From contig JAFSIV010000006.1 in assembly GCA_017439585.1 (NCBI GenBank), positions 1-61,293 on the forward strand: a DNA stretch of 61,293 bases, given 5' to 3'. Positions 1 to 61,293 of this stretch are shown here, piece by piece; the stretch's first letter is position 1, and each line of letters starts with the position of its first letter. Source of the stretch: Clostridia bacterium (lineage in GTDB: Bacteria; Bacillota; Clostridia; Oscillospirales; Acutalibacteraceae). Made by a program: the position numbers and the translations under genes. The notes under the pieces are model-generated. The model had not been told where the DNA came from and did not search any database. It saw nothing but the letters and a program-made list of their open reading frames with translations.

Positions 1-294
1 AAGGAAATTAACGAGAAAAAGGCTAAAATCCTGTATGATTTCTTAGATAACAGCAAGCTCTTCAAGGGTACAGTTGTTCCTGAGGACCGTTCTTTGATGA
101 ATGTTCCTTTTGTTACAGGTAACGATGAGTTAGATGCAAAATTTGTTGCTGAGTCTAAGAAGGCGGGCTTTGTTAACCTTAAAGGTCACCGTTCAGTTGG
201 CGGTATGAGAGCTTCAATCTATAACGCTATGCCTATTGAAGGTGTTGAAAAGCTTGTTGAGTTTATGAAGAAATTTGAGGAGGAAAATGTATAA
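1..294 (+). CDS. serC: Phosphoserine aminotransferase, C-terminal part (cut by window edge)
   Basis: The open frame runs in from the window edge and encodes 97 residues up to a TAA at 292-294. The C-terminal block with [17 protein letters not shown] followed by a helix rich in Glu and Lys is the hallmark end of SerC, the PLP enzyme that transaminates 3-phosphohydroxypyruvate to phosphoserine. The conserved His-Arg pair in this block belongs to the family's substrate-phosphate pocket. The stop overlaps the next start by one base (TAATG), so serC and serA are translationally coupled in one serine-biosynthesis operon. The PLP lysine and the N-terminus lie outside the window. Confidence 0.93.
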
Positions 295-1454
295 TGTTTA
301 AAATTAAAACTTATAATAAAATTTCTAAAAGCGGTCTTGAAGTTTTTGACGATAAGTATACTATCGGAGACGAAGTAGAAAATGCTGACGGTGCGATTGT
401 TCGCTCTGCTTCTTTGCATGATACCGAATTTCCTGCATCCTTAAAGGCAATAGCCCGTGCCGGTGCAGGCACTAATAACATCCCGATTGACCGTTGCTCA
501 GAGCAGGGTATAGTTGTTTTCAACACACCCGGCGCCAACGCAAATGCGGTAAAAGAGCTAGTAATTGCAGGTTTGCTTATTTCTTCCCGTAAAGTAATTT
601 CCGGTATTGAATGGGCTAGGACCTTAAAGGGCGAGGGCGACGCAGTAGGTAAGCTTGTTGAAAAAGGCAAGGGTGCTTTTGGCGGTCCTGAAATCAAGGG
701 TAAAAAGCTCGGTGTTATCGGTCTTGGTGCTATTGGTGTTATGGTTGCTAATGCCGCAAACCATTTAGGTATGACCGTTTACGGTTATGACCCGTATCTC
801 TCGGTTAAATCTGCTTGGAACTTAAACCATAATGCAGTTTATATTAATGATATAAATGAAATTTTTGCTAACTGCGATTATATTTCGGTTCATGTTCCGC
901 TAACCGATACAACTAAGAATCTTATAAATGCCGATACTATCGCAAAAATGAAAGACGGCGTTAGAATTCTTAATTTCTCCCGTGCAGCTCTTGTAAATGA
1001 TGCTGACTTAAAGGCGGCATTAGAGTCGGGTAAGGTTGCATGCTATGTTACCGATTTCCCAACTGATGATGTTTTAAATGTTGACGGTGTTATTGCTATT
1101 CCTCATTTAGGTGCTTCAACTCCCGAATCTGAGGATAACTGTGCTTCTATGGCTGCAAAAGAGCTTATCGACTATATCGAAAACGGTAATATTGTAAACT
1201 CCGTAAATCTTCCTGAGGTTGTTATGCCGAGAAGCAGCGAGCATAGAGTTTGCATTATTCATAAAAATATCCCCAATATGCTTACAACTATTACGGGTAT
1301 TGTAGCAGACGATGGTGTGAATATTGAAAATCTTCTCAATAAGTCTCGCGGTGATTATGCATATACTATGCTTGATATTACTGCCGCTGATACTGATACA
1401 GTTGCAAAAGAAATCGAAGCTATTGATGGTGTAATAAAGGTTAGAATTATCTAA
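294..1454 (+). CDS. serA: D-3-phosphoglycerate dehydrogenase, ACT-domain type
   Basis: This 386-residue protein catalyses the first committed step of serine synthesis, NAD-dependent oxidation of 3-phosphoglycerate. The Rossmann glycine motif GLGAIG is at residues 143-148, the substrate-binding Arg in NFSRAALV at about 230 and the catalytic His in IPHLGAST at about 271. The usual catalytic Glu of the triad is not obvious; the corresponding segment reads DFPTDDV. The last 75 residues look like an ACT domain (HRVCIIHKNIPNML, then a VNIENL helix), which in this family binds serine for feedback control. It is coupled to serC by a one-base overlap and ends at a strong terminator. Confidence 0.95.
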   Translation: MFKIKTYNKISKSGLEVFDDKYTIGDEVENADGAIVRSASLHDTEFPASLKAIARAGAGTNNIPIDRCSEQGIVVFNTPGANANAVKELVIAGLLISSRKVISGIEWARTLKGEGDAVGKLVEKGKGAFGGPEIKGKKLGVIGLGAIGVMVANAANHLGMTVYGYDPYLSVKSAWNLNHNAVYINDINEIFANCDYISVHVPLTDTTKNLINADTIAKMKDGVRILNFSRAALVNDADLKAALESGKVACYVTDFPTDDVLNVDGVIAIPHLGASTPESEDNCASMAAKELIDYIENGNIVNSVNLPEVVMPRSSEHRVCIIHKNIPNMLTTITGIVADDGVNIENLLNKSRGDYAYTMLDITAADTDTVAKEIEAIDGVIKVRII

Positions 1455-1473
1455 TAAAATATTAATTTTTAGA

Positions 1474-1499
1474 GCCGTTCGTATGAACGGCTTTTTTTT
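1474..1499 (+). terminator. Intrinsic terminator of serCA
   Basis: A perfect 7-bp stem (GCCGTTC/GAACGGC) with a GTAT loop is followed by seven to eight T residues, 20 bases after the serA stop. Confidence 0.9.
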
Positions 1500-1500
1500 G

Positions 1501-1529
1501 TTGCAAAAATATAGAAAATATGTTAAAAT
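1501..1529 (+). promoter_or_regulatory. Sigma-A type promoter for the secreted esterase
   Basis: TTGCAA at 1501-1506 and TAAAAT at 1524-1529 are separated by 17 bases. The same TTGCAA -35 hexamer with 17-base spacing recurs at 6748 and 41426 in this window. The start codon follows about 85 bases downstream, leaving an AT-rich 5' UTR. Confidence 0.55.
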
Positions 1530-1612
1530 TATATCAATAAAATTTATTTGTTTTGCATTTTGCGGCGGATTATTTAAAATTTGTGAAAATTATATTTTAA
1601 CAGGGAAGTGTT

Positions 1613-4600
1613 ATGAAAATGAAAAAAATATTTCGATTTGCAATATCATCGGTTTTAACAATTTCTGTAATACTGTCAAGTTTGATTTTTGTTCAAGCAG
1701 ATGATACGATTAATGCAGGAATAGCAAGTTATAGTACAAATACTTCGCAGTTACTTGAAATAGAGTTTGCTAACACAACAACTACCTGCGGCGTGCAAAC
1801 TTTTCTTTCTTTAACTCCCGGTAAAACCTATCAGTTTGAGGCTGATTGCAAGCCTGAAAGTATTTATATAACTCCTCAGGTGCATATTTATTATAAGCAA
1901 AAAGGCAAAACTACTTATGCTAAAAAATTATATGTATCTACTACCGAGGATAATCAAATCGGAACTCATATTTCTTTTAGATTCACCCTTCCGGATGAGA
2001 CAGTTATGGAAGCTACTAATAATATCCATCTTATTCTTTCTGCCGAACGCAAAGATGTTGGTAAAGTTTATTATGGAAAAACTTCTGTTAATTTGGTTGA
2101 GAATAATGTGCTAGTTGGCGAAAATCTTGTTCCTGACCCTGATTTCACTCTTTGCCCAACTACGCTTACAACAACTAAAACAGACACATGGTCAAAAACT
2201 CATAGCACATTTAATGCTATAACAACTTCTGTAACCGATTGGTTTAATGAACCGTTGCCGATTCCTAATACTCCTAAAATGTGGGAAATTGGAAACAGAT
2301 GGCAGAATTATTGGGGTGCTATTAAACAAGAAGTTACTCTTAAAACTAATAAGTATTATAAATTTGAGATGAACTATTTGGCTATCAATGGTGCTAAAGC
2401 CTTGATTAGAGTCGGTATAAAAGCCAAAAATGCCACTTCTTACACAGAAACAGATTTGGCTAGTGTATGTTATAATTATAGTTTAACAGACACCGGTACA
2501 AAGTATGTTATAATTTTTAGACCTAAGGCCGTATATTCCGGCAAAAATTTCAGACTTATATTGGGAAGAAATGATTCTAGTCATGATAGTACTGCCGCTG
2601 CTTATTTTGCCAATGTTTCGCTTCGCGAGGATATTTCAAGTGTAAACGGCGCGGGTCAAGAGTATGGTGAAAATCTTATCTATAACGGAAGTTTCGAATA
2701 CGGTGAAATAGGAAGTATAAATAACGATAATATTGATACTCAGTTATATTGTTGGGAGCAGCTAACTGATGGTGAAACGGTTTCAACATATAAAACTAAC
2801 AAATTAAGAGAAATCCCTGAGGGTTTGTTTGATGGGTCTTTATTCAATACGGATGAGCCCAAAATGCTTCGTATTGGTGGAGCTGGTGATAGTCAAGAAG
2901 CACTTTCATTAGAGGCAAGTCTCATAGCGGGTAAAACATATCAGTTTGATTTAGACTACCGAGCTTTCGGCGGTGTTGACCCTTATATCAATATTGAAAC
3001 TTCTAATTTAGGTAGTTATAGTGTGCTTAATTCGTATGAAACAACTGTTAATAATAAGAACGGAGCACATTATTCGATTAGATTTACTATGCCAGGCAAT
3101 GCTTCAGCAGGTAATAATTTTAGACTGACTATCGGACAAAAATCACCGATTAAGAGAAATGGAACTGTTTATTTTGCAAATGCAGGGATTTATGAAGTTT
3201 CAAGCGGCAATATTGTTGGTGAAAATCTTTTCTATAACGGTGATTTTTCAAAAAGTGTTGGGGGCAAGGTTGTTCAAGGCTTTTCTGATATTTATTTCAA
3301 AGGTTGGAATCAAAAGGATGTTATGTCTTATAAAGATGTAACTGTTATGACTATTCCTGATGGTTTTTTTGAAAGCGGAAAAGACTATGCGACAGAATAT
3401 GCTTATAAATTCAAAGGCGGAGATATGTATAAACCGCAGTTTGATTTTGGATTTAAACCGAATAAAACATATCTTTTCTCTTATGATTATAACTGCGATA
3501 ATGATACCACGGTTAACGCCTATATTCAGTCGCACGATAATTCTGTTAAAGCTCAGAAAATCAGCAGAGTTTCGGATGGTAAATATACCGCAACATATAA
3601 AATTTCAACCTCTTCATATACTAAAGTTTATAGCGAATACACTTCGGCTAACGGTAATATCCGTTTTGCATTGGCAAACAATTCTTACGATAATCCTTTC
3701 TATATTTCTAATATAAAAATTTATGAGTTAATAGGCGAAGAAATTGTTGGCGAAAATTTGGTAGGCGACCTTAATCCTATTTATAGTGATACATATTATA
3801 CTTCATTAGAAAATGAGGGAGATTCAGTAGCATTTGAACTGGCAAAAAATGATTCTGGTGCTGTTGCGCAAACTGTAAATCTAGGTCATGGTTGGTATGG
3901 TAATCTTAATTATCAAAGCGTAAATAATGGTGTATATTCTTATTTAGTTAAGGTTAATGAAGATTTCTTTAATTTTTATAGTGATTCTGAAAAACTTATA
4001 ATGATAAGAAAACTTCTTTTAGGAGTTAACAATGAATATAATCCATATGCGGATAATTTGAATTTGGTATATGACCCTGATGAAAACGGTGATACTGATA
4101 TTATTGATTTAATAAGAATTAAAAAAGAAATTTTGGATAATAAATACGCTGTTGCTAATGCCGAAACAAATGGCGGTATTTATGATAAAGTAAATACCGT
4201 AAAATGCTATGGCGATAGTATAACTCAGGGTAAGGGCTACGAAAATAATCCTGAAAAAACCTATCCGGGAATGCTGAGTTCTTTCTTAGGAGAAGAATTT
4301 ACTGTTCTTAACGCCGGTGTTCCGGGGGAAGCAACATATACAATTATGTCCCGTCAGGGTGCTTTATCGTTATTCACAAATAAAGAATTTAAATTTGAAG
4401 CAGGTCAAGATACAATAGTTATAGGTGATAGAAATGATAACGGCTTTGTTACATCAACCGGAATAAATATTGACCTTATTTATTATTTAGGTAACCAAAT
4501 CTCAATAAATGATATAACTATTGAAGGTGTTAATTATACGATTTTGATTGAAGATTTTGTATGGTCGCCAACTCGTGCTTGTACAGTTAAATTAAAGCGA

Positions 4601-6685
4601 GCAGATGTTTCTTCGGCTGTTACAATACCTGCGGGAACTTCGGTTGAATTTAATAATAAAGTTACACCTGATTCATTAAATATATATTTGATGGGTGCAA
4701 ATGGTAATTATATATCTACTGATGACCTTATAGCTCAATATAAAGCAATGATAGATTATCATGGCAGTAACAACTATTTAGTTGTTATTCCTTTTACAAA
4801 TACCAATTATGATGAGAAATTCTATGAGGCTTTTGGAGATCATTGTGTAAGTTTCAGAGAGGCAGCTATAACTTACGGTTTAGAGTTTGAAGGTATTACT
4901 CCAACCTCGGCTGATAAAGCGAAAATTGCCGAAGGATTAGTTCCTCCTTCACTTTGTCTAAACAACACTTATGATGTTCATCTAAATGAAAAAGGTTATC
5001 ATTTGATGGCAACTTTATTGCATGAGAAGGGAAGGTTTATTGAATTGTTTGATAACAATGCAGAATATAAAACTGTTACTATTAATTCGAATGATATTTC
5101 AGAATATAAAATAGTAAATGAAAGTGGTCATAGTGAAGCTAGCACTACGATTAGTAATGCTATATATAAAGCGTCTGGTGTTAAAGTGGCAGAAGCTAAT
5201 ACAGTCCCTGTTGACGATAAAGTTATTCGTATTGTTCCTGATTACTGTGTGGCAGCAAATAATAGTATAATTTATGTTGACGGCAATACTCTTTATATTT
5301 CGGCATATACTGCAGATTTAATAGGTTATGCTGCGAATGCTTTTGAAGAATTGCTTAATAATAATGTTTTGTCCTTTGAAAATGGATATAAATCAACTTC
5401 AACAATTTCGGCAATATCTTACGAAACAGCTATAGCTGATGGAAAAACCTTAAAACTTATAGGTGATTCGGATAGTAACTCAATTGATTATAAGGCAGGC
5501 GATACTGCTAATATAACTGTTGCAGCTTACGCAGACGGTAATATACTTAGTGTTCCTTATTTCCATATTACAACATTTAACGAATCTAATCAGAAAACAG
5601 AAGATTATTATGTTTCAGGAAAAAGCGGTGCTTGCAAGTTAAGCTTAACCTCACAGACCGAAGGCTTTGTTTACTTTAATATTGTTGCTTGCGATAGTAA
5701 TAAACGTAAGATTGCAGATTTTAAGGAAACAGATAGTAATTATCATTTTGTTGGCAGTGTTGGTTTTGATATTGATAAAATCAAACCTTCCTCAACCAAG
5801 CCTGCTGATTTTGATGCATTTTGGAAGACTGCAACAGATGAAGTGAAAAATATGGATATTGAAATCGTTAAAATGAAATCGGTTTCAAGCAATAAAAATG
5901 GATATTTGACCTATCTTGTTGAACTTCGTTGCGGTACAGATGATTATGGAAATCCTGGCGTGGTGACCGGATATTTAACCTATCCTACTAATGCATCTGC
6001 TACTTCTAAAATCGGTTTAATGACTCAATATCAGAGTTATAGTGTATCTGTTCCTGATAAGGTATATAAAGAAAATACAGCGGTATTTTGTATATGTGCT
6101 CATAGTCTGGATATTGAAAAGTTTATTAGTGATAGCAGTTATAAATCTGATATATCTGCTAAACTTGATGGCTTTGGATTCAGAAATGTTGCAAAAGAGA
6201 ATATATATTTCTTGCAAATGATTAAACGCGATTTGTTAGCCAACAAATTTATGGTTGAATATTTTGGTGATAATGGTAATGGCTTCTGGAATAATCATGA
6301 TTTGGTTATAAAGGGAACAAGTATGGGAGGCTTGCAGAGTATTGCGGTTGCCGCTCTTCTGAAAGATGTGATCGGAATTAATCCTAGCCTTCTTGATGTT
6401 GATTTGCCTTGGTTAACTGATATTAATTCAGCTGCTGTTGGACGCAAGCCTAGTTCATGGCGACCTGCTTACAGCGTGGCGTTATCATATTATGATACTG
6501 TTCATTTTGCAACTAAAATTACATGCGATACAGATATTACTGCTGGTCTTGGCGATGCAATTTGTCCGGTTTCGGGTGTAGTTGCATTCTACAATACTCT
6601 TGATACACAAAAGCAGATTACATTTATCCAAAACACCTCACATAGCGGTGGCTGGGAAGGAACAAGGTTTACTGTGAATAATTAA
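1613..6685 (+). CDS. Secreted multidomain esterase: carbohydrate-binding repeats, dockerin-like segment, SGNH hydrolase and CE7 esterase
   Basis: A Sec signal peptide (MKMKKIFRF..., cleavage near VQA-DD) is followed by four beta-sandwich modules marked by GENL at about 169, 352, 536 and 713, spaced roughly 180 residues and resembling galactose-binding-like CBMs. One EF-hand-like dockerin half with DPDENGDTDIIDLIRIKKE lies at 821-839. An SGNH/GDSL hydrolase follows: block I GDSIT at 867-871 (Ser869), a GANG segment, and block V DVHLNEKGY at 1121-1129 (Asp1121, His1123). The C-terminal 300 residues resemble CE7 acetyl xylan esterase/cephalosporin-C deacetylase: GTSMGG nucleophile Ser1570, GLGDAICP Asp1648 and TSHSG His1677. 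The likely role is extracellular deacetylation of plant polysaccharide. It stands alone between two terminators. Exact substrates are unknown. Confidence 0.85.
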   Translation: MKMKKIFRFAISSVLTISVILSSLIFVQADDTINAGIASYSTNTSQLLEIEFANTTTTCGVQTFLSLTPGKTYQFEADCKPESIYITPQVHIYYKQKGKTTYAKKLYVSTTEDNQIGTHISFRFTLPDETVMEATNNIHLILSAERKDVGKVYYGKTSVNLVENNVLVGENLVPDPDFTLCPTTLTTTKTDTWSKTHSTFNAITTSVTDWFNEPLPIPNTPKMWEIGNRWQNYWGAIKQEVTLKTNKYYKFEMNYLAINGAKALIRVGIKAKNATSYTETDLASVCYNYSLTDTGTKYVIIFRPKAVYSGKNFRLILGRNDSSHDSTAAAYFANVSLREDISSVNGAGQEYGENLIYNGSFEYGEIGSINNDNIDTQLYCWEQLTDGETVSTYKTNKLREIPEGLFDGSLFNTDEPKMLRIGGAGDSQEALSLEASLIAGKTYQFDLDYRAFGGVDPYINIETSNLGSYSVLNSYETTVNNKNGAHYSIRFTMPGNASAGNNFRLTIGQKSPIKRNGTVYFANAGIYEVSSGNIVGENLFYNGDFSKSVGGKVVQGFSDIYFKGWNQKDVMSYKDVTVMTIPDGFFESGKDYATEYAYKFKGGDMYKPQFDFGFKPNKTYLFSYDYNCDNDTTVNAYIQSHDNSVKAQKISRVSDGKYTATYKISTSSYTKVYSEYTSANGNIRFALANNSYDNPFYISNIKIYELIGEEIVGENLVGDLNPIYSDTYYTSLENEGDSVAFELAKNDSGAVAQTVNLGHGWYGNLNYQSVNNGVYSYLVKVNEDFFNFYSDSEKLIMIRKLLLGVNNEYNPYADNLNLVYDPDENGDTDIIDLIRIKKEILDNKYAVANAETNGGIYDKVNTVKCYGDSITQGKGYENNPEKTYPGMLSSFLGEEFTVLNAGVPGEATYTIMSRQGALSLFTNKEFKFEAGQDTIVIGDRNDNGFVTSTGINIDLIYYLGNQISINDITIEGVNYTILIEDFVWSPTRACTVKLKRADVSSAVTIPAGTSVEFNNKVTPDSLNIYLMGANGNYISTDDLIAQYKAMIDYHGSNNYLVVIPFTNTNYDEKFYEAFGDHCVSFREAAITYGLEFEGITPTSADKAKIAEGLVPPSLCLNNTYDVHLNEKGYHLMATLLHEKGRFIELFDNNAEYKTVTINSNDISEYKIVNESGHSEASTTISNAIYKASGVKVAEANTVPVDDKVIRIVPDYCVAANNSIIYVDGNTLYISAYTADLIGYAANAFEELLNNNVLSFENGYKSTSTISAISYETAIADGKTLKLIGDSDSNSIDYKAGDTANITVAAYADGNILSVPYFHITTFNESNQKTEDYYVSGKSGACKLSLTSQTEGFVYFNIVACDSNKRKIADFKETDSNYHFVGSVGFDIDKIKPSSTKPADFDAFWKTATDEVKNMDIEIVKMKSVSSNKNGYLTYLVELRCGTDDYGNPGVVTGYLTYPTNASATSKIGLMTQYQSYSVSVPDKVYKENTAVFCICAHSLDIEKFISDSSYKSDISAKLDGFGFRNVAKENIYFLQMIKRDLLANKFMVEYFGDNGNGFWNNHDLVIKGTSMGGLQSIAVAALLKDVIGINPSLLDVDLPWLTDINSAAVGRKPSSWRPAYSVALSYYDTVHFATKITCDTDITAGLGDAICPVSGVVAFYNTLDTQKQITFIQNTSHSGGWEGTRFTVNN

Positions 6686-6711
6686 TAATCTGTTCTAAAA
6701 TTAAAATCGAG

Positions 6712-6746
6712 AAGGCGGCAAGGTTTAATTTCCTTGTCGCCTTTTT
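6712..6746 (+). terminator. Intrinsic terminator of the esterase gene
   Basis: A 10-bp stem (GGCGGCAAGG with CCTTGTCGCC, one G-U pair) with an 8-base AT-rich loop is followed by a T run. Confidence 0.88.
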
Positions 6747-6747
6747 G

Positions 6748-6776
6748 TTGCAAAAAGGCGAACTATATGCTATTAT
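6748..6776 (+). promoter_or_regulatory. Promoter of the flavoprotein pair
   Basis: TTGCAA at 6748-6753 and TATTAT at 6771-6776 with exactly 17 bases between. The -35 begins directly after the upstream terminator T run, so the operon starts here. Confidence 0.7.
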
Positions 6777-6803
6777 TAAATAAAAAATAAATGGTAGGTT
6801 TTT

Positions 6804-8033
6804 ATGGTAACAGATGTAATTATCATTGGTGGCGGCGCGGCAGGACTATGCTCTGCGGTTTATTTAAAACAGAAAAATCCTAAGCTTTCGGTTAGGGTTT
6901 TGGAGTCTTCTCCTCGTGTTTGCAAAAAACTAGCGCTTACAGGAAACGGCAGATGCAATATTTCTAATAAAAATATAAATCTTACTAGGTATCACGGGAA
7001 TGATATCGAGTTTTGTCGTTATGCCTTGGAAAAATACGATTTAAGCTTTACCGAATCCTTTTTTGAAAAAATCGGTGTTCCATTTGTTTTTGAGGGTGAT
7101 AAGGCATTTCCTATGGGCTTGCAGGCGGCTTCGGTTGTTGATTGCCTCAGATTTGCTGCCGATAATTTAGGGGTTATAATCCATCTTGAAACCAAGGCTA
7201 CCAATATTCAAATTTCTAATGGAAAATATAAAGTTATATGCGATAATCTAAGCTTTTTAGCTGAAAATCTTATCGTTGCAACAGGACTTTTATCGGGCGG
7301 CGAGAGATTAGGTTGCGACGGTGGTATGCTAAATATTCTCAAAAAGGCAGGCTTTAAAGCCCATAAATGCACACCCGCTATCGTTCAGATAAAAACCGAA
7401 ACCGATATTGTTAAGCAATTAAAAGGAATTAAGGTTAATGCAAATGCAACTATATGTGTATCAGGAAGACCTCTTAGAACCGAGTTCGGTGAGGTTCTAT
7501 TTTGCGACTACGGATTATCAGGTCCACCTATTTTGCAAATTTCTCGCGAGGTTTCAAGAGCAGAGGGTAATGCAGAAATTTGGCTTGATGTTATGCCTGA
7601 CTATGATTTTGGTCAGGTTTATGATATGATAAGGGCTCGCCGAAATAATCTCTCATACTGCAATTTAGACGAGTTTTTTACCGGTATGCTCAATAAACGC
7701 TTGGGTCAGGTTGTTTTAAAAACTGTCGGATTAAAGCTTAATGAGAGTGTAACAGTGCTTGATGATAAAAAATGCAAGGAAATAGCTGCTATTCTTAAAA
7801 AATTCCAATTTAAAGCGATAGGCACAACCGGATTTTTAAATTCTCAGGTAACCGCAGGCGGACTTGATACAAAAACTTTTAATTCAAAAACTATGGAAAG
7901 CCGAGAAGCAAAGGGATTTTATGCAGTTGGCGAGATTTTAGATATAGACGGCGATTGCGGTGGCTTTAATCTCCAATGGGCTTGGTCTAGCGCTTTTTGC
8001 GCCTCAGATAACATTTTAAAGGAAAAACAATGA
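6804..8033 (+). CDS. BaiN/RdsA-type NAD(P)/FAD-dependent oxidoreductase (HI0933-like flavoprotein)
   Basis: This 409-residue cytosolic flavoprotein has an FAD-binding N-terminus (VIIIGGGAAGLCSA, residues 4-17), the family motif LTGNGRCNISN near residue 50, and a C-terminal FAD motif GEILDIDGDCGGFNLQWAWSS that closes the nucleotide fold. These are diagnostic of the HI0933/YhiN family, which includes the bile-acid gene BaiN. The physiological substrate of most members is unknown, and bile acid activity should not be assumed here. The gene starts 28 bases after its promoter, with GGTAGG as ribosome binding site, and overlaps the next flavoprotein by four bases (ATGA). Confidence 0.88.
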   Translation: MVTDVIIIGGGAAGLCSAVYLKQKNPKLSVRVLESSPRVCKKLALTGNGRCNISNKNINLTRYHGNDIEFCRYALEKYDLSFTESFFEKIGVPFVFEGDKAFPMGLQAASVVDCLRFAADNLGVIIHLETKATNIQISNGKYKVICDNLSFLAENLIVATGLLSGGERLGCDGGMLNILKKAGFKAHKCTPAIVQIKTETDIVKQLKGIKVNANATICVSGRPLRTEFGEVLFCDYGLSGPPILQISREVSRAEGNAEIWLDVMPDYDFGQVYDMIRARRNNLSYCNLDEFFTGMLNKRLGQVVLKTVGLKLNESVTVLDDKKCKEIAAILKKFQFKAIGTTGFLNSQVTAGGLDTKTFNSKTMESREAKGFYAVGEILDIDGDCGGFNLQWAWSSAFCASDNILKEKQ

Positions 8034-9613
8034 TACTAATAAATAATATTAATTTGCCGCTTGATACTGATTTTAATGGTTTGAATCAGTTGGTTGCAAA
8101 AAAATTCAAACTAGATATTAACAATATAAAATCGGTTAAGCTATATAGAAAATCGGTTGACGCAAGGCATAAAAATGATGTTCATTTTTGTTGCTCGTTT
8201 TTGGTAGAATTGTGTTCGGGCGAGGAAAAGTTTTTAAAGCTTTATAAGAATGCTCAAAGCTATAAGCCGCTTCAATATGAGTTTAAAAAGGCGGAAAATA
8301 TTCTCGAAAATCCACCCGTTGTTGTAGGCTTCGGTCCTGCGGGGATGTTTGCCGCATTAACGCTTGCAAAAGCAGGGCTATGCCCGATAGTTATTGAACG
8401 CGGTATGGATGTGGATAACCGCAAGAAAGCGGTTGATAGCTTCTTTTCGGGGAAGTCTTTAAATCCTAATACAAATGTTCAGTTTGGTGAAGGCGGTGCT
8501 GGCACTTTTTCTGACGGAAAACTAAACACAGGTATTAAGGATAAACGCTGTAAAATTGTTCTCTTTGAGCTTAATAAATTCGGCGCAGGAGATAATATTT
8601 TAACCGATGCAAAACCACATATTGGAACTGATGTTTTAATAAACGTTGTTAAAAATTTAAGAGAAGAGGTAATAAAACTCGGTGGCAGGGTTTTATTTGA
8701 AACCGAGCTTAGAGACATTATAATAAATAATGGTAAAATAACTTCTATTGAGACAAATAAAGGAAGTTTTGATACTGATATTTTAATTTTAGCGACTGGA
8801 CATTCTGCAAGAGATACCTTCTTAATGCTTAAAAGCAAAGGGATTAAATTAGAGCAAAAGCCTTTCGCTGTTGGTGTTAGAATTGAACATTTAAGCAAGG
8901 ATATTAACCGCGCCTTGTATGGTGATTTTGCCGATAGCGAGCATTTGGGAGCGGCTGATTATAAGCTTGTGGCTCATCTTGAAAGTGGCAGGGGAGTTTA
9001 TACTTTTTGTATGTGTCCCGGCGGTGAGGTTATCAATGCTTCAAGTGAAGAAAACGGTGTTGCAGTAAACGGTATGAGCTATTCGAGGCGTGATGGCGAA
9101 AACTCAAATTCGGCTCTTTTAGTAGGAGTTAATACCGAGGATTTTGGAAGCTCGGATGTGCTCGCAGGCTGCTATTTGCAACAGAAAATCGAGCAAAACG
9201 CCTTTAATATAGGAAACGGAAAGGTACCTATAACCTCTGTTGGAAATTTTGTAAACGGCGAGGAATTTAAAATTGGAAAGGTTAAACCTACTGTTAAACC
9301 TGATACAGTTTTTGCTGATTTTTATAAAATTTTTCCGCAATTTGTTTGTGATAGCTTAAAAGAAGCTATACCTATTTTTGATAAGAAAATTAACGGCTTT
9401 GCGGATAGGGAAGCCCTGCTTATCGCACCTGAAACCCGTTCTTCTTCGCCCGTAAGAATAACCAGAAACGAGAATTTTGAAAGTGTTAACACTATGGGCC
9501 TTTTTCCTTGCGGAGAGGGTGCAGGTTATGCGGGAGGTATAATGTCCGCCGCGGTTGACGGTATGAAAATCGCTGAGCAAATAATAGAAAATATCAACTT
9601 AAAAAAATATTAA
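8030..9613 (+). CDS. FAD-dependent oxidoreductase of the COG2509 type
   Basis: The protein has 527 residues. An N-terminal domain of about 95 residues precedes a GFGPAGMFAALTLAKAG dinucleotide motif near residue 105. The segment NVQFGEGGAGTFSDGKLNT and the C-terminal GEGAGYAGGIMSAAVDG are typical of COG2509 'uncharacterised FAD-dependent dehydrogenases', conserved in Clostridia next to RNA-modification or cell-wall genes. The reaction is unknown. It is translationally coupled to the preceding flavoprotein (ATGA overlap), so the two probably act together. Its last 20 bases overlap the convergent gene on the other strand. Confidence 0.85.
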   Translation: MILINNINLPLDTDFNGLNQLVAKKFKLDINNIKSVKLYRKSVDARHKNDVHFCCSFLVELCSGEEKFLKLYKNAQSYKPLQYEFKKAENILENPPVVVGFGPAGMFAALTLAKAGLCPIVIERGMDVDNRKKAVDSFFSGKSLNPNTNVQFGEGGAGTFSDGKLNTGIKDKRCKIVLFELNKFGAGDNILTDAKPHIGTDVLINVVKNLREEVIKLGGRVLFETELRDIIINNGKITSIETNKGSFDTDILILATGHSARDTFLMLKSKGIKLEQKPFAVGVRIEHLSKDINRALYGDFADSEHLGAADYKLVAHLESGRGVYTFCMCPGGEVINASSEENGVAVNGMSYSRRDGENSNSALLVGVNTEDFGSSDVLAGCYLQQKIEQNAFNIGNGKVPITSVGNFVNGEEFKIGKVKPTVKPDTVFADFYKIFPQFVCDSLKEAIPIFDKKINGFADREALLIAPETRSSSPVRITRNENFESVNTMGLFPCGEGAGYAGGIMSAAVDGMKIAEQIIENINLKKY

Positions 9614-10145
9614 TAGGAGAAAAAGGGTCGGTTATTGATAGGTTTATATCATATTCTACTTCCTTTTTGTCGGTTTTTTCTGCGGGGATTGAAATTAGTA
9701 AATCTCCGCTTTTTATATCTTTATAAATGGTTGCATTCAGATGCCAAATTAGATTACTGTTTGGCATATCACCGCAATTTTTTGCCTTTATGCATACGGT
9801 GTTTTTTATATTTAAAATTTCTATATCAGAACTTTCATTGCAAACCGATAATAAAAGAAAAGAAAAAGCTTTTTGAGGAATTAAAAAGTTTCCGTTAAAG
9901 TTAATTTTAAATTTAAATCTTTTTCCGTTTCCTAAAAAGAAAAAATAAGAATAATATAGTATTTTATAGGAAAAAAGGGATATATCTGTCGGAAGAGGTT
10001 CTGAACTTTGAAAAGACTCTGCGATTAAAATTTTTTTGAGAATTAATATTTGTTTTCTTGAAATTCCGTTTTTTAGAGCTGATTTATGAATAAAACTGCG
10101 AATAGAAGCAGTATATCTTTCGAATTTATTCGGCAAAAATATCAA
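9594..10145 (-). CDS. Hypothetical protein, possibly a degenerate histidine-kinase-like ATPase
   Basis: The protein has 183 residues with a TTG start preceded by AGGTGG eight bases upstream. I do not recognise a family with confidence. The layout (helical N-terminal half, then FLIPQKAFSFLLLSVCNES, strands around IEILNIKN and VCIKAKNCGDMPNSN, and a Gly/Asp/Leu segment) recalls a GHKL ATPase core in which the glycine boxes are weak or lost, as in non-catalytic regulators. It converges with and overlaps the preceding flavoprotein gene by 20 bases. The long AT-rich frame agrees with neighbouring composition, so I think it is real. Confidence 0.5.
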   Translation of the reverse strand: MIFLPNKFERYTASIRSFIHKSALKNGISRKQILILKKILIAESFQSSEPLPTDISLFSYKILYYSYFFFLGNGKRFKFKINFNGNFLIPQKAFSFLLLSVCNESSDIEILNIKNTVCIKAKNCGDMPNSNLIWHLNATIYKDIKSGDLLISIPAEKTDKKEVEYDINLSITDPFSPINIFLS

Positions 10146-10224
10146 TTATTCACCCACCTTTATATATATTATTATGCCAAATTATCGAAAATTTAAAATT
10201 ACGGTTAAAAATCGAATAAATCAC

Positions 10225-10253
10225 TTGAAAAATTTTACAAAATGGGGTAAAAT
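10225..10253 (+). promoter_or_regulatory. Promoter of gap
   Basis: TTGAAA at 10225-10230 and TAAAAT at 10248-10253 with a 17-base spacer; the AGGAGG ribosome binding site follows within 20 bases. Confidence 0.75.
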
Positions 10254-10284
10254 AGTAGCATAAGAATTTTAGGAGGTTTTTCCA

Positions 10285-11295
10285 ATGGTTAAAGTTGCTA
10301 TTAATGGTTTCGGCCGTATCGGTCGTCTCGCATTCCGTCAGATGTTTGGTGCAGAAGGTTATGAAGTTGTTGCAATCAACGATTTAACCAGCCCCAAAAT
10401 GCTTGCTCACTTATTAAAGTACGACTCTGCTCAGGGTAGATATGCTCTTGCAGATACAGTTGTTGCAGGTGAGGATAGCATCACTGTTGACGGCAAAACT
10501 ATCAAAATTTATGCTGAGAAAGATGCTAAGGATCTTCCTTGGGGCGAAATCGGTGTAGACGTAGTTCTCGAATGCACAGGTTTCTATTGCTCAAAAGAGA
10601 AGTCTCAGGCTCATATTGATGCAGGTGCTAAGAAGGTTGTTATTTCTGCTCCCGCAGGCAACGACCTCAAAACTATCGTTTACAGCGTTAACGAGAAAAC
10701 TCTCACTGCTGACGATACTATTATCTCTGCTGCTTCTTGCACAACTAACTGCTTGGCTCCTATGGCAGATACTTTGAATAAGTATGCTCCTATCCAGAGC
10801 GGTATTATGACTACTGTTCACGCTTGGACAGGCGACCAGATGGTTCTTGACGGTCCTCACAGAAAGGGTGACCTTCGTCGTGCTCGCGCTGCTGCTTGCA
10901 ACATCGTTCCTAACTCTACCGGCGCTGCTAAGGCTATCGGTCTTGTTATTCCTGAACTCAATGGCAAGCTCATCGGTTCTGCTCAGCGTGTTCCTGTTCC
11001 GACTGGTTCAACAACTCTTCTCGTAGCTGTTGTTAAGGGCAAGGATGTAACTAAGGAAGGCATCAATGCTGCTATGAAGGCTGCTTCTAGTGCTTCTTTC
11101 GGTTACACTGAGGAAGAGCTCGTTTCTTCTGATATCATCGGTATCACCTACGGCTCACTCTTCGATGCTACTCAGACTATGGTTACTAAGATTGATGATG
11201 ATACCTATCAGGTACAGGTTGTTGCTTGGTATGATAACGAGAACAGCTATACAAGCCAGATGGTTCGTACAATTAAGTACTTCGCTGAAATCTAA
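10285..11295 (+). CDS. gap: Glyceraldehyde-3-phosphate dehydrogenase, glycolytic type
   Basis: This 336-residue enzyme has the NAD fold [11 protein letters not shown] at the N-terminus, the catalytic cysteine in SCTTNCLAP (Cys152), its activating His179 in [10 protein letters not shown], and the phosphate-site block [13 protein letters not shown]. It oxidises glyceraldehyde 3-phosphate in glycolysis. Codon choice shifts to more GC-ended codons than in the neighbours, as expected for a very highly expressed gene. It has its own promoter and terminator, with AGGAGG eight bases before the ATG, and is not in an operon with pgk or tpi here. Confidence 0.98.
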
Positions 11296-11312
11296 TAATT
11301 TTTAGATATATT

Positions 11313-11345
11313 AAAAACTCGACCTTATTGGTCGAGTTTTTTTTA
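11313..11345 (+). terminator. Intrinsic terminator of gap
   Basis: CTCGACC/GGTCGAG stem with a TTATT loop, flanked by A and T runs, ending in eight T residues. Confidence 0.92.
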
Positions 11346-11348
11346 TGC

Positions 11349-11376
11349 AAAAAAATACCCGCGCAAAAGCGCGGGT
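11349..11376 (-). terminator. Intrinsic terminator of the SDR gene (reverse strand)
   Basis: A perfect 8-bp stem ACCCGCGC/GCGCGGGT with an AAAA loop; on the reverse strand it ends in a T run (the A run at 11349-11355). It sits back to back with the gap terminator, insulating the convergent genes. Confidence 0.9.
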
Positions 11377-11386
11377 AAAAATCTAA

Positions 11387-12121
11387 TTAAACCACTAGAC
11401 CACCATTAACTCCTAAAACCTGACCGGTTATATAATCGGCTTTATCAGAAGCTAAAAATTCTATTGCGGCGGCAATTTCATCAGCGCTACCCATTCTGCC
11501 TAGCGGAATAGTGCTAACAAAATCGGATAACTCTTCAATGGTTAAATTTGAATTCATATTGGTTTCAATAAGACCGGGAGCAATAGCGTTAACAGTTATA
11601 CCGCTGGGTGCTAATTCCTTGGCAAGTGCTTTTGTAAGACCGATAACGCCGGCTTTTGAAGCAGAGTAAGCAACCTCGCAGGAAGCTCCAACCTGACCCC
11701 ACATTGAAGAAATGTTAATTATTTTACCTGACTGACGACTGACCATAGAGGGAATAACTGCTTTGCAGCAGTTGAAAACACCTTTGAGGTTAACATCGAT
11801 AATGCGGTCAAAATCAATTTCGTCGGTTTCACTTGTTAAGCCTTGGAAAGCAACTCCCGCGTTATTAACTAAAATATCAAGTGAACCATATTTATAAAGG
11901 GTTTCTTTAACCATAAGGTCAACCTCTAATTTGTTGGCAACATTAGCTTTCTGCATCATAACAGAATATCCGTTGGCAGTTAACGAGTTGCAGAGCAGGG
12001 AAGCGGACTCATAAGATTCATTATAATTTATTACAACATTATATCCTTTTTGCGCAAATAAAATTGCGGTTGCGGCGCCAATACCTTTTGAAGCACCGGT
12101 AACAATTACGGTTTTACTCAT
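11387..12121 (-). CDS. SDR-family reductase, FabG-like, closest in feel to EF-P 5-aminopentanone reductase (YmfI type)
   Basis: The protein is 244 residues, the usual length for classical short-chain dehydrogenases. It shows the NADP motif TGASKGIG (residues 8-15), NNAG, catalytic Ser in NISSMWG, and the Tyr-Lys pair in YSASKAG. It could be a 3-oxoacyl-ACP reductase, but it is not near other fab genes, and the segment WGQVGASCEVAYSASKAG is the signature I associate with YmfI, which reduces the 5-aminopentanone on elongation factor P. I lean to YmfI with modest confidence; no efp gene is present here to support it. Ribosome binding site GAGGAG precedes the ATG. Confidence 0.8.
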   Translation of the reverse strand: MSKTVIVTGASKGIGAATAILFAQKGYNVVINYNESYESASLLCNSLTANGYSVMMQKANVANKLEVDLMVKETLYKYGSLDILVNNAGVAFQGLTSETDEIDFDRIIDVNLKGVFNCCKAVIPSMVSRQSGKIINISSMWGQVGASCEVAYSASKAGVIGLTKALAKELAPSGITVNAIAPGLIETNMNSNLTIEELSDFVSTIPLGRMGSADEIAAAIEFLASDKADYITGQVLGVNGGLVV

Positions 12122-12291
12122 TTGAAATCTCCTCTAATTTTAAATTACTTTATATAGTATAACATAAATTTCAAAAAAAGAAAAGATATTTTTTCACAAT
12201 AAATTGGGTTAACATAAAGCAATGAAAGGCATATATAGTATAGTTTACATAAACAGTTTACATAACATTTAATTGGTTACAAAAATGACAT

Positions 12292-12320
12292 TTGACATAA
12301 TACCTAAAATATAGTATAAC
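12292..12320 (+). promoter_or_regulatory. Strong sigma-A promoter upstream of a short terminated transcript
   Basis: Consensus TTGACA at 12292-12297 and TATAAC at 12315-12320 with 17-base spacing; an intrinsic terminator follows only about 40 bases downstream. Confidence 0.65.
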
Positions 12321-12326
12321 TATAAT

Positions 12327-12389
12327 ACACTTGATTTTATGGTGATTTTTAAGTAAAGTTCGCCGTTTAAAATTTGCGGCGGATTTTTT
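12327..12389 (+). ncRNA. Candidate short RNA or attenuated leader upstream of spoIIM
   Basis: From the predicted start near 12327 to a terminator with stem TTCGCCG/CGGCGGA (12359-12365 with 12377-12383) and six T residues is only about 63 bases. It contains a possible five-codon frame (ATG at 12340) with no clear ribosome binding site. It could be a small RNA or a leader that ends most transcripts before spoIIM. Confidence 0.3.
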
Positions 12390-12534
12390 CTCGTCAATTT
12401 ATTGGTTTACATAAAATCCCAAAAATTCAAGATTTTGTGTCCTTTAATTATTAGACTACTAAATATAGATTTTTAAAATTTAGCATATCTTGTCCAAAAT
12501 AAGCATATCATTTCTTAAAGTAAGGAGTGGTTAT

Positions 12535-13167
12535 ATGCAAATTGGCAGAGTGTTAAATTTGAGGGGTTATAATAAACTTTTAAGATTTGTTTTTAAAAAT
12601 AAGCTTTTGATTTTGTTGCTTTCTCTATTTGTTTTTGGAGTAGCCCTCGCGGTTTTTTCTTTTAAGAATTATACTTCGCTTGAAAATTTTTCAAAAATTT
12701 ATGTTAATGATTTTCTGAGCGACAGGCAAAATTCCGGCTTTTTTAAAATCTTTTTTAACTCTTTGTTGAGCTCGTTGTTGTTTATAGCATTTAGCTTTAT
12801 TTTTGGTAGCAGTATATTCGGGGTTATTGCAGTGCCTATATGCGTTGCTGTACGCGGCTTTTTATATGGCTTAATAACTGCTTACTTTTATTCGGCATAT
12901 TCCTTTGAGGGAGTTGCATTTCATGCTATTATTTTGCTTTTGCCCTCGGTTATTTTCACGATAGCTTTATTGCTTTGCTCGATTGAGGGCGTAGGGTTTT
13001 CGGTTGTTCAGATTAAGCTTACTATGTTTAAGGATGCCGATTTCAATTTATATAATGAATTTAAAAATTATTCGGTTAGAGTTTTTTGTCTTTCGGGGCT
13101 TGTTTTATTATCGGCCGCGGCGGACGGTATTTTATCTTCGCAATTTATTAATAGTTTTAAATTTTAA
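12535..13167 (+). CDS. spoIIM: Stage II sporulation protein M-like membrane protein
   Basis: I start the protein at the ATG preceded by AAGGAG at 12521-12526, giving 210 residues rather than a longer frame without a ribosome binding site. There are about five membrane segments (around 22-42, 75-100, 100-120, 125-150 and 180-200) and no enzyme motif. Length, topology, the SSIFGVIAVPICVAVRGFLYG segment and the position directly before xerD match SpoIIM, part of the SpoIIDMP complex that remodels peptidoglycan during engulfment. In Bacillus subtilis spoIIM likewise lies near the xerD homologue. The assignment rests on synteny as much as on sequence. Confidence 0.72.
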   Translation: MQIGRVLNLRGYNKLLRFVFKNKLLILLLSLFVFGVALAVFSFKNYTSLENFSKIYVNDFLSDRQNSGFFKIFFNSLLSSLLFIAFSFIFGSSIFGVIAVPICVAVRGFLYGLITAYFYSAYSFEGVAFHAIILLLPSVIFTIALLLCSIEGVGFSVVQIKLTMFKDADFNLYNEFKNYSVRVFCLSGLVLLSAAADGILSSQFINSFKF

Positions 13168-13188
13168 GAATTTTAAGGAGGTGGCAGT

Positions 13189-14076
13189 ATGAAAGATTTT
13201 ATAGCTTTATTCGAAAATTATCTTTATAACGATAAAAAGTCTTCGGAGAATACAGTGGTATCTTACATACGCGATATAAATCAGTTTTATTCATACTGTA
13301 CCTCTAAAAATATTAAAGATATTGCTAAAACCGATAAAAAGTTTATTACAGGATATTTAGATTTTCTTGAAAAAATAGGCAAATCCGAGGCAACAAAATC
13401 CCGTATTTTAGCCTCTCTCAGATGTTTTTATCGTTTTCTTCTAAGCCGTGGTTTTTGCGAAACAAATCCCGTTGAGGATTTTAAGGTGAAAAAGGTAGAG
13501 CGCAAGCTTCCTGATGTTTTGGATGCGAATGAGATTTTGCTTTTGTTATCTCAACCAAACGGCATAGATTATAAGAGCATTCGCGATAAAGCGATGTTAG
13601 AGCTTTTATATGCAACCGGTATTAAGGTTTCGGAAATTATTGATTTAACCGTTTCTGATATTAATTTGCAAATTGGTATAGTTCACCTTAGAAATGGCAA
13701 AAAAGAACGCATAATCCCGATTTATCCTGCGGCAGTTAAAAGCGTTGCTGATTATTTAGTTAATGTTAGACCTGCGATTGTTTTAGAAGAAAATGAGGAC
13801 AAGCTTTTTACTAATATGACAGGTCAGCAAATGTCTCGCCAAGGCTTTTGGAAGATAGTTAAGCATTATGCAGAAACTGCGGGAATTAAAAAGGATATAA
13901 CACCTCATACCTTGCGTCATTCTTTTGCGGCGCATTTGCTTGAAAACGGCGCTAAACTTTCAGATATTAAAGAAATGCTAGGTCATGCCGATTTATCTTC
14001 AACCCAAATTTATGCTCAGCTTATGAAGAGCAAATATACATCGGCTTATGCTAAGTTCCACCCATTAGCCCGATAA
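13189..14076 (+). CDS. xerD: Tyrosine recombinase, XerD-like
   Basis: The protein has 295 residues: SAM-like N-terminal core-binding domain (1-95), then the catalytic domain. Visible active-site residues are Lys171/172 in RNGKKER, His240 and Arg243 in HTLRH, His266 in LGHAD and nucleophile Tyr275 in QIYAQ. The first catalytic Arg, normally in TG(L/I)RVSE, is replaced by Lys146 (TGIKVSE). It has an AAGGAGG ribosome binding site 22 bases after spoIIM. The expected role is resolving chromosome dimers at dif with XerC. The Arg-to-Lys change could reduce activity or be a lineage variant. Confidence 0.85.
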   Translation: MKDFIALFENYLYNDKKSSENTVVSYIRDINQFYSYCTSKNIKDIAKTDKKFITGYLDFLEKIGKSEATKSRILASLRCFYRFLLSRGFCETNPVEDFKVKKVERKLPDVLDANEILLLLSQPNGIDYKSIRDKAMLELLYATGIKVSEIIDLTVSDINLQIGIVHLRNGKKERIIPIYPAAVKSVADYLVNVRPAIVLEENEDKLFTNMTGQQMSRQGFWKIVKHYAETAGIKKDITPHTLRHSFAAHLLENGAKLSDIKEMLGHADLSSTQIYAQLMKSKYTSAYAKFHPLAR

Positions 14077-14091
14077 TAAATTCAAGTTTAT

Positions 14092-14119
14092 AACGGTCGA
14101 ATTTTCGGCCGTTTTTCTT
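14092..14119 (+). terminator. Intrinsic terminator after xerD
   Basis: AACGGTCGA/TCGGCCGTT stem (one G-U pair), loop ATTT, followed by a T-rich tract. Confidence 0.85.
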
Positions 14120-14141
14120 TTTGCAAAATTTTAAAAAAGAG

Positions 14142-14170
14142 TAGAAATTTGTAAGATAATATAGTATAAT
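14142..14170 (+). promoter_or_regulatory. Promoter of the proline operon
   Basis: Perfect -10 TATAAT at 14165-14170 with a weaker TAGAAA at 14142-14147, 17 bases apart; AGGAG ribosome binding site follows near 14190. Confidence 0.55.
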
Positions 14171-14200
14171 ATTTTTGTATATAATTTAGGAGATGTTAAC

Positions 14201-14974
14201 ATGAGAATTGTTATAAAATTAGGAACATCGACCTTAGCTCACAAAACCGGCAGAATTAATATTCGTCGAGTTGAGAAACTTTGTAAGGTTATGAGCGACC
14301 TTAAAAACGCAGGCAATGAAATTATTTTAGTTTCATCGGGTGCTATTGGTATGGGTGTTGGAAAATTATCCCTTTCGGGTAAGCCTTCCGATATTCCAAC
14401 CAAGCAAGCGGCGGCAGCGGTTGGTCAATGTGAACTAATGTATACATATGATAAACTTTTTAGCGAATATAATCATACTGTGGCGCAAATTCTTATAACG
14501 GGCGCAGATATTGAGCATGCTGTTAGAAGAGAGAATTTTGAGAATACGGTACGTCGCCTTTTAGAACTCGGCGCAATACCGATTTTAAATGAAAACGATA
14601 CTATTGCAACCGAGGAGATAGTTATAGGTGATAATGATACCTTGGGCGCTATTGTTGCAACCACTTTTAATGCCGATTTGCTTATAATTTTATCTGATAT
14701 TGACGGACTTTATACTGCCGACCCCCATAAAGATAAAAATGCAGTTTTGCTTCATTCGGTCTATGAAATTACCGATGAAATCGTTGCGATGACGGGCGGA
14801 GCAGGTAGTGAGCTTGGTACAGGCGGTATGCATACCAAAATCAGCGCCGCAAAAATCGCAACCGAGGGCGGAACTGATATGGTTATCGCAAACGGAAGCG
14901 AGCCTGAAATTCTTTATGATATAGTTGAGGGCCGAGATGTTGGAACTAGATTTTATTCCGGAAAGGCAGAATAA
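14201..14974 (+). CDS. proB: Glutamate 5-kinase, short form without PUA domain
   Basis: This is an amino-acid-kinase fold enzyme of 257 residues: MRIVIKLGTSTL at the N-terminus, VSSGAIGMGVG near residue 45, NENDTIATEEI and a GTGGMHTKISAA block near the C-terminus. It phosphorylates glutamate to gamma-glutamyl phosphate, the first step of proline synthesis. It ends where the kinase domain ends, lacking the roughly 100-residue PUA domain of the E. coli enzyme, as in many Firmicutes. Two bases separate it from proA; proBAC form one operon. Confidence 0.95.
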   Translation: MRIVIKLGTSTLAHKTGRINIRRVEKLCKVMSDLKNAGNEIILVSSGAIGMGVGKLSLSGKPSDIPTKQAAAAVGQCELMYTYDKLFSEYNHTVAQILITGADIEHAVRRENFENTVRRLLELGAIPILNENDTIATEEIVIGDNDTLGAIVATTFNADLLIILSDIDGLYTADPHKDKNAVLLHSVYEITDEIVAMTGGAGSELGTGGMHTKISAAKIATEGGTDMVIANGSEPEILYDIVEGRDVGTRFYSGKAE

Positions 14975-14976
14975 AT

Positions 14977-16224
14977 ATGGTAAACACTTTTGATTTGCTT
15001 AAAAACGCTAAAAAGACATCATTGAATGCGCCTCTTTCGACCGAGGTTAAAAATGATGCTTTAAACAAAATGGCAGATAGCTTAATTGAGAATACTGATG
15101 AGATTTTAAAGGCTAACGCTATGGATGTTGAAAAGGCGAGAGGCAATGTTTCTGATGTTATGATAGATAGACTTTTGCTATCAAAAGAACGAATTAAAGG
15201 TATGGCAGACGGTATCAGAGAGGTGGCTTGTTTGCCTGATAGTGTTGGTAGTGTTGTTAAGAGTTATACTCATAAAAACGGGCTTTTGATAGAGAAAACC
15301 TTAGTTCCTTTCGGTGTTGTTGCTATTATTTATGAAAGCAGACCTAATGTAACCTCTGATGCGGCGGCATTGGCTTTTAAAAGCGGTAATACCTGTGTGC
15401 TAAGAAGCGGAAAAGAAGCATTTTTAAGCGCTTCGGCTATTGTTAAAGCATTGAAAAAGGGACTAAAAAATGCCGATGTTTCTGAGGATTATATAAACCT
15501 CGTTGAAGATACAACAAGGCAAAGCGCAAACGAGCTTATGACTGCGGTAGGGCTTGTTGATTTACTAATTCCAAGAGGCGGCAAAGGTCTTATCAAGGCT
15601 TGCACCGAAAATGCAAAGGTTCCTTGCATTGAAACAGGAACAGGTATTTGCCATATTTATGTTGATGAATTCGCCTCAACCGATATGGCGCTGGAAATTA
15701 TTGATAATGCAAAGGCAAGCCGTCCTTCCGTTTGCAATGCGGCAGAGGTTTTGCTTGTTCATAAAAATAAGGCTTGTGAGCTTTTACCTAAGTTATATGC
15801 AAGGTTTTATGATAAGGACCGTCAAAACAAGGTTGAGCTTATTGGAGACGCAGAAGCATTAAAACATATTGATATAACAAAGGCTTCTGATACCGATTTT
15901 GACACCGAGTTTTTAGATTATAAAATGGCGGTTAAGGTAGTAAGTAACATAACCGAGGCGGTTGAGCATATATCTAAACACTCAACCCATCATAGCGAAA
16001 GCATTATAACCGAAAATAAAACCAATGCCGATTATTTTACCTCGCGTGTTGATTCGGCGGCGGTATATGTTAATGCTTCAACCAGATTTACCGATGGCGG
16101 TGAGTTTGGACTTGGTTGCGAAATGGGTATTTCAACCCAGAAGCTTCACGCTCGCGGTCCTATGGGACTTACTGAGCTTAACACCTATAAATATATTATT
16201 TCTGGTAACGGTCAAATTAGATAG
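14977..16224 (+). CDS. proA: Gamma-glutamyl phosphate reductase
   Basis: This 415-residue member of the aldehyde dehydrogenase superfamily has the catalytic cysteine in RPSVCNAAE (Cys253), the YESRPNVTSDAAALA block near residue 120 and SGNTCVLRSGKEA after it. It reduces gamma-glutamyl phosphate, the product of ProB, to glutamate semialdehyde, which cyclises to pyrroline-5-carboxylate for ProC. It is tightly packed between proB and proC, which supports co-translation of this channelled pathway. Confidence 0.97.
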   Translation: MVNTFDLLKNAKKTSLNAPLSTEVKNDALNKMADSLIENTDEILKANAMDVEKARGNVSDVMIDRLLLSKERIKGMADGIREVACLPDSVGSVVKSYTHKNGLLIEKTLVPFGVVAIIYESRPNVTSDAAALAFKSGNTCVLRSGKEAFLSASAIVKALKKGLKNADVSEDYINLVEDTTRQSANELMTAVGLVDLLIPRGGKGLIKACTENAKVPCIETGTGICHIYVDEFASTDMALEIIDNAKASRPSVCNAAEVLLVHKNKACELLPKLYARFYDKDRQNKVELIGDAEALKHIDITKASDTDFDTEFLDYKMAVKVVSNITEAVEHISKHSTHHSESIITENKTNADYFTSRVDSAAVYVNASTRFTDGGEFGLGCEMGISTQKLHARGPMGLTELNTYKYIISGNGQIR

Positions 16225-16234
16225 GAGTGTTTAT

Positions 16235-17047
16235 ATGTCTGATTATAAATTTGGGTTTATCGGAGTAGGAAATATGGGCTCGGCGCTAGCTACTGCGGTT
16301 TCAAAGTCGGTTTCGGGTAACGAAATAATGCTTGCAGATAAATTTGTAAACAAGGCTCAGGTTTTGGCTAATAATTTAAACTGTGAGGTTTATGATAATA
16401 CCGCTATTGCGGCAAGAGCTAAATTTATCTTTTTAGGAGTTAAACCCCAAATGTTAAAGGAGACATTAGAGGGTATTTCTGATACTTTGGCTCGCAGAAC
16501 CGATAGATTTGTTTTGGTTTCAATGGCGGCGGGGGTTCAAATTTCTGCAATTAAAGAAATGCTTGGTGCTAATTATCCTGTTATTCGAATAATGCCAAAT
16601 ACACCTGTTTTGGTTGGCGAGGGTATGATACTTTATACTTTAAACGACGAAGTTTTTATGGACGAAATAAGTGAGTTTTGCGATGGTCTTAAATTTGCAG
16701 GCAAGCTTGATAAAATTCCTGAGAACTTAATAGATGCTGCTTCGGCGGTTTCAGGTTGCGGTCCTGCTTTTGTTTATATGTTTGCAGAAGGCTTGGCAGA
16801 CGCGGCGGTTGAATGCGGATTGCCCCGGACAAAAGCTTATGAATATGCGGCTCAAACTCTTTTAGGCTCTGCTAAAATGATTTTGAATACATCTAAGCAT
16901 CCTGCCGAGCTAAAAGACGAGGTTTGCAGTCCCGCAGGAAGTACAATAGAGGGTGTTCACGCCTTAGAAAGCTCAGGTTTCAGAGCAGGGGTTATGAATG
17001 CGGTTAAAAGTTCATTTGATAGAACAAAAGAATTAGGAAAGAATTAG
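16235..17047 (+). CDS. proC: Pyrroline-5-carboxylate reductase
   Basis: I place the start at the ATG with TAGGAGTG eight bases upstream, directly after proA, giving 270 residues, the normal ProC length. The N-terminal Rossmann motif FGFIGVGNMGSA, the central RIMPNTPVLVGEG and the C-terminal dimer domain with SAVSGCGPAFVYMF and CSPAGSTIEGVHALE are all present. It performs the last NAD(P)H-dependent step to proline. A longer in-frame extension upstream overlaps proA and has no ribosome binding site. Confidence 0.96.
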   Translation: MSDYKFGFIGVGNMGSALATAVSKSVSGNEIMLADKFVNKAQVLANNLNCEVYDNTAIAARAKFIFLGVKPQMLKETLEGISDTLARRTDRFVLVSMAAGVQISAIKEMLGANYPVIRIMPNTPVLVGEGMILYTLNDEVFMDEISEFCDGLKFAGKLDKIPENLIDAASAVSGCGPAFVYMFAEGLADAAVECGLPRTKAYEYAAQTLLGSAKMILNTSKHPAELKDEVCSPAGSTIEGVHALESSGFRAGVMNAVKSSFDRTKELGKN

Positions 17048-17072
17048 AATTTTAAAAGGTAGGTTTCTCAAA

Positions 17073-18116
17073 GTGTTTAAAAAATTGTTTTGTGGTATAT
17101 TAGCTATTTCTTTGGTATTTTCTTTTGCGGGCTGCAAAAAGAATACCGATACTTTAAGTGTTGATAGAGGGGAAGATATTGCCATTAGCGTTCCCGAAGA
17201 ACCAAAATATGCGGTAAATAATCTTACAGGCTTAGAGGATTTAAGCCCTGAAAAAGCAAACAGACGCCCTATGGCTATAACTATTAATAATATCTCAATA
17301 GCTCAACCGGTTCAAACCGGTATCGGCAAGGCTGACATTGTTTACGAAACCGAGGTTGAGGGCGGTATAACTCGCCTTGTTGCTATTTTCAAGGATACAA
17401 CAGGTATTGAAAAAATCGGAACAGTTCGTTCTGCCCGTTATGCTTTTATTGATTTAGCTATGGGACATGATGCTATTTATGTTCATCACGGTCAGGATTC
17501 TTACCATGCAGGCAGACATTTAAAGGATGTTGACCGTTTGGTTGTATCTAAAAATGACGGTGGTGCCAGAATTTCTAACGGTTTATCCAGTGAACATACT
17601 CTTTACGGCTACGGAGACGGTATGTGGCAATCTATCGTTTCAAAAGGCTTTGAAACAACAACTGAAAAAAATGAAAATTGGCAAAATTTCGTAACTGAAA
17701 CTGTTAAATTCTCTAATGTTGCAAATAAGGTAACGGTTCCATTCTCGGCTTCTTATAAAACTGAAATGAATTACGATGCAGCAAGTGGAAAATATATAAG
17801 ATATTTTAACGGTACTGAACGCCGAGATTACTATACAAAAGAAAATTTAGCATTTAAAAATGTATTTGTTTTAAATACAACTATCCGCTCTTACCCCGGT
17901 TGCACTGACGGTAAGGGTCATAAGGAAGTTTTATTAAATTCAGGAGACGGTTATTATATCGTTAACGGTACATACACTCCTATAAAATGGAGTAAGGGAA
18001 ATGCTTCTAACAGCTTTAAGTTTACTAATGTTGACGGAACTGCTTTGGAGGTTGCCGCAGGTAATAGCTGGGTTTGCATTGCCGATATGAACCGTTCAAA
18101 GCCGATTTTTGCATAA
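17073..18116 (+). CDS. DUF3048 (YerB-like) lipoprotein
   Basis: This 347-residue protein starts at GTG with a weak AGGTAGG site. The N-terminus is a lipoprotein signal peptide with lipobox FAGC (Cys near residue 21), so it is anchored outside the membrane. The body carries the DUF3048 landmarks NRRPMAITINN, ADIVYETEVEGGITRL, GTVRSAR and a C-terminal beta-rich domain. B. subtilis YerB is the known relative; its function is not established, and I would not assign one. It follows proC by 25 bases and could be read through from the proline promoter, ending in a strong terminator. Confidence 0.88.
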   Translation: MFKKLFCGILAISLVFSFAGCKKNTDTLSVDRGEDIAISVPEEPKYAVNNLTGLEDLSPEKANRRPMAITINNISIAQPVQTGIGKADIVYETEVEGGITRLVAIFKDTTGIEKIGTVRSARYAFIDLAMGHDAIYVHHGQDSYHAGRHLKDVDRLVVSKNDGGARISNGLSSEHTLYGYGDGMWQSIVSKGFETTTEKNENWQNFVTETVKFSNVANKVTVPFSASYKTEMNYDAASGKYIRYFNGTERRDYYTKENLAFKNVFVLNTTIRSYPGCTDGKGHKEVLLNSGDGYYIVNGTYTPIKWSKGNASNSFKFTNVDGTALEVAAGNSWVCIADMNRSKPIFA

Positions 18117-18124
18117 GTATAAGA

Positions 18125-18162
18125 AAATTGCTATGCCTATTTTAAGGTATAGCAATTTTTTT
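18125..18162 (+). terminator. Intrinsic terminator after the DUF3048 gene
   Basis: A 13-bp stem AAATTGCTATGCC with GGTATAGCAATTT (one G-U pair), 8-base loop, then T residues. Confidence 0.9.
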
Positions 18163-18213
18163 GAAACCTTTTTATGCCTTATTTGGTATTATTTATGAAA
18201 GGGGGTTTTAACC

Positions 18214-18711
18214 TTGAATATTAAAAATCGCGATTTTGATATTTTTGAGGCTTTGCCTGAAAATGCATTTTCAAAATATTCGGATATGGTTTATAGATTA
18301 GCCTTTGTTAGAACGAAGAGCAAGGCAGATGCCGATGATATTTTGCAGGAGGTATTCCTGAGATACATTAAGGTTTATAAAAAAATGCAAAGTGAAGAGC
18401 ATATTAAGGCTATGCTTTTGAGAATAACCGTTAATTGCTCAAACAGTTTTAATACTTCTTGGTATGTTAAAAAGACCGAGCCGCTAAACGATAATATAGC
18501 TGAGTATGATGAAAGTAGTGATGGTTATGTTTTAAATGAGGTATTAAAGCTGCCGCTTAAATACCGAACGGTTATACATTTGCATTATTATTGCGGCTAT
18601 TCGGTTGAGGAGATTGCAAAACTAAATAACCTGAAACCGCAAACGGTTAAAACCCATCTATTTCGCGCTCGCGAAATATTAAAAAATACTATAAAGGCAG
18701 ATGATTTATAA
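18214..18711 (+). CDS. ECF-type RNA polymerase sigma factor
   Basis: This 165-residue sigma-70 family protein with only regions 2 and 4 starts at TTG behind a strong AAAGGGGG ribosome binding site. Region 2 is at about residues 20-55 (YSDMVYRLAFVRTKSKADAD, DILQEVFLR), and the region 4 helix-turn-helix at about 110-160 (LPLKYRTVIHLHYYCGYSVE, EIAKLNN, QTVKTHLFRARE). It overlaps the next gene by one base, and that gene encodes a membrane protein with a cytoplasmic N-terminus, the usual arrangement for an ECF sigma and its membrane-bound regulator. Confidence 0.9.
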   Translation: MNIKNRDFDIFEALPENAFSKYSDMVYRLAFVRTKSKADADDILQEVFLRYIKVYKKMQSEEHIKAMLLRITVNCSNSFNTSWYVKKTEPLNDNIAEYDESSDGYVLNEVLKLPLKYRTVIHLHYYCGYSVEEIAKLNNLKPQTVKTHLFRAREILKNTIKADDL

Positions 18712-20645
18712 TGTTTGAAAAAAGATATAAAAATTCTCTTGAAAATATATCGGCAGATAAATATATTAAGAGTAAAGTCCTTTCTAAGATAGAAAGCGAA
18801 ACCGAAAAACAAAATAAGCCTATAAAACCTATTTATAAAACTGCAATAGCGTTTGCTCTTTGCTTTGTTTTGATTTTCACATCGGTTGCAACTATTTCAG
18901 GTATAAATTTAATTAAGAATAATTTTAAAAAATCCGAAGTGAATACCGAGTTGAAGAAGCAAACAAATTCTTATGATGATGTTTATGGCGCTTTGAAGAA
19001 ATTTAAAAAGAGTGATTTAATAAACGGTATTTTCCCAAGAAAAGAAAGTGATATGGAATTATATGCGATTGAGGATTATGCGGCTGATGACGGCGCCGCT
19101 AATGCAGGCGGTACTAATAAAGGAAATAATACCTCCGCTTCTGCCACTGATACCACGGCAAATGACGATTACACAAATACTAATAATCAGGTTTCAGGTG
19201 TTGAGGAAAGTGATATAGTTAAAACCGACGGCAAATATATTTATACTCTTTCAGCAAGAAACAAAGAATTTAGAATAGTTGACGCTAAGAGCCTTAAACT
19301 TTTGTCTAACGATTTTCTGCTTAATGATATTATCGGTTTAACAAATGAGATGTATTTATATGATAATTATGTTGTATTTTTATCAAATGGGCAGTTTGGT
19401 TCTCGTATGACAAAGGCGGTTGTTTTAGATATATCCAACCGCGAGAAGCCTAAACGAGTATATGATTTGGAGCAAAGCGGTATATATGTTTCCTCGCGTC
19501 TTATCGGTAATAAATTATATCTTATAACTAATTATAATCTTGATGTTTTTAATATAGCTAAAAACGATACTTCAACCTATATTCCAACCGTAAACTGCGA
19601 AAACTTTGCAGGTCAGGTTAAGTCGGATACGATAAATATATGCCCAAATCCCAATTCTGCTGAGTATACTGTGGTTTGTGGATACAATATAACAAACGGA
19701 AAGCTTACCGATACCAAATCGCTTTTGGGAAACAGTCAAAATGTTTATTGCAGTACTAAAAATATTATAACCGCAGGTTATAATTGGGAAGAGGAAAAAA
19801 CAACTGTTGTAAGATACGCTATTTCTGACGGTAAAATTGATTTAAAAGCTAACGGAAGTATAGACGGTGATTTATTAAATCAGTTTTCTATTGATGAAAA
19901 TGATGGATATTTCAGATTTGTAACAACGGTTGATAAACAGGTTAAATCATATAATGATTTTGGGGTTGGAAAGGAAATTGTTTCGGTAACAACAAACAGA
20001 AGCAATTCCTTGGTTATACTCGATAAAAATTTAGAAAAGGTTGGAGAGGTTAAAGATTTAGCGCCAGATGAGAGGGTATATTCGGTAAGATTTATGGGAG
20101 ATTATGCTTATTTTGTAACCTTCCGTCAAACCGATCCGCTTTTCTGCGTTGAATTAAAGGACCCCAAAAATCCTAAGGTTTTATCCGCTCTTAAAATTCC
20201 CGGATTTTCAAATTTCTTGTTTCCTTTCGGCGAAGGAAAGCTTTTAGGAATAGGTATGGATGCTGATGAAATAACCGGTAGAGCAAGAAATGTTAAAATA
20301 TCAATGTTTGATATTTCTAATCCTGCCGATGTTAAAGAAGCTTCAAAGTTTGTTACTAAATATTATTATTCTGATGCCACAAATTCCCATAAAGCAAGCT
20401 TGGTTGATGTTAAGAGGAATTTAATAGGCTTTTCTGCTGAAAATGGAAATTCTGGCGAATATGTTATTTTTAAATACGAGAACGGTAGTTTTAAAAATGT
20501 ATTCTCCGTTAATTTAGAGTCAATTGATAATGCGTATTCTGTTCGTGGGATTTGCATTGGAAATAATCTCTATATTATAACCGAAGATTTTATATCCGCT
20601 TATGATTTGGATGGTTTTAAGTTAATAAACAAATTGTATTTTTAG
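18711..20645 (+). CDS. Membrane-anchored beta-propeller protein, probable partner of the ECF sigma factor
   Basis: The protein has 644 residues. The N-terminal 40 residues are charged and probably cytoplasmic, followed by one membrane segment (about 45-65, TAIAFALCFVLIFTSVATIS), a Ser/Thr/Asn linker (about 125-160) and a large external domain. GVEESDIVKTDGKYIYTLS near residue 165 marks the beta-propeller family seen in secreted Firmicute and archaeal proteins (Beta_propel). Translational coupling (TAATG) with the sigma factor suggests an anti-sigma-like role, the propeller sensing something outside. I see no zinc-binding anti-sigma motif, so the regulatory role is inferred from context. Confidence 0.8.
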   Translation: MFEKRYKNSLENISADKYIKSKVLSKIESETEKQNKPIKPIYKTAIAFALCFVLIFTSVATISGINLIKNNFKKSEVNTELKKQTNSYDDVYGALKKFKKSDLINGIFPRKESDMELYAIEDYAADDGAANAGGTNKGNNTSASATDTTANDDYTNTNNQVSGVEESDIVKTDGKYIYTLSARNKEFRIVDAKSLKLLSNDFLLNDIIGLTNEMYLYDNYVVFLSNGQFGSRMTKAVVLDISNREKPKRVYDLEQSGIYVSSRLIGNKLYLITNYNLDVFNIAKNDTSTYIPTVNCENFAGQVKSDTINICPNPNSAEYTVVCGYNITNGKLTDTKSLLGNSQNVYCSTKNIITAGYNWEEEKTTVVRYAISDGKIDLKANGSIDGDLLNQFSIDENDGYFRFVTTVDKQVKSYNDFGVGKEIVSVTTNRSNSLVILDKNLEKVGEVKDLAPDERVYSVRFMGDYAYFVTFRQTDPLFCVELKDPKNPKVLSALKIPGFSNFLFPFGEGKLLGIGMDADEITGRARNVKISMFDISNPADVKEASKFVTKYYYSDATNSHKASLVDVKRNLIGFSAENGNSGEYVIFKYENGSFKNVFSVNLESIDNAYSVRGICIGNNLYIITEDFISAYDLDGFKLINKLYF

Positions 20646-20654
20646 CAAAAACAA

Positions 20655-20690
20655 AACCCGTTAGTTCGTTTGAACTAACGGGTTAATTTT
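20655..20690. terminator. Bidirectional terminator between convergent units
   Basis: A 13-bp perfect stem AACCCGTTAGTTC/GAACTAACGGGTT with a GTTT loop. T-rich tracts follow on both strands, serving the sigma/propeller operon and the reverse-strand ABC transporter. Confidence 0.88.
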
Positions 20691-21429
20691 ATAATACTTT
20701 ACTTAAAAAGTCTTTAAGACGGGGGCATTTTGGGTTGGAGAAAATTTCCTCGGGAGTCCCTTCCTCCATTATAACACCTTGGTCAATAAAGATAACCTTA
20801 TCTGCAACTTCTCTTGCGAAGCCCATTTCGTGAGTAACTATTGCCATGGTCATACCGTCTTGCGCGAGAGATTTCATAACCTCTAAAACCTCTCCAACCA
20901 TTTCGGGATCGAGAGCACTAGTCGGCTCGTCAAACAACATAACATCAGGTTGCATAGTGAGAGCTCTGACTATTGCGACACGCTGTTTTTGACCGCCTGA
21001 TAATTGAGAGGGGTAGGAGTTTGCTCGGTCGGCAAGGCCTACCTTTTCAAGTAATTTCATAGCAATTTCTTCGGCTTCTGCTTTTGGCATTTTTAAAAGT
21101 TTAGTTGGCGCGATGGTCATATTTTTAAGCACCGTCATATGAGGGAATAGGTTAAACTGTTGGAAAACCATACCGATTTTCTGGCGGTGTAAATTAATAT
21201 TTGTTTTTGGGTCGGTTATATCGGTGTCTTCAAATAAAATACTTCCGCCGGTTGGTTGCTCGAGCAAATTCAGAGTTCTTAAAAAGGTTGATTTTCCGCA
21301 ACCGGAAGGACCAATGATTACAATAACCTCTCCGCGTTTGATTTCAATATTTATACCTTTTAAAACTTCGGTTTCACCGAATTTTTTTTGCAAATTTTCA
21401 ACCTTAATCAGAGTTTCGTTAGTGGTCAC
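20689..21429 (-). CDS. glnQ: Polar amino acid ABC transporter, ATP-binding protein
   Basis: I choose a GTG start at 21429 because AAAGGAGG lies ten bases upstream; a longer TTG frame would include that site in its own codons. This gives 246 residues. Walker [11 protein letters not shown]-loop [10 protein letters not shown], signature LSGGQKQR and Walker [15 protein letters not shown] are intact. It energises uptake of a polar amino acid, probably Gln, Glu, Arg or cystine. It overlaps the permease gene by 11 bases and is last in a binding protein-permease-ATPase operon on the reverse strand. The exact substrate cannot be read from sequence. Confidence 0.93.
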
Positions 21430-22195
21430 TGTTGCGAAGCCTCCTTTCAAAAATTCCTAAAAGCTTGGTTAAACCAACAACTAAAATAAGGTATATTATT
21501 GCCAAACTAATATAGGGAACATAGGCTTGATATGTTATACTAACAATATTTTGCGCTTGCTTGGTAACATCGCGAAGAGCTATAACTGATACAAGAGAGG
21601 TATCTTTAAGCAGGGTAATCATTTCGTTACCGAGCGCGGGCAATATGTTTTTAATTGCCTGAGGTATTATGAAATGCCACATTGTGCTAACATAACTAAA
21701 ACCTAACGAGCGTCCCGCTTCCATTTGCCCCTTATCAATAGACATTATACCAGAACGGGCAATTTCTGCAACATAAGCGCCTGAGTTGATACCAAGTGTT
21801 ATGATACCGCAAAAAATGGTATCAATCTTTGATTCAGGCACCATAATAACAAAACCCATAATAAGTAATTGAACCATCATCGGAGTTCCGCGGATTATGG
21901 TTAAATATATGTTAGAAATAGTATTTAAAACCTTTAATATAAAATTTGGCTTTTTACTGCTTAAATCGTGAGATGTACGAATAATGGCTATTATAAGACC
22001 TATTATTATACCTAAAAATAAAGCGCCTATGGTTACAATAAAGGTTATTTGCAGACCGTCGGCAAACAGCTTCCATCTATCTGCATATATAAAGGTTTGG
22101 TAGATTTGGAAAACAAATTGTTGAATCCATTTTGGAAAACCTAAAAACCATTCGGGTGCGCCGGATAGCCATTCGGTAAAGGTTAAGAAATTCAA
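21419..22195 (-). CDS. Polar amino acid ABC transporter, permease
   Basis: The permease has 258 residues with a TTG start behind AGGTG. Five or so membrane segments and the EAA loop region ([21 protein letters not shown], with conserved Ala-Gly) identify the His/Glu/Gln/Arg permease family. A longer than usual N-terminal stretch (about 45 residues, Trp/Phe/Pro-rich) precedes the first core segment. A single permease suggests a homodimer, as in many Gram-positive cystine or arginine systems. Confidence 0.93.
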
Positions 22196-22274
22196 AATAT
22201 CACCTATTTTTACAAAATTGTAGCAGGGAAGCGAGTGCCGCCCTGCTACTTAAATTTTTTTAAAACTTCAAGTA

Positions 22275-23021
22275 TTATTCAGCAGGAATATACTTGTTAA
22301 TGATTTCGTCGATTTTGCCTTCTTCTTTAAGCTCTTTCAAAGCATTATTGAAGTCTTTTAAAAGTTCGTTGTTATCCTTTGAGATAGCTGCGGCATAATC
22401 TTCTTTAACATATTCGGTTTCAAGAATGATAAGACCTTCATTTGCTTTAACATAATTCTTAGCAGGCTCGTTATCAATAACAACACAGTCTACCTGACCG
22501 TTTTTAAGAGCGGCAACTGCCAAAGCACCGTTTTGATACTGTTTAACCATATCCTGACCGTAATCGTCGGTACAATAAATGTCTCCGGTTGTACCGGTTT
22601 GAACACCGATTTTCTTACCCTGCAAATCATCAACAGTTTTGATAGCAGAATTTTCAGAAACGATAACAACCTGAACACCGGTAGCGTATGTATCAGAGAA
22701 ATCAACAGTTTCTTTGCGCTCATCAGTAACGGTCATACCGGCAAGAGCAAAGTCAATAGAGCCGGATTGAACAGCGGTTAAAAGAGAATCGAAATCCATA
22801 TCCTTGATTTCAAGCTCTTTGCCTAACTTCTCAGCAACAGCAGCAGCGATTTCAGCATCAATACCTACGATATTACCTGCATCATCAGTGAATTCGTATG
22901 GAGGGAATGAAGCATTTGTTCCCATAACTAATTTCTCGGTATCTTTTGAGCCGCATGCAGCGCAAGAAAGCACTAAGCAAACAACGGCTAAAAGAGCCAA
23001 AATTTTTGTAAACTTTTTCAT
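22275..23021 (-). CDS. Polar amino acid ABC transporter, substrate-binding lipoprotein
   Basis: I start at the ATG that follows AAAGGAG, giving 248 residues. The signal peptide MKKFTKILALLAVVCLVLSC ends at a lipobox-like CAAC before GSKD. The mature part is a type II periplasmic binding fold of family 3 (GTNASFPPYEF, GIDAEIAAAVAEKLG, DERKETVDFSDTY). It captures the amino acid for the permease 79 bases downstream. It is first in the operon and has a perfect consensus promoter. Confidence 0.94.
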   Translation of the reverse strand: MKKFTKILALLAVVCLVLSCAACGSKDTEKLVMGTNASFPPYEFTDDAGNIVGIDAEIAAAVAEKLGKELEIKDMDFDSLLTAVQSGSIDFALAGMTVTDERKETVDFSDTYATGVQVVIVSENSAIKTVDDLQGKKIGVQTGTTGDIYCTDDYGQDMVKQYQNGALAVAALKNGQVDCVVIDNEPAKNYVKANEGLIILETEYVKEDYAAAISKDNNELLKDFNNALKELKEEGKIDEIINKYIPAE

Positions 23022-23068
23022 AAATATTCTCCTTTTATTTTTTCGCATAAGCGATTTTAATTTATAAA

Positions 23069-23097
23069 ATTATACCATTTAAAAATATAAATGTCAA
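23069..23097 (-). promoter_or_regulatory. Promoter of the amino acid ABC transporter
   Basis: On the reverse strand TTGACA (23097-23092) and TATAAT (23074-23069) are separated by 17 bases, a perfect consensus match. Confidence 0.88.
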
Positions 23098-23238
23098 CTG
23101 CTTTTGCATAAATATGCGAGAAATAAGCTTAGATTTAAAATATTTATTCATATTTTTAACTTTTTATGCCTAAAACATAGTGATTTAGTTTGGCAGATTG
23201 TCTTTTTTTTCATAGTATGTACTAGGTCTATTATTTGA

Positions 23239-23274
23239 CCGGAATTTTAATTCCGAGTTTTTCGGAGGGATAAA
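23239..23274 (+). promoter_or_regulatory. Hairpin next to the ribosome binding site of the DUF3343 gene
   Basis: CGGAATT/AATTCCG around 23240-23255 forms a small hairpin, and a following CCGAG...TTCGG pairing reaches into the CGGAGGG ribosome binding site. It may tune translation; no known riboswitch class is recognised. The rest of the gap from 23098 to 23238 shows nothing I can name. Confidence 0.25.
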
Positions 23275-23496
23275 ATGAAAAAATATTTAATTGTAACAGG
23301 AACGGTAACCTATGCGGTTAAAGGTAAGGTTATATTAAACCGAAAAGGCTTCAAAGCAAAGGTTGAAAAGCTTACTGAGATAAAATCAAATCAAGGTTGC
23401 GGATATGCAATCGCTGTTACGGGAGATATCGAAAAAATTAGAGAATTATTGATATCCTCCGGTGTGAAAATACTTGAAATAATTGAAACAAAATAA
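23275..23496 (+). CDS. DUF3343 protein, putative sulfur/selenium carrier-like
   Basis: This 73-residue protein has the DUF3343 pattern: an N-terminal strand YLIVTGTVTYAVKGKVILN and the central SNQGCGYAIAV motif holding a conserved Cys. Members have been described as putative Se/S carriers because they occur beside cysteine desulfurase-like enzymes and selenium genes. Exactly this pairing is present: the next gene, 43 bases on, is a class V aminotransferase-fold desulfurase. The conserved Cys could accept persulfide or selenide. Its biochemical role is unproven. Confidence 0.8.
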   Translation: MKKYLIVTGTVTYAVKGKVILNRKGFKAKVEKLTEIKSNQGCGYAIAVTGDIEKIRELLISSGVKILEIIETK

Positions 23497-23515
23497 GGGC
23501 GTTTTTTACGCCCTT
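23495..23515 (+). other. Intercistronic hairpin between DUF3343 and desulfurase genes
   Basis: An 8-bp stem AAGGGCGT/ACGCCCTT with a TTTTT loop overlaps the DUF3343 stop codon. It has only a short T stretch, so it is more likely partial attenuation or an RNA processing boundary than a full terminator. Confidence 0.4.
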
Positions 23516-23539
23516 TAAGTTTGGTAAGGAGAAATTTTA

Positions 23540-24688
23540 ATGATATATTTTGATAATGCCGCAACAACCGGCAAAAAGCCCGAAACGGTTATAAAAGCGG
23601 TGGTAAGTGCTTTGAAAAATAACTGTGCCAACCCTGGAAGAAGCGGACACAAGCTTTCGGTTAAAACGGTTGATGAAATTTATAAAATCAGAGAGAAAAC
23701 AGCAAGCTTTTTTGGACTAAATAATGCTGAAAAGGTTATTTTTACCCATAACTGCACAACAAGTATTAATATGGTTTTAAAGGGCGTTTTGAAAAGGGGA
23801 GACCATATAGTTGTATCCTCGCTTGAACATAATGCAGTTATGCGCCCACTTGAAAAAATGAGAATACCTTACAGTATTGCTGAGGTTTCTTTAACTGATG
23901 ATAATATAACGGCAGAAAATTTTAAAAAAGCTATAAAACCGAACACAAGAATGATTTTTTGTACCGCCGCTTCAAATGTTTGCGGCAAGATTTTGCCTAT
24001 TGAAAAAATAGGTGAAATATGCAAAGAAAAGGGAATACTTTTTGGAGTGGACGCTGCTCAGGGCGCGGGAGTTTTGCCGATAAATATGCAGAAGATGAAT
24101 ATTGATTATCTTTGTGTTGCGGCTCATAAGGGACTTTATGCGCCTATGTCAAGCGGAATTTTGCTTTGCAAAAGAGATATTGAAAATACCATTTTTGAAG
24201 GCGGAACGGGAACAGGCTCTTTGGATTTTAAACACCCAAATATAATACCTGAGGGATTTGAAAGCGGTACTTTGAGTGTTCCAAATATATTTGGAATAGG
24301 TGCTGGTATAGATTATGTAAACCAAAAAGGGCTTGAAAAAATATATAAAAGCGAGTTGAATTTAATAAAAAATATCTATTTTTCTTTAAGAAATAACCCT
24401 ATTTTTGAATTGTATACACCCGAGCCTCTTTATCAAAGCTATGTGCCTGTTTTACCGTTTAATTTAAAAGGTGTTTCGAGCGAAAAAACGGCGGCATTGT
24501 TAGACGAATATAATATTGCGGTAAGAGGCGGATTACATTGTGCACCATCTGCCCACAAGGTGCTCAAAACTGCCGAAAAAGGTGCGGTTAGAGTGTCAGT
24601 TGCAACATTTAATAATGAAAATGAAGTCAGTACTTTTCTGAATACCATTAAAAGCGAAAAATTTATTAAAAATCTTATAAAAAATTAA
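23540..24688 (+). CDS. Cysteine desulfurase-like PLP enzyme (class V aminotransferase fold)
   Basis: The enzyme has 382 residues, opening with IYFDNAATTGKKP. The PLP lysine is in AAHKGLYAP and the catalytic cysteine loop in RGGLHCAPSAH; DAAQGAG and ESGTLSVPN are further family blocks. It would remove sulfur from cysteine (or selenium from selenocysteine) and pass it to an acceptor, plausibly the adjacent DUF3343 protein. It belongs to the SufS/CsdB-like branch found next to DUF3343 rather than to an isc or suf operon, none of which is in view. Confidence 0.88.
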   Translation: MIYFDNAATTGKKPETVIKAVVSALKNNCANPGRSGHKLSVKTVDEIYKIREKTASFFGLNNAEKVIFTHNCTTSINMVLKGVLKRGDHIVVSSLEHNAVMRPLEKMRIPYSIAEVSLTDDNITAENFKKAIKPNTRMIFCTAASNVCGKILPIEKIGEICKEKGILFGVDAAQGAGVLPINMQKMNIDYLCVAAHKGLYAPMSSGILLCKRDIENTIFEGGTGTGSLDFKHPNIIPEGFESGTLSVPNIFGIGAGIDYVNQKGLEKIYKSELNLIKNIYFSLRNNPIFELYTPEPLYQSYVPVLPFNLKGVSSEKTAALLDEYNIAVRGGLHCAPSAHKVLKTAEKGAVRVSVATFNNENEVSTFLNTIKSEKFIKNLIKN

Positions 24689-24708
24689 TAAAAATATTTA
24701 AAAACCTA

Positions 24709-24737
24709 TTGAACGAAGCTTAAAAATATGTTAAACT
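24709..24737 (+). promoter_or_regulatory. Promoter of cdaA-cdaR
   Basis: TTGAAC at 24709-24714 and TAAACT at 24732-24737 with a 17-base spacer, 36 bases before the GTG start. Confidence 0.5.
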
Positions 24738-24773
24738 ATATTATGTAAAGTTGTAGGAAAAGGAAGTAGTAAG

Positions 24774-25673
24774 GTGGATAGAATTTTCGATACGATTTAT
24801 TCGGGCTGGAATCAGGTTGTTTTTGCAATTTCAAATTTCAGATTTTTCGATATTATTGATATTTTGATAATAGCTTTTGTTATATACAAGGCTATCGGTT
24901 TCTTGCGCGAATCGAGAGCAGGTCAGTTAATAAAAGGTATTGCGATTTTGCTTGCTATTTATTTTATAGCTCGCTGGTGCGAATTAACTACTGTTTCTTG
25001 GGCGCTTTCTAAAATAGTAGATTCGATTATTATCGCCGCGGCGGTTATCTTCCAACCTGAAATCAGGCGTATTTTGGAAAAGGTTGGTCATACTAATTTC
25101 ACCGGAAGCCGCAATATTTCAGGAGATGGTGTTGAGCTATCGAAATGCATTGAAAATGTTAGCCGAGCTATTGCAGTTATGTCAGAAAAGCATATTGGTG
25201 CTTTGATAGTTTTTGAACGCAAAACTCAGCTTGGCGAAATCGCCGATACGGGAACTGTTATTGATGCGGCTGCCTCTTCCTCAATGCTAAATAATATTTT
25301 CTTCCCGAAATCCCCTTTGCATGACGGTGCTTTGCTTATCAGAGAAGGCAGACTTTATGCCGCAGGCTGCATATTACCGCTTACTCAGCGCGAGGATTTG
25401 AGCTTGCAACTTGGAACAAGGCATAGAGCAGCCATCGGTATGACCGAAAATTCTGATGCGGTTGTGGTTGTTGTATCGGAAGAAACAGGAACGATTTCTA
25501 TTGTTGTTAACGGTAGTATAACCCGAAATTATAGCGGTGTTTCGGCGGGTGCCGAGCTTAACAGATTGTTGCTCGAAAATTCACAAGCCGAAAAAATCGG
25601 CACCGTTAAAAAGGTTGTTGATAAAATTAACATCTTCAAAAAAACCGAAGGAAAGGAAAAGGATAAGAAATGA
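24774..25673 (+). CDS. cdaA: Diadenylate cyclase CdaA
   Basis: The cyclase has 299 residues and starts at GTG. Three N-terminal membrane segments (about 25-100) precede the DAC domain, which has the two catalytic motifs DGA (Asp184, in SPLHDGALLI) and RHR (216-218, in GTRHRAAIG). It makes the second messenger c-di-AMP from two ATP, controlling osmolyte and potassium balance and wall homeostasis. It overlaps cdaR by four bases; in many Firmicutes glmM follows as the third gene, but it does not here. Confidence 0.96.
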   Translation: MDRIFDTIYSGWNQVVFAISNFRFFDIIDILIIAFVIYKAIGFLRESRAGQLIKGIAILLAIYFIARWCELTTVSWALSKIVDSIIIAAAVIFQPEIRRILEKVGHTNFTGSRNISGDGVELSKCIENVSRAIAVMSEKHIGALIVFERKTQLGEIADTGTVIDAAASSSMLNNIFFPKSPLHDGALLIREGRLYAAGCILPLTQREDLSLQLGTRHRAAIGMTENSDAVVVVVSEETGTISIVVNGSITRNYSGVSAGAELNRLLLENSQAEKIGTVKKVVDKINIFKKTEGKEKDKK

Positions 25674-26935
25674 AATTTTTAAAAGACTTTTCTTTAAAAA
25701 AGCTGTTTTATAACAAGCAGTTTGCTATTACCTTTTCGGTTTTGATGGCATTCCTTTTATGGCTTACGATTGTTATAAATCAAAAGCCGATTGTTAAAAG
25801 AACTTTTACTAATATTCCGGTTAATATTAATCTTGAAAATACCTTTGTTTCAGAAAACAATATGAATATTATCGGTGATATTTCTAAGCAGAGGTTTACG
25901 GTTACTTTAAGCGGACCTACTGCTGTTATAAGCTCGCTAAAAGATTCTGATATAAGTATATTCGCTTCTGCGGGCGAGGTTGATGCACCGGGAGAATATG
26001 ATTTAAAGGTTGCGGCAACATCAACGGTTAACGCAACGGAATATGATGTTATAAGCATTTCTCCTGCAACTGTTAAAATCAATTTCGATTATATTGATAC
26101 TAAGGAATATCAAATTGAGGCATCTGCTGAGGGTGCGGTTGCGGCAGGAGGATTAATTGCGGAAAACGGTATTGTTGGCGGAACGGATGGCGGAATGATA
26201 ACAATAACCGGTCCGAGAACTATTATGAACCGCATTGAAACTGTAAAGGCATCTGCTGTTGTTAATAAAACTTTAAGCCAAACAGAAAGCTTTGATGCTG
26301 ATATTGTTTTATATGATGCGGAAAACAGGGCAATAAGCACCGAGAATTTAACTCTAAGTGTTAATAAGGTTAAGGTTACTGTTCCGATTTCAAAGAAGAA
26401 AACGGTGCCTGTTAAGGTTAAGTTTGGAAACACACCGGCAAACTTTGATGCTTCATCTATCAAAACAACCTTAAATCACCAAAAGGTTACAATTATCGGC
26501 ACTCCTGAAATGATTGAAAAAACAACTTCGGTTGAACTCGCGCCGATTGATATAACAACGGTTTCCTCAAATAAAACCAAATTTGAGGTTGCCGCTAATT
26601 TGCCGGAGGGCGTTCGGTTGCTTGATAGTATTGAAAGCTTTGAAGTTTCGGTTGATACTGGTAATTATATAACTAGAATTTTCTCTGTTTCTGAAATCAA
26701 ATTAAAAAACACACCGTCTGGTTTAAAACCAACTGTGCCGAATACTATTGCAAATGTAAAGGTATTCGGACCGCGCTCGGCTGTTAGAAATTTATCGGCT
26801 TCTGATATTTATGCGCAAATAGATTTGAAGGATAAATCGGCAGGAGTTTATACGGTTGATGCTGTAATTAACTTTAAATCAAGCAAAAATGTTTGGGCTA
26901 TCGGCACATATACAACAACTGTAACGTTGAAATAA
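25670..26935 (+). CDS. cdaR: CdaR, YbbR-domain regulator of CdaA
   Basis: This 421-residue protein has one N-terminal membrane anchor (about residues 16-38, QFAITFSVLMAFLLWLTIVI) and an extracytoplasmic region of about four YbbR repeats of roughly 85 residues, each with a VTLSGP, ITGPRT, VTIIGT or VKVFGP turn. It binds CdaA and modulates c-di-AMP synthesis. The four-base ATGA overlap with cdaA supports fixed stoichiometry. glmM is missing immediately downstream; instead a non-coding hairpin array follows. Confidence 0.93.
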   Translation: MKFLKDFSLKKLFYNKQFAITFSVLMAFLLWLTIVINQKPIVKRTFTNIPVNINLENTFVSENNMNIIGDISKQRFTVTLSGPTAVISSLKDSDISIFASAGEVDAPGEYDLKVAATSTVNATEYDVISISPATVKINFDYIDTKEYQIEASAEGAVAAGGLIAENGIVGGTDGGMITITGPRTIMNRIETVKASAVVNKTLSQTESFDADIVLYDAENRAISTENLTLSVNKVKVTVPISKKKTVPVKVKFGNTPANFDASSIKTTLNHQKVTIIGTPEMIEKTTSVELAPIDITTVSSNKTKFEVAANLPEGVRLLDSIESFEVSVDTGNYITRIFSVSEIKLKNTPSGLKPTVPNTIANVKVFGPRSAVRNLSASDIYAQIDLKDKSAGVYTVDAVINFKSSKNVWAIGTYTTTVTLK

Positions 26936-27229
26936 TTAATTAGTATGATTATAATGATTGTAGTTTGTCGAAACGCTAAAAAAACGCTTCGACAAGCCAC
27001 TTTCTAAGTAGCTTAAGCAAAATTAAATTTTTATATTTAATTTTGCGCAACATTCATGACAATGAGATAGGACAAATTTTTCTGAAAATTTGTCGCAAAA
27101 TCAAAGATTTTGTGGCGAAACAATATTGTTTCGCCTAACCTATACCATTATGGGCGGCATTTTGCCGCCCGTAAACTGATTTTAACCATAAAAATCTTTT
27201 TTGCATATCTTGTTATTGGTGATGTTTTT
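26936..27229. repeat. Tandem array of six hairpins in a gene-free stretch
   Basis: Six stem-loops follow one another: 26965-26995 (11-bp stem, one mismatch, A-rich loop); 27017-27046 (12-bp perfect); 27071-27094 (10-bp perfect, TCTG loop); 27095-27113 (8-bp, AAA loop); 27114-27135 (22-base perfect palindrome); 27152-27170 (GGGCGGCA/TGCCGCCC, TTT loop). The first may end cdaR transcripts, although it has no T run behind it. The last matches the core of the REP-like element at 60843. The other four are not typical terminators. Confidence 0.8.
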
Positions 27230-27556
27230 ATGGTTGAAATTGTATTTTTTATTATATTTTTATTTTTTGCAGTTTTAGGATTGGCAGAAGTTTTACATAT
27301 TCTAAAATGCCGTTTATTAAAACCTAAAAAAGATATTATTTCATACAGGATAATAATTTTAACAAATGATAATCCTGAAAATCAGCTTCTATATGCTGTC
27401 GAACAGTGCTTGTGGCATTATGGTAATTGCTTTAATCTTGTTGCGATTAATTCGTATCTTAGCTTAGAAAATTTGACCGAATGCGAAAAGATAGCCAAAA
27501 AATATGATATTTATTTTTGTTCGGCAGAAAAATTAGCGAATTTTTTAATCTTATAA
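27230..27556 (+). CDS. Small hypothetical membrane-anchored protein
   Basis: I start at the ATG at 27230, giving 108 residues; a longer frame runs back into the palindromic region and is unlikely. One N-terminal membrane segment (residues 3-22, VEIVFFIIFLFFAVLGLAEV) precedes a cytoplasmic domain of about 80 residues with alternating strands and helices (YRIIILTNDNPENQLLYAVE, then NLVAINSYL, then a helix and YDIYFCS). I do not recognise the family. It lies 25 bases before recD2 on the same strand. The ribosome binding site is weak (GGTGAT). Confidence 0.6.
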   Translation: MVEIVFFIIFLFFAVLGLAEVLHILKCRLLKPKKDIISYRIIILTNDNPENQLLYAVEQCLWHYGNCFNLVAINSYLSLENLTECEKIAKKYDIYFCSAEKLANFLIL

Positions 27557-27581
27557 TTTTTATTTTGAACGGAGGGTTAAT

Positions 27582-29810
27582 ATGCTTGAACAGACGGATA
27601 TTGCAAATGAAAAGATAAGCGGAACTGTTCAAAATATTAACTTCCGCAATGAAGCAAACGGTTATACGGTTGCAACGGTTAAAACAAAAACCGAGGAGCT
27701 TACCGTTGTTGGAATTTTGCCATTCATTTCTGAGGGCGAGGCTGCTGATTTTTACGGCAAATTTATAGTTCACCCAACCTATGGAAGCCAGTTTGCTGCA
27801 GAAACATTTGAAAAGAAAACTCCCGAAGATGCGGCGGCTATTTTGAAATATTTATCGGCAGGAGCGCTTAGAGGAATTGGTCCTGCAACCGCAACTAAAA
27901 TTGTTGAGAAATTTGGAAAAGATTCTTTAAATATAATCGCAGATAATCCCTTAGAGCTTACAACAATTAAGGGTATTTCAAGGCAAAAAGCTTTGTCGGT
28001 TAGCGAGGAATATAAAAAGCAGTATGGTATTAGAGATATAATGTTAATGCTTTCTAAATATAAAATTTCTCCCGATAGATGCCTTGGTATTTATAAAAGA
28101 TTTGGTACTGAATCAATAAAAATTATTAATACAAATCCTTATGTTTTATGCGAAGAAGGATTAGACTTTTTTTTTGAAACTGTTGAGGATATTGCGGCAG
28201 ATTTAGGCATAGATAAGGAAAGTGATAACCGAATTGCCGCAGGAATAGAATATGTTTTGAGGAAGAATCTTGCTAACGGTCATACCTGCTTGCCGAGGGA
28301 CAAGTTTATAGCAGTTGCCGCTCGTTTGCTCGAATGCAAAGAGGATTTGGTTGATATAACCTGCGACAGATTAATTGATTGTTTTAGACTTGAAAGCTTT
28401 GAAATTGAAAACGACGAGTTTTTAGCATTACCTAAGTATTATTCGGCTGAGCGATATATTGCCGCCCGTATGCTTTCGGTTAAGGAATTTATTAATTCTA
28501 GGATAACGGTTGACAAGCTCGAAATAGAAAATGTTGAGAATAGGCTTAATATCAAATTTGAGGAACTTCAAAAAAAGGCAATATTCGAGGCTTTTGACAG
28601 CGGTATTTTGGTTTTAACGGGAGGTCCAGGTACAGGAAAAACCACCACTTTAAACGCGATAATTAAGCTCTTTGAAAACAGAGACCTTGAAATTGAACTT
28701 GCGGCGCCAACCGGCAGAGCCGCAAAAAGAATGAGCGAGCTAACAGGCAGAGAAGCCAAAACAATACATAGGCTTTTAGAGGTTGAATGGGGAGAGGGTG
28801 ACGAGCGAAGATTCGCCCGAAATGAAAAAAATCCGTTAAGCTGCGAGGTCATTATTATCGACGAGGCTTCTATGATAGATTCGCTTTTGTTTTGCGATTT
28901 ATTAAAGGCATTAAAGCTTTCTTGCAGAATAATTATAGTCGGCGATTCAGACCAGCTTCCGAGTATAGCCGCAGGAAATATTTTAGGGGATATTTTATCT
29001 TCAAACCGTTTCCCTTCAATTTGTCTTAAAAAGGTGTTCAGGCAAGCCGCGAAAAGCAAAATTGTATCAAATGCCCATGCGATTATAAATAACGAGGCGG
29101 CTGATTTTAGCGATAAAACTTCGGATTGCTTTTTTATTGAAAGGCAAAATAAGTATTCAGCAGTAAACTCGGTTTTAGAGCTTGTTACCGAGCGTTTGCC
29201 TAATGCTTATAATATAAATCCAATAACTGATGTTCAGATTTTATGTCCATCAAAGAAGCTTGATACTGGTACTATAAATCTTAATAATCTGCTTCAAGAA
29301 AGGCTAAATCCTTTGAAAAAAGGTGAGCAGCAGTTGTTTTTTAAAGGCTTTTATCTTCGTGTTGGCGATAAGGTTATGCAAATTAAAAACAATTATGATT
29401 TGCAGTTTAAAAGAGATAACGGAGAGTTTGGTACAGGCGTTTTTAACGGTGATGTTGGTTTTATTACCGATATTGATAAAAGAGCTTCTATACTTAAAGT
29501 AAGATATGACGATCGCGTTGTTACATATTTTTCGGAGGACTTAAATCAGTTAGAACTAGCCTATGCTGTAACTGTTCATAAAAGTCAGGGAAGCGAATAT
29601 GATTATGTTATTTTGCCTCTTTGTGATGTACCATCTAAGCTTAAATACCGAAATCTTTTATATACTGCCGTAACACGAGCTAAAAAAATGCTTATTTGTG
29701 TTGGTAGTATGTCGGTTTGGAACGATATGGCGGCTAATGATAAAAAAACCTTGCGGTATACAATGCTTAAAAATTTCTTAGAAAATGAGCAAAATAATGA
29801 ATTTTTTTAA
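27582..29810 (+). CDS. recD2: RecD2 ATP-dependent DNA helicase
   Basis: This 742-residue 5'-3' superfamily 1B helicase has an N-terminal OB-like region, helix-hairpin-helix motifs (GIGPATATKIVEKFG, TIKGISRQKA), Walker A GGPGTGKTTT (Lys353), Walker B IIIDEASMID (Asp427-Glu428) and the C-terminal motif VTVHKSQGSEYDYVIL with TAVTRAKK. The long N-terminal extension and absence of recB/recC identify the RecD2/YrrC branch, which acts in replication-fork and mismatch repair in B. subtilis. GGAGGG precedes the ATG. Its end overlaps comFC by 26 bases. Confidence 0.95.
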   Translation: MLEQTDIANEKISGTVQNINFRNEANGYTVATVKTKTEELTVVGILPFISEGEAADFYGKFIVHPTYGSQFAAETFEKKTPEDAAAILKYLSAGALRGIGPATATKIVEKFGKDSLNIIADNPLELTTIKGISRQKALSVSEEYKKQYGIRDIMLMLSKYKISPDRCLGIYKRFGTESIKIINTNPYVLCEEGLDFFFETVEDIAADLGIDKESDNRIAAGIEYVLRKNLANGHTCLPRDKFIAVAARLLECKEDLVDITCDRLIDCFRLESFEIENDEFLALPKYYSAERYIAARMLSVKEFINSRITVDKLEIENVENRLNIKFEELQKKAIFEAFDSGILVLTGGPGTGKTTTLNAIIKLFENRDLEIELAAPTGRAAKRMSELTGREAKTIHRLLEVEWGEGDERRFARNEKNPLSCEVIIIDEASMIDSLLFCDLLKALKLSCRIIIVGDSDQLPSIAAGNILGDILSSNRFPSICLKKVFRQAAKSKIVSNAHAIINNEAADFSDKTSDCFFIERQNKYSAVNSVLELVTERLPNAYNINPITDVQILCPSKKLDTGTINLNNLLQERLNPLKKGEQQLFFKGFYLRVGDKVMQIKNNYDLQFKRDNGEFGTGVFNGDVGFITDIDKRASILKVRYDDRVVTYFSEDLNQLELAYAVTVHKSQGSEYDYVILPLCDVPSKLKYRNLLYTAVTRAKKMLICVGSMSVWNDMAANDKKTLRYTMLKNFLENEQNNEFF

Positions 29811-30495
29811 AATAGTATTATCGGCGATATATCCAAATAGGTGTGTCGCTTGCGGTGAGATTATCCCTGAGGAAGAAAGTTTGTGCGAGTTTTGCTCTGA
29901 GTTTATTGAGGTTTGTGATTCTTCAAAGCTTTGCATAAAATGTGGTTCTTTAAAGAAAAATTGCTTTTGCAACAAAAGAAGCTTTTATTTTGATGGCTTT
30001 GTTGCACCGTTTCTTAATGATAAAATAGCAAGAAAAGTGGTTTACAGTTTTAAACTTAACAGAAAAGAAAGGTATTGCCGTTTTTTAGCCGAAAGAATGG
30101 CAGTTACCGTAAAACAATGTTATGATGTTGATTTTGATTATGTAACCTATGTGCCTATGAAAATTTCAACGGTATTCTCTCGAGGTTTCAATCAAAGTTA
30201 CTTGCTAGCTAAGGAGTTATCTAAGAGTTTAGATATTCCGTTAGGATTTAGATTTTTAAAATGTGTTAAAAATAACAAACCGCAACATGAATTATCAGGT
30301 AAAGAAAGATTTGAAAATGTTAAAGGTATGTATTCTTCGGTTGATTTACCTTCGGGTGCAAATATTCTCTTGGTTGACGATATTAAAACAACGGGTGCCA
30401 CTTTAAACGAATGCGCAAAAGAGCTTTATAAGTCGGGCGCAGGCTCGGTTTATTGTGTTGCGGCGCTTTTAAGTGATAAAAAGAAAGGAAAATAA
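29785..30495 (+). CDS. comFC: ComF-family phosphoribosyltransferase-like protein
   Basis: The protein has 236 residues. A Cys-rich N-terminus (CVACGEII, CEFCSEF, CIKCGSLKKNCFC) suggests a zinc site, followed by a type I phosphoribosyltransferase fold with the PRPP loop LLVDDIKTTGATL near residue 195. ComFC is needed for DNA uptake in competent bacteria, but the family is widespread in species not known to be competent. The start could be at 29785 or four codons later at 29797; both overlap recD2. No comFA helicase is adjacent. Confidence 0.88.
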   Translation: MSKIMNFFKIVLSAIYPNRCVACGEIIPEEESLCEFCSEFIEVCDSSKLCIKCGSLKKNCFCNKRSFYFDGFVAPFLNDKIARKVVYSFKLNRKERYCRFLAERMAVTVKQCYDVDFDYVTYVPMKISTVFSRGFNQSYLLAKELSKSLDIPLGFRFLKCVKNNKPQHELSGKERFENVKGMYSSVDLPSGANILLVDDIKTTGATLNECAKELYKSGAGSVYCVAALLSDKKKGK

Positions 30496-30496
30496 T

Positions 30497-31519
30497 ATGG
30501 CAACAGATATTGGAATAGATTTAGGAACTTCTAAAACTGTTATATTTTCAAGCTCAAAAATCGTGCTTGAAAAACCAAATAAGGTAACGGTCGACGCTGA
30601 CACTTGGGAGCCGGTTTATTTTGGCGAGAGAGCTAAGCAGACTTTGGGGAGAACTCCTGAGAGCTTAATGTGTATCAGTCCCATTGAGCATGGTGTTATT
30701 GCGGATTATGATATAGCTGAGGCTATGCTTAAAAAATATATGGCAACCGCCTTTGGAAGTAAAATAATGCGTCCTCGAATTATGGCAACATTACCGCCTG
30801 GTCTTACCGAGCTTCAACACCACTCGCTTGCAAATGTTGTTGAGGCGGCAGGAGGCAGAAATATTTCGGTTATTGAAGGACCATTAGCCACCGCATTTGG
30901 TTTAGGTCTCGATTTGGAAACTCCTCGCGGAAGCTTGATAGTTGATATTGGCGCAGGAACTACCGATATTGCGGTTATTTCAATGGGTGGTATTGCGGTT
31001 TGTGATTGCCTTAAAACCGCTTCGCTTGATTTTGACGCGCAGATTATCAGATATATCAGAAAAGAATACAATGTTGAAATAGGACCTTTAACCGCCGAAT
31101 CTATTAAAATCAAAATCGGTTCTGCTATAAAACGCGATTTAGAGGTTGCTATTATGGCAAATGGGAGAAATGTTTTTTCAGGGCTTCCTGAAAGCTTTGA
31201 AATTTCAAGCGGTGAAGTTTATGAGGCAATTTCTGATACGGTTAATGCAATTTGCAATGGTATTAGATTAGTGCTTAATAAAACTAATCCCGATTTAGTC
31301 TCAGATATTATGGCAGACGGACTTTATTTAACAGGCGGCGGCTCTCAGCTGGTTGGTCTTGATAGTAAAATATCAGATTACTTAGGCATTAAGGTGCATA
31401 CGGTTGAGAATCCGTCATACAGCGTTGTTAAAGGCGCGGCTGTGGCACTGAGTAAACCTAATTTGCTTAAAAATATTGATTATCAATTAAGAAGTATTAA
31501 AGAACTTGAAATCAAATAA
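30497..31519 (+). CDS. mreB: MreB/Mbl-family actin-like cell-shape protein
   Basis: I start at the ATG eight bases after AAAGGAA, giving 340 residues. Actin-fold signatures are present: phosphate 1 DIGIDLGTSKT, connect/phosphate 2 IVDIGAGTTDIAVIS and the adenosine motif LTGGGSQL. It organises lateral wall synthesis along the membrane. No mreC, mreD or rodA follow; isolated copies in Firmicutes are often Mbl or MreBH, so the exact paralogue is uncertain. The next gene begins after the aromatic leader region. Confidence 0.9.
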   Translation: MATDIGIDLGTSKTVIFSSSKIVLEKPNKVTVDADTWEPVYFGERAKQTLGRTPESLMCISPIEHGVIADYDIAEAMLKKYMATAFGSKIMRPRIMATLPPGLTELQHHSLANVVEAAGGRNISVIEGPLATAFGLGLDLETPRGSLIVDIGAGTTDIAVISMGGIAVCDCLKTASLDFDAQIIRYIRKEYNVEIGPLTAESIKIKIGSAIKRDLEVAIMANGRNVFSGLPESFEISSGEVYEAISDTVNAICNGIRLVLNKTNPDLVSDIMADGLYLTGGGSQLVGLDSKISDYLGIKVHTVENPSYSVVKGAAVALSKPNLLKNIDYQLRSIKELEIK

Positions 31520-31561
31520 ATTTTAATGCTTTAAATAATTAAAGTTTTTTGCGCTTTTGGG

Positions 31562-31590
31562 TTGACAAATGGAAATTTTTGCAGTAAAAT
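31562..31590 (+). promoter_or_regulatory. Promoter of the aromatic amino acid operon
   Basis: Consensus TTGACA at 31562-31567 and TAAAAT at 31585-31590 with 17 bases between; transcription should start near 31597, just before the leader peptide's ribosome binding site. Confidence 0.85.
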
Positions 31591-31617
31591 ATTTTATAGT
31601 TTTTTAATTTGAAAGAG

Positions 31618-31722
31618 GTGGACAGCGTGTTTAAATCTTATTTTATTAACTTTTTTTACTTTATAATCACGGACTGTCTGTACCCGATTAAAGCTAGTAT
31701 TTAATCTTTTACATTCAGCCCG
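31618..31722 (+). promoter_or_regulatory. Alternative RNA pairings of the aromatic attenuator
   Basis: Segment 1 (31621-31629, including the leader start codon) pairs with segment 2 (31668-31678): CGTG with CACG, then GACAG with CTGTC across a 2-base bulge. Segment 2 can instead pair with segment 3: CGGACTG (31670-31676) with CAGCCCG (31716-31722), 6 of 7 pairs, which takes the 5' arm away from the terminator. A ribosome stalled on the aromatic codons would cover segment 1 and free segment 2. Pairings were found by eye. Confidence 0.65.
31627..31704 (+). CDS. Phe/Tyr-rich leader peptide of the aromatic operon attenuator
   Basis: A 25-codon frame starts at GTG with AGAGGTG six bases upstream and ends in TAA. 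Eight of 25 residues are aromatic: Phe at 2, 6, 9, 10 and 12, Tyr at 5, 11 and 19, with FFYF at 9-12. It lies between the operon promoter and an intrinsic terminator, directly upstream of phenylalanine/shikimate genes. This is the arrangement of ribosome-mediated attenuation: when charged tRNA-Phe or tRNA-Tyr is scarce the ribosome stalls here and the terminator should not form. It is too short to be an enzyme. Confidence 0.82.
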   Translation: MFKSYFINFFYFIITDCLYPIKASI

Positions 31723-31761
31723 CATTCGTTGTACTTATGTATACGAGTGGCGGGCTTTTTT
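31717..31761 (+). terminator. Leader terminator (attenuator) of the aromatic operon
   Basis: AGCCCGC (31717-31723) pairs with GCGGGCT (31750-31756) and the stem extends by ATTCGT/ACGAGT past a one-base bulge; a run of six T follows. It ends 30 bases before the first structural gene, so it regulates the operon and does not end an upstream gene. Confidence 0.9.
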
Positions 31762-31790
31762 AAATAATAAAAATGAAGAGGTTTTAATTT

Positions 31791-32975
31791 ATGTTTTCAG
31801 AAAAAATGATGGAGCTTGGTAAAAAGCGTTCGGTTATAAGAGAAATTTTTGAATATGGAAATTTGAGAAGAAGCCAAATAGGAGCAGAAAATGTTTTTGA
31901 TTTCAGTCTAGGAAACCCCAGTATTCCTGCTCCCGATGTGGTTAATGATGTTATGGTTGATTTAATAAAGAATAAGCCATCGGTAGCGCTTCACGGGTAT
32001 ACATCTGCTCAGGGAGATGCAGGAGTTAGAAAAGCTATTGCAGATAATATTAATGAGCGATTTTGTGCTGATGCCAAACCTGAGCTTATTTATATGACCT
32101 GCGGTGCGGCGGCATCTTTAACAATAACATTAAATGCTTTATTAAATGTGGGGGATGAGGTGGTTTTATTAGCACCATTTTTCCCTGAATACAGAGTGTT
32201 TGTTGAAAAAGCGGGCGGTGTTGTTAAAACGGTTAAATGCCGCGAAGAAGATTTTCAAATTGATTTTTTAGCGCTCGAAGAGGTTATAACCAAGAAAACC
32301 AAGGCAATTATTATAAATTCTCCTAATAATCCAAGTGGTGCAGTTTTAAATCGCGAAACAATAACCCTATTAGCAGAGTTGTTGAATAAAAAAGCTGATG
32401 AATTTGGTACTGATATATATGTTTTGGCAGACGAGCCATACAGGGAATTGGTTTACAATGATTTAGAAGTGCCATATATACCTAATTTCTATGATAATAC
32501 GGTTGTTTGCTATTCGTTTAGCAAATCCTTGTCATTACCGGGTGAACGTATAGGTTATATATATGTATCCTCAAAAGCTAAAAATTATGGCGATTTATAT
32601 GCCGCAGTTTGTGGTGCCGGTAGAGCGTTGGGCTTTGTTTGTGCTCCTAGTCTTTTGCAGTATACAGTAAAAGAGGTTTTAGGAAAAACAGCTGATATCT
32701 CGGTTTATGAAAAAAACCGTAATTTGCTTTATAATGCTTTAACTTCTTATGGTTATACCGCAGTCCGACCTGACGGTGCGTTTTATTTGTTTATTAAATC
32801 TCCCGAAGCAGACGCAAATGCTTTTTGCGAAAGAGCTAAAAAATATGAGCTATTATTAGTTCCCGGCGATGATTTTGGTTATGAAGGTTATGTTAGAATA
32901 AGCTATTGCGTTAGCACTGAGATGATTGAAAAGGCTTTGCCGGAGTTTGAAAAATTAATCAATGAATATAAATAA
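31791..32975 (+). CDS. Class I aminotransferase, probably aromatic
   Basis: This 394-residue PLP enzyme of the aspartate aminotransferase fold I has a PLP lysine in YSFSKSLSLPGERIGY and the NSPNNPSGAV loop. First gene of the aromatic operon, it probably performs the final transamination to phenylalanine and tyrosine, or acts on prephenate. Its ribosome binding site is GAGG at about 31777, after the attenuator. A general aspartate role is possible; position and regulation argue for an aromatic one. Confidence 0.88.
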   Translation: MFSEKMMELGKKRSVIREIFEYGNLRRSQIGAENVFDFSLGNPSIPAPDVVNDVMVDLIKNKPSVALHGYTSAQGDAGVRKAIADNINERFCADAKPELIYMTCGAAASLTITLNALLNVGDEVVLLAPFFPEYRVFVEKAGGVVKTVKCREEDFQIDFLALEEVITKKTKAIIINSPNNPSGAVLNRETITLLAELLNKKADEFGTDIYVLADEPYRELVYNDLEVPYIPNFYDNTVVCYSFSKSLSLPGERIGYIYVSSKAKNYGDLYAAVCGAGRALGFVCAPSLLQYTVKEVLGKTADISVYEKNRNLLYNALTSYGYTAVRPDGAFYLFIKSPEADANAFCERAKKYELLLVPGDDFGYEGYVRISYCVSTEMIEKALPEFEKLINEYK

Positions 32976-32984
32976 GGTGAAATA

Positions 32985-34073
32985 ATGTCCGAGCTTGATA
33001 TTGCAAGAAAAAATATTAATGATATAGATAAAAAAATGGCGGCGCTTTTTGAAGAGCGTATGAGAGAAGTTAAAAAGGTGGCAGAGTATAAGCGAGAGTA
33101 TGGTTTGCAAGTGTTTGACAGTGGTCGTGAAGCTCAAATTTTAGAAAAAAATTCTGAACTTATTAAAGACGAAAGCTTAAAACAATATTACATAAATTTT
33201 TTGCAGAGCAATATGGATATTTCAAAAAATTATCAGCACCGCCTTTTAGAAGGAATGACGGTAGCTTTCAGCGGTGTTGAGGGCGCATTTGCAAATATTG
33301 CCGCAAATAAGGTTTTTCCAGATGCTTTGGCAAAAGCTTTTCCTGATTTTAAATCCGCCTATAATTCGGTGGTTTCGGGTGAGTGCGACTGCGTTATTTT
33401 GCCTATTGAAAACAGTTATAACGGCGATGTTGGTCAGGTTATGGATTTAGCCTTTTTCGGACCCCTTTTCATAAACGGTGTATATGATATTTCGGTTGTT
33501 CAAAATCTTTTGGCAGTTAAAGGAACTACCGTTGATGAGGTTAAAACCGTTATAAGTCATCCTCAGGCTCTCGGTCAATGCGCTTCATATATTAAAAAAC
33601 ACGGTTTTGAAACCTTAGAGACGGTTAACACCGCAGTTGCAGTAAAACAGGTGGCAGACTGGGGAAGACATGATGTTGCCGCAATAGGAAGCGAAGAAGC
33701 GGGTATTAAATTTGGTCTTAAAAAGCTTGAAGCTCATATTAACGAAAGCAATAATAATACTACAAGATTTGCAGTTTTTTCAAGAACTGCAAATGTAAAC
33801 TTAAATACCGATAATCATTTTATTATGCTGTTTACTGTAACTAATGAAGCAGGCTCTCTCGGAAAGGCTATTTCGATTATAGGTGATAACGGATTTAACC
33901 TTAAAGCCTTAAAAAGCAGACCAACAAAGGAACTTATTTGGAATTATTACTTCTTTGTTGAGGGTGAGGGTAATATAAATAGCGAGCAGGGCAAAAAAAT
34001 GATTGATGAACTCAAAGCTAAATGCAGTGTGTTAAAGGTTTTGGGTAGTTTTGAAAAAGAAATTTTACTTTAA
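32985..34073 (+). CDS. pheA: Bifunctional chorismate mutase / prephenate dehydratase
   Basis: The enzyme has 362 residues in three parts: an AroQ-type chorismate mutase helix bundle (1-85, with DIDKKMAALFEERM and VAEYKREYG), a prephenate dehydratase domain (about 90-265, VAFSGVEGAFANIAA, PIENSYNGDVGQV, catalytic NNTTRFAVF), and an ACT domain (about 275-355, TNEAGSLGKAISIIGDNG with LKSRPTK) that binds phenylalanine for feedback inhibition. It commits chorismate to phenylalanine, which explains the Phe-rich leader. No prephenate dehydrogenase (TyrA) is in the operon. Confidence 0.96.
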   Translation: MSELDIARKNINDIDKKMAALFEERMREVKKVAEYKREYGLQVFDSGREAQILEKNSELIKDESLKQYYINFLQSNMDISKNYQHRLLEGMTVAFSGVEGAFANIAANKVFPDALAKAFPDFKSAYNSVVSGECDCVILPIENSYNGDVGQVMDLAFFGPLFINGVYDISVVQNLLAVKGTTVDEVKTVISHPQALGQCASYIKKHGFETLETVNTAVAVKQVADWGRHDVAAIGSEEAGIKFGLKKLEAHINESNNNTTRFAVFSRTANVNLNTDNHFIMLFTVTNEAGSLGKAISIIGDNGFNLKALKSRPTKELIWNYYFFVEGEGNINSEQGKKMIDELKAKCSVLKVLGSFEKEILL

Positions 34074-34086
34074 GGAAGTCTTTAAT

Positions 34087-35088
34087 ATGATAATTCCTGT
34101 TAAAACCTCGATTGGAGAATATAATATTATTCTTGAAAGAGGAAGCATAAATTGTTTAAATAAATATTTAAAATTAGACCGCAAGGTTTTAATTGTTACG
34201 GATAGCGGCGTGCCTGTTGAATATTCAAAGGCGGTATCTAGCCAGTGCGATGAAGCCTATGTTATAACTATACCTCAGGGTGAGGCTTCGAAAAGCTTCG
34301 ATAATTTTAAATATTTGTTATCTGAAATGCTGGAACTAGGGTTTACAAGAACCGACTGTGTTGTTGCAGTAGGCGGCGGTGTTGTCGGCGATTTGGCAGG
34401 CTTTGTTGCGGCTTCTTATATGCGAGGAATTTCATTTTATAACATACCAACAACTATTCTTTCTCAGGTTGATTCTTCAATAGGCGGTAAGGTTGCAATA
34501 GATTTTGAGGGATATAAAAACATAGTTGGTGCTTTTTATCCGCCAAAAGCAGTTGTTATTGATGCTAATACCTTAAAAACCTTGCCTCAAAGACAAATTT
34601 CTAACGGACTTAGCGAGTCTGTAAAAATGGCAATGACCTTTGATAAAGATTTATTTTCGGTTTTTGAGGAAAAAGAAGTATTAGAAAATTTAGATTTGAT
34701 TATTGAAAAATCACTTAGAATTAAAAAAATGGTTGTGGAAAAAGATGAAAAAGAAGCAGGTCTTAGAAAGGTTTTAAACTTTGGGCATACTTTGGGACAC
34801 GCTATTGAAAGTGAGAACGAAATGCAGAATTTGTATCACGGAGAATGTGTTTCTCTCGGAATGATACCGATGTGTTCTGAAAATGCAAGTGTTAGACTTT
34901 TAAATGTGCTTAATAAATTAAATCTTCCAACTAAAATAGAGTTTAATAAAGAGAAAATTTTTGAAGCAATACGCCATGATAAAAAAATGGATGGCGATAA
35001 TATAACAGTTGTTTTTTGCGAGGAAATTGGCAGTTTCGAAATGAAAACTTTGCCGATTGAGAGTCTTTTGAATAGGTTAGAGGGGTGA
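34087..35088 (+). CDS. aroB: 3-Dehydroquinate synthase
   Basis: I start at the ATG eight bases after AAGGAAG, giving 333 residues; a longer frame overlaps pheA without a ribosome binding site. NAD-binding GGGVVGDLAGFVAASYMRG, substrate residues in SQVDSSIGGKVAID and the metal-binding His of LNFGHTLGHAIE and YHGECVSLGM are present. It makes dehydroquinate from DAHP, the second shikimate step. Confidence 0.96.
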   Translation: MIIPVKTSIGEYNIILERGSINCLNKYLKLDRKVLIVTDSGVPVEYSKAVSSQCDEAYVITIPQGEASKSFDNFKYLLSEMLELGFTRTDCVVAVGGGVVGDLAGFVAASYMRGISFYNIPTTILSQVDSSIGGKVAIDFEGYKNIVGAFYPPKAVVIDANTLKTLPQRQISNGLSESVKMAMTFDKDLFSVFEEKEVLENLDLIIEKSLRIKKMVVEKDEKEAGLRKVLNFGHTLGHAIESENEMQNLYHGECVSLGMIPMCSENASVRLLNVLNKLNLPTKIEFNKEKIFEAIRHDKKMDGDNITVVFCEEIGSFEMKTLPIESLLNRLEG

Positions 35089-35092
35089 AAAT

Positions 35093-36184
35093 ATGAAAAA
35101 TGTTTTGGGTAATAACTTAACGGTTACTCTTTTTGGCGAGAGTCATGGTGAGGCTATCGGTGCAGTTTTGGACGGTATGCCTGCCGGTATTAAGGTTGAT
35201 GAGGCTTTTATAAATCATCAGCTTGATTTAAGAAAACCTTATGGTAAAATTTCAACCCCAAGAAAAGAAACGGATAATTTTAAGATTGTAAGCGGTGTTT
35301 TTGATAGGTTTACAACAGGTTCACCCATTTGCATTTTAATCCCTAATGATAATACGAAATCTGCCGATTATGGCGAATTAAAAAATAAAATGCGCCCTTC
35401 TCATGCCGATTTTGTGGCTTTTAATAAATATAACGGCTTTGCAGATTTCAGAGGCGGAGGTCATTTTAGCGGAAGAATAACTGCAGCTTTGGTGGCGGCA
35501 GGTTCTATTTTAATTTCTGCCTTAGAACAAAAAGGAATTTTAATTGGAAGTCATATTTCGCGTTTGGCTAATGTTGAGGATAACGCATTTTCTAATTTTG
35601 AGAATGATATAAACTCTTTAAATCAAAAGCAGTTTGCAGTTTTAGACGATGAAATTGCATATAAAATGCAAGAAAAGATTTTAGAGGCAGCTAAAATTGG
35701 GGACAGCGTTGGCGGTGTTATCGAAACTGCTGTTATTGGTATGCCGATAGGAATTGGTGAGCCTTGGTTTGATACGGTTGAAGGAATGCTCTCGAAGGCT
35801 TTATTTTCTGTGCCTGCGGTTAAAGGTGTTGAATTTGGTTTAGGCTTTAAAATTTCAGACCTTAAAGGTAGCGAGGCAAACGACGAGTTTTATTATGACG
35901 GTGATACCGTTAAAACCAAAACCAATAACAACGGCGGTATTAATGGCGGTATAACAAACGGTATGCCGATAATTTTCAAAACTGCAATTAAGCCGACTCC
36001 GACTATAAGCATTGAGCAAAACACAATAGATATTAAAGAAAAAGCAAACACTGTTTTATCCGCCAGAGGTAGACACGACCCTTGCATTGTTCATAGAGCA
36101 AGAGTAGTTATTGATAGTGTTACAGCTTTGGTTATTGCCGATTTACTTATTGGAAAATTTGGCACAGATTGGATGGCTAAATAA
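35093..36184 (+). CDS. aroC: Chorismate synthase
   Basis: The enzyme has 363 residues with the family blocks FGESHGEAIGAVLDGMPAG, RPSHADFVAFNKY, DFRGGGHFSGR and the C-terminal RGRHDPCIVHRA. This FMN-dependent enzyme converts EPSP to chorismate, the last common step. It begins four bases after aroB and overlaps the next gene by one base (TAATG). Confidence 0.97.
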   Translation: MKNVLGNNLTVTLFGESHGEAIGAVLDGMPAGIKVDEAFINHQLDLRKPYGKISTPRKETDNFKIVSGVFDRFTTGSPICILIPNDNTKSADYGELKNKMRPSHADFVAFNKYNGFADFRGGGHFSGRITAALVAAGSILISALEQKGILIGSHISRLANVEDNAFSNFENDINSLNQKQFAVLDDEIAYKMQEKILEAAKIGDSVGGVIETAVIGMPIGIGEPWFDTVEGMLSKALFSVPAVKGVEFGLGFKISDLKGSEANDEFYYDGDTVKTKTNNNGGINGGITNGMPIIFKTAIKPTPTISIEQNTIDIKEKANTVLSARGRHDPCIVHRARVVIDSVTALVIADLLIGKFGTDWMAK

Positions 36185-37422
36185 TGGAATACGGTTTAAT
36201 AGGCGAAAAATTAGGTCATAGCTTTTCTAAAACTGTTCATAATAAACTGGCTGATTATGATTATGAGCTGTTAGAAATTAAACCCGAAAATTTAGAAAGG
36301 TTTATGAAGGATAAAAACTTCAAAGCTATAAATGTTACAATTCCTTATAAACAGACTGTAATTCCTTTTTTGGACGAAATTGATTCTGTTGCCAAGAAAA
36401 TCGGCGCGGTTAATACAGTTGTTAATAAAAATGGAAAGCTTTATGGTTTTAATACCGATTATTTCGGGCTTTTAGGTTTAATTCAATATAATGGGATATC
36501 TCTTAGCGGTAAGAAGGTTTTAATTTTAGGAAGCGGAGGCACTTCTAAAACGACTTTTGCCGTTGCCGAAAGTCTTAATGCTCGCGAAATTTTAATAGTT
36601 TCCAGAAAAGGTGGCAACGGTGCTATAACCTATGAAGAAGCCTATAAAAATCATACCGATGCAGAAATTATTGTTAATACAACCCCTTGCGGAATGTATC
36701 CAAATACTCAGAATATGGCTATTGATATTAATTGCTTTAATAAGCTTAGCGCAGTTATTGATGTTATTTATAATCCAATTAAAACCGCCTTGGTTATAGA
36801 GGCTGAAAAAAGGGGAATTGCCGCAACCGGTGGACTTTATATGCTGATAGCTCAGGCAGTTTTTGCGGCGGAAAAATTTTTGAATTGCGAATTTAAAAAA
36901 GAAATAACCGAAAATATTTTTAAAGAAATACTTAAAGAAAAGCAAAATATTGTTTTAATAGGTATGCCGGCTTGCGGTAAAAGCACGGTAGGAAAAAATT
37001 TGTCCGAAAAGCTAGGCAAAACTTTTGTTGATACTGATGAAGAGATTGTTAAACATTCTATATTGACTATACCGGAAATTTTTAAAAGCTATGGTGAAAA
37101 ACATTTCAGGGATTTAGAAAGCGAAGTTATAAAAGAAATTTCTTCGAAACAAGGTTATATTATTGCAACCGGCGGCGGTGCAATTTTAAGGCAAGAAAAT
37201 GTCGATATGTTAAAACAAAACGGAATGGTTTTTTTCATTGATAGACCGTTAGAGTTTTTAGAGACTACTTCTGACCGACCTTTATCTAGTAATCGCGAGA
37301 TGTTAGAAAAAAGGTATAATGAGCGTTATGATAAATATGTTTCGTCTGCCGATAAAATTATAAAAGCATCAGAAGATTTAGAAGATAATATAAATTTAAT
37401 TAAAGAAGGCTTTTTTGAATGA
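36184..37422 (+). CDS. aroE-aroK: Shikimate dehydrogenase-shikimate kinase fusion (AroE-AroK)
   Basis: One 412-residue chain carries two enzymes. Residues 1 to about 250 are shikimate dehydrogenase: GLIGEKLGHSFSKTVHN, INVTIPYKQ with the catalytic Lys, NTDYFG, and Rossmann LILGSGGTSKT. From about 255 comes shikimate kinase: Walker A GMPACGKST, DTDEEI, HFRDLESE and ATGGGAIL. The fusion is continuous with no stop or frameshift in the linker (KEKQNIVLIGM). It performs consecutive steps, dehydroshikimate to shikimate 3-phosphate. It overlaps aroQ by four bases. Confidence 0.95.
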   Translation: MEYGLIGEKLGHSFSKTVHNKLADYDYELLEIKPENLERFMKDKNFKAINVTIPYKQTVIPFLDEIDSVAKKIGAVNTVVNKNGKLYGFNTDYFGLLGLIQYNGISLSGKKVLILGSGGTSKTTFAVAESLNAREILIVSRKGGNGAITYEEAYKNHTDAEIIVNTTPCGMYPNTQNMAIDINCFNKLSAVIDVIYNPIKTALVIEAEKRGIAATGGLYMLIAQAVFAAEKFLNCEFKKEITENIFKEILKEKQNIVLIGMPACGKSTVGKNLSEKLGKTFVDTDEEIVKHSILTIPEIFKSYGEKHFRDLESEVIKEISSKQGYIIATGGGAILRQENVDMLKQNGMVFFIDRPLEFLETTSDRPLSSNREMLEKRYNERYDKYVSSADKIIKASEDLEDNINLIKEGFFE

Positions 37423-37853
37423 AGATTTTAGTTATTAACGGGCCGAATATAAATTTGTTAGGGCTCAGAGAACCTCAGATTTATGGCAAAGAGGATTATA
37501 ATTTTCTATGTGAAAGTATTACCGATTTTGCTAATAAAAAGGGAATAGAAGTAGAAAATTATCAGTCTAATCACGAGGGCGATTTGGTAGATGCTATTCA
37601 AAACGCATATAATAAATTTGACGGTATCGTTATAAACCCAGCGGCATACACCCATACAAGCGTTGCAATTTTAGATGCGGTTAAAGCGGTTGGAATTCCA
37701 ACTGTTGAAGTTCATATTTCTGATGTTTCAAAAAGAGAGGATTTCAGGCAGGTAAGCTTTATCCGTTTGGCCTGTGTTAAAACTATTTCAGGGCATGGGA
37801 TTAAAGGATATTTAGAAGCGATTGATTATTTGATAGAGAATTACGGTAAATAA
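37419..37853 (+). CDS. aroQ: 3-Dehydroquinate dehydratase, type II
   Basis: This 144-residue enzyme has the standard type II length and motifs: INGPNINLLGLREPQIYG with the catalytic Tyr, QSNHEGDLVDAI, INPAAYTHTS and VEVHISDVSKRE. It dehydrates dehydroquinate to dehydroshikimate. It is coupled to the aroE-aroK fusion by an ATGA overlap. Confidence 0.97.
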   Translation: MKILVINGPNINLLGLREPQIYGKEDYNFLCESITDFANKKGIEVENYQSNHEGDLVDAIQNAYNKFDGIVINPAAYTHTSVAILDAVKAVGIPTVEVHISDVSKREDFRQVSFIRLACVKTISGHGIKGYLEAIDYLIENYGK

Positions 37854-37856
37854 AAA

Positions 37857-39065
37857 ATGACAATAAAAATTGATAAAAGTTTAGCTTCGGGTAAGGTTAA
37901 AGCGCCACCTTCAAAAAGTATGGCGCACAGATACTTGATTTGCGGAGCATTATCCGAAAACAGTGAAATTAAAGGTGTATCTGATTCTAAGGATATGCTG
38001 GCTACTCTCGGCTGCTTAAATGCCTTGGGGGCTAAGGTTGAAAAAGATGGTAACAGGATTAAAATCGGTGGTATCGATTTTAATAAAAAGTTAAATCATC
38101 CTGTATTAAATTGTTACGAAAGCGGTTCTACTTTAAGGTTTTTGATACCGATTTGCTTGCTTTTTGGACAGGAAATTACCCTTTGCGGTTCAAAAAGACT
38201 TTTTGAGCGTTCTCTTTTGGTTTACGAGCAGATTTGTGCTTCGCAAAATATCAAATTTAAAAAAGGCGCGGATTTTGTTACCGTAAACGGTAGGCTTTCC
38301 GCGGGTACATATACCGTTAGAGGCGATATTTCGAGTCAGTTTATAAGCGGGCTTATGTTTGCTTTATCTTTGCTTTATGATGACAGTGAAATTATAATCA
38401 CCGATAAATTAGAAAGTGCCTCTTATTTATCTCTAACCATTAAGGCTCTTGCTAAATTCGGTGTTAGGGTTAGAAGAATAGACGAGAGAACATTATATAT
38501 AAAGGGAAATCAAAATTATAAAAATAGCGTTTTATCTGTTGAGGGAGACTATTCAAATGCCGCCTTTTTAGATGCATTTAATCTCTTTTCAGGAAGTGTT
38601 GCCGTTAGCGGTCTATCAAATAACACCGCTCAGGGAGACAGCGTTTATAAAGAGATTTTTCCATTGCTTCAAAGCGGAAGACCAACGGTTGATTTAACCG
38701 ACTGTCCTGATTTGGCGCCGATTCTTATGGCTATCGCTGCCGCAAAAAACGGCGCGGTTTTTACAGGAACTTCAAGACTTAGGATTAAAGAAAGCGACCG
38801 AGGCTTAGCTATGAAAGAGGAGTTAAGTAAATTCGGAATTTCTTGCATAGTTGAAGAAAACAGAATAATAGTTAAAAAAGGTCGCTTGCATACTCCAAAA
38901 TCTGTTTTAAACGGACATAACGATCATCGCATAGTTATGGCTTTGAGTGTGCTTTTAAGCCTTACAGGTGGCGAAATTTCAGGTGCCGAAGCGGTTGCAA
39001 AAAGCTTCCCTGAATTTTTTGAAAAAATTATTAAATTAGGTATTAAGGTGAATATTGTAAAATGA
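37857..39065 (+). CDS. aroA: 5-Enolpyruvylshikimate-3-phosphate synthase
   Basis: The synthase has 402 residues: APPSKSMAHRYLI at the N-terminus, YESGSTLRFLIPI for PEP binding, and RIKESDRG plus NGHNDHRIVMAL at the C-terminal half. It condenses shikimate 3-phosphate with PEP. NESGST is the common form of the first PEP motif; here it is YESGST. It overlaps the DAHP synthase gene by four bases. Confidence 0.96.
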   Translation: MTIKIDKSLASGKVKAPPSKSMAHRYLICGALSENSEIKGVSDSKDMLATLGCLNALGAKVEKDGNRIKIGGIDFNKKLNHPVLNCYESGSTLRFLIPICLLFGQEITLCGSKRLFERSLLVYEQICASQNIKFKKGADFVTVNGRLSAGTYTVRGDISSQFISGLMFALSLLYDDSEIIITDKLESASYLSLTIKALAKFGVRVRRIDERTLYIKGNQNYKNSVLSVEGDYSNAAFLDAFNLFSGSVAVSGLSNNTAQGDSVYKEIFPLLQSGRPTVDLTDCPDLAPILMAIAAAKNGAVFTGTSRLRIKESDRGLAMKEELSKFGISCIVEENRIIVKKGRLHTPKSVLNGHNDHRIVMALSVLLSLTGGEISGAEAVAKSFPEFFEKIIKLGIKVNIVK

Positions 39066-40093
39066 GTATGAATTTTTTAAGAAAACTTCAAATTCCAAAG
39101 GAAATTAAAGAATTATATCCTTTAACAGATGAGATGAAAACCGTTCGCGAGCAAAGAGCTAACGAATTAAACGATATTTTTACCGGAAAAAGCAATAAAT
39201 TGGCTCTTATTATTGGTCCTTGCTCTGCAGATAACAGGGAAGCAGTTTTAGATTATATATCTCGTTTAAAACAACTTGAAGCCGAGGTTAAGGATAAAAT
39301 TTTTATAGTACCTAGAATTTACACTAATAAACCTCGAACAACAGGTGACGGCTATAAAGGTATGCTTCATCAGCCTAACCCCGAGGATACACCCGATATG
39401 CTTAAAGGCATTATTGCTATTAGAGACCTGCATTTAAGCGCTTTGAGAGATTATGGATACACTTGTGCTGACGAAATGCTTTACCCTGAAAACTACCGCT
39501 ATTTATCAGATTTACTAGCTTATGTTGCGATTGGTGCTCGTTCGGTTGAAAATCAGCAACACCGTTTAACCGCAAGCGGAATTGAAGCTCCTGTTGGAAT
39601 GAAGAACCCAACTAGTGGCGACCTTTCGATTATGATGAATTCAATTACCGCTGCTCAGCATAAGCATACTTTTATTTATCGCGGTTGGGAAGTTGTGAGT
39701 GACGGAAATCCATTGGCTCACGCGATTTTAAGAGGCAGTATTGATTATGCGGGTAAATATGTTTCTAATTATCATTATGAAGACCTTGTTAAGCTTTATA
39801 ATTTATATGGTGAAACTAATCTTTTAAATCCGTCGGTTATAATTGATACTAACCACGCAAATTCAGGCAAACAGTATCTCGAGCAGATAAGAATTGCAAC
39901 TGATGTTATTCATAGCTGCAATCATAATGATGATATTAAGAAAATGGTTAAGGGGCTTATGATTGAAAGCTATATTGAAGACGGCGCACAAAAAATCGGT
40001 GAGCATATTTATGGCAAATCTATTACCGACCCTTGTTTAGGTTGGGAAAAAACCCGTGATTTAGTTCTAAAAATTGCTGATTTGAGAAAATAA
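39062..40093 (+). CDS. aroF: 3-Deoxy-7-phosphoheptulonate (DAHP) synthase, class I AroFGH type
   Basis: The synthase has 343 residues, with IIGPCSADNREAVLDY, KPRTTGDGYKG, GARSVENQQHR and the metal-binding DTNHANSGK blocks of the E. coli-type enzymes. It starts the shikimate pathway from PEP and erythrose 4-phosphate yet is last in the operon. There is no fused chorismate mutase or ACT domain, so feedback, if any, uses the AroFGH N-terminal site. A second ATG lies two codons downstream. A strong terminator closes the operon. Confidence 0.94.
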   Translation: MSMNFLRKLQIPKEIKELYPLTDEMKTVREQRANELNDIFTGKSNKLALIIGPCSADNREAVLDYISRLKQLEAEVKDKIFIVPRIYTNKPRTTGDGYKGMLHQPNPEDTPDMLKGIIAIRDLHLSALRDYGYTCADEMLYPENYRYLSDLLAYVAIGARSVENQQHRLTASGIEAPVGMKNPTSGDLSIMMNSITAAQHKHTFIYRGWEVVSDGNPLAHAILRGSIDYAGKYVSNYHYEDLVKLYNLYGETNLLNPSVIIDTNHANSGKQYLEQIRIATDVIHSCNHNDDIKKMVKGLMIESYIEDGAQKIGEHIYGKSITDPCLGWEKTRDLVLKIADLRK

Positions 40094-40097
40094 AATT

Positions 40098-40132
40098 AAA
40101 GCTACTGTCTTTTAATTGACAGTAGCTTTTTT
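40098..40132 (+). terminator. Terminator of the aromatic operon
   Basis: A 12-bp perfect stem AAAGCTACTGTC/GACAGTAGCTTT with an 8-base loop and a T run. The stop codon of the convergent reverse-strand gene lies within the loop, so the hairpin may also end that gene. Confidence 0.9.
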
Positions 40133-40480
40133 AATATCGTTATCGTGAATTATGGTTATGAATTTTATGTTATTAGTTGGTATCATAACCGTGCAACAGC
40201 CTTGATATTGCTTAATTATTATATAATCCATACCAACATCAAGCAAAATTCCGATTTTACTATCATTAAAACCTGAACTTAAAATTTCAACCTTTAAAAG
40301 CTTGCCTATAACGGTTTGCAAATAGTTTTGCGAAAGCATTAAATTTTCCATAGGCTTTTGAGTTTTCATTGTTCTAGGTTTTGGGTTTGATAGAGAAAGA
40401 TTGTTTAAATAATCTTCGTAATATTTCAAATCTTCGTCTCTAACAATAGGTTTTGTAGATAACTCGTTCAAGCGTATCAC
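40112..40480 (-). CDS. Hypothetical protein with a small beta-barrel-like C-terminal half
   Basis: The protein has 122 residues. The N-terminal 55 are polar and helical with Ser/Pro/Lys; the C-terminal half alternates short strands (IGKLLKVEILS, IGILLDVGMDYIIIKQYQ, VMIPTNNIKFITII), which resembles Lsm-like or spore-coat-associated barrels in Clostridia. I cannot name a family. It sits next to rsmA on the same strand, 41 bases downstream in the transcription direction reversed order, and may be a sporulation protein; that is inference. Confidence 0.6.
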   Translation of the reverse strand: MIRLNELSTKPIVRDEDLKYYEDYLNNLSLSNPKPRTMKTQKPMENLMLSQNYLQTVIGKLLKVEILSSGFNDSKIGILLDVGMDYIIIKQYQGCCTVMIPTNNIKFITIIHDNDIKKATVN

Positions 40481-40521
40481 CTCATTAACATTATATGTAA
40501 ATAATGAGGGTTGGTGTTTGC

Positions 40522-41367
40522 TTATATTATTTCGGAGAGATTTGCAAGCTGCTCTAATGTTAGTTGTTCACCGCGAACAGTTTCACTTAAACCGATTTCG
40601 GTTAAGGCATATTTAAGAGTTTGCTTATCTATATTTAATGTGTTAGAAACAGTATTAACCAAGGTTTTTCGTCTTTGAGCAAAGCAAGCCTTAGTTAATT
40701 TAAAGAATTTTTCCTCATTTTTAACCTTTATAGGAGGATTTTCTAAAATATCAAGCTTTATAACCGCCGAATCAACATTAGGTGCGGGCATGAAAGAGGT
40801 TCTATCAACATAAAAAAGGATTTCTTTTTTAGCATAATAGCTTACAGCAACCGTTACTGCACCCGCATCGCGACTTCCAACCTCGGCGCATAATCGCTCG
40901 GCAGCCTCTTTTTGAACCATAACGGTAATACTGGAAATTGGAAGTTTAGTTTCAAGCAGACTCATAACAATGGGAGAGGTTACATAATATGGGAGATTTG
41001 CGCAAACACAAACCTTTTCGCAATCGAAAAAATGCTCGGCTATTATACTTTTAAGGTCCAGCTTTAAAGCATCGCCGTAAATTATTTCAACATTATCGCA
41101 ATCTGCTAAGGTTATTGGAAGTATTTTTTTAAGCCGTTCATCTAATTCAATAGCAACAACCCTTTTAGCTGTTTTTGATAATTCCTTGGTTAAAACACCA
41201 ATTCCGGGACCTATTTCTATAACACCGCAGGTTTTATCACAAGAAGCCTCTGCCATTGCAGGACAAACAGAGCTATCAATCAAAAAGTTTTGACCTAAGC
41301 TTTTTTTGAAAGAAAAACCGGCTTTTTTGAGCAAAGAATTTATAGTATTAATATCAGAAAGATTCAT
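40522..41367 (-). CDS. rsmA: 16S rRNA (adenine-1518/1519) dimethyltransferase RsmA
   Basis: The methyltransferase has 281 residues: KKSLGQNFLID at the N-terminus, SAM motif VIEIGPGIGVLTKELS, VAIELDERL, and the catalytic NLPYYVTSPI. The C-terminal helical domain ends with the rRNA-binding Lys/Arg-rich FAQRRKTLVN. It dimethylates two adenines at the 3' end of 16S rRNA late in small-subunit assembly. It starts at an ATG behind AAGGAG and has its own promoter. Confidence 0.96.
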   Translation of the reverse strand: MNLSDINTINSLLKKAGFSFKKSLGQNFLIDSSVCPAMAEASCDKTCGVIEIGPGIGVLTKELSKTAKRVVAIELDERLKKILPITLADCDNVEIIYGDALKLDLKSIIAEHFFDCEKVCVCANLPYYVTSPIVMSLLETKLPISSITVMVQKEAAERLCAEVGSRDAGAVTVAVSYYAKKEILFYVDRTSFMPAPNVDSAVIKLDILENPPIKVKNEEKFFKLTKACFAQRRKTLVNTVSNTLNIDKQTLKYALTEIGLSETVRGEQLTLEQLANLSEII

Positions 41368-41397
41368 AAATTTCTCCTTAAAAATTATAACAAAATA

Positions 41398-41426
41398 ATT
41401 ATACTATAATAAATTTTCGGTTGCAA
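41398..41426 (-). promoter_or_regulatory. Promoter of rsmA
   Basis: On the reverse strand TTGCAA (41426-41421) and TATAAT (41403-41398) with 17 bases between. Confidence 0.75.
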
Positions 41427-41437
41427 CAAAATTTTAG

Positions 41438-41466
41438 ATGACAAATGGCAAAAAGTGTGTTATTAT
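41438..41466 (+). promoter_or_regulatory. Promoter of the 249-residue hypothetical gene
   Basis: ATGACA at 41438-41443 and TATTAT at 41461-41466, 17-base spacer. It is divergent from and overlaps little with the rsmA promoter. Confidence 0.6.
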
Positions 41467-41501
41467 ATAAAAAGTATATTAATTTATGGATGTGAATTTA
41501 A

Positions 41502-42251
41502 TTGGATAACAGATATATTGAGAATGTTATTAAAGAGATTAAACCTTTATTAGATGAGCAAGGCTTCAAGGCAAAAGAAGAAAATATTTTTGAAAATGAT
41601 GCTAAGCTAATTAAGGTTGATTATGACGAAGCTCGTCAAATGTTTCTGCTTTTATCGTCCGAAAAAGAGGAGGGTAAAGAGCAAGAATATAAAGAGCTAT
41701 CCGCTTGGCTTTTTGATGATAGTCAAAATGCGAAGGATGCTGAGGCAGTAGGTATTGATTTCGCTGATACTTTAAGAAAAGAGCTTGGCATTAAGGTTAA
41801 AAGCGTAGCTAGAACTGCCGAAATAGAGCTTCCAACCGCTAATAAAGTGGGCGGTACAGATGTTATGAGCTTAACCAAAAAAATGCTCGATATTTTCCCG
41901 CCTTTAAAAGCTGAATATAAAAATCACATGGCAACCTATGGCAATTTCCTTTATCTTGAATTTTATGGAGAGTTTGTTGTTAAAGATTTAAAGAAAATGT
42001 TTAAAGACGGAACTCAAAATCAAATTTCAAAGCTTTACAAGGTTTTAAAAGAGGTTTATATTAAGGGAGATAAGGAATCTATAAATTTGGTTGTTGCAAT
42101 TCTTGCGGCAGCGGCTTATGAGGATAATTATATAACCGAAAGAATTAAGGATATGTTTAAAGAAGATAAGCATTTCAAAGATTCTTTTGAAAACTTCCTG
42201 CCTGTTCTTTCAAAAAACAAAAAATTAAAAGCTTTATTGATTAAAGAATAA
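41502..42251 (+). CDS. Hypothetical cytosolic protein, 249 residues
   Basis: A TTG start with a weak GGATG site begins a soluble, charged, mostly helical protein. Residues 1-100 look like an alpha/beta domain (LIKVDYDEARQMFLLLSSEK); a Thr/Gly linker near 112-120 leads to an all-helical C-terminal half with repeated Lys-rich helices. No motif or membrane segment is evident, and I do not recognise the family. It has its own promoter and a perfect palindromic terminator, so it is a monocistronic gene of unknown role. Confidence 0.7.
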   Translation: MDNRYIENVIKEIKPLLDEQGFKAKEENIFENDAKLIKVDYDEARQMFLLLSSEKEEGKEQEYKELSAWLFDDSQNAKDAEAVGIDFADTLRKELGIKVKSVARTAEIELPTANKVGGTDVMSLTKKMLDIFPPLKAEYKNHMATYGNFLYLEFYGEFVVKDLKKMFKDGTQNQISKLYKVLKEVYIKGDKESINLVVAILAAAAYEDNYITERIKDMFKEDKHFKDSFENFLPVLSKNKKLKALLIKE

Positions 42252-42256
42252 AATTT

Positions 42257-42285
42257 AACGCACTGCAAATTTGCAGTGCGTTTTT
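42257..42285 (+). terminator. Palindromic terminator
   Basis: A 26-base perfect palindrome centred at 42269/42270 (arm AACGCACTGCAAA) followed by TTTT; on the reverse strand it could also serve the convergent aminotransferase operon. Confidence 0.85.
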
Positions 42286-42291
42286 AATAGT

Positions 42292-43467
42292 TTATTTTTT
42301 AACTTCATTAACAAATTCGCCAATGCGCTTTAATGCTTCGTTTATATGCTCGGTTGAATAACAATAGGAGGCTCTTATATAGCCCTCTCCGCTTTCTCCA
42401 AAAGCAGTACCCGGAACAACTGCAACCTTTTTAGCATATAAAAGCTTTTCGCAAAATTCTTCGCTGGTCATACCTGTGCTTTTAATAGACGGAAAAGCAT
42501 AAAAAGCACCCTTAGGCTCGCGGCAATCAAGACCTATTTTATTAAAGCCTTTAACGATAAGTCTGCGGCGCATATTGTATTCTTTAAGCATAATCGCAAC
42601 TTCATCATCGCAATTCTTTAAAGCCTCAATAGCGGCGTGTTGCGAGGTTGTTGGAGCGCACATTATAGCATACTGATGAATTTTTAAGATATGGCTCATA
42701 ATTTCTTTCGGTCCGCAAGCATAACCTAAACGCCAACCGGTCATAGAAAATGCCTTTGAGAAACCGTTAACGGTTATAGTTCGTTCGCGCATACCCTCAA
42801 CCGAAGCTACTGCGGTATGCGGTTTGCCCGAAAAAGTAAGCTCTGAATAAATTTCATCAGATAAAACTAAAATATTTGTTCCCTCTAAAACTTTGGATAG
42901 CTCTAAAATGTCGTTATATTCCATTATAGCGCCGGTTGGATTGCAAGGGTAGGGAAGAATTAAGATTTTAGTGCGGTCGGTTATAGCGGCTTTGAGCTCA
43001 TTAGCTGTTACCTTAAAATCATTTTCTGCTTTGGTGTTTATAATAACCGGCTTTCCGCCTGCAAGCCTTGTCATAGGCTCATAGCAAACATAGCTGGGCT
43101 GAGGAATAATAACCTCGTCTCCCTCAGATACAACAGCTCTTATTGCGGCATCAATAGCCTCGCTTCCGCCAACTGTTATTAAAATCTCGTCAATAGGAGA
43201 ATATGTAACTGAAAATTTACGCTCTAAATATCTGGAAACTTCATTAAGCAAAGGTGCTAAACCAACATTAGAGGTATATTTTGTTTTGCCTCGTTCTAAG
43301 GATTCGATACCTGCTTTTCTAATCTGCCATGGAGTTTGAAAATCAGGCTCACCAACACCGAGAGAAATAACCCCCTCCATAGTGTTAGCAATATCAAAGA
43401 ATTTTCTGATACCTGAGGGCTTTATATCGGTAACGGTTTTGTTTAAAACCTTACTGTAATCTATCAT
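42292..43467 (-). CDS. Class I/II aminotransferase (PatA/AspC-like)
   Basis: This 391-residue PLP enzyme has SLGVGEPDFQTPW at the N-terminus, PYPCNPTGA, SDEIYSEL and the PLP lysine in NGFSKAFSMTGWRLGY. The YPCNPTG and GEPDF motifs place it in the large clostridial aspartate/N-acetyl-diaminopimelate group; the exact keto-acid partner is unclear. It overlaps the upstream Lrp-family regulator by four bases, so the regulator probably senses an amino acid related to this enzyme. It is last in a reverse-strand operon with coaX. Confidence 0.9.
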   Translation of the reverse strand: MIDYSKVLNKTVTDIKPSGIRKFFDIANTMEGVISLGVGEPDFQTPWQIRKAGIESLERGKTKYTSNVGLAPLLNEVSRYLERKFSVTYSPIDEILITVGGSEAIDAAIRAVVSEGDEVIIPQPSYVCYEPMTRLAGGKPVIINTKAENDFKVTANELKAAITDRTKILILPYPCNPTGAIMEYNDILELSKVLEGTNILVLSDEIYSELTFSGKPHTAVASVEGMRERTITVNGFSKAFSMTGWRLGYACGPKEIMSHILKIHQYAIMCAPTTSQHAAIEALKNCDDEVAIMLKEYNMRRRLIVKGFNKIGLDCREPKGAFYAFPSIKSTGMTSEEFCEKLLYAKKVAVVPGTAFGESGEGYIRASYCYSTEHINEALKRIGEFVNEVKK

Positions 43468-43946
43468 ATAAAGAGTTGCCCCCTGTCATCCTCGTTACCG
43501 TTAATAAGGTCAACATCCATTTCCTTATATCTTCTCATAACAAAATGTGTGGTGGTTGAGGTTACGGAATCAATAGTTGCTAACTCTTTTGCAACAAACC
43601 AAGCAATATCCTGCAAGGTCTTGCCCTTAACAACAACATTAAGGTCATAAACTCCTGACATTAAGTATACCGATTCAACCTCTCGGTATGCCATAATCTT
43701 TTTAGCAACCTCTTCAAAACCGAGACCTGCTTTTGGAACAACATTAAGCTCTATAATTGCCGAAACATACGCATCTTCAAGCTTATCCCAGTCAACAATA
43801 GCTTTGAAGCCGCGCAAAAGACCGTCCTTTTCTAGCTCGGCTATTGCAGCTTCAACCTCGGCTTCGGTTATATCGAGCATAGTTGCAATTTCCTCAGCAG
43901 AAGACCTTGCGTTTCTGGATAAAAGCTTTAAGATTTCGTATTTCAT
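43464..43946 (-). CDS. Lrp/AsnC-family transcriptional regulator
   Basis: The regulator has 160 residues: an N-terminal winged helix-turn-helix (about 1-55, ILKLLSRNARSSAEEIATML, EVEAAIAELEKDG) and a C-terminal RAM amino-acid-binding domain (about 70-145, YVSAIIELNV, VESVYLMSGVYDLNVVVKG). It starts behind AAGGAG. Coupling to an aminotransferase is frequent in this family and suggests local control. Confidence 0.93.
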   Translation of the reverse strand: MKYEILKLLSRNARSSAEEIATMLDITEAEVEAAIAELEKDGLLRGFKAIVDWDKLEDAYVSAIIELNVVPKAGLGFEEVAKKIMAYREVESVYLMSGVYDLNVVVKGKTLQDIAWFVAKELATIDSVTSTTTHFVMRRYKEMDVDLINGNEDDRGQLFI

Positions 43947-43957
43947 AATAATTCTCC

Positions 43958-44548
43958 TTAAATTTCTTCTTTTTTAAATAAATTAATAAGTCTAACAATT
44001 ACAGGACTTAAAACTACATTTGTTCCTAATTCGAATAGGAAATTAGCACCAACTAAACCTAAAAATACATAGGCTATTGTACTTGAAAAACCTTCTGCTA
44101 TACCCCAGTTTGAAACCTCGTCTAAGAAAAATACCGAGCAACCGAGTAAAAATACACCGGTATTAACAATAGGGCAAATAATAGCAGATGCAATAACTGC
44201 AACATAGCGGTTAAACTTTTTAAGCGAGTTATACACAAGACCTGCAACCAAACCGCAAGCAGTACCTTTAACAAGAACTGTTAAAATTGTTCCAAAAACA
44301 TCAATAGCCCAAAACGGCGCAGCGTCTCCGCTTATAAGCACAACAACACCAAACACAAATCCTAACCAACTGCTTATTGCAGTAGAGCAGGTTGCGGCTC
44401 CGAGAACGATTGGTAAAAGCACAAGCGATACGGAAAACGGACCGAATTTAATAAATGCTCCCATAAATTGCAAAATGATTACGAGCGCTGTAAGTATAGC
44501 GCCTAAAACCAAGTTTTGCGTTTGTTTTCTTCTTTTTTCGTTTGACAT
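43958..44548 (-). CDS. ECF transporter S component, possibly for pantothenate
   Basis: I start at the ATG seven bases after GGAGGT, giving 196 residues. Six membrane segments, a cytoplasmic N-terminus with basic residues, the early LGAILTALVIILQFMG helix and the GDAAPFWAIDVFGT loop are typical S components, which bind a vitamin and dock to the shared EcfAAT module (not in this window). It lies 72 bases after coaX, pantothenate kinase, on the same strand, so pantothenate is the best guess for its cargo. That is inferred from context only. Confidence 0.82.
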   Translation of the reverse strand: MSNEKRRKQTQNLVLGAILTALVIILQFMGAFIKFGPFSVSLVLLPIVLGAATCSTAISSWLGFVFGVVVLISGDAAPFWAIDVFGTILTVLVKGTACGLVAGLVYNSLKKFNRYVAVIASAIICPIVNTGVFLLGCSVFFLDEVSNWGIAEGFSSTIAYVFLGLVGANFLFELGTNVVLSPVIVRLINLFKKEEI

Positions 44549-44619
44549 AAAATTACCTCCGATACTGTCCAAAAAGGTACAGTTCATAATATTTGTAATC
44601 CGATTAAATCGGTAATTAC

Positions 44620-45384
44620 CTAATTATTCTTTTCGTAAATCACTTTTAAACCGTCTAAAAGAAGGTTTTCGTTATAAATAATGGTTTTCTTGCAGTGTTC
44701 AATAATCTGCTTTGAAAGACCGCCTGTTGCAACAACAGTAGGTGTTTCGCCAAGCTCTTTTTCAATGCTTTCTAATAAACCGTCTATCATAGCGGCAGTA
44801 CCATAAACCAAACCCGATTGCATACATTCAATCGTATTAGTTCCAATAACACTTTTTGGTGCTTCTATCGGAATTGAGGTTAGCTGAGAGGTGTTTTCGG
44901 TTAGGGCTTTAAGAGTAAGCCTAACACCTGCGGCAATAACGCCGCCTAAAAATGTTCCGTTACGGTCTAGAACGCTTATGGTCGAAGCGGTGCCCATATC
45001 AATAATAACGCAGGGCATAGTATAAGAATCCAACGCACCCACAGCACCTGCTACCAAGTCTGCGCCAAGCTGAGCAGGATTATCAATTTTAATATTAAGA
45101 CCTGTTTTAACTCCGGGCCCTAGCATTAAAGGAACAATATGGCAAAGTTTAGAAATTGCATTGCTGATACTTTGGCTAACAGGGGGAACGACCGAGGAAA
45201 TGATAGCATCCTCAATTTCAGTTATATCTATATCATAAAGTGATAGTATATTCTTAATTTCCACAGCATATTGGTCGGCAGTGTACCAAGTCTGAGTTGA
45301 AAGGCGCGCGGTGAATTTCAAAAGATTATTATCGTAAGCACCTAAGGTTATATTGGTATTACCGATATCAACTGTTAAAAGCAT
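44620..45384 (-). CDS. coaX: Type III pantothenate kinase
   Basis: I start at the ATG after AAGGAG, giving 254 residues, the usual CoaX size. ASKHA-fold motifs include LTVDIGNTNITLGAYD at the N-terminus, SSVVPPVSQ, GADLVAGAVGAL, CVIIDMGTASTISVLD and the ATGGLS near the end. It phosphorylates pantothenate to begin CoA synthesis and is the feedback-insensitive type. It is first in a reverse-strand operon with the ECF S component, lrp and an aminotransferase. Confidence 0.95.
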   Translation of the reverse strand: MLLTVDIGNTNITLGAYDNNLLKFTARLSTQTWYTADQYAVEIKNILSLYDIDITEIEDAIISSVVPPVSQSISNAISKLCHIVPLMLGPGVKTGLNIKIDNPAQLGADLVAGAVGALDSYTMPCVIIDMGTASTISVLDRNGTFLGGVIAAGVRLTLKALTENTSQLTSIPIEAPKSVIGTNTIECMQSGLVYGTAAMIDGLLESIEKELGETPTVVATGGLSKQIIEHCKKTIIYNENLLLDGLKVIYEKNN

Positions 45385-45451
45385 AAGTAATATCTCCTTT
45401 ATTAAGTATATTTTTATTATATATATTTTCAAAGAAAAATCAATAATTTTG

Positions 45452-45480
45452 TTGACAAATAATCAAAAAGTTGTTATAAT
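45452..45480 (+). promoter_or_regulatory. Promoter of rpsF-ssb-rpsR
   Basis: Perfect consensus: TTGACA at 45452-45457 and TATAAT at 45475-45480, 17-base spacer. Confidence 0.9.
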
Positions 45481-45486
45481 ACGAAA

Positions 45487-45568
45487 TGCTATATGGAAAA
45501 ATATGCTTTCCGTTAGCTCCTTGCTCCGTAGATTCGGGGCCAATAGTCCAAAGGGAGGTGCAAAGTAA
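45487..45568 (+). promoter_or_regulatory. Candidate S6:S18 autoregulatory leader of rpsF
   Basis: The 80-base 5' UTR contains CCGTTAGC and a GCTCC/GGGGC hairpin just before the GGGAGG ribosome binding site. Leaders of rpsF operons in many bacteria carry a CCG-containing hairpin bound by the S6:S18 complex to repress translation. The position and partial structure fit that motif; I have not verified the consensus. Confidence 0.4.
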
Positions 45569-45850
45569 ATGACCAATAAGTACGAGGCAGGCGTTATTTT
45601 CTCTGTTGCAAACGGCGAAGAAGCTACCGCAGCATTAAAAGAAAAGATTAACGACCTTATCGCAAAGAACGGTACCATTGAAAGCGTTGATGATTGGGGC
45701 AAGCGTCGTCTTGCATACCTTATCAATGATGAGGCTGAGGGTTACTATGTTTTCTTCAATTTTGAAAGCGAACCTGAGTTCCCCGCAGAGCTTGAGCGTA
45801 TCGTTAAGATTACCGATGGCGTTTTGCGCGTTATGGTAATTAAAAAGTAA
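45569..45850 (+). CDS. rpsF: 30S ribosomal protein S6
   Basis: The protein has 93 residues: YEAGVIFSVANGEEATAALK, DWGKRRLAYLINDEAEGYYV and VKITDGVLRVMVIKK are classic S6 features. It binds the 16S platform with S18. Highly expressed codon usage; first gene of the conserved rpsF-ssb-rpsR operon. Confidence 0.98.
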   Translation: MTNKYEAGVIFSVANGEEATAALKEKINDLIAKNGTIESVDDWGKRRLAYLINDEAEGYYVFFNFESEPEFPAELERIVKITDGVLRVMVIKK

Positions 45851-45864
45851 TGGAGGTTTAAATT

Positions 45865-46290
45865 ATGTTTAACTTAGTAGTTTTAACCGGTCGCTTAACA
45901 GCTGACCCTGAACTTAAAACAACCCCTAACGGCACATCTGTTACAACTTTCTCCATTGCTGTTGACCGCCGTTATCGTTCCGGTGAAGAGCGTCAGACCG
46001 ACTTTATTACTATTGTTGCTTGGCGTCAAACCGCAGAATTTGTTAGCAAATATTTCAAAAAAGGTAGTCTTATAGGTATTGAGGGTTCGATTCAGACCAG
46101 AAGATATCAGGATAAAGACGGTAATAACCGTAATGTTTTTGAAGTTGTTGCAAATAATGTTCAGTTTGTTGAATCAAAGCGCGATTCTGCTCCTGTAAAT
46201 AACGGTGCAGAGCCGGCATCTTTCAGCAATGCTGATGTAAATGATTTCGCCGATTTAGGCGATGCTACGGACGACGATTTGCCGTTCTAA
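45865..46290 (+). CDS. ssb: Single-stranded DNA-binding protein
   Basis: The protein has 141 residues: an OB-fold of about 105 (NLVVLTGRLTADPELKTT, FITIVAWRQTAEFVSKYF) then a short acidic tail ending DATDDDLPF, the interaction tip for repair and replication partners. Its place between rpsF and rpsR is the standard Firmicute arrangement and marks it as the main, essential SSB. Confidence 0.98.
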   Translation: MFNLVVLTGRLTADPELKTTPNGTSVTTFSIAVDRRYRSGEERQTDFITIVAWRQTAEFVSKYFKKGSLIGIEGSIQTRRYQDKDGNNRNVFEVVANNVQFVESKRDSAPVNNGAEPASFSNADVNDFADLGDATDDDLPF

Positions 46291-46317
46291 AAATATAAAA
46301 ATAAGGAGGCTTTTAAA

Positions 46318-46563
46318 ATGGAAAACGAGAGAAACGATAGACCTATGCACAAGAAACCGCGCAAAAAGGTTTGCCATTTCTGCGTTGATCGTGTTGAAAG
46401 CATTGATTATAAGGATGTTGCCCGTCTTCGCAAGTTCATTTCTGAGCGTGCTAAGATTTTACCTCGCCGTGCAACCGGCACCTGCGCTGCTCATCAGCGT
46501 GAGTTGACAACCGCTATCAAGCGTGCTCGTCAAATGGCTTTACTTCCTTATGTAAACGATTAA
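46318..46563 (+). CDS. rpsR: 30S ribosomal protein S18
   Basis: The protein has 81 residues with a basic N-terminus, KVCHFC and the conserved [20 protein letters not shown] and [19 protein letters not shown] blocks. The CxxC with a later Cys suggests the zinc-type S18. It binds with S6 to the 30S platform. AAGGAGG precedes the ATG. Confidence 0.98.
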
Positions 46564-46573
46564 TTGCAAATTT

Positions 46574-46606
46574 AAACCGTCCAAATTTATGGGCGGTTTT
46601 ATTTTT
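46574..46606 (+). terminator. Terminator of the rpsF operon
   Basis: AAACCGTCC/GGGCGGTTT stem (one G-U pair), 8-base loop, then TATTTTT. Confidence 0.85.
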
Positions 46607-46626
46607 GCGAAAAAGTTATATAATTG

Positions 46627-46655
46627 TTGAAAAAGGTCTCGAATTGGTGTATAAT
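46627..46655 (+). promoter_or_regulatory. Promoter of the peptide-binding lipoprotein gene
   Basis: TTGAAA at 46627-46632 and TATAAT at 46650-46655 with 17 bases between. Confidence 0.8.
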
Positions 46656-46687
46656 ATATAAAGTAAAATCTTTGAAAGGAAAGCCTT

Positions 46688-48166
46688 ATGATTAAAAAAA
46701 TACTGGCGCTTTTTCTTTGTGTTTTGTTTTGTATATCATTTATAGGTTGCGATAGCACCAAAAATGCTTACATATATTTTGAACTGCCAAAAACACCGTC
46801 TACTCTTGACCCTCAGATAGCTAGTGAAGATAGCGAGCTTTTAATAATTAAAAATATTTTCGAAGGTCTTGTTCGTTATAACGAAAAGGGTGAAATAGTT
46901 TGCGGTGTTGCTGAAAGCTATGAAAAATCGGGACTTGAATATACCTTTAAGCTTAGAGATAATGCCGTTTGGAGCGATGGCGAAAAAATAACCGCAGAAG
47001 ATTTCGAATATGCCATAAAAAGAGCAATTAATCCCGAAACGAAGGCTCCGTTTGCTTCAAGACTGTTTTGCATAAAAGGTGCAAAATCAGTTAATGAAGG
47101 ACAAGCAGGGTTAAATTTAGTAGCTTGCAAAGCGGTTAACAAAACAACCCTTAAAATCACTCTTGAAACAGAAAACGAAAACTTTTTAGATACGCTTACA
47201 ACCTCGGTTGCTATGCCTTGCAGAGAAAGCTTTTTTATTGAGTCGGCAGGGAAATACGGTTTGTTTGCTGATAAAATTTTAAGTAACGGAAGTTATAGGC
47301 TTAGCCGTTGGCGCAAAGACCCGTTTGGAATAAGACTTTATAGAAACGAAGAATATAACGGCGAAATTGAGGCAAATAATGCGGCGGTTTTCTTAACCTG
47401 TGATAAAGACGAAACCCCTATTGACAGGCTTGTTGATAATAATGTTGATATGGCTTTTATTGATAGTGCATTAATTCAAAAGCTTGATAATGCGGGACTT
47501 AATTATTCTGAGATAGAAAACATTTGTTGGGTTTTAACCTTTGGAGATGAATTTCCGCAAAATTTAAGAAAATCTCTTTCCTTGCTTGTAGGTGGAGAGG
47601 TCTTTTCAAATAATCTGCCCCGTGGATATTCGGTTGCAAATTCAGTTTATCCTAAAATTTTCGATATTCAATCAACCTCGGTCGGTATGACGGTCTATAA
47701 TTCTAAAACCGCAAAAGAGCTCTATAAGTCAGCTATTGGCTATTATGAAGACTCTAAATTCCCGTCGGATATTATTTTATATTATTATGATGACGGATAT
47801 ATTAAAAATATCGTTACCGATATTGTAGGGCATTGGCAGAGCAATCTATCAGCTTTTGTTAATATAGAATCGGTTAGCGATAGCGGGCTTTTAGAGTCTC
47901 AGCTTATTAATCAGGATTACCCAATGGCTATTTTCCCGATTAAAGCCGAAAGCAGAAGGCTTGCCGAGTATCTGAAAAAATTCGGTGTTGATTATTCTAA
48001 TCAATCTGTAAGCTCGATTCAACAGGAGCTTTTAAAATCAAACAATATAGTACCGATTATGTTTCAAAATACTGTTTTGGGATATTCAAAGGCGCTAAGC
48101 AATGTTAAAACCGTTAGTGGAGACGGTTATGTTGATTTTGCATTTATAATTAAAGAGGAATCTTAA
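46688..48166 (+). CDS. Oligopeptide-type ABC substrate-binding lipoprotein
   Basis: This 492-residue protein has a signal peptide MIKKILALFLCVLFCISFIG with Cys21 as lipid anchor, then the family 5 solute-binding fold (TLDPQIASEDSELLIIKNIF, EGLVRYNEKG, VWSDGEKITAEDFEYAIKRA). It would bind peptides or nickel-like cargo outside the membrane, but no permease or ATPase genes are adjacent, so it is an orphan binding protein. It is followed 16 bases later by a cysteine hydrolase gene, with which it may be co-transcribed. Confidence 0.9.
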   Translation: MIKKILALFLCVLFCISFIGCDSTKNAYIYFELPKTPSTLDPQIASEDSELLIIKNIFEGLVRYNEKGEIVCGVAESYEKSGLEYTFKLRDNAVWSDGEKITAEDFEYAIKRAINPETKAPFASRLFCIKGAKSVNEGQAGLNLVACKAVNKTTLKITLETENENFLDTLTTSVAMPCRESFFIESAGKYGLFADKILSNGSYRLSRWRKDPFGIRLYRNEEYNGEIEANNAAVFLTCDKDETPIDRLVDNNVDMAFIDSALIQKLDNAGLNYSEIENICWVLTFGDEFPQNLRKSLSLLVGGEVFSNNLPRGYSVANSVYPKIFDIQSTSVGMTVYNSKTAKELYKSAIGYYEDSKFPSDIILYYYDDGYIKNIVTDIVGHWQSNLSAFVNIESVSDSGLLESQLINQDYPMAIFPIKAESRRLAEYLKKFGVDYSNQSVSSIQQELLKSNNIVPIMFQNTVLGYSKALSNVKTVSGDGYVDFAFIIKEES

Positions 48167-48182
48167 ATGAGGAGGGGATTTT

Positions 48183-48749
48183 ATGGAGTATACCAATGAA
48201 AGCAGAATATTTATTGTTGTCAGCCAAACGGGAACAATGCTTTCGCGTGTTTTAAAAATTTTAACAGGCGCTAAATATAACCACGCTTCAATTAGCTTTT
48301 ATGAAGATTTAGAGCTTATGTATTCCTTTGGAAGACTTAATCCATATAACCCCTTCCGTGGCGGTTTTGTTGAAGAATCTCCTAATTTCGGAACCTTTAA
48401 GAGATTTAAAAATACAGATATTTTAGTGCTTTCTATTGATGTTGGAAATAAAACTCATAATGAAATTTACGATACTATTCAAAATATGAAATTACATAGA
48501 AAAGAATATCATTATAATTACAGGGGATTGTTTTTAGCAACATTTAAACTTTGTATTAAAAACGATAAGCATTATTACTGTTCTGAATTTGTTAGAGATG
48601 TTTTGCAGGAATTTAGAATTGACGGAAGTAATAATATACCTGATATTGTAAAACCGATTGACTTTTTGGATATACCCGCAGATGTTATTTACGAGGGCAA
48701 GCTAAAAAATTATAAAATAAAAAATTCAGAATTTTCTCATAAATATTAA
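48183..48749 (+). CDS. Permuted NlpC/P60-like cysteine hydrolase (YiiX/YebB type)
   Basis: This 188-residue protein lacks a signal peptide. The order of catalytic residues is circularly permuted relative to classical NlpC/P60: His in KYNHASISFYED (near residue 37) precedes the nucleophile Cys in HYYCSEFVRDVL (near residue 138). Such permuted papain-fold proteins act on lipids, peptides or as amidases; the substrate here is unknown. A GAGGGG ribosome binding site and 16-base gap link it to the binding protein gene. Confidence 0.78.
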   Translation: MEYTNESRIFIVVSQTGTMLSRVLKILTGAKYNHASISFYEDLELMYSFGRLNPYNPFRGGFVEESPNFGTFKRFKNTDILVLSIDVGNKTHNEIYDTIQNMKLHRKEYHYNYRGLFLATFKLCIKNDKHYYCSEFVRDVLQEFRIDGSNNIPDIVKPIDFLDIPADVIYEGKLKNYKIKNSEFSHKY

Positions 48750-48793
48750 AGAGCATTTTTCGATTTTTATTTCGAATAAATGCTCTTTTTTTT
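48750..48793 (+). terminator. Terminator after the cysteine hydrolase gene
   Basis: AGAGCATTT/AAATGCTCT outer stem with an inner TCGA/TCGA pairing, then nine T residues. Confidence 0.88.
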
Positions 48794-48802
48794 ATACTTT
48801 TT

Positions 48803-48835
48803 ATGACATTTTTTTAAACATTTAAGTATTATAAT
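48803..48835 (+). promoter_or_regulatory. Candidate promoter of spoIIGA-sigE with extended spacing
   Basis: ATGACA at 48803-48808 and TATAAT at 48830-48835 are 21 bases apart. The B. subtilis spoIIG promoter also has an unusually long spacer (22) and depends on Spo0A. I do not see a clean TGTCGAA box; two TTCGA segments lie in the adjacent terminator. Confidence 0.4.
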
Positions 48836-48859
48836 TAAAAAGTATAAAGGATGATTTGT

Positions 48860-49675
48860 GTGATAATTTATGTTGATATTTTAATAATTATAAATTTAAT
48901 TGTTAATTATTTTTTGCTAAAAGCTTCCGAGAAGCTGCTTAGAAAAAAACTTAAATTTTATAGAACAGTATTGTCAGCATTGATAGGCGCATTATCCTCG
49001 CTATACATATTTTTGCCTATAAGCAATATATTTCTTGATTTAGTATTTAAACTGATTTTATGCTTAATTATGACCGCTGTGGCTTTTGGAATACCGAATT
49101 TCAAAGGCTATATAAAATCGGTATTCATGCTATTTTTTGTTACTTTTTTATTTGCAGGTATTATGATGGCGGTTTTTCAAATTTTTAAACCGAGTGGTAT
49201 GTATGCAGAAAAGTTTATAGTGTATTTTAATATTTCTCCTATATTTTTAGTTTTGTTAACGGTTGTATTTTATTTGATTTTAAGTATAAGTATAAAGCTT
49301 TTTGGTAGAATAGCACCGTATTCTAAAAGATGCAAAATTAATGTGTTTTATGATAATAAAAGTTTAACGCTTGATGCTTTGATAGATACGGGAAATTCTT
49401 TGACCGATGTTTTCGGCTCTTCTGAAATTATAATAGTTGATAAGAATTTTGTTGAAAAATTTTTAAATGGAATAGAAAAAATGAATAACCGATTTAGAGT
49501 TATACCCTTTAAATCTGTTTCGGGTGATGATTTGCTTGACGGTTACAGAATGGATAGGGCAGAGGTTTTAAACAATAATAAAAAAATTGAGCTAAAATCA
49601 CCTATAATCGCATTATCAAAAACCAAGATAGAGGAAGATTTCAATGCGATTATTAATCCGCAAATTTTAGATTAG
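48860..49675 (+). CDS. spoIIGA: Sigma-E processing peptidase SpoIIGA
   Basis: I choose GTG at 48860 because AAAGG lies nine bases upstream; the ATG at 48851 abuts the ribosome binding site. This gives 271 residues: five membrane segments in the first 150 and a cytoplasmic aspartic-protease half with [10 protein letters not shown] (catalytic Asp176) and IVNPQIL-like ending (INPQILD). It dimerises and removes the pro-sequence of sigma-E, which is encoded next, in the mother cell. The gap to sigE is ten bases. Confidence 0.93.
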
Positions 49676-49685
49676 GAGAATATTT

Positions 49686-50378
49686 ATGAGATTTATATTT
49701 TTTATAAAAAAGCTATATTTAAAAATATTTAAACCAAATCCAACATTTTACATAAACGGTCCTGAAACATTACCTGAGCCTTTAAGTGCAGAAACCGAAC
49801 AGAAATTACTTAAAGAAAACACCCAAAAAAGCCGTGATTTGCTTATTGTTCATAATTTGCGGTTGGTGGTTTATATTGCCAAAAAATTTGATACCAGTTC
49901 GGTTGGAATTGAAGATTTAATATCAATAGGCACAATAGGTCTTATAAAGGCGGTTAACACCTTTTGCGCTGACCGAAATATCAAGCTTGCAACATACGCT
50001 TCAAGATGTATTGAAAATGAGATACTTATGTATTTAAGAAAAACATCCTCGCATAAAAACGAAATTTCAATTGATGAGCCTTTAAATATTGATTGGGACG
50101 GAAACGAGCTTTTGCTTTCGGATGTTTTAGGGAGCGATGGGGATGAAATCGGCAGGGAAATCGAGCTTGAAGATGAACGGTTTCAGCTAAATTCTTTTGT
50201 TGATTTACTGCCTGTTAGAGAAAAGCAGATTATGGAAATGCGGTTTGGTATGAACGGTTATAGCGAGTATACACAAAAGCAGGTTGCAGATACTCTGGGT
50301 ATTTCTCAGTCTTATATTTCGAGACTTGAAAAAAGGATAATTAACAAGCTTAAAAAACAGATTGAAAAAGCTGTTTGA
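49686..50378 (+). CDS. sigE: Sporulation sigma factor sigma-E
   Basis: The protein has 230 residues with a pro-sequence of about 23 ([20 protein letters not shown]) before [13 protein letters not shown], which aligns with the B. subtilis pro-sigma-E cleavage area. Region 2 has [27 protein letters not shown] and [18 protein letters not shown]; region 4 has [13 protein letters not shown] and [17 protein letters not shown]. It directs early mother-cell transcription after SpoIIGA processing. In many Clostridia sigG follows; here it does not. Confidence 0.96.
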
Positions 50379-50390
50379 ATATGGTATAAT
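50362..50390 (+). promoter_or_regulatory. Promoter inside the 3' end of sigE
   Basis: TTGAAA at 50362-50367 and a perfect TATAAT at 50385-50390, 17-base spacer. It would drive the DUF1294 and cyclophilin genes independently of sporulation. Confidence 0.7.
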
Positions 50391-50431
50391 TAAAAAAATA
50401 TTAATATCGCATCCTCTTATTATTTTAATAG

Positions 50432-50710
50432 ATGGTGATTATTATTTTATATCTGGGTATTTATGTGATTTTGATTAATATTTTAGCTATAACCCTATGT
50501 GTTTACGATAAATTAATGGCTAAAATGAGAAAAATGAGAATAAAAGAGCTGAACTTAATCGTGGTTAGTCTTTTAGGTGGTAGCTTCGGTATGTTAATGG
50601 CTATGCATATAGCCCATCATAAAACCCGCAAACCAATGTTTAAGTATGGTGTACCTTTTCTTGTTATTATTCATATTTTAATTATTATATTATTACATAT
50701 TTATTTTTAA
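50432..50710 (+). CDS. DUF1294 small membrane protein
   Basis: The protein has 92 residues with two to three membrane segments and the family core VYDKLMAKM, RIKELNLIVVSLLGGSFGML and HHKTRKPMF. Function is unknown in the family. The ribosome binding site is weak, and GTG one codon downstream is an alternative start. It is co-oriented with and 12 bases before the cyclophilin gene. Confidence 0.82.
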   Translation: MVIIILYLGIYVILINILAITLCVYDKLMAKMRKMRIKELNLIVVSLLGGSFGMLMAMHIAHHKTRKPMFKYGVPFLVIIHILIIILLHIYF

Positions 50711-50722
50711 GGAGATTTTAAA

Positions 50723-51319
50723 ATGTCAGATTTTCAACTTTCAGCAGTAGCTTCGGGTGATACTGTTGCAACCTTTAAAACTAATATGGGAGATATTAAG
50801 GTTAAATTATTTCCTGAGATTGCCCCAAAAACCGTAGAAAATTTTACAACACACGCTAAAAACGGTTATTATAACGGTTTGATTTTTCATAGAGTTATTA
50901 AAGATTTTATGATTCAAGGCGGAGATCCAACAGGTACCGGTATGGGTGGCGAGTCTATTTGGGGACCAAAATTTGAGGACGAATTTTCTCCAAAGCTTCA
51001 TAATTTCTGCGGTGCTCTTTCAATGGCGAATGCAGGCCCTAACACTAATGGCAGCCAGTTCTTTATTGTTGAGGCAACAAGCGTTCCTGAGCATCTTTTA
51101 GCTCAAATGAGGGATATGCCTGAGGCTTTTCCTGAGTCTTGTGTCGAAGCTTATGAAAAGCTAGGTGGAACTCCTTGGCTTGATTTCCGTCATACTGTGT
51201 TCGGTCAGGTGTTTGAAGGTATGGAGGTTGTTCATAATATTGCTTCTGTTAAGGTAGGCTCTGCTGATAAGCCCTGTGAGGATGTTATTATTGAAACAAT
51301 AATTATCGAAGAAATTTAA
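50723..51319 (+). CDS. ppiB: Cyclophilin-type peptidyl-prolyl isomerase
   Basis: The protein has 198 residues without a signal peptide, so it is cytosolic. Cyclophilin motifs: [19 protein letters not shown] with the catalytic Arg, [20 protein letters not shown] and [15 protein letters not shown]. An insert of about 25 residues ([19 protein letters not shown]) lies between the last two motifs, as in several clostridial homologues. It speeds proline isomerisation in folding proteins. AAGGAG precedes the ATG. Confidence 0.95.
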
Positions 51320-51329
51320 AAAATTGAAT

Positions 51330-51372
51330 AAACCTCCTGTTTGCGATAAAAATACAAACGGGAGGTTTTTTC
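51330..51372 (+). terminator. Terminator of ppiB that contains the spoVAC ribosome binding site
   Basis: A 13-bp stem (51331-51343 with 51355-51367, one G-U pair) ends in six T. The 3' arm includes GGGAGG, which is the only ribosome binding site for spoVAC seven bases before its ATG. Transcripts from upstream would therefore fold this site away. Confidence 0.88.
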
Positions 51373-51816
51373 ATGAAAATTAAAAAGGAAGAATATTCAA
51401 AACTCGTTAAAAAGGCTTCGCCGCCGTCTCCTAAAATAAAGGATTTTATCTTTGCCTTTGTTGTTGGCGGTTTGATTTGCGTGATAGGGGAGCTTTTATT
51501 CGAATTATACTTATATTTGGGACTTTTTGAAAAACAGGTAAAAATGGCAGTTCCCGTAACCTTAATTTTTATAGCAGCACTTCTGACAGGACTTAAAATT
51601 TTTGATAAAATTGCAAAGCGTGCGGGTGCGGGAACCTTAGTGCCGATAACAGGCTTTGCTAATGCGGTTGTTTCTCCTGCAATAGAGTTTAAAAAAGAGG
51701 GGTTTGTATTAGGCGTTGGTGCTAATATGTTCAAAATAGCAGGTCCTGTGATTGTGTATGGTACGGTAGCGAGTGTGGTGTATGGAATAATTTATTGGAT
51801 AACAACAATATTGTAA
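51373..51816 (+). CDS. spoVAC: Stage V sporulation protein AC
   Basis: This 147-residue protein has three to four membrane segments and the strongly conserved AGAGTLVPITGFANAV, SPAIEFKKEGFVLGVGANMF and IAGPVIVYGTVASVVYGIIY blocks. SpoVAC is a channel protein for dipicolinic acid uptake into and release from the spore. spoVAD and spoVAE normally follow; here they do not. Instead four partial copies of this gene's 3' end recur over the next 9 kb, separating unrelated gene modules, so its 3' end appears to be an insertion hotspot. The intact gene is the donor-like reference for those copies. Confidence 0.95.
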   Translation: MKIKKEEYSKLVKKASPPSPKIKDFIFAFVVGGLICVIGELLFELYLYLGLFEKQVKMAVPVTLIFIAALLTGLKIFDKIAKRAGAGTLVPITGFANAVVSPAIEFKKEGFVLGVGANMFKIAGPVIVYGTVASVVYGIIYWITTIL

Positions 51817-51820
51817 CACA

Positions 51821-51849
51821 AAAGGCTTGACCAAATCGGTCAAGCCTTT
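51821..51849. terminator. Terminator at the left edge of island module A
   Basis: A 12-bp perfect stem AAAGGCTTGACC/GGTCAAGCCTTT starts five bases after the spoVAC stop. It can end spoVAC on one strand and the rhamnosidase gene on the other. The same 12-bp arms recur at 56288-56315. Confidence 0.88.
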
Positions 51850-51851
51850 CA

Positions 51852-53729
51852 TTATAGATACAAAATCGGTATGGCGCTCCAACCGTGGCAAAGGCTACCT
51901 GCTTTACCAAATGCATCGGCGCCTTCGATTACTTCCCAGACAGATGTGGCATCATTGTCGAGCATCACCTTGTATGTATCACAGATTTCTTGGATAATAC
52001 ATTGATGATATTTAGAATCGACTTTAAGCAATGCGTCATATTTAAAGCATTTCATACTTAAAGAGCATTCTAAAAGCTTGTTACAAGATAAATTTTCAGC
52101 AATAGCATAGCTTTCCTCCGGCGTAGTAAGCCCTGCAAGAATAGCAACGGCATTTCCCAGCTCTGTGAATTCCTTGCCTTCTTTCGACATTGAAAAAAGC
52201 CCGTTTTTAGAATCAAAAAAGTTTCGCTTAATATTCGCTTTAATCGCATCCATCATGTCCTGATAGTTAAATGATTTATGGATTCTGTCTGATATGGTTT
52301 TAAAATTTTCAAGTGCAATTATAAATAAGCAATTGATCATAAGATCGGATCGGGTATCCGTTGATCCGATTTTTTCGTCCATATAGGCAGACCAGTCATA
52401 AAAATTCCAATACCCACTATCGCGAAAAGTATACAACAATCCGTCTTGAATCTGCTTTTCAAATACTCGAATAATTTTTAAAAGTTTTTCATAGACCTCG
52501 GTTGCCAAGGATAAATCATTTGTGTTATCAAGATATTCTTTTATCGCTGTGAAATAATGTAGAGAAAACGAGGGGATTGCAAGCTCGGTACCACTGGGAT
52601 AGGTGATAGACAAAAGGTCATCTTCTCTGGTATCTTGACTTATGAGGATTAAGGCTGCACGGGCATAATCACGGTTCCCGTTTTTGAACGCTTTATAACC
52701 GCACAGCATTTGATTTCTGGAATCAAATGTATAAAAGGATTGCTCACGCCAAGGTGTATCAACATATCGTTCCAGCATACACAATTTTAATGTATTAACA
52801 CTTAAATCATATATTTTTTGTTTTAGAGGATCAGCAAAATTTCTGGGTATAACCTCGGCAGGATATGCTTGCGGAATGATTCCGATATAATCCAATTTGA
52901 TTGGAGCTTCACAAAAAACCTCTAAATATCGGCAACCGAGCCTTAGCATATAGTTGATATAGTTATTCTCGCCTTTTTTTGCTATATATTCAAAACTGAA
53001 ATCTCTGTTTCCTATTTTTCTGCGCACATTTCCGTCAATAATATGTTCTCCCCAGCAGACAGTGATTTTTTGAGAAACATCTGTATAAAAATTTAGAATA
53101 GGAAGACCGACCGTTTCTTCGCCCAGATCTAACAGAAAATAATCACCTGTGTTTTTTAAAACGGTAATTTTCTTTTCTTTCAATAATTGTGATTTCGCAA
53201 TTGGACGCGGGTACATTTCACATTTTTTATCCACAACAAAACTATTGTGAAAAGCAGCGTCACCCGATTTTGTTTCATCAAACAAAAAACTTTGCCCCAT
53301 TTGTGAAGTTATGATTTTTTTGTACCCACCTTTGTAGTTCGGATTCTCGCGCGATAGCGTTTCTTCGCAACTTCTGCAAATTGATTTTCCGTCACATTCT
53401 ATTTCATAAAAAAGACCGGCTTTAGCAGGTTTATATCGGGAAGATGCTATCCCTAAATGCCAAACAGTTATAAGGATTGTATTTTCACCGATCACAAGAT
53501 GGTCGGTGATATCAATGCTGTCATAAATTTTATAATGTTCAAAATCACCATATTGATTGGAGCTAACGTAACCGCCATTCACAAACAGGGTATAATCGCC
53601 ATCGCATGAAATATGGCAAATTACTTTTCCTCCGTTATAGTTTAATTCATCCATAAAATCGCCGTATGTATCAGGATTTGCAAATTCTGTATACCAAATC
53701 CAAGAGGTATTAGTAAAGGATTTTTTCAT
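51852..53729 (-). CDS. GH78-like alpha-L-rhamnosidase, cytosolic
   Basis: I start at the ATG at 53729, downstream of the promoter at 53764-53792, giving 625 residues without a signal peptide; longer frames begin before the likely transcript start. An N-terminal beta-sandwich (about 1-270) precedes an (alpha/alpha)6 barrel with ERYVDTPWREQSFY (Glu329 region), SVWEVIEG (Glu599) and a C-terminal SLCHGWSAIPI, as in family 78 six-hairpin rhamnosidases. It would release L-rhamnose from imported glycosides. An L-rhamnose mutarotase lies 2.6 kb away in the same island. Linkage specificity is unknown. Confidence 0.78.
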   Translation of the reverse strand: MKKSFTNTSWIWYTEFANPDTYGDFMDELNYNGGKVICHISCDGDYTLFVNGGYVSSNQYGDFEHYKIYDSIDITDHLVIGENTILITVWHLGIASSRYKPAKAGLFYEIECDGKSICRSCEETLSRENPNYKGGYKKIITSQMGQSFLFDETKSGDAAFHNSFVVDKKCEMYPRPIAKSQLLKEKKITVLKNTGDYFLLDLGEETVGLPILNFYTDVSQKITVCWGEHIIDGNVRRKIGNRDFSFEYIAKKGENNYINYMLRLGCRYLEVFCEAPIKLDYIGIIPQAYPAEVIPRNFADPLKQKIYDLSVNTLKLCMLERYVDTPWREQSFYTFDSRNQMLCGYKAFKNGNRDYARAALILISQDTREDDLLSITYPSGTELAIPSFSLHYFTAIKEYLDNTNDLSLATEVYEKLLKIIRVFEKQIQDGLLYTFRDSGYWNFYDWSAYMDEKIGSTDTRSDLMINCLFIIALENFKTISDRIHKSFNYQDMMDAIKANIKRNFFDSKNGLFSMSKEGKEFTELGNAVAILAGLTTPEESYAIAENLSCNKLLECSLSMKCFKYDALLKVDSKYHQCIIQEICDTYKVMLDNDATSVWEVIEGADAFGKAGSLCHGWSAIPILYL

Positions 53730-53763
53730 ATCATTAACACCATTTCTGTCATTGATTTTGTAC

Positions 53764-53792
53764 ATTATACCACACCGCCGATTTGATGTAAA
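53764..53792 (-). promoter_or_regulatory. Promoter of the rhamnosidase gene, part of the shared junction
   Basis: On the reverse strand TTTACA (53792-53787) and TATAAT (53769-53764) are 17 bases apart. The -35 side belongs to the segment shared with the junction at 56680-56730. Confidence 0.65.
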
Positions 53793-53806
53793 TATTTTTT
53801 GCAAAC

Positions 53807-53952
53807 TAATGGGTCCTACTTGACCACAAGCAGAGGGTTGGATTTTAGGACTCGGTGCTAAAATGTTTACAATAACAGGCTCTGTGATTGTTTATGTTAC
53901 GGTTGCGAACGTGGTGTACGGGATTATTTATTTGGTATGCAGTATGGTATAA
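53807..53952 (+). pseudogene. spoVAC 3'-end remnant, copy 1
   Basis: From GAG at 53833 to TAA at 53952, 40 codons match the spoVAC C-terminus without a gap or stop: GLGAKMFTITGSVIVYVTVA corresponds to GVGANMFKIAGPVIVYGTVA. By my count about 75 of the last 99 bases agree. Upstream (53807-53832) homology continues with small indels. The match stops at the stop codon. It has no start and cannot be a functional gene. Confidence 0.88.
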
Positions 53953-53958
53953 TAATAG

Positions 53959-53995
53959 GACTGCCTCACTTGCTTGTGTGGCAGTCTTTCTTTTA
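53959..53995 (+). terminator. Terminator at the left edge of island module B
   Basis: GACTGCC/GGCAGTC stem with an inner CAC/GTG pair, then a T-rich tract, seven bases after the copy 1 stop codon. Confidence 0.75.
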
Positions 53996-54000
53996 TACCA

Positions 54001-54849
54001 TTATTTCATGGGTGTAAAACACACTTTTTTCAAATCTTCGTCTAATATTTGCAATGTAGCTGGCATTAGTAACCTTCCCCGACCATCTAAGCTCCAAACA
54101 ATTTTCTTTTGATTGTCAACTTCAAAGAACTGTATACCCTCATCAAGATGACCGTGCCCCATCCAGTTTGTGAATACAAGATTACCGTTTGATAATAATT
54201 GAATACCCAACAACCAACGGATACTTATTTGAGGAATATCGCTATTAGTAAGATCCCAGATTTCTTTACCGTTTTCATCAAGCTCGTAAGCACCTGACAT
54301 ACATGAATATACAATATGCCCGTTTGGTAGAACAACAAGACCAAAAGCATCTGGGCGAATATCAAACTCTGTAATGATTTCTCCGTTTATGGATAATTTT
54401 CGTATTTTATTAATTCCCGGCTGAACCAAAAAATAAGCATTGCCAATTTTTCTGGCTAATCGCATTCCCTCGTGCGAGGGACCTTCGTAGGGTATATTTA
54501 TTTGGCTGACTTTATTTCCGTTGGAATCAATTTCTAAAAGTTGTGGTTCTCCCAAAAGACCTAATAAAATATTACCGTTTTCAAGAGGTTGACAACTAAA
54601 TATCTCTTTCCCAGCGAGATAACGCATTGCTACTGAGCCGTCGCTGTTTAGGATTGTAACTCCGGCGGTGTCAATGCCGCTGTTGTGAGCATATAGGATT
54701 TTTCCGTTAGGAAGTACCCATAAATCAAACGCACCGACAATGTCACATATTTCTTGCGTAATTTTACCGTCTTTATCAATAAATATCAACTTGTTTGTGG
54801 CTGTATCACTACAAACAAAACTATGTCGTTCATTACCTGTAATTTTCAT
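54001..54849 (-). CDS. Cytosolic beta-propeller-like protein of unknown function
   Basis: This 282-residue protein has no signal peptide or membrane segment. Repeated blade motifs of the type LPNGKILYAH, LENGNILLG, LPNGHIVYSC and LSNGNLVFTNW, about 45-50 residues apart, each with an Asn-Gly turn followed by hydrophobic strands, suggest a six-bladed propeller of the PQQ/NHL-like class. It contains GHGH and HEG motifs that could bind metal or sugar. It follows the iron alcohol dehydrogenase by 15 bases on the same strand, so the two are an operon. Role unknown; possibly a lyase or epimerase of deoxysugars. Confidence 0.7.
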   Translation of the reverse strand: MKITGNERHSFVCSDTATNKLIFIDKDGKITQEICDIVGAFDLWVLPNGKILYAHNSGIDTAGVTILNSDGSVAMRYLAGKEIFSCQPLENGNILLGLLGEPQLLEIDSNGNKVSQINIPYEGPSHEGMRLARKIGNAYFLVQPGINKIRKLSINGEIITEFDIRPDAFGLVVLPNGHIVYSCMSGAYELDENGKEIWDLTNSDIPQISIRWLLGIQLLSNGNLVFTNWMGHGHLDEGIQFFEVDNQKKIVWSLDGRGRLLMPATLQILDEDLKKVCFTPMK

Positions 54850-54864
54850 AACTGCTCCTCCCGA

Positions 54865-56085
54865 TCATATTGCCATCTGTAAAATTGTTATGATTCCTTC
54901 GCGGCCAATTTTAGGTATTGACGGTAACATGCCGTCAGCATCACAACCATGAGCAACGATTTCATCAGCGATTCTTTCTATATCAGAACTGGGAATATTT
55001 GCGTCAGATAAAGTATGAGGCACTCCAACCTCATCCATAAACTGTACAAAGCAATCAACAGTTTTTTCTGCGATTTCGCGATTGTTTTGTCCATCGCGTT
55101 TCAAACCAAATACATTTTCTCCAAGTAAAGCAAAACGAGCCTCACGTTCTGAGTTAAGAGTGCAGGTATAACGGAAATACGAATCAATAAAGATTGCTAG
55201 TGTTACACCGTGCGGTGTGTTGTAAAGTGCTGAAAGAACATGTCCCATTTGGTGCATAGGAGTGGTTGCATTAAGTCCAGACTGTAAGTATCCGTTCCAA
55301 GCAAGTGAGGCAGCCCACTGCATATTAGCTCTATGGTCAACGTTTAACGGATCTTTTATAATAGCTTTCAATTCACTTATAATCGTTACGAGGAGTCCTT
55401 CGTGCAATCTATCCTGCAAAGGTGAATTTTGATCGCCGTTGAGATATGCTTCAAGTATATGTGACATTGCGTCTACCGCACCTACTGCAGTTTGATATAC
55501 AGGAAGCGTACAAGTAAGAGCAGGATCAATTATTGAAACAGTTGGATAAAGGATTGGTGCGGATACATATGCTTTCTCCTGAGTTACCTCATTGGTAGCC
55601 ACAGCGGTACAATTCGTTTCGCTGCTTGTGGCAGGAAGGGTGGGCACCATAACGGTTGGCAGACTTTTTTCCGGAGGGATTGAAACGGAACAATCGTGAC
55701 GGGACACAAACATATTCCACGGTTCACCCTGGAATAGCACGCCTGCTGCAATTACTTTGGTAGAATCCATAACACTGCCGCCGCCTACACCTATACAGAA
55801 ATCAACTTCATTTTTTCTGCAAATTTCAATCGCTTCTTGTATGTGGCAAAGCAAGGGATTTGCTTTGATACGGTAAAATGTAATGATTTCAATTCCGATA
55901 TCGACTAATTTGGTTTCAATATCAGAAAGCAATGATTCTAAAAAAGTAATATCGTCATAGGAAATAATAAGCGCCTTTTTACCAAGGCTTTTTACATGTT
56001 TTGCGATATTTTTAGATTCTCCGGTTCCAAAAACAACACGAACGGGATTATAAAGCTCAAAATTTTGCAAAGTTATACCCTCCAA
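54865..56085 (-). CDS. Iron-containing alcohol dehydrogenase
   Basis: This 406-residue group III dehydrogenase has a GTGES N-terminal turn, NAD motif GVGGGSVMDSTKVIAAG and metal-ligand residues in GAVDAMSHILEAYL, HQMGHVLSALYNTPHG. It probably reduces an aldehyde such as lactaldehyde or propionaldehyde to the alcohol; in rhamnose fermentation this gives 1,2-propanediol or propanol. The nearest relatives by feel are BDH/YqhD-like enzymes rather than FucO. GGAGGGT precedes the ATG and it has its own consensus promoter. Confidence 0.9.
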   Translation of the reverse strand: MEGITLQNFELYNPVRVVFGTGESKNIAKHVKSLGKKALIISYDDITFLESLLSDIETKLVDIGIEIITFYRIKANPLLCHIQEAIEICRKNEVDFCIGVGGGSVMDSTKVIAAGVLFQGEPWNMFVSRHDCSVSIPPEKSLPTVMVPTLPATSSETNCTAVATNEVTQEKAYVSAPILYPTVSIIDPALTCTLPVYQTAVGAVDAMSHILEAYLNGDQNSPLQDRLHEGLLVTIISELKAIIKDPLNVDHRANMQWAASLAWNGYLQSGLNATTPMHQMGHVLSALYNTPHGVTLAIFIDSYFRYTCTLNSEREARFALLGENVFGLKRDGQNNREIAEKTVDCFVQFMDEVGVPHTLSDANIPSSDIERIADEIVAHGCDADGMLPSIPKIGREGIITILQMAI

Positions 56086-56105
56086 TTAATTATTTTACAA
56101 AGGAT

Positions 56106-56134
56106 AATATATTCTAACTTTCCGGTGCTGTCAA
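56106..56134 (-). promoter_or_regulatory. Promoter of the alcohol dehydrogenase operon
   Basis: On the reverse strand TTGACA (56134-56129) and TATATT (56111-56106), 17 bases apart. Confidence 0.75.
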
Positions 56135-56198
56135 TGGATAATACTATTACGTTTTGGTATTATATTATCATTGTGTTACTTGCAGTGTATCCTTTTTC

Positions 56199-56243
56199 GG
56201 TACAGTAGCAAGTGCGGTTATATAGTGTTATTTATTGAAAATC
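56199..56243 (+). pseudogene. spoVAC 3'-end remnant, copy 2 (short)
   Basis: GGT ACA GTA GCA AGT GCG GTT ATA encodes GTVASAVI, matching GTVASVVY of SpoVAC, and base similarity continues through the following TTATTTATTG (spoVAC ATAATTTATTG). A stop interrupts the frame. Homology is limited to about 45 bases. Confidence 0.65.
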
Positions 56244-56285
56244 GACTCTGATTTAATATATTAACTGCATACTCTGCGTTTCGAA

Positions 56286-56316
56286 CAAAAGGCTTGACCT
56301 TTCGGTCAAGCCTTTG
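56286..56316. terminator. Terminator at the left edge of island module C
   Basis: AAAGGCTTGACC/GGTCAAGCCTTT with loop TTTC. The 12-bp arms are identical to those after intact spoVAC at 51821-51849; only the loop differs. Confidence 0.88.
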
Positions 56317-56319
56317 TTG

Positions 56320-56637
56320 TTAATCAAAAGAAAATACCTGTTTAAGTAATGGCTGTGCGCCTGTTTTGGGATCTTTTTCCATAATTAGAATATCTGCCAT
56401 ATATTCATCCCAACGCGCAACAACCGGACTGGAATTTTGCACCTTGGCGGCAAAATCTATGCCCTTTTTACATTCGTAATATCCAAACAGCTCGTTTCCA
56501 ACATTCCAAATGGTGTAGTTGCAGATTCCGGCTTCTCTGAGAAGTGCTTTCATATCATCGGGGAGAGCATCATGTCTGCGTTTATATTCCTCCAGACAAC
56601 CCTCCTTAATTGTTGCTTTCCATGCATATTTTTCCAT
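56320..56637 (-). CDS. rhaM: L-rhamnose mutarotase
   Basis: This 105-residue protein is the normal size for the family, with KRRHDALPDDMKALL (catalytic His), ICNYTIWNVGNELFGYYEC and ARWDEYMADI. It interconverts the alpha and beta anomers of L-rhamnose to supply rhamnose isomerase; neither rhaA, rhaB nor rhaD is present in the window. It is the only gene of its module, framed by a shared terminator and a shared promoter. AAGGAG precedes the ATG. Confidence 0.92.
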   Translation of the reverse strand: MEKYAWKATIKEGCLEEYKRRHDALPDDMKALLREAGICNYTIWNVGNELFGYYECKKGIDFAAKVQNSSPVVARWDEYMADILIMEKDPKTGAQPLLKQVFSFD

Positions 56638-56656
56638 TGTATCAACTCCTTTTATT

Positions 56657-56685
56657 ATATTATCACACCACAGCTTAAATGTAAA
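56657..56685 (-). promoter_or_regulatory. Promoter of rhaM, part of the shared junction
   Basis: On the reverse strand TTTACA (56685-56680) and TAATAT (56662-56657), 17 bases apart, laid out as at the rhamnosidase promoter. Confidence 0.6.
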
Positions 56686-56765
56686 TATTTTTACAAACTA
56701 ATGCTTCCTAAGTTGCCATAATCAGAGGGCTTATCTTAAAATTTGTAGCTAATATGTTAAAAATC
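56680..56765 (+). pseudogene. spoVAC 3'-end remnant, copy 3, with shared junction lead
   Basis: 56680-56730 repeats 53787-53838: 13 identical bases, a short difference, 10 identical bases, then 18 of 26. It continues into spoVAC-like sequence with a frameshift; VANMLKI matches GANMFKI of SpoVAC. The copy breaks off near 56765, before the GTVAS block. Confidence 0.7.
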
Positions 56766-56801
56766 GAAAAATTTTAAAAAGCAAACGGCAAAGAGTAAAA
56801 T

Positions 56802-57596
56802 TTACCCTAAGCCGTTCTTAAATATTTCACGATATTTGCTTGGTGACATTTGATAGTGCTTTTTAAACATCTTGTTAAAATATATTGAGTCGTTAATGCC
56901 TACTTCTGATGCAATTTGGTTAATCGACTTTGTCGTTCCTTGCAGTAGCTCTGCTGCTACGGATAAACGATAATTGTTTAAAAAACAAATTGGGGAAACA
57001 CCCATTTGTTTCTTAAAGACTACAAATAGATGCGAAGCAGAAAGATGGGTTTGCTTTGCAATATCTTCAACCGAAATTTTTTCGCCATAGTTATCTTTAA
57101 TATAACGTAACGCTTGCTCTAGGTATGGAGGTAATGATTGCTCTTTTTCATTTGCAACCAAAGAAAGAAGTTTAACTATTTCGTAATAACAAATATATTC
57201 GTCAAAGGTATTGTCCGCACAAAATAACTTATCAAAAACCGAATTCATTTTTGCCTTGACATTTTCCGGCAAAATGGTTGGTAAATTGAATTTTTCATCA
57301 AAGTTATAAATATCGTTGATTTTGATTTTTATATAAACCCAACGGCAAGTTATATTTTTGCTTATGCTATCCATGTTGTGAATAATGCGTTGTTGTACAT
57401 TTGATGGGGCAATAAAAAAACCACCACTTCCGGTATTGTGTGTTATACCATTGTTGAGTTGAATATCATAAGAGCCTTCAACTGATTGTGCAACTGACAA
57501 ATATGGCAATATTTTTGTATGACATATACCATCATGCGCGTTAGAAGTAAAACCGTTTTTATGGATATACTCTATATGAATCTTTTCGATATTCAT
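56802..57596 (-). CDS. AraC-family transcriptional regulator
   Basis: This 264-residue regulator has an N-terminal cupin-like sugar-sensing domain (about 1-140, SYDIQLNNG, GGFFIAPSNVQQR) and a C-terminal double helix-turn-helix (about 160-260, ISVEDIAKQTHLSASHLFVV, FKKQMGVSPICFLN, INQIASEVGI, FNKMFKKHYQMSPSKYR). It is divergent from the glycyl radical enzyme, with 93 bases between, so it most likely controls that operon in response to its substrate. GAGGTGAG precedes the ATG. Confidence 0.93.
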   Translation of the reverse strand: MNIEKIHIEYIHKNGFTSNAHDGICHTKILPYLSVAQSVEGSYDIQLNNGITHNTGSGGFFIAPSNVQQRIIHNMDSISKNITCRWVYIKIKINDIYNFDEKFNLPTILPENVKAKMNSVFDKLFCADNTFDEYICYYEIVKLLSLVANEKEQSLPPYLEQALRYIKDNYGEKISVEDIAKQTHLSASHLFVVFKKQMGVSPICFLNNYRLSVAAELLQGTTKSINQIASEVGINDSIYFNKMFKKHYQMSPSKYREIFKNGLG

Positions 57597-57611
57597 TTTC
57601 TCACCTCAATA

Positions 57612-57671
57612 GTATTATACTAAATAACAGTATTATTTTCAATGTTTTTTTATAGTTTTATATGCTATAAT
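57612..57671. promoter_or_regulatory. Divergent promoters of the AraC regulator and the glycyl radical enzyme
   Basis: The regulator's promoter on the reverse strand is TTGAAA (57642-57637) and TATAAT (57619-57614), spacing 17. For the enzyme, TATAAT at 57666-57671 has no good -35, as expected for an activator-dependent promoter. A GTATTAT direct repeat at 57612 and 57630, 18 bases apart, could be operator half-sites. Confidence 0.6.
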
Positions 57672-57689
57672 ATTACCGAGGTGACAGTT

Positions 57690-59822
57690 ATGAAATTTTT
57701 TGCTGTTAATGGGAAAAGGCCGGTAAGATTAAGTGAAGAAACAAGAAAATTTGCTTTTGACTCTTTAAATCATAAATACGGATTAGAAACTTGGGGTACG
57801 CCCGCTGTTTTGATGGATGATTATGAGGGATTTGAGTATTTAACTCCGCTTCAAAAATACGATGCCGCCATAGAGCGCATTGCAAAAACAGCCCCTATTC
57901 GTATTTGTGAAGGGGAAAGGTTAAGCGGTGCGGCAACCTTGGGGCTTGCCATAGGGCATCAAATTCCCGCCATGTTTAATAGTGAACTAGGTATTTTTGG
58001 TTCCGTTAGCCATTTGACGATTGATTTTGAAACAGTGATCAAAAAAGGTATTAATCACATTCAAAAACAGGCTGAAGAAAGTATGAAAAAGTATAAAGGA
58101 ACGGAGAAAGAGCAATTCGTTTTAAGCTGCTTGCATTGCCTTAATTGTATGAAAATATGGCACGAGCGATATTTGAACGAATTGAAAAATAAATCGGAAT
58201 ACAGAAAAAACTTTGAGAATCTGCAAAATGTACCTTTTGAACCTGCTGCAAACTTTTATGAGGCAGTGCAAAGTATATGGTTTACGTTTGCGTTTGTCCG
58301 TCTTTGCGGAAATTGGCCCGGAATAGGCAGAATCGATTGGTTGTTAGGCGAATATTTAGAAAAAGACCTTGCCGACGGTACGCTTACACTTGACGAGGCA
58401 AGAGAGATATTGGCACACTTTTTCATCAAAGGTTGTGAATGGGTACGTGGCGGTGATTACGGTAGCGGTGATGCACAGCATTTTCAAAATATCGTTCTTG
58501 CCGGTGTGGATGAAAACGGAAAAGAAGTGACAAATGTAGTTACTTATCTTGTCTTGGATATATTGGAGGAATTAGGTATCAGCGATTTCCCGACCACAGT
58601 TCGCATCAATAAAAATACCGATAAGAAACTATTGACACGTGTAGCCGAAGTAATACGTTTAGGCGGCGGTGTTGTTGCTGTATATAACGAGGATTTGATA
58701 ATAGACTCGCTTACTGATTACGGATATGAGCTGAAAGAGGCGAGAAAATTTGCAAACGATGGTTGTTGGGAAATACAAATTCCGGGCAAAACGCGATTTG
58801 GATATATTCCGTTTGACGCTTTGCAGATTTTTCAGCAAATAACGCTTGATAATTACAGCGAAAACGCTTGCTTTTTAGATTTTAATTCCTTGTACAATGT
58901 ATTTATTGATGGATTGAGAAACAAGGTGACAGAAATTTTTAGCGAAGTGAATAAGCGTAATTTTGTATATACTGCATTGCCGACAAAGGATTGGAAATGG
59001 GCGTCTGATATGCCGTGCACAGTTGTTTCACTTTTTGAAGAGGGCTGTATTGAAAATGGGTGCTCCTACTTCGAGGGAGGACCGATTTATAACATTCTTT
59101 CACCACATATCGGCGGTTTACCTGATGTGGTTAACAGCTTGTATGCTATTAAAAAGTTGGTTTTTGATGAGCATAAGGTATCATTTGCTGAAATGATGCG
59201 ATTATTGAAGAATAACTGGGAAGGTAATGAGACACTACGTCAATATACTCTTAATAAATATTCGTATTTTGGAAATGACAATGATGAGGTAGATGTTATT
59301 GCAAAAAACATTATAAAAGATTTTTCTGATATTTGTGATAATATAATAAGTAGATATAAAACACCGGCAGGGATTAGCACCTTTGGCAGACAGTTAGAAT
59401 GGTCGCCTTATCGTTTTGCAACACCATATGGCAAAAAAGCACACGATATATTATCGGGTAATTTTTCTCCAACTCCCGGCACCGACAAAGAAGGTGCAAC
59501 AGCTATTATCAAATCGTATTGCAAGGCGGATTTAAAACGCACCGTATCGGGCGCGGCTTTGGATATTAAATTGCTTCCAGCGGCAGTAAATGGTGAAAAT
59601 GGTATTGAAGCCATAAGTTCCTTGATTAAAGGATTTGTTACACTCGGCGGACATTTTATGCAATTGGATATTGCCGATACAGAATTACTGAAAAAAGCAC
59701 AGGAGCATCCGGAAGAATACCAAAATCTATCGGTGCGCGTGTCCGGCTGGAATGCTCGCTTTGTCACGCTAAATCGGGAATGGCAAGATATGATTATTGC
59801 CCAAACAGGAAGTGGTTTTTGA
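57690..59822 (+). CDS. Glycyl radical enzyme, uncharacterised dehydratase/lyase-like group
   Basis: I start at the ATG after GAGGTGA, giving 710 residues. The pyruvate formate-lyase-like barrel carries the thiyl cysteine in NDGCWEIQIPGKT (Cys359, Glu361) and the radical site RVSGWNARF near the C-terminus (Gly686). A Glu two residues after the Cys is typical of diol dehydratases and related lyases and excludes pyruvate formate-lyase; DGCWE differs from the GCVE of glycerol dehydratase, choline lyase and 4-hydroxyphenylacetate decarboxylase. RVSGWNARF also has Trp-Asn where most have Tyr-Ser. The substrate is unknown; island context suggests a diol or deoxysugar derivative. Oxygen-sensitive, cytosolic. 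Confidence 0.9.
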   Translation: MKFFAVNGKRPVRLSEETRKFAFDSLNHKYGLETWGTPAVLMDDYEGFEYLTPLQKYDAAIERIAKTAPIRICEGERLSGAATLGLAIGHQIPAMFNSELGIFGSVSHLTIDFETVIKKGINHIQKQAEESMKKYKGTEKEQFVLSCLHCLNCMKIWHERYLNELKNKSEYRKNFENLQNVPFEPAANFYEAVQSIWFTFAFVRLCGNWPGIGRIDWLLGEYLEKDLADGTLTLDEAREILAHFFIKGCEWVRGGDYGSGDAQHFQNIVLAGVDENGKEVTNVVTYLVLDILEELGISDFPTTVRINKNTDKKLLTRVAEVIRLGGGVVAVYNEDLIIDSLTDYGYELKEARKFANDGCWEIQIPGKTRFGYIPFDALQIFQQITLDNYSENACFLDFNSLYNVFIDGLRNKVTEIFSEVNKRNFVYTALPTKDWKWASDMPCTVVSLFEEGCIENGCSYFEGGPIYNILSPHIGGLPDVVNSLYAIKKLVFDEHKVSFAEMMRLLKNNWEGNETLRQYTLNKYSYFGNDNDEVDVIAKNIIKDFSDICDNIISRYKTPAGISTFGRQLEWSPYRFATPYGKKAHDILSGNFSPTPGTDKEGATAIIKSYCKADLKRTVSGAALDIKLLPAAVNGENGIEAISSLIKGFVTLGGHFMQLDIADTELLKKAQEHPEEYQNLSVRVSGWNARFVTLNREWQDMIIAQTGSGF

Positions 59823-60709
59823 TGAAAGTTGCAGATATACAACGTTTTTGTATGCATGACGGTTCGGGCATCAGAACGACCGTATTCCTCAAAGGGTGTC
59901 CCCTCCGTTGTGTATGGTGTCACAATCCCGAAACTCAAAACAATATAAAAGAACTCTTGTATTATCAGAATAAGTGTATTGGATGCGGTGCTTGTGCGGT
60001 ATGCAGTCAAAAAGCACATGAGTTCTCTACATTTCACACCTTCAATCGCAATTTATGTGTAGGTTGCGGAATCTGTGCAGCCGAATGTCCTGTGGATGCC
60101 TTGGAAATTATCGGCAAAGATTATACAACACAAGAACTTTTTGAAATCATAGAGAAAGACCGAGCTTTTTACGGTCAGAATGGCGGTGTAACCGTTTCAG
60201 GCGGCGAACCTTTTATGCAGTACAAGGAGACCTTCGAACTTTTGAAGCTTTGTAAGGAAAACGGCATACACACTACGGTTGATACCTGCGGATATTTCAA
60301 TTCTGATATTTTAGAACAAGCAGTATCATTAACCGATTTGTTTTTGTGGGATATTAAAGACACTGATTCCCAAAGGCATAAAAAGTATACCGGAGTTTCC
60401 AATGAAAAGATAGTAAGTAACCTAAAATTTGCTGATTCTATGGGAGCTAAAACCCGAATTCGTTGTATTTTAATAAATGGTGTGAACACCAACGAACAAC
60501 ACTATAACAATGTTTTTGACCTTGTATCAAAGTTGAAAAATTGTGAGGGTGTTGAGCTTATACCATACCATGCTTTTGGTGGTGGTAAATCTGAAGCTTT
60601 GGGCAAGAAAAATTCTGGCAACAACAGTTGGATTCCGTCTGAAAGGCAAATTATTGAAGCAAAGAACTATTTGCTTCAAAGAGGAATATACGTTTTTAAT
60701 GGGTGTTAA
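59822..60709 (+). CDS. Glycyl radical enzyme activase (radical SAM)
   Basis: I start at the ATG overlapping the enzyme's stop by one base (TGATG), giving 295 residues. The radical SAM cluster motif is GCPLRCVWCHNPE (near residues 26-38), followed by two ferredoxin-type clusters (CIGCGACAVC and CVGCGICAAECP), VSGGEP and DTCGYF. It abstracts a hydrogen to install the radical on Gly686 of the adjacent enzyme. Its last codons run into the spoVAC copy 4 junction. Confidence 0.95.
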   Translation: MKVADIQRFCMHDGSGIRTTVFLKGCPLRCVWCHNPETQNNIKELLYYQNKCIGCGACAVCSQKAHEFSTFHTFNRNLCVGCGICAAECPVDALEIIGKDYTTQELFEIIEKDRAFYGQNGGVTVSGGEPFMQYKETFELLKLCKENGIHTTVDTCGYFNSDILEQAVSLTDLFLWDIKDTDSQRHKKYTGVSNEKIVSNLKFADSMGAKTRIRCILINGVNTNEQHYNNVFDLVSKLKNCEGVELIPYHAFGGGKSEALGKKNSGNNSWIPSERQIIEAKNYLLQRGIYVFNGC

Positions 60710-60842
60710 GTTCGTACAAGCGGAGGGCTAGGTTTTAGGCCAAGGCGCGAAAAGGTTTAAAATCACAGGACCTGTTATCGCCTACGGCACGGTTGCGAGT
60801 GTGATTTATTGGATTATTTATTGGATATGTACAATTCTATAA
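60698..60842 (+). pseudogene. spoVAC 3'-end remnant, copy 4
   Basis: From GAG at 60723 to TAA at 60842, 40 codons align with the spoVAC C-terminus without indels; GTVASVIYWIIYW matches GTVASVVYGIIYW, and one TAG lies near the front. About 73 of the last 99 bases agree, and many changes are in third codon positions, as if it diverged while still coding. The lead shares AATGGGT and ACAAGCGGAGGG with copy 1. Confidence 0.9.
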
Positions 60843-60912
60843 TGTAGGGGCGGCAATCTGCCGCCCCAAAAAAACGCAAAATAAAAACGGGCAGCAGGTT
60901 GCCGCCCCTACA
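60843..60912. repeat. Double palindromic REP/MITE-like element
   Basis: A 70-base element is bounded by a perfect 14-bp inverted repeat, TGTAGGGGCGGCAA and TTGCCGCCCCTACA. Inside, GGGGCGGCA/TGCCGCCCC makes a 9-bp hairpin and a second, weaker hairpin follows an A-rich spacer. It touches the stop codon of spoVAC copy 4. Similar GGCGGCA palindromes are common between genes in gut Clostridia; one core is also at 27152-27170. Confidence 0.82.
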
Positions 60913-60978
60913 AAGACTATCTGACCTCAGCACGAAATTGCAGGGGACAGCATCCTTGGCTTCCCGAACAATAAATAT

Positions 60979-61062
60979 CCACCCGCATAGCGGGTGGTAT
61001 TTCATTTTCGGGCATAGCCCTAAACGATACTGGCGGCGCACAAGTGCGCTTTTTTGTTGGCC
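60979..61062. mobile_element. Hairpin-rich end of an IS200/IS605-type element
   Basis: CCACCCGC/GCGGGTGG (about 60981-60999) and GCGCAC/GTGCGC (about 61037-61050) lie between the transposase stop codon and the REP element. Subterminal hairpins are recognised by the transposase of this family. The exact cleavage site and guide sequence cannot be fixed from one copy. Confidence 0.55.
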
Positions 61063-61079
61063 TGCCAGCCATGCAATTG

Positions 61080-61293
61080 CTACTTACTACCCATAAATGT
61101 GTCCCGCGGGTCGAAAGGACTTAATTGGTCTGTTTCCTTATCGTGCTTTAATTGATTTGAGATATATTCTTTTATTGCTTTCGTGTTTTTACCCGCGGTA
61201 TCTACGTAATATCCCTTGCACCAAAATTCGCGATTTCGGTATGCAAATTTCATATTACCCCACTTTTGAAATATTAAAAGTGCGCTCTTGCCT
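61080..61293 (-). CDS. tnpA: IS200/IS605-family transposase TnpA, C-terminal part (cut by window edge)
   Basis: The reverse strand is open from the window edge to TAG at 61082-61080 and encodes the last 70 residues: FAYRNREFWCKGYYVDTAGK, then NTKAIKEYISNQLKHDKETD. FWCKGYYVDT and the EYI helix with the catalytic Tyr are signature parts of single-strand transposases of this family. The N-terminus and HUH motif lie beyond the window. It shows that mobile DNA borders the spoVAC island. Confidence 0.88.
   Translation of the reverse strand, partial: GKSALLIFQKWGNMKFAYRNREFWCKGYYVDTAGKNTKAIKEYISNQLKHDKETDQLSPFDPRDTFMGSK

Follow-up and report, generated by a model that had tools for sequence, protein, structure and literature searches.

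In a group of gut Clostridia, genes appear to be swapped at a docking site formed by the spore gene spoVAC. The window, by which we mean the whole stretch of 61,293 nucleotides analysed here, carries an intact spoVAC followed by four truncated copies of the 3' end of this gene (two strong and two decayed) with cargo genes between them (Table 1), and the observation is real and general beyond the window. We think it probable that these remnants are attachment-site scars of spoVAC-targeting elements with three adjacent serine recombinase genes (hereafter triplet elements), that spoVAC was later restored and that the resulting cassettes were spread by homologous recombination.

A sequence-only reading of the window had described copies of the spoVAC end running to the stop codon, two shorter pieces and unrelated modules between them, and each of these descriptions stands. 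Searching the SpoVAC protein against the window by tblastn retrieved copy 1 (53827-53949, 41 codons, 58.5% identity) and copy 4 (60717-60839, 41 codons, 73.2%), both ungapped and reaching the stop codon. At the DNA level, identity to spoVAC is 73.8% for copy 1 (130 columns, two gap positions) and 72.5% for copy 4 (120 columns, no gaps). Matches in its own genome were limited to these two copies, spoVAC and one 31% paralogue, which is probably spoVAE. Taken singly, the short pieces are weak: nhmmer with a single sequence gives E 0.85 for 56197-56246, and blastn gives E 0.088 for 56727-56764. A profile of 60 spoVAC ends recovers the first, an arm precedes the second, and both score above all of 500 shuffles when compared with 43 spoVAC ends. 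Pfam searches returned the module contents that had been named: rhamnosidase, propeller plus alcohol dehydrogenase, rhaM and a glycyl radical enzyme group. In the window spoVAD was not seen 3' of spoVAC, the contig ending at 61,293. Repeats similar to the terminator-like inverted repeat of the window's spoVAC also stand behind the spoVAC of many relatives.

Table 1. Features of the spoVAC locus in the window
Feature	Coordinates	Strand	Evidence
Intact spoVAC, docking gene, breakpoint codon 107	51373..51816	+	TIGR02838 E 1.8e-55; 147 aa open frame
Terminator-like inverted repeat GGCTTGACC..GGTCAAGCC 3' of spoVAC	51820..51850	.	read in sequence
Cassette 1 cargo, alpha-L-rhamnosidase-like protein	51852..53804	-	PF17389 E 4.8e-21
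Conserved promoter, cassette 1 right end, reads leftward	53763..53805	-	hexamers TTTACA / TATAAT in consensus, by eye
Arm 1, proposed P half-site of spoVAC-targeting element	53806..53837	+	27/32 match
Remnant 1 (copy 1), spoVAC codons 107-stop	53831..53952	+	tblastn E 2.3e-10
Cassette 2 cargo, Mala_s_1-like propeller protein	54001..54849	-	PF22701 E 1.4e-09
Cassette 2 cargo, iron-containing alcohol dehydrogenase (Fe-ADH)	54865..56085	-	PF00465 E 1.2e-36
Decayed remnant, only later part of spoVAC end	56193..56253	+	profile nhmmer E 0.0025; beats 500/500 shuffles
Terminator-like inverted repeat after decayed remnant	56285..56322	.	blastn self-match of spoVAC terminator
Cassette 3 cargo, L-rhamnose mutarotase RhaM	56320..56637	-	PF05336 E 6.8e-23
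Arm 2, proposed P half-site	56698..56729	+	27/32 match
Decayed remnant, only first part of spoVAC end	56725..56765	+	blastn E 0.088; behind arm; beats 500/500 shuffles
Cassette 4 cargo, AraC-family regulator	56802..57596	-	PF12833 E 1.9e-21
Cassette 4 cargo, glycyl radical enzyme	57642..59822	+	PF02901 E 6.6e-90, PF01228 E 1.9e-23
Cassette 4 cargo, radical SAM activase-like protein	59780..60709	+	PF04055 E 3.2e-15
Arm 3, proposed P half-site	60696..60727	+	25/32 match
Remnant 4 (copy 4), spoVAC codons 107-stop, one in-frame TAG	60717..60842	+	tblastn E 5.5e-14

Remnants begin at codon 107 of spoVAC and are preceded by a conserved arm of about 30 bp, with the consensus TAATGGGTCCTA..TTGAC..ACAAGCAGA or a variant of it. 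On both strands of the 61,293 bp, the arm is matched at 25 or more of 32 positions only at 53806 (27), 56698 (27) and 60696 (25), directly before copies 1, 3 and 4, and the next best match scores 21. Among the 75 distinct junctions that were read, 63 were given an arm type (A in 41, B2 in 12, B1 in 10) and 12 were classed as other. The arm may be the P half-site of an integrase; a hairpin or attC reading was set aside after triplet elements with the same end turned up. The promoter consensus, called at 32 or more of 42 positions, was found at 45 places in a total of 996,686 bases over both strands, always in one orientation, and 40 of these occurrences adjoin a called remnant.

Comparing relatives, the check that the sequence-only reading had proposed, revealed empty junctions or different modules at spoVAC. 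With the window included, 43 loci combine an intact spoVAC with at least one called remnant and yield 63 cassettes of median length 962 bp, 48 of them single-gene and 46 of these 48 antisense to spoVAC. The arrays replace the native spoVAC-spoVAD junction, which is present in 0 of 34 loci with a called remnant versus 50 of 102 without. Profile searches called 29 remnants across 17 of the 61 loci of the genus, and the motif occurs in 14 of 70 congeners (0 for the reversed control) and in 24 of 398 family genomes from 17 of 135 genera (3 genomes for the reversed control). A remnant lies directly behind the motif in 21 of 30 fetched family loci, from 12 genera by our count; a callable remnant is absent from the other nine, which counts against the explanation we prefer. 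Cassettes are shared between species and genera, and an identical block may open the array of one genome and lie further inside that of another (for example L220 and L236). The locus L070 lacks the whole rhaM unit between the alcohol dehydrogenase and AraC genes. In L056 a shared cassette body has a right border without the arm, which likewise weighs against our explanation.

Repeated gene ends could in principle also arise if spoVAC was simply duplicated in tandem and then decayed, by chance resemblance or through faulty assembly: the named loci are largely MAG contigs, repeats can mislead assembly, and one locus (L068) has a longer spoVAC duplicate whose start is not at codon 107. However, the same breakpoint and arm recur in at least 12 genera, in separate assemblies and above reversed-pattern controls, and cassette orientation is fixed. 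The shared breakpoint and the controls led us to reject tandem duplication or chance, and we regard this group of explanations as extremely improbable.

Three tandem large serine recombinases were found in two genomes (G205 and G558) and in three viral-database contigs (L315, L316 and L317), in elements that end in the same or a similar arm fused to spoVAC codon 107. In G205 the arm is followed by codons 107-143 and then spoVAD; in G558, which belongs to another family and whose first triplet gene is cut by the contig end, codons 107-147 and then spoVAD follow. L315 presents the order triplet, remnant, other genes and second remnant. In L317, the contig for which the triplet proteins were scanned against Pfam, all three proteins have Resolvase and Recombinase domains, and R1 and R2 also have a zinc ribbon, absent from R3 at E≤0.001. 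The element end in L316 is identical over 31 bp to arm 1 of the window (exact 31-mer at 53807). Since triplet elements are joined at codon 107 and these 31 bp are common to L316 and the window, we interpret the repeats as attachment-site scars, in agreement with the earlier proposal that they mark a site-specific attachment site in spoVAC. A recombinase gene had been expected at spoVAC in some relatives; the triplet elements supply one, but a motif scan found no recombinase inside cassettes, and neither a triplet nor another recombinase was found by motif scan within the window array.

Other features of the triplet elements fit less well. In G205 and G558 the match to the arm is confined to the stretch nearest the core, ACTTGACACAAGCAGA, and the proposed founder is rare compared with the arrays; both points count against our explanation. 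No triplet was detected in 70 congeners (middle recombinase, E≤1e-100), and with up to three candidates per genome scored, triplets were present in at least 2 of 398 family genomes, one being G100, whose element sits in spoVT instead of spoVAC, and in at least 1 of 394 order genomes. The left end of the element is not visible in G205 or G558, and the 5' part of spoVAC was not found in G205. Insertion of a serine-integrase-triplet element would be expected to disrupt the target gene with a direct repeat of 2-8 bp. The sole left junction seen, in G021, truncates spoVAC and fits the GA core; G021 has no triplet at E≤1e-100, and its element may be a different one. When the core is placed in register, a choice made after seeing the sequence, the G021 left arm gives p 0.0005-0.043 for five arm variants, and a slice starting too late gives p 0.93-1.0. 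In view of G021 and G205, the earlier assumption that the element regenerates the gene is not supported as worded. No conjugation domain, of the kind an ICE would carry, was named in eight proteins scanned from the incomplete G205 element. The exact motif was not found in viral contigs with three patterns, and triplet relatives at E≤1e-5 were found in none of 6 of 7 phage-collection and 2 of 18 plasmid records with spoVAC. By eye, the phage-collection records look like ordinary chromosomal spoVAC neighbourhoods.

Tyrosine recombinases act at tRNA genes and pdif modules, and a spoVAC-specific integrase of this type, or the host XerC/D, might be the enzyme that moves the cassettes. In all 13 genomes searched, one or more proteins of XerC/D size turned up. 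The array-bearing G016 and G318 have few recombinases, and at E≤0.001 their tyrosine recombinases are all of this size; in G016, where four remnants (one of them partial) occur, there are just two such genes. The elements joined to codon 107 nevertheless encode serine recombinases, and the motif scan revealed no tyrosine recombinase in cassettes, so that we hold this mover to be very unlikely. Individual candidates were discarded as well: G012 and G044 each have a pair of tyrosine recombinases upstream of spoVAC, in neighbourhoods that look like unrelated elements, and the integrase downstream in L137 sits outside the array.

Remnants are closer to the spoVAC of their own host (mean identity about 77%) than to the genes of other genomes (64%), and many therefore look like displaced host ends; the suggestion that cargo from relatives brought the copies along is not supported as worded. 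With two duplicate rows left out, the host's own gene ranks first of 151-152 for 18 of 63 remnants; the two copies in the window are weaker, their own gene ranking 3 and 29. Exact runs of at least 30 nt link gene and own remnants in 20 of 63 cases versus 22 of 2,646 with the genes of other genomes, and the excess of own identity, 11-12% close to the breakpoint, has shrunk to 0.6% by the stop codon. In five pairs of cassettes shared recently, the left borders are ragged: they fall within the spoVAC end or beyond it, never at the core. The idea that elements moved the shared cassettes is not supported as originally written. The right borders of two recently shared pairs (L071/L075 and L210/L211) stop at the core. 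A linkage of the 3' end with its cassette, expected from a pure integrase model, was not found. Given the ragged left borders, the likeness of remnants to the own gene and the lack of a cassette recombinase in the motif scan, we favor a founding insertion followed by homologous recombination: the scars were probably founded by site-specific insertion, and homologous recombination probably keeps spoVAC whole and spreads the cargo.

According to this explanation, an element with three tandem large serine recombinases would integrate into codon 107 of spoVAC, at a core that contains GA, and its right end, the arm, would become fused to the 3' part of the gene that it displaced. Later, in an ancestor, an intact spoVAC would have been re-formed and the larger part of the element lost, leaving cargo, arm and displaced spoVAC end, in this order, downstream of the gene. 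Repeated cycles would build an array in which the newest unit adjoins spoVAC, and many units would have become small expression cassettes with a shared terminator, usually one antisense gene, a leftward promoter and the arm. This order of events is our reconstruction from sequence. Homologous recombination in the repeated spoVAC end and the cassette ends would be the main route both of restoring spoVAC and of exchanging cassettes today, and the cassettes may be expressed and useful. The conserved promoter is a cassette trait and was not seen by eye in five element ends; scars alone are therefore insufficient to explain it.

Mobile integrons gather small gene cassettes at one docking site through an IntI-type enzyme. 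The spoVAC array likewise consists of small cassettes at one docking site, but no IntI-type enzyme was seen, and the cassettes have a promoter and are mostly antisense to the docking gene. In an integron-like process, a serine integrase specific for spoVAC and acting in trans would insert circles of spoVAC end, terminator, gene, promoter and arm at codon 107 and cut them out again, and left borders would have become ragged afterwards, as gene conversion took place between spoVAC and the remnant beside it in the same genome. Such circles would fit the two pairs with right borders at the core, a cassette that can be first or internal, and the rhaM unit of the window. This unit is flanked on the left by the later part of a spoVAC end and on the right by the first part, and L070 does not have it, a pattern that a circle opened within that end might leave. 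The permutation is blurred by a possible overlap (nt 28-44) of the two half remnants; left borders lie off the core in the five recently shared pairs, cassettes lack a recombinase by motif scan, and the array-bearing G016 and G318 have few. Serine integrases are reported not to recombine pairings besides attP x attB without a directionality factor (PMC3783163), and a cassette junction would be an attR-like P-B' site, outside that pairing. We judge this process unlikely. In a bolder version, which we hold to be doubtful, spoVAC would serve as an integron-like platform that has no integron integrase: single-gene circles with their own promoter and half-site would pass between genera of gut Clostridia and dock at codon 107, driven in trans by triplets. 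The docking half-site would then be coding sequence on every unit, so that spoVAC would be rebuilt at each docking and ready for the next.

Our preferred explanation has partial precedents. The serine-integrase-triplet ICEs of Streptococcus have three adjacent, alike oriented large serine recombinases near one end and lie inside protein genes, the reported targets being mutT, traG and hsdM (PMC4701971). The elements described here resemble them in the adjacent, alike oriented triplet near the element end and in insertion within a protein gene, but the target is spoVAC (spoVT in G100), no recombinase was found in the arrays and the window's spoVAC is intact. Dehalococcoides ssrA islands are tandem, carry a serine recombinase and are bounded by gene 3' end repeats; 15 of 31 lack an integration module and are discussed as possible cis-mobilizable elements (PMC3146451). 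Their repeats are 20 bp of the tmRNA gene within 100 kb, whereas ours are coding ends of about 120 bp, and unlike these islands the spoVAC cassettes are mostly about 1 kb, single-gene, in one orientation, with a shared promoter and in at least 12 genera. CIMEs are att-flanked decayed elements without integration or transfer genes that accrete in tandem at one site (PMC5704250). A cassette, with its right end of arm plus spoVAC end and no recombinase by motif scan, may be of this kind; in contrast, the left borders in the array look homologous and its cargo resembles a shuffled cassette pool. The skin and gin elements are serine-recombinase elements that interrupt sporulation genes, the target being restored in sporulation, and gin has three recombinase genes (PMC5595907), but their targets are gerE and sigK, and the window's spoVAC is an intact, uninterrupted frame. 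No element targeting spoVAC was found in the literature searched, in keeping with the earlier remark that no such class was known to its author.

If our explanation is right, then in at least 12 genera of gut Clostridia a sporulation gene would be a hot spot that collects and swaps small cassettes, most of them oriented alike and with a promoter in common. The arrays would be linked to serine-recombinase triplets aimed at sporulation genes (spoVAC, and spoVT in one relative). The analysis would then have identified a set of recombinases specific for spoVAC along with their attachment sites, and the arm together with codon 107 would offer a simple marker for finding cargo. It also raises the question of whether intact triplet elements, by splitting spoVAC, switch off or time spore formation.

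The four spoVAC pieces that the sequence-only reading had placed downstream of the gene are all present in the window, and a spoVAC search of the window's own genome located the same two strong copies (copies 1 and 4; see table). Such displaced 3' ends, hereafter remnants, start at codon 107, where the breakpoint falls within a GA-containing core, and are directly preceded by a conserved sequence of about 30 bp, the arm (types A, B1 and B2). The two short pieces are weak matches when taken singly and are better supported because of a match to a spoVAC-end profile, scores that none of 500 shuffles equalled for either piece, and the conserved arm. On both strands of the 61,293 bp, the arm is matched in at least 25 of 32 positions at three sites only (runner-up 21), immediately preceding copies 1, 3 and 4.

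Coordinates of features in the window and in the compared loci
Sequence	Position	Feature	Remarks
Window	53806	Arm	Precedes copy 1
Window	53807	Recurrence of 31 bases from the end of L316	L316 is a viral-contig locus
Window	53827-53949	Copy 1, SpoVAC codons 107-147	Ungapped; tblastn E 2.3e-10
Window	56193-56253	Short piece	E 0.0025 with profile built on 60 spoVAC ends
Window	56698	Arm	Precedes copy 3
Window	60696	Arm	Precedes copy 4
Window	60717-60839	Copy 4, SpoVAC codons 107-147	Ungapped; tblastn E 5.5e-14
Window	60843-60920	Inverted repeat	GGGGCGGCA..TGCCGCCCC
Window	61097-61293	IS200-type transposase-like fragment	Contig end; judged by eye
L068	3266-3408	Longer spoVAC 3'-end duplicate	Start not codon 107; without arm
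L099 (genome G021)	1-2600	spoVAC cut short at codon 107	Foreign genes after
L317	510-770	DUF6870 protein gene	Upstream of triplet
L329	4530-10260	Related triplet	Inserted near spoVT start

Within the genus, spoVAC or a relative was found in 69 of 70 genomes, and the matches listed include many additional ones spanning only about codons 107-146. At 60 congener sites we retrieved spoVAC together with the DNA behind it; of these and the window (61 loci), 17 carry at least one remnant, with 29 called by the profile plus the window's weak piece. L068, which holds the longer duplicate, is among the 17. In the best 80 of 145 relatives from the genome_contigs database, many of them MAGs of ruminant and other gut Clostridia, 19 loci have at least two matches to the spoVAC-end profile. 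Among 398 genomes of the family, 24 (from 17 of the 135 genera) contain an 18-base portion of the type A arm, and three match the reversed control. Among 30 partly overlapping loci fetched via this motif, a remnant follows immediately in 21, representing 12 genera by our own count, and nine have no remnant directly after it. The 75 distinct junctions read carry arm types A (41), B2 (12) and B1 (10) or no assigned type (12).

In many Clostridia spoVAD begins a few tens of bases downstream of spoVAC. We compared this interval across relatives, as the sequence-only reading had proposed, at 141 spoVAC loci. The gap among the 107 without called remnants, which include L155 despite its partial remnant, is below 60 bases in 52, 60-1,000 in six and above 4,000 in seven, with spoVAD unseen in 42; because five contigs were counted twice, the native junction stands at 50 of 102. 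None of the 34 loci with called remnants has it, the gap exceeding 4,000 bases in six and no spoVAD lying within the stretch examined in 28. By eye, six loci (L072, L073, L082, L084, L086 and L091) have a convergent reductase-like gene rather than spoVAD just behind spoVAC, apparently a different rearrangement of the junction.

Cassettes, the cargo-bearing units between successive spoVAC ends, were delimited at 43 loci where spoVAC is intact and one or more remnants were called, after repeat views of the same genome were removed by hand. The 63 cassettes have a median of 962 bases (range 278-6,744); the window contributes two because its weak copies went uncalled. Counting ORFs of at least 70 aa, longest first, 48 of 63 hold a single gene, antisense to spoVAC in 46, and the 105 ORFs form 74 clusters, 54 of them singletons. 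A 42-base consensus at the right end resembles, by eye, a sigma-A-like promoter directed leftward. Across 996,686 bases, counting both strands, this consensus has 45 occurrences, all in a single orientation; 40 adjoin a called remnant, and the remaining five include the window's weak copy. A given cassette can hold the first place in one genome and an inner place in another (L220/L236, 85%; L210/L211, 89.5%; L144/L221, 82%).

When viral contigs were searched with the SpoVAC C-terminus, four loci matched. In three of them (L315, L316 and L317), genes for three recombinases in tandem (535-570 aa) are followed by an arm and then spoVAC from codon 107. All three recombinases of L317 have Resolvase and Recombinase domains, and two also a zinc ribbon. 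Relatives of the middle recombinase were absent from 70 congeners at E<=1e-100 and present in two of 398 family genomes (E<=1e-110) and one of 394 order genomes (E<=1e-130). Genome G205 reads triplet, partly conserved arm (ACTTGACACAAGCAGA), spoVAC codons 107-143, spoVAD; G558, from another family, shows a triplet with its first gene running off the contig, those same 16 arm bases, codons 107-147 and spoVAD. From these triplet-arm-codon 107 joins it follows that codon 107 is an insertion site for serine-recombinase-triplet elements, with the arm as their right end. This supports the attachment-site interpretation of the repeats, as scars of such elements.

A DUF6870 protein (86-87 aa) is encoded upstream of the triplet in L315, L317 and G205. 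A distant triplet in G100 is located in spoVT, also a sporulation gene; the proteins of the related triplet near the spoVT start (L329) match the three spoVAC-element proteins at 45-48%, 35-36% and 34-36%.

A possible left end is seen in G021. Its reverse complement resembles the arm at 15-17 of 29 positions for three B-type variants and, for the two remaining variants, at 16 and 13 of 28 (shuffles, p 0.0005-0.043, with the register picked post hoc). The resemblance is consistent with an attP in which inverted arms flank GA, and with an element splitting spoVAC. The middle recombinase found no triplet in G021 at E<=1e-100, and the element is only a candidate, not a proven case, for identity with the triplet-bearing ones.

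Under a pure integrase model, a cassette's own spoVAC end is expected to travel along. In seven cassette pairs the spoVAC ends are 70-83% alike versus 69-94% for the bodies. Among five recently shared pairs (bodies mostly 90-100%), the left border ranges from about 50-75 bases past the breakpoint (L135/L172, by windows; L157/L236) up to the terminator behind the spoVAC stop codon (L071/L075, L056/L157), and in none is it at the core. The right border lies at the core in the two pairs examined (L071/L075, L210/L211); in L056 it is inside the promoter, without an arm. Exact runs of at least 30 bases link the gene to its own remnants in 20 of 63 comparisons versus 22 of 2,646 with genes of other genomes, and the own-identity excess, computed over 61 remnants from 43 loci without two low-identity rows, is 11-12% close to the breakpoint and shrinks to 0.6% at the stop. 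Borders, exact runs and gradient together fit homologous recombination or gene conversion on the left and a site-specific scar on the right. Movement of cassettes as circles is suggested by the window's L-rhamnose mutarotase unit, which has the later part of a spoVAC end at its left and the first part at its right and is missing from L070 between the same two flanking genes; this is suggestive only, because an overlap between the two parts is possible. When the fetched loci were scanned for recombinase motifs, none turned up in the cassettes. A search of 13 genomes showed, for G016 with its four remnants (one of them partial), two XerC/D-sized genes plus two serine matches of 201 and 149 aa, and for G318 one tyrosine and zero serine recombinases at E<=0.001; therefore no engine was found within the arrays.

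In the literature searched, serine-integrase-triplet ICEs target mutT, traG and hsdM (PMC4701971), the gin element with three serine recombinases splits gerE (PMC5595907), and CIME accretion (PMC5704250) and serine integrase directionality (PMC3783163) are treated. The closest array precedent there is the tandem ssrA islands of Dehalococcoides (PMC3146451). The open-access papers searched yielded no report of spoVAC as an integrase target (PMC6907783 does not treat it as one) and nothing on spoVAC with an attachment site; in open-access work on triplets, sporulation-gene integration and accretion, the locus is absent from titles and abstract openings among the matches listed. The spoVAC cassette array is real and widespread. 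Its repeats are well supported as attachment scars left by spoVAC-targeting serine-triplet elements, the founding mechanism, and homologous recombination is the favoured explanation for present-day cassette movement.
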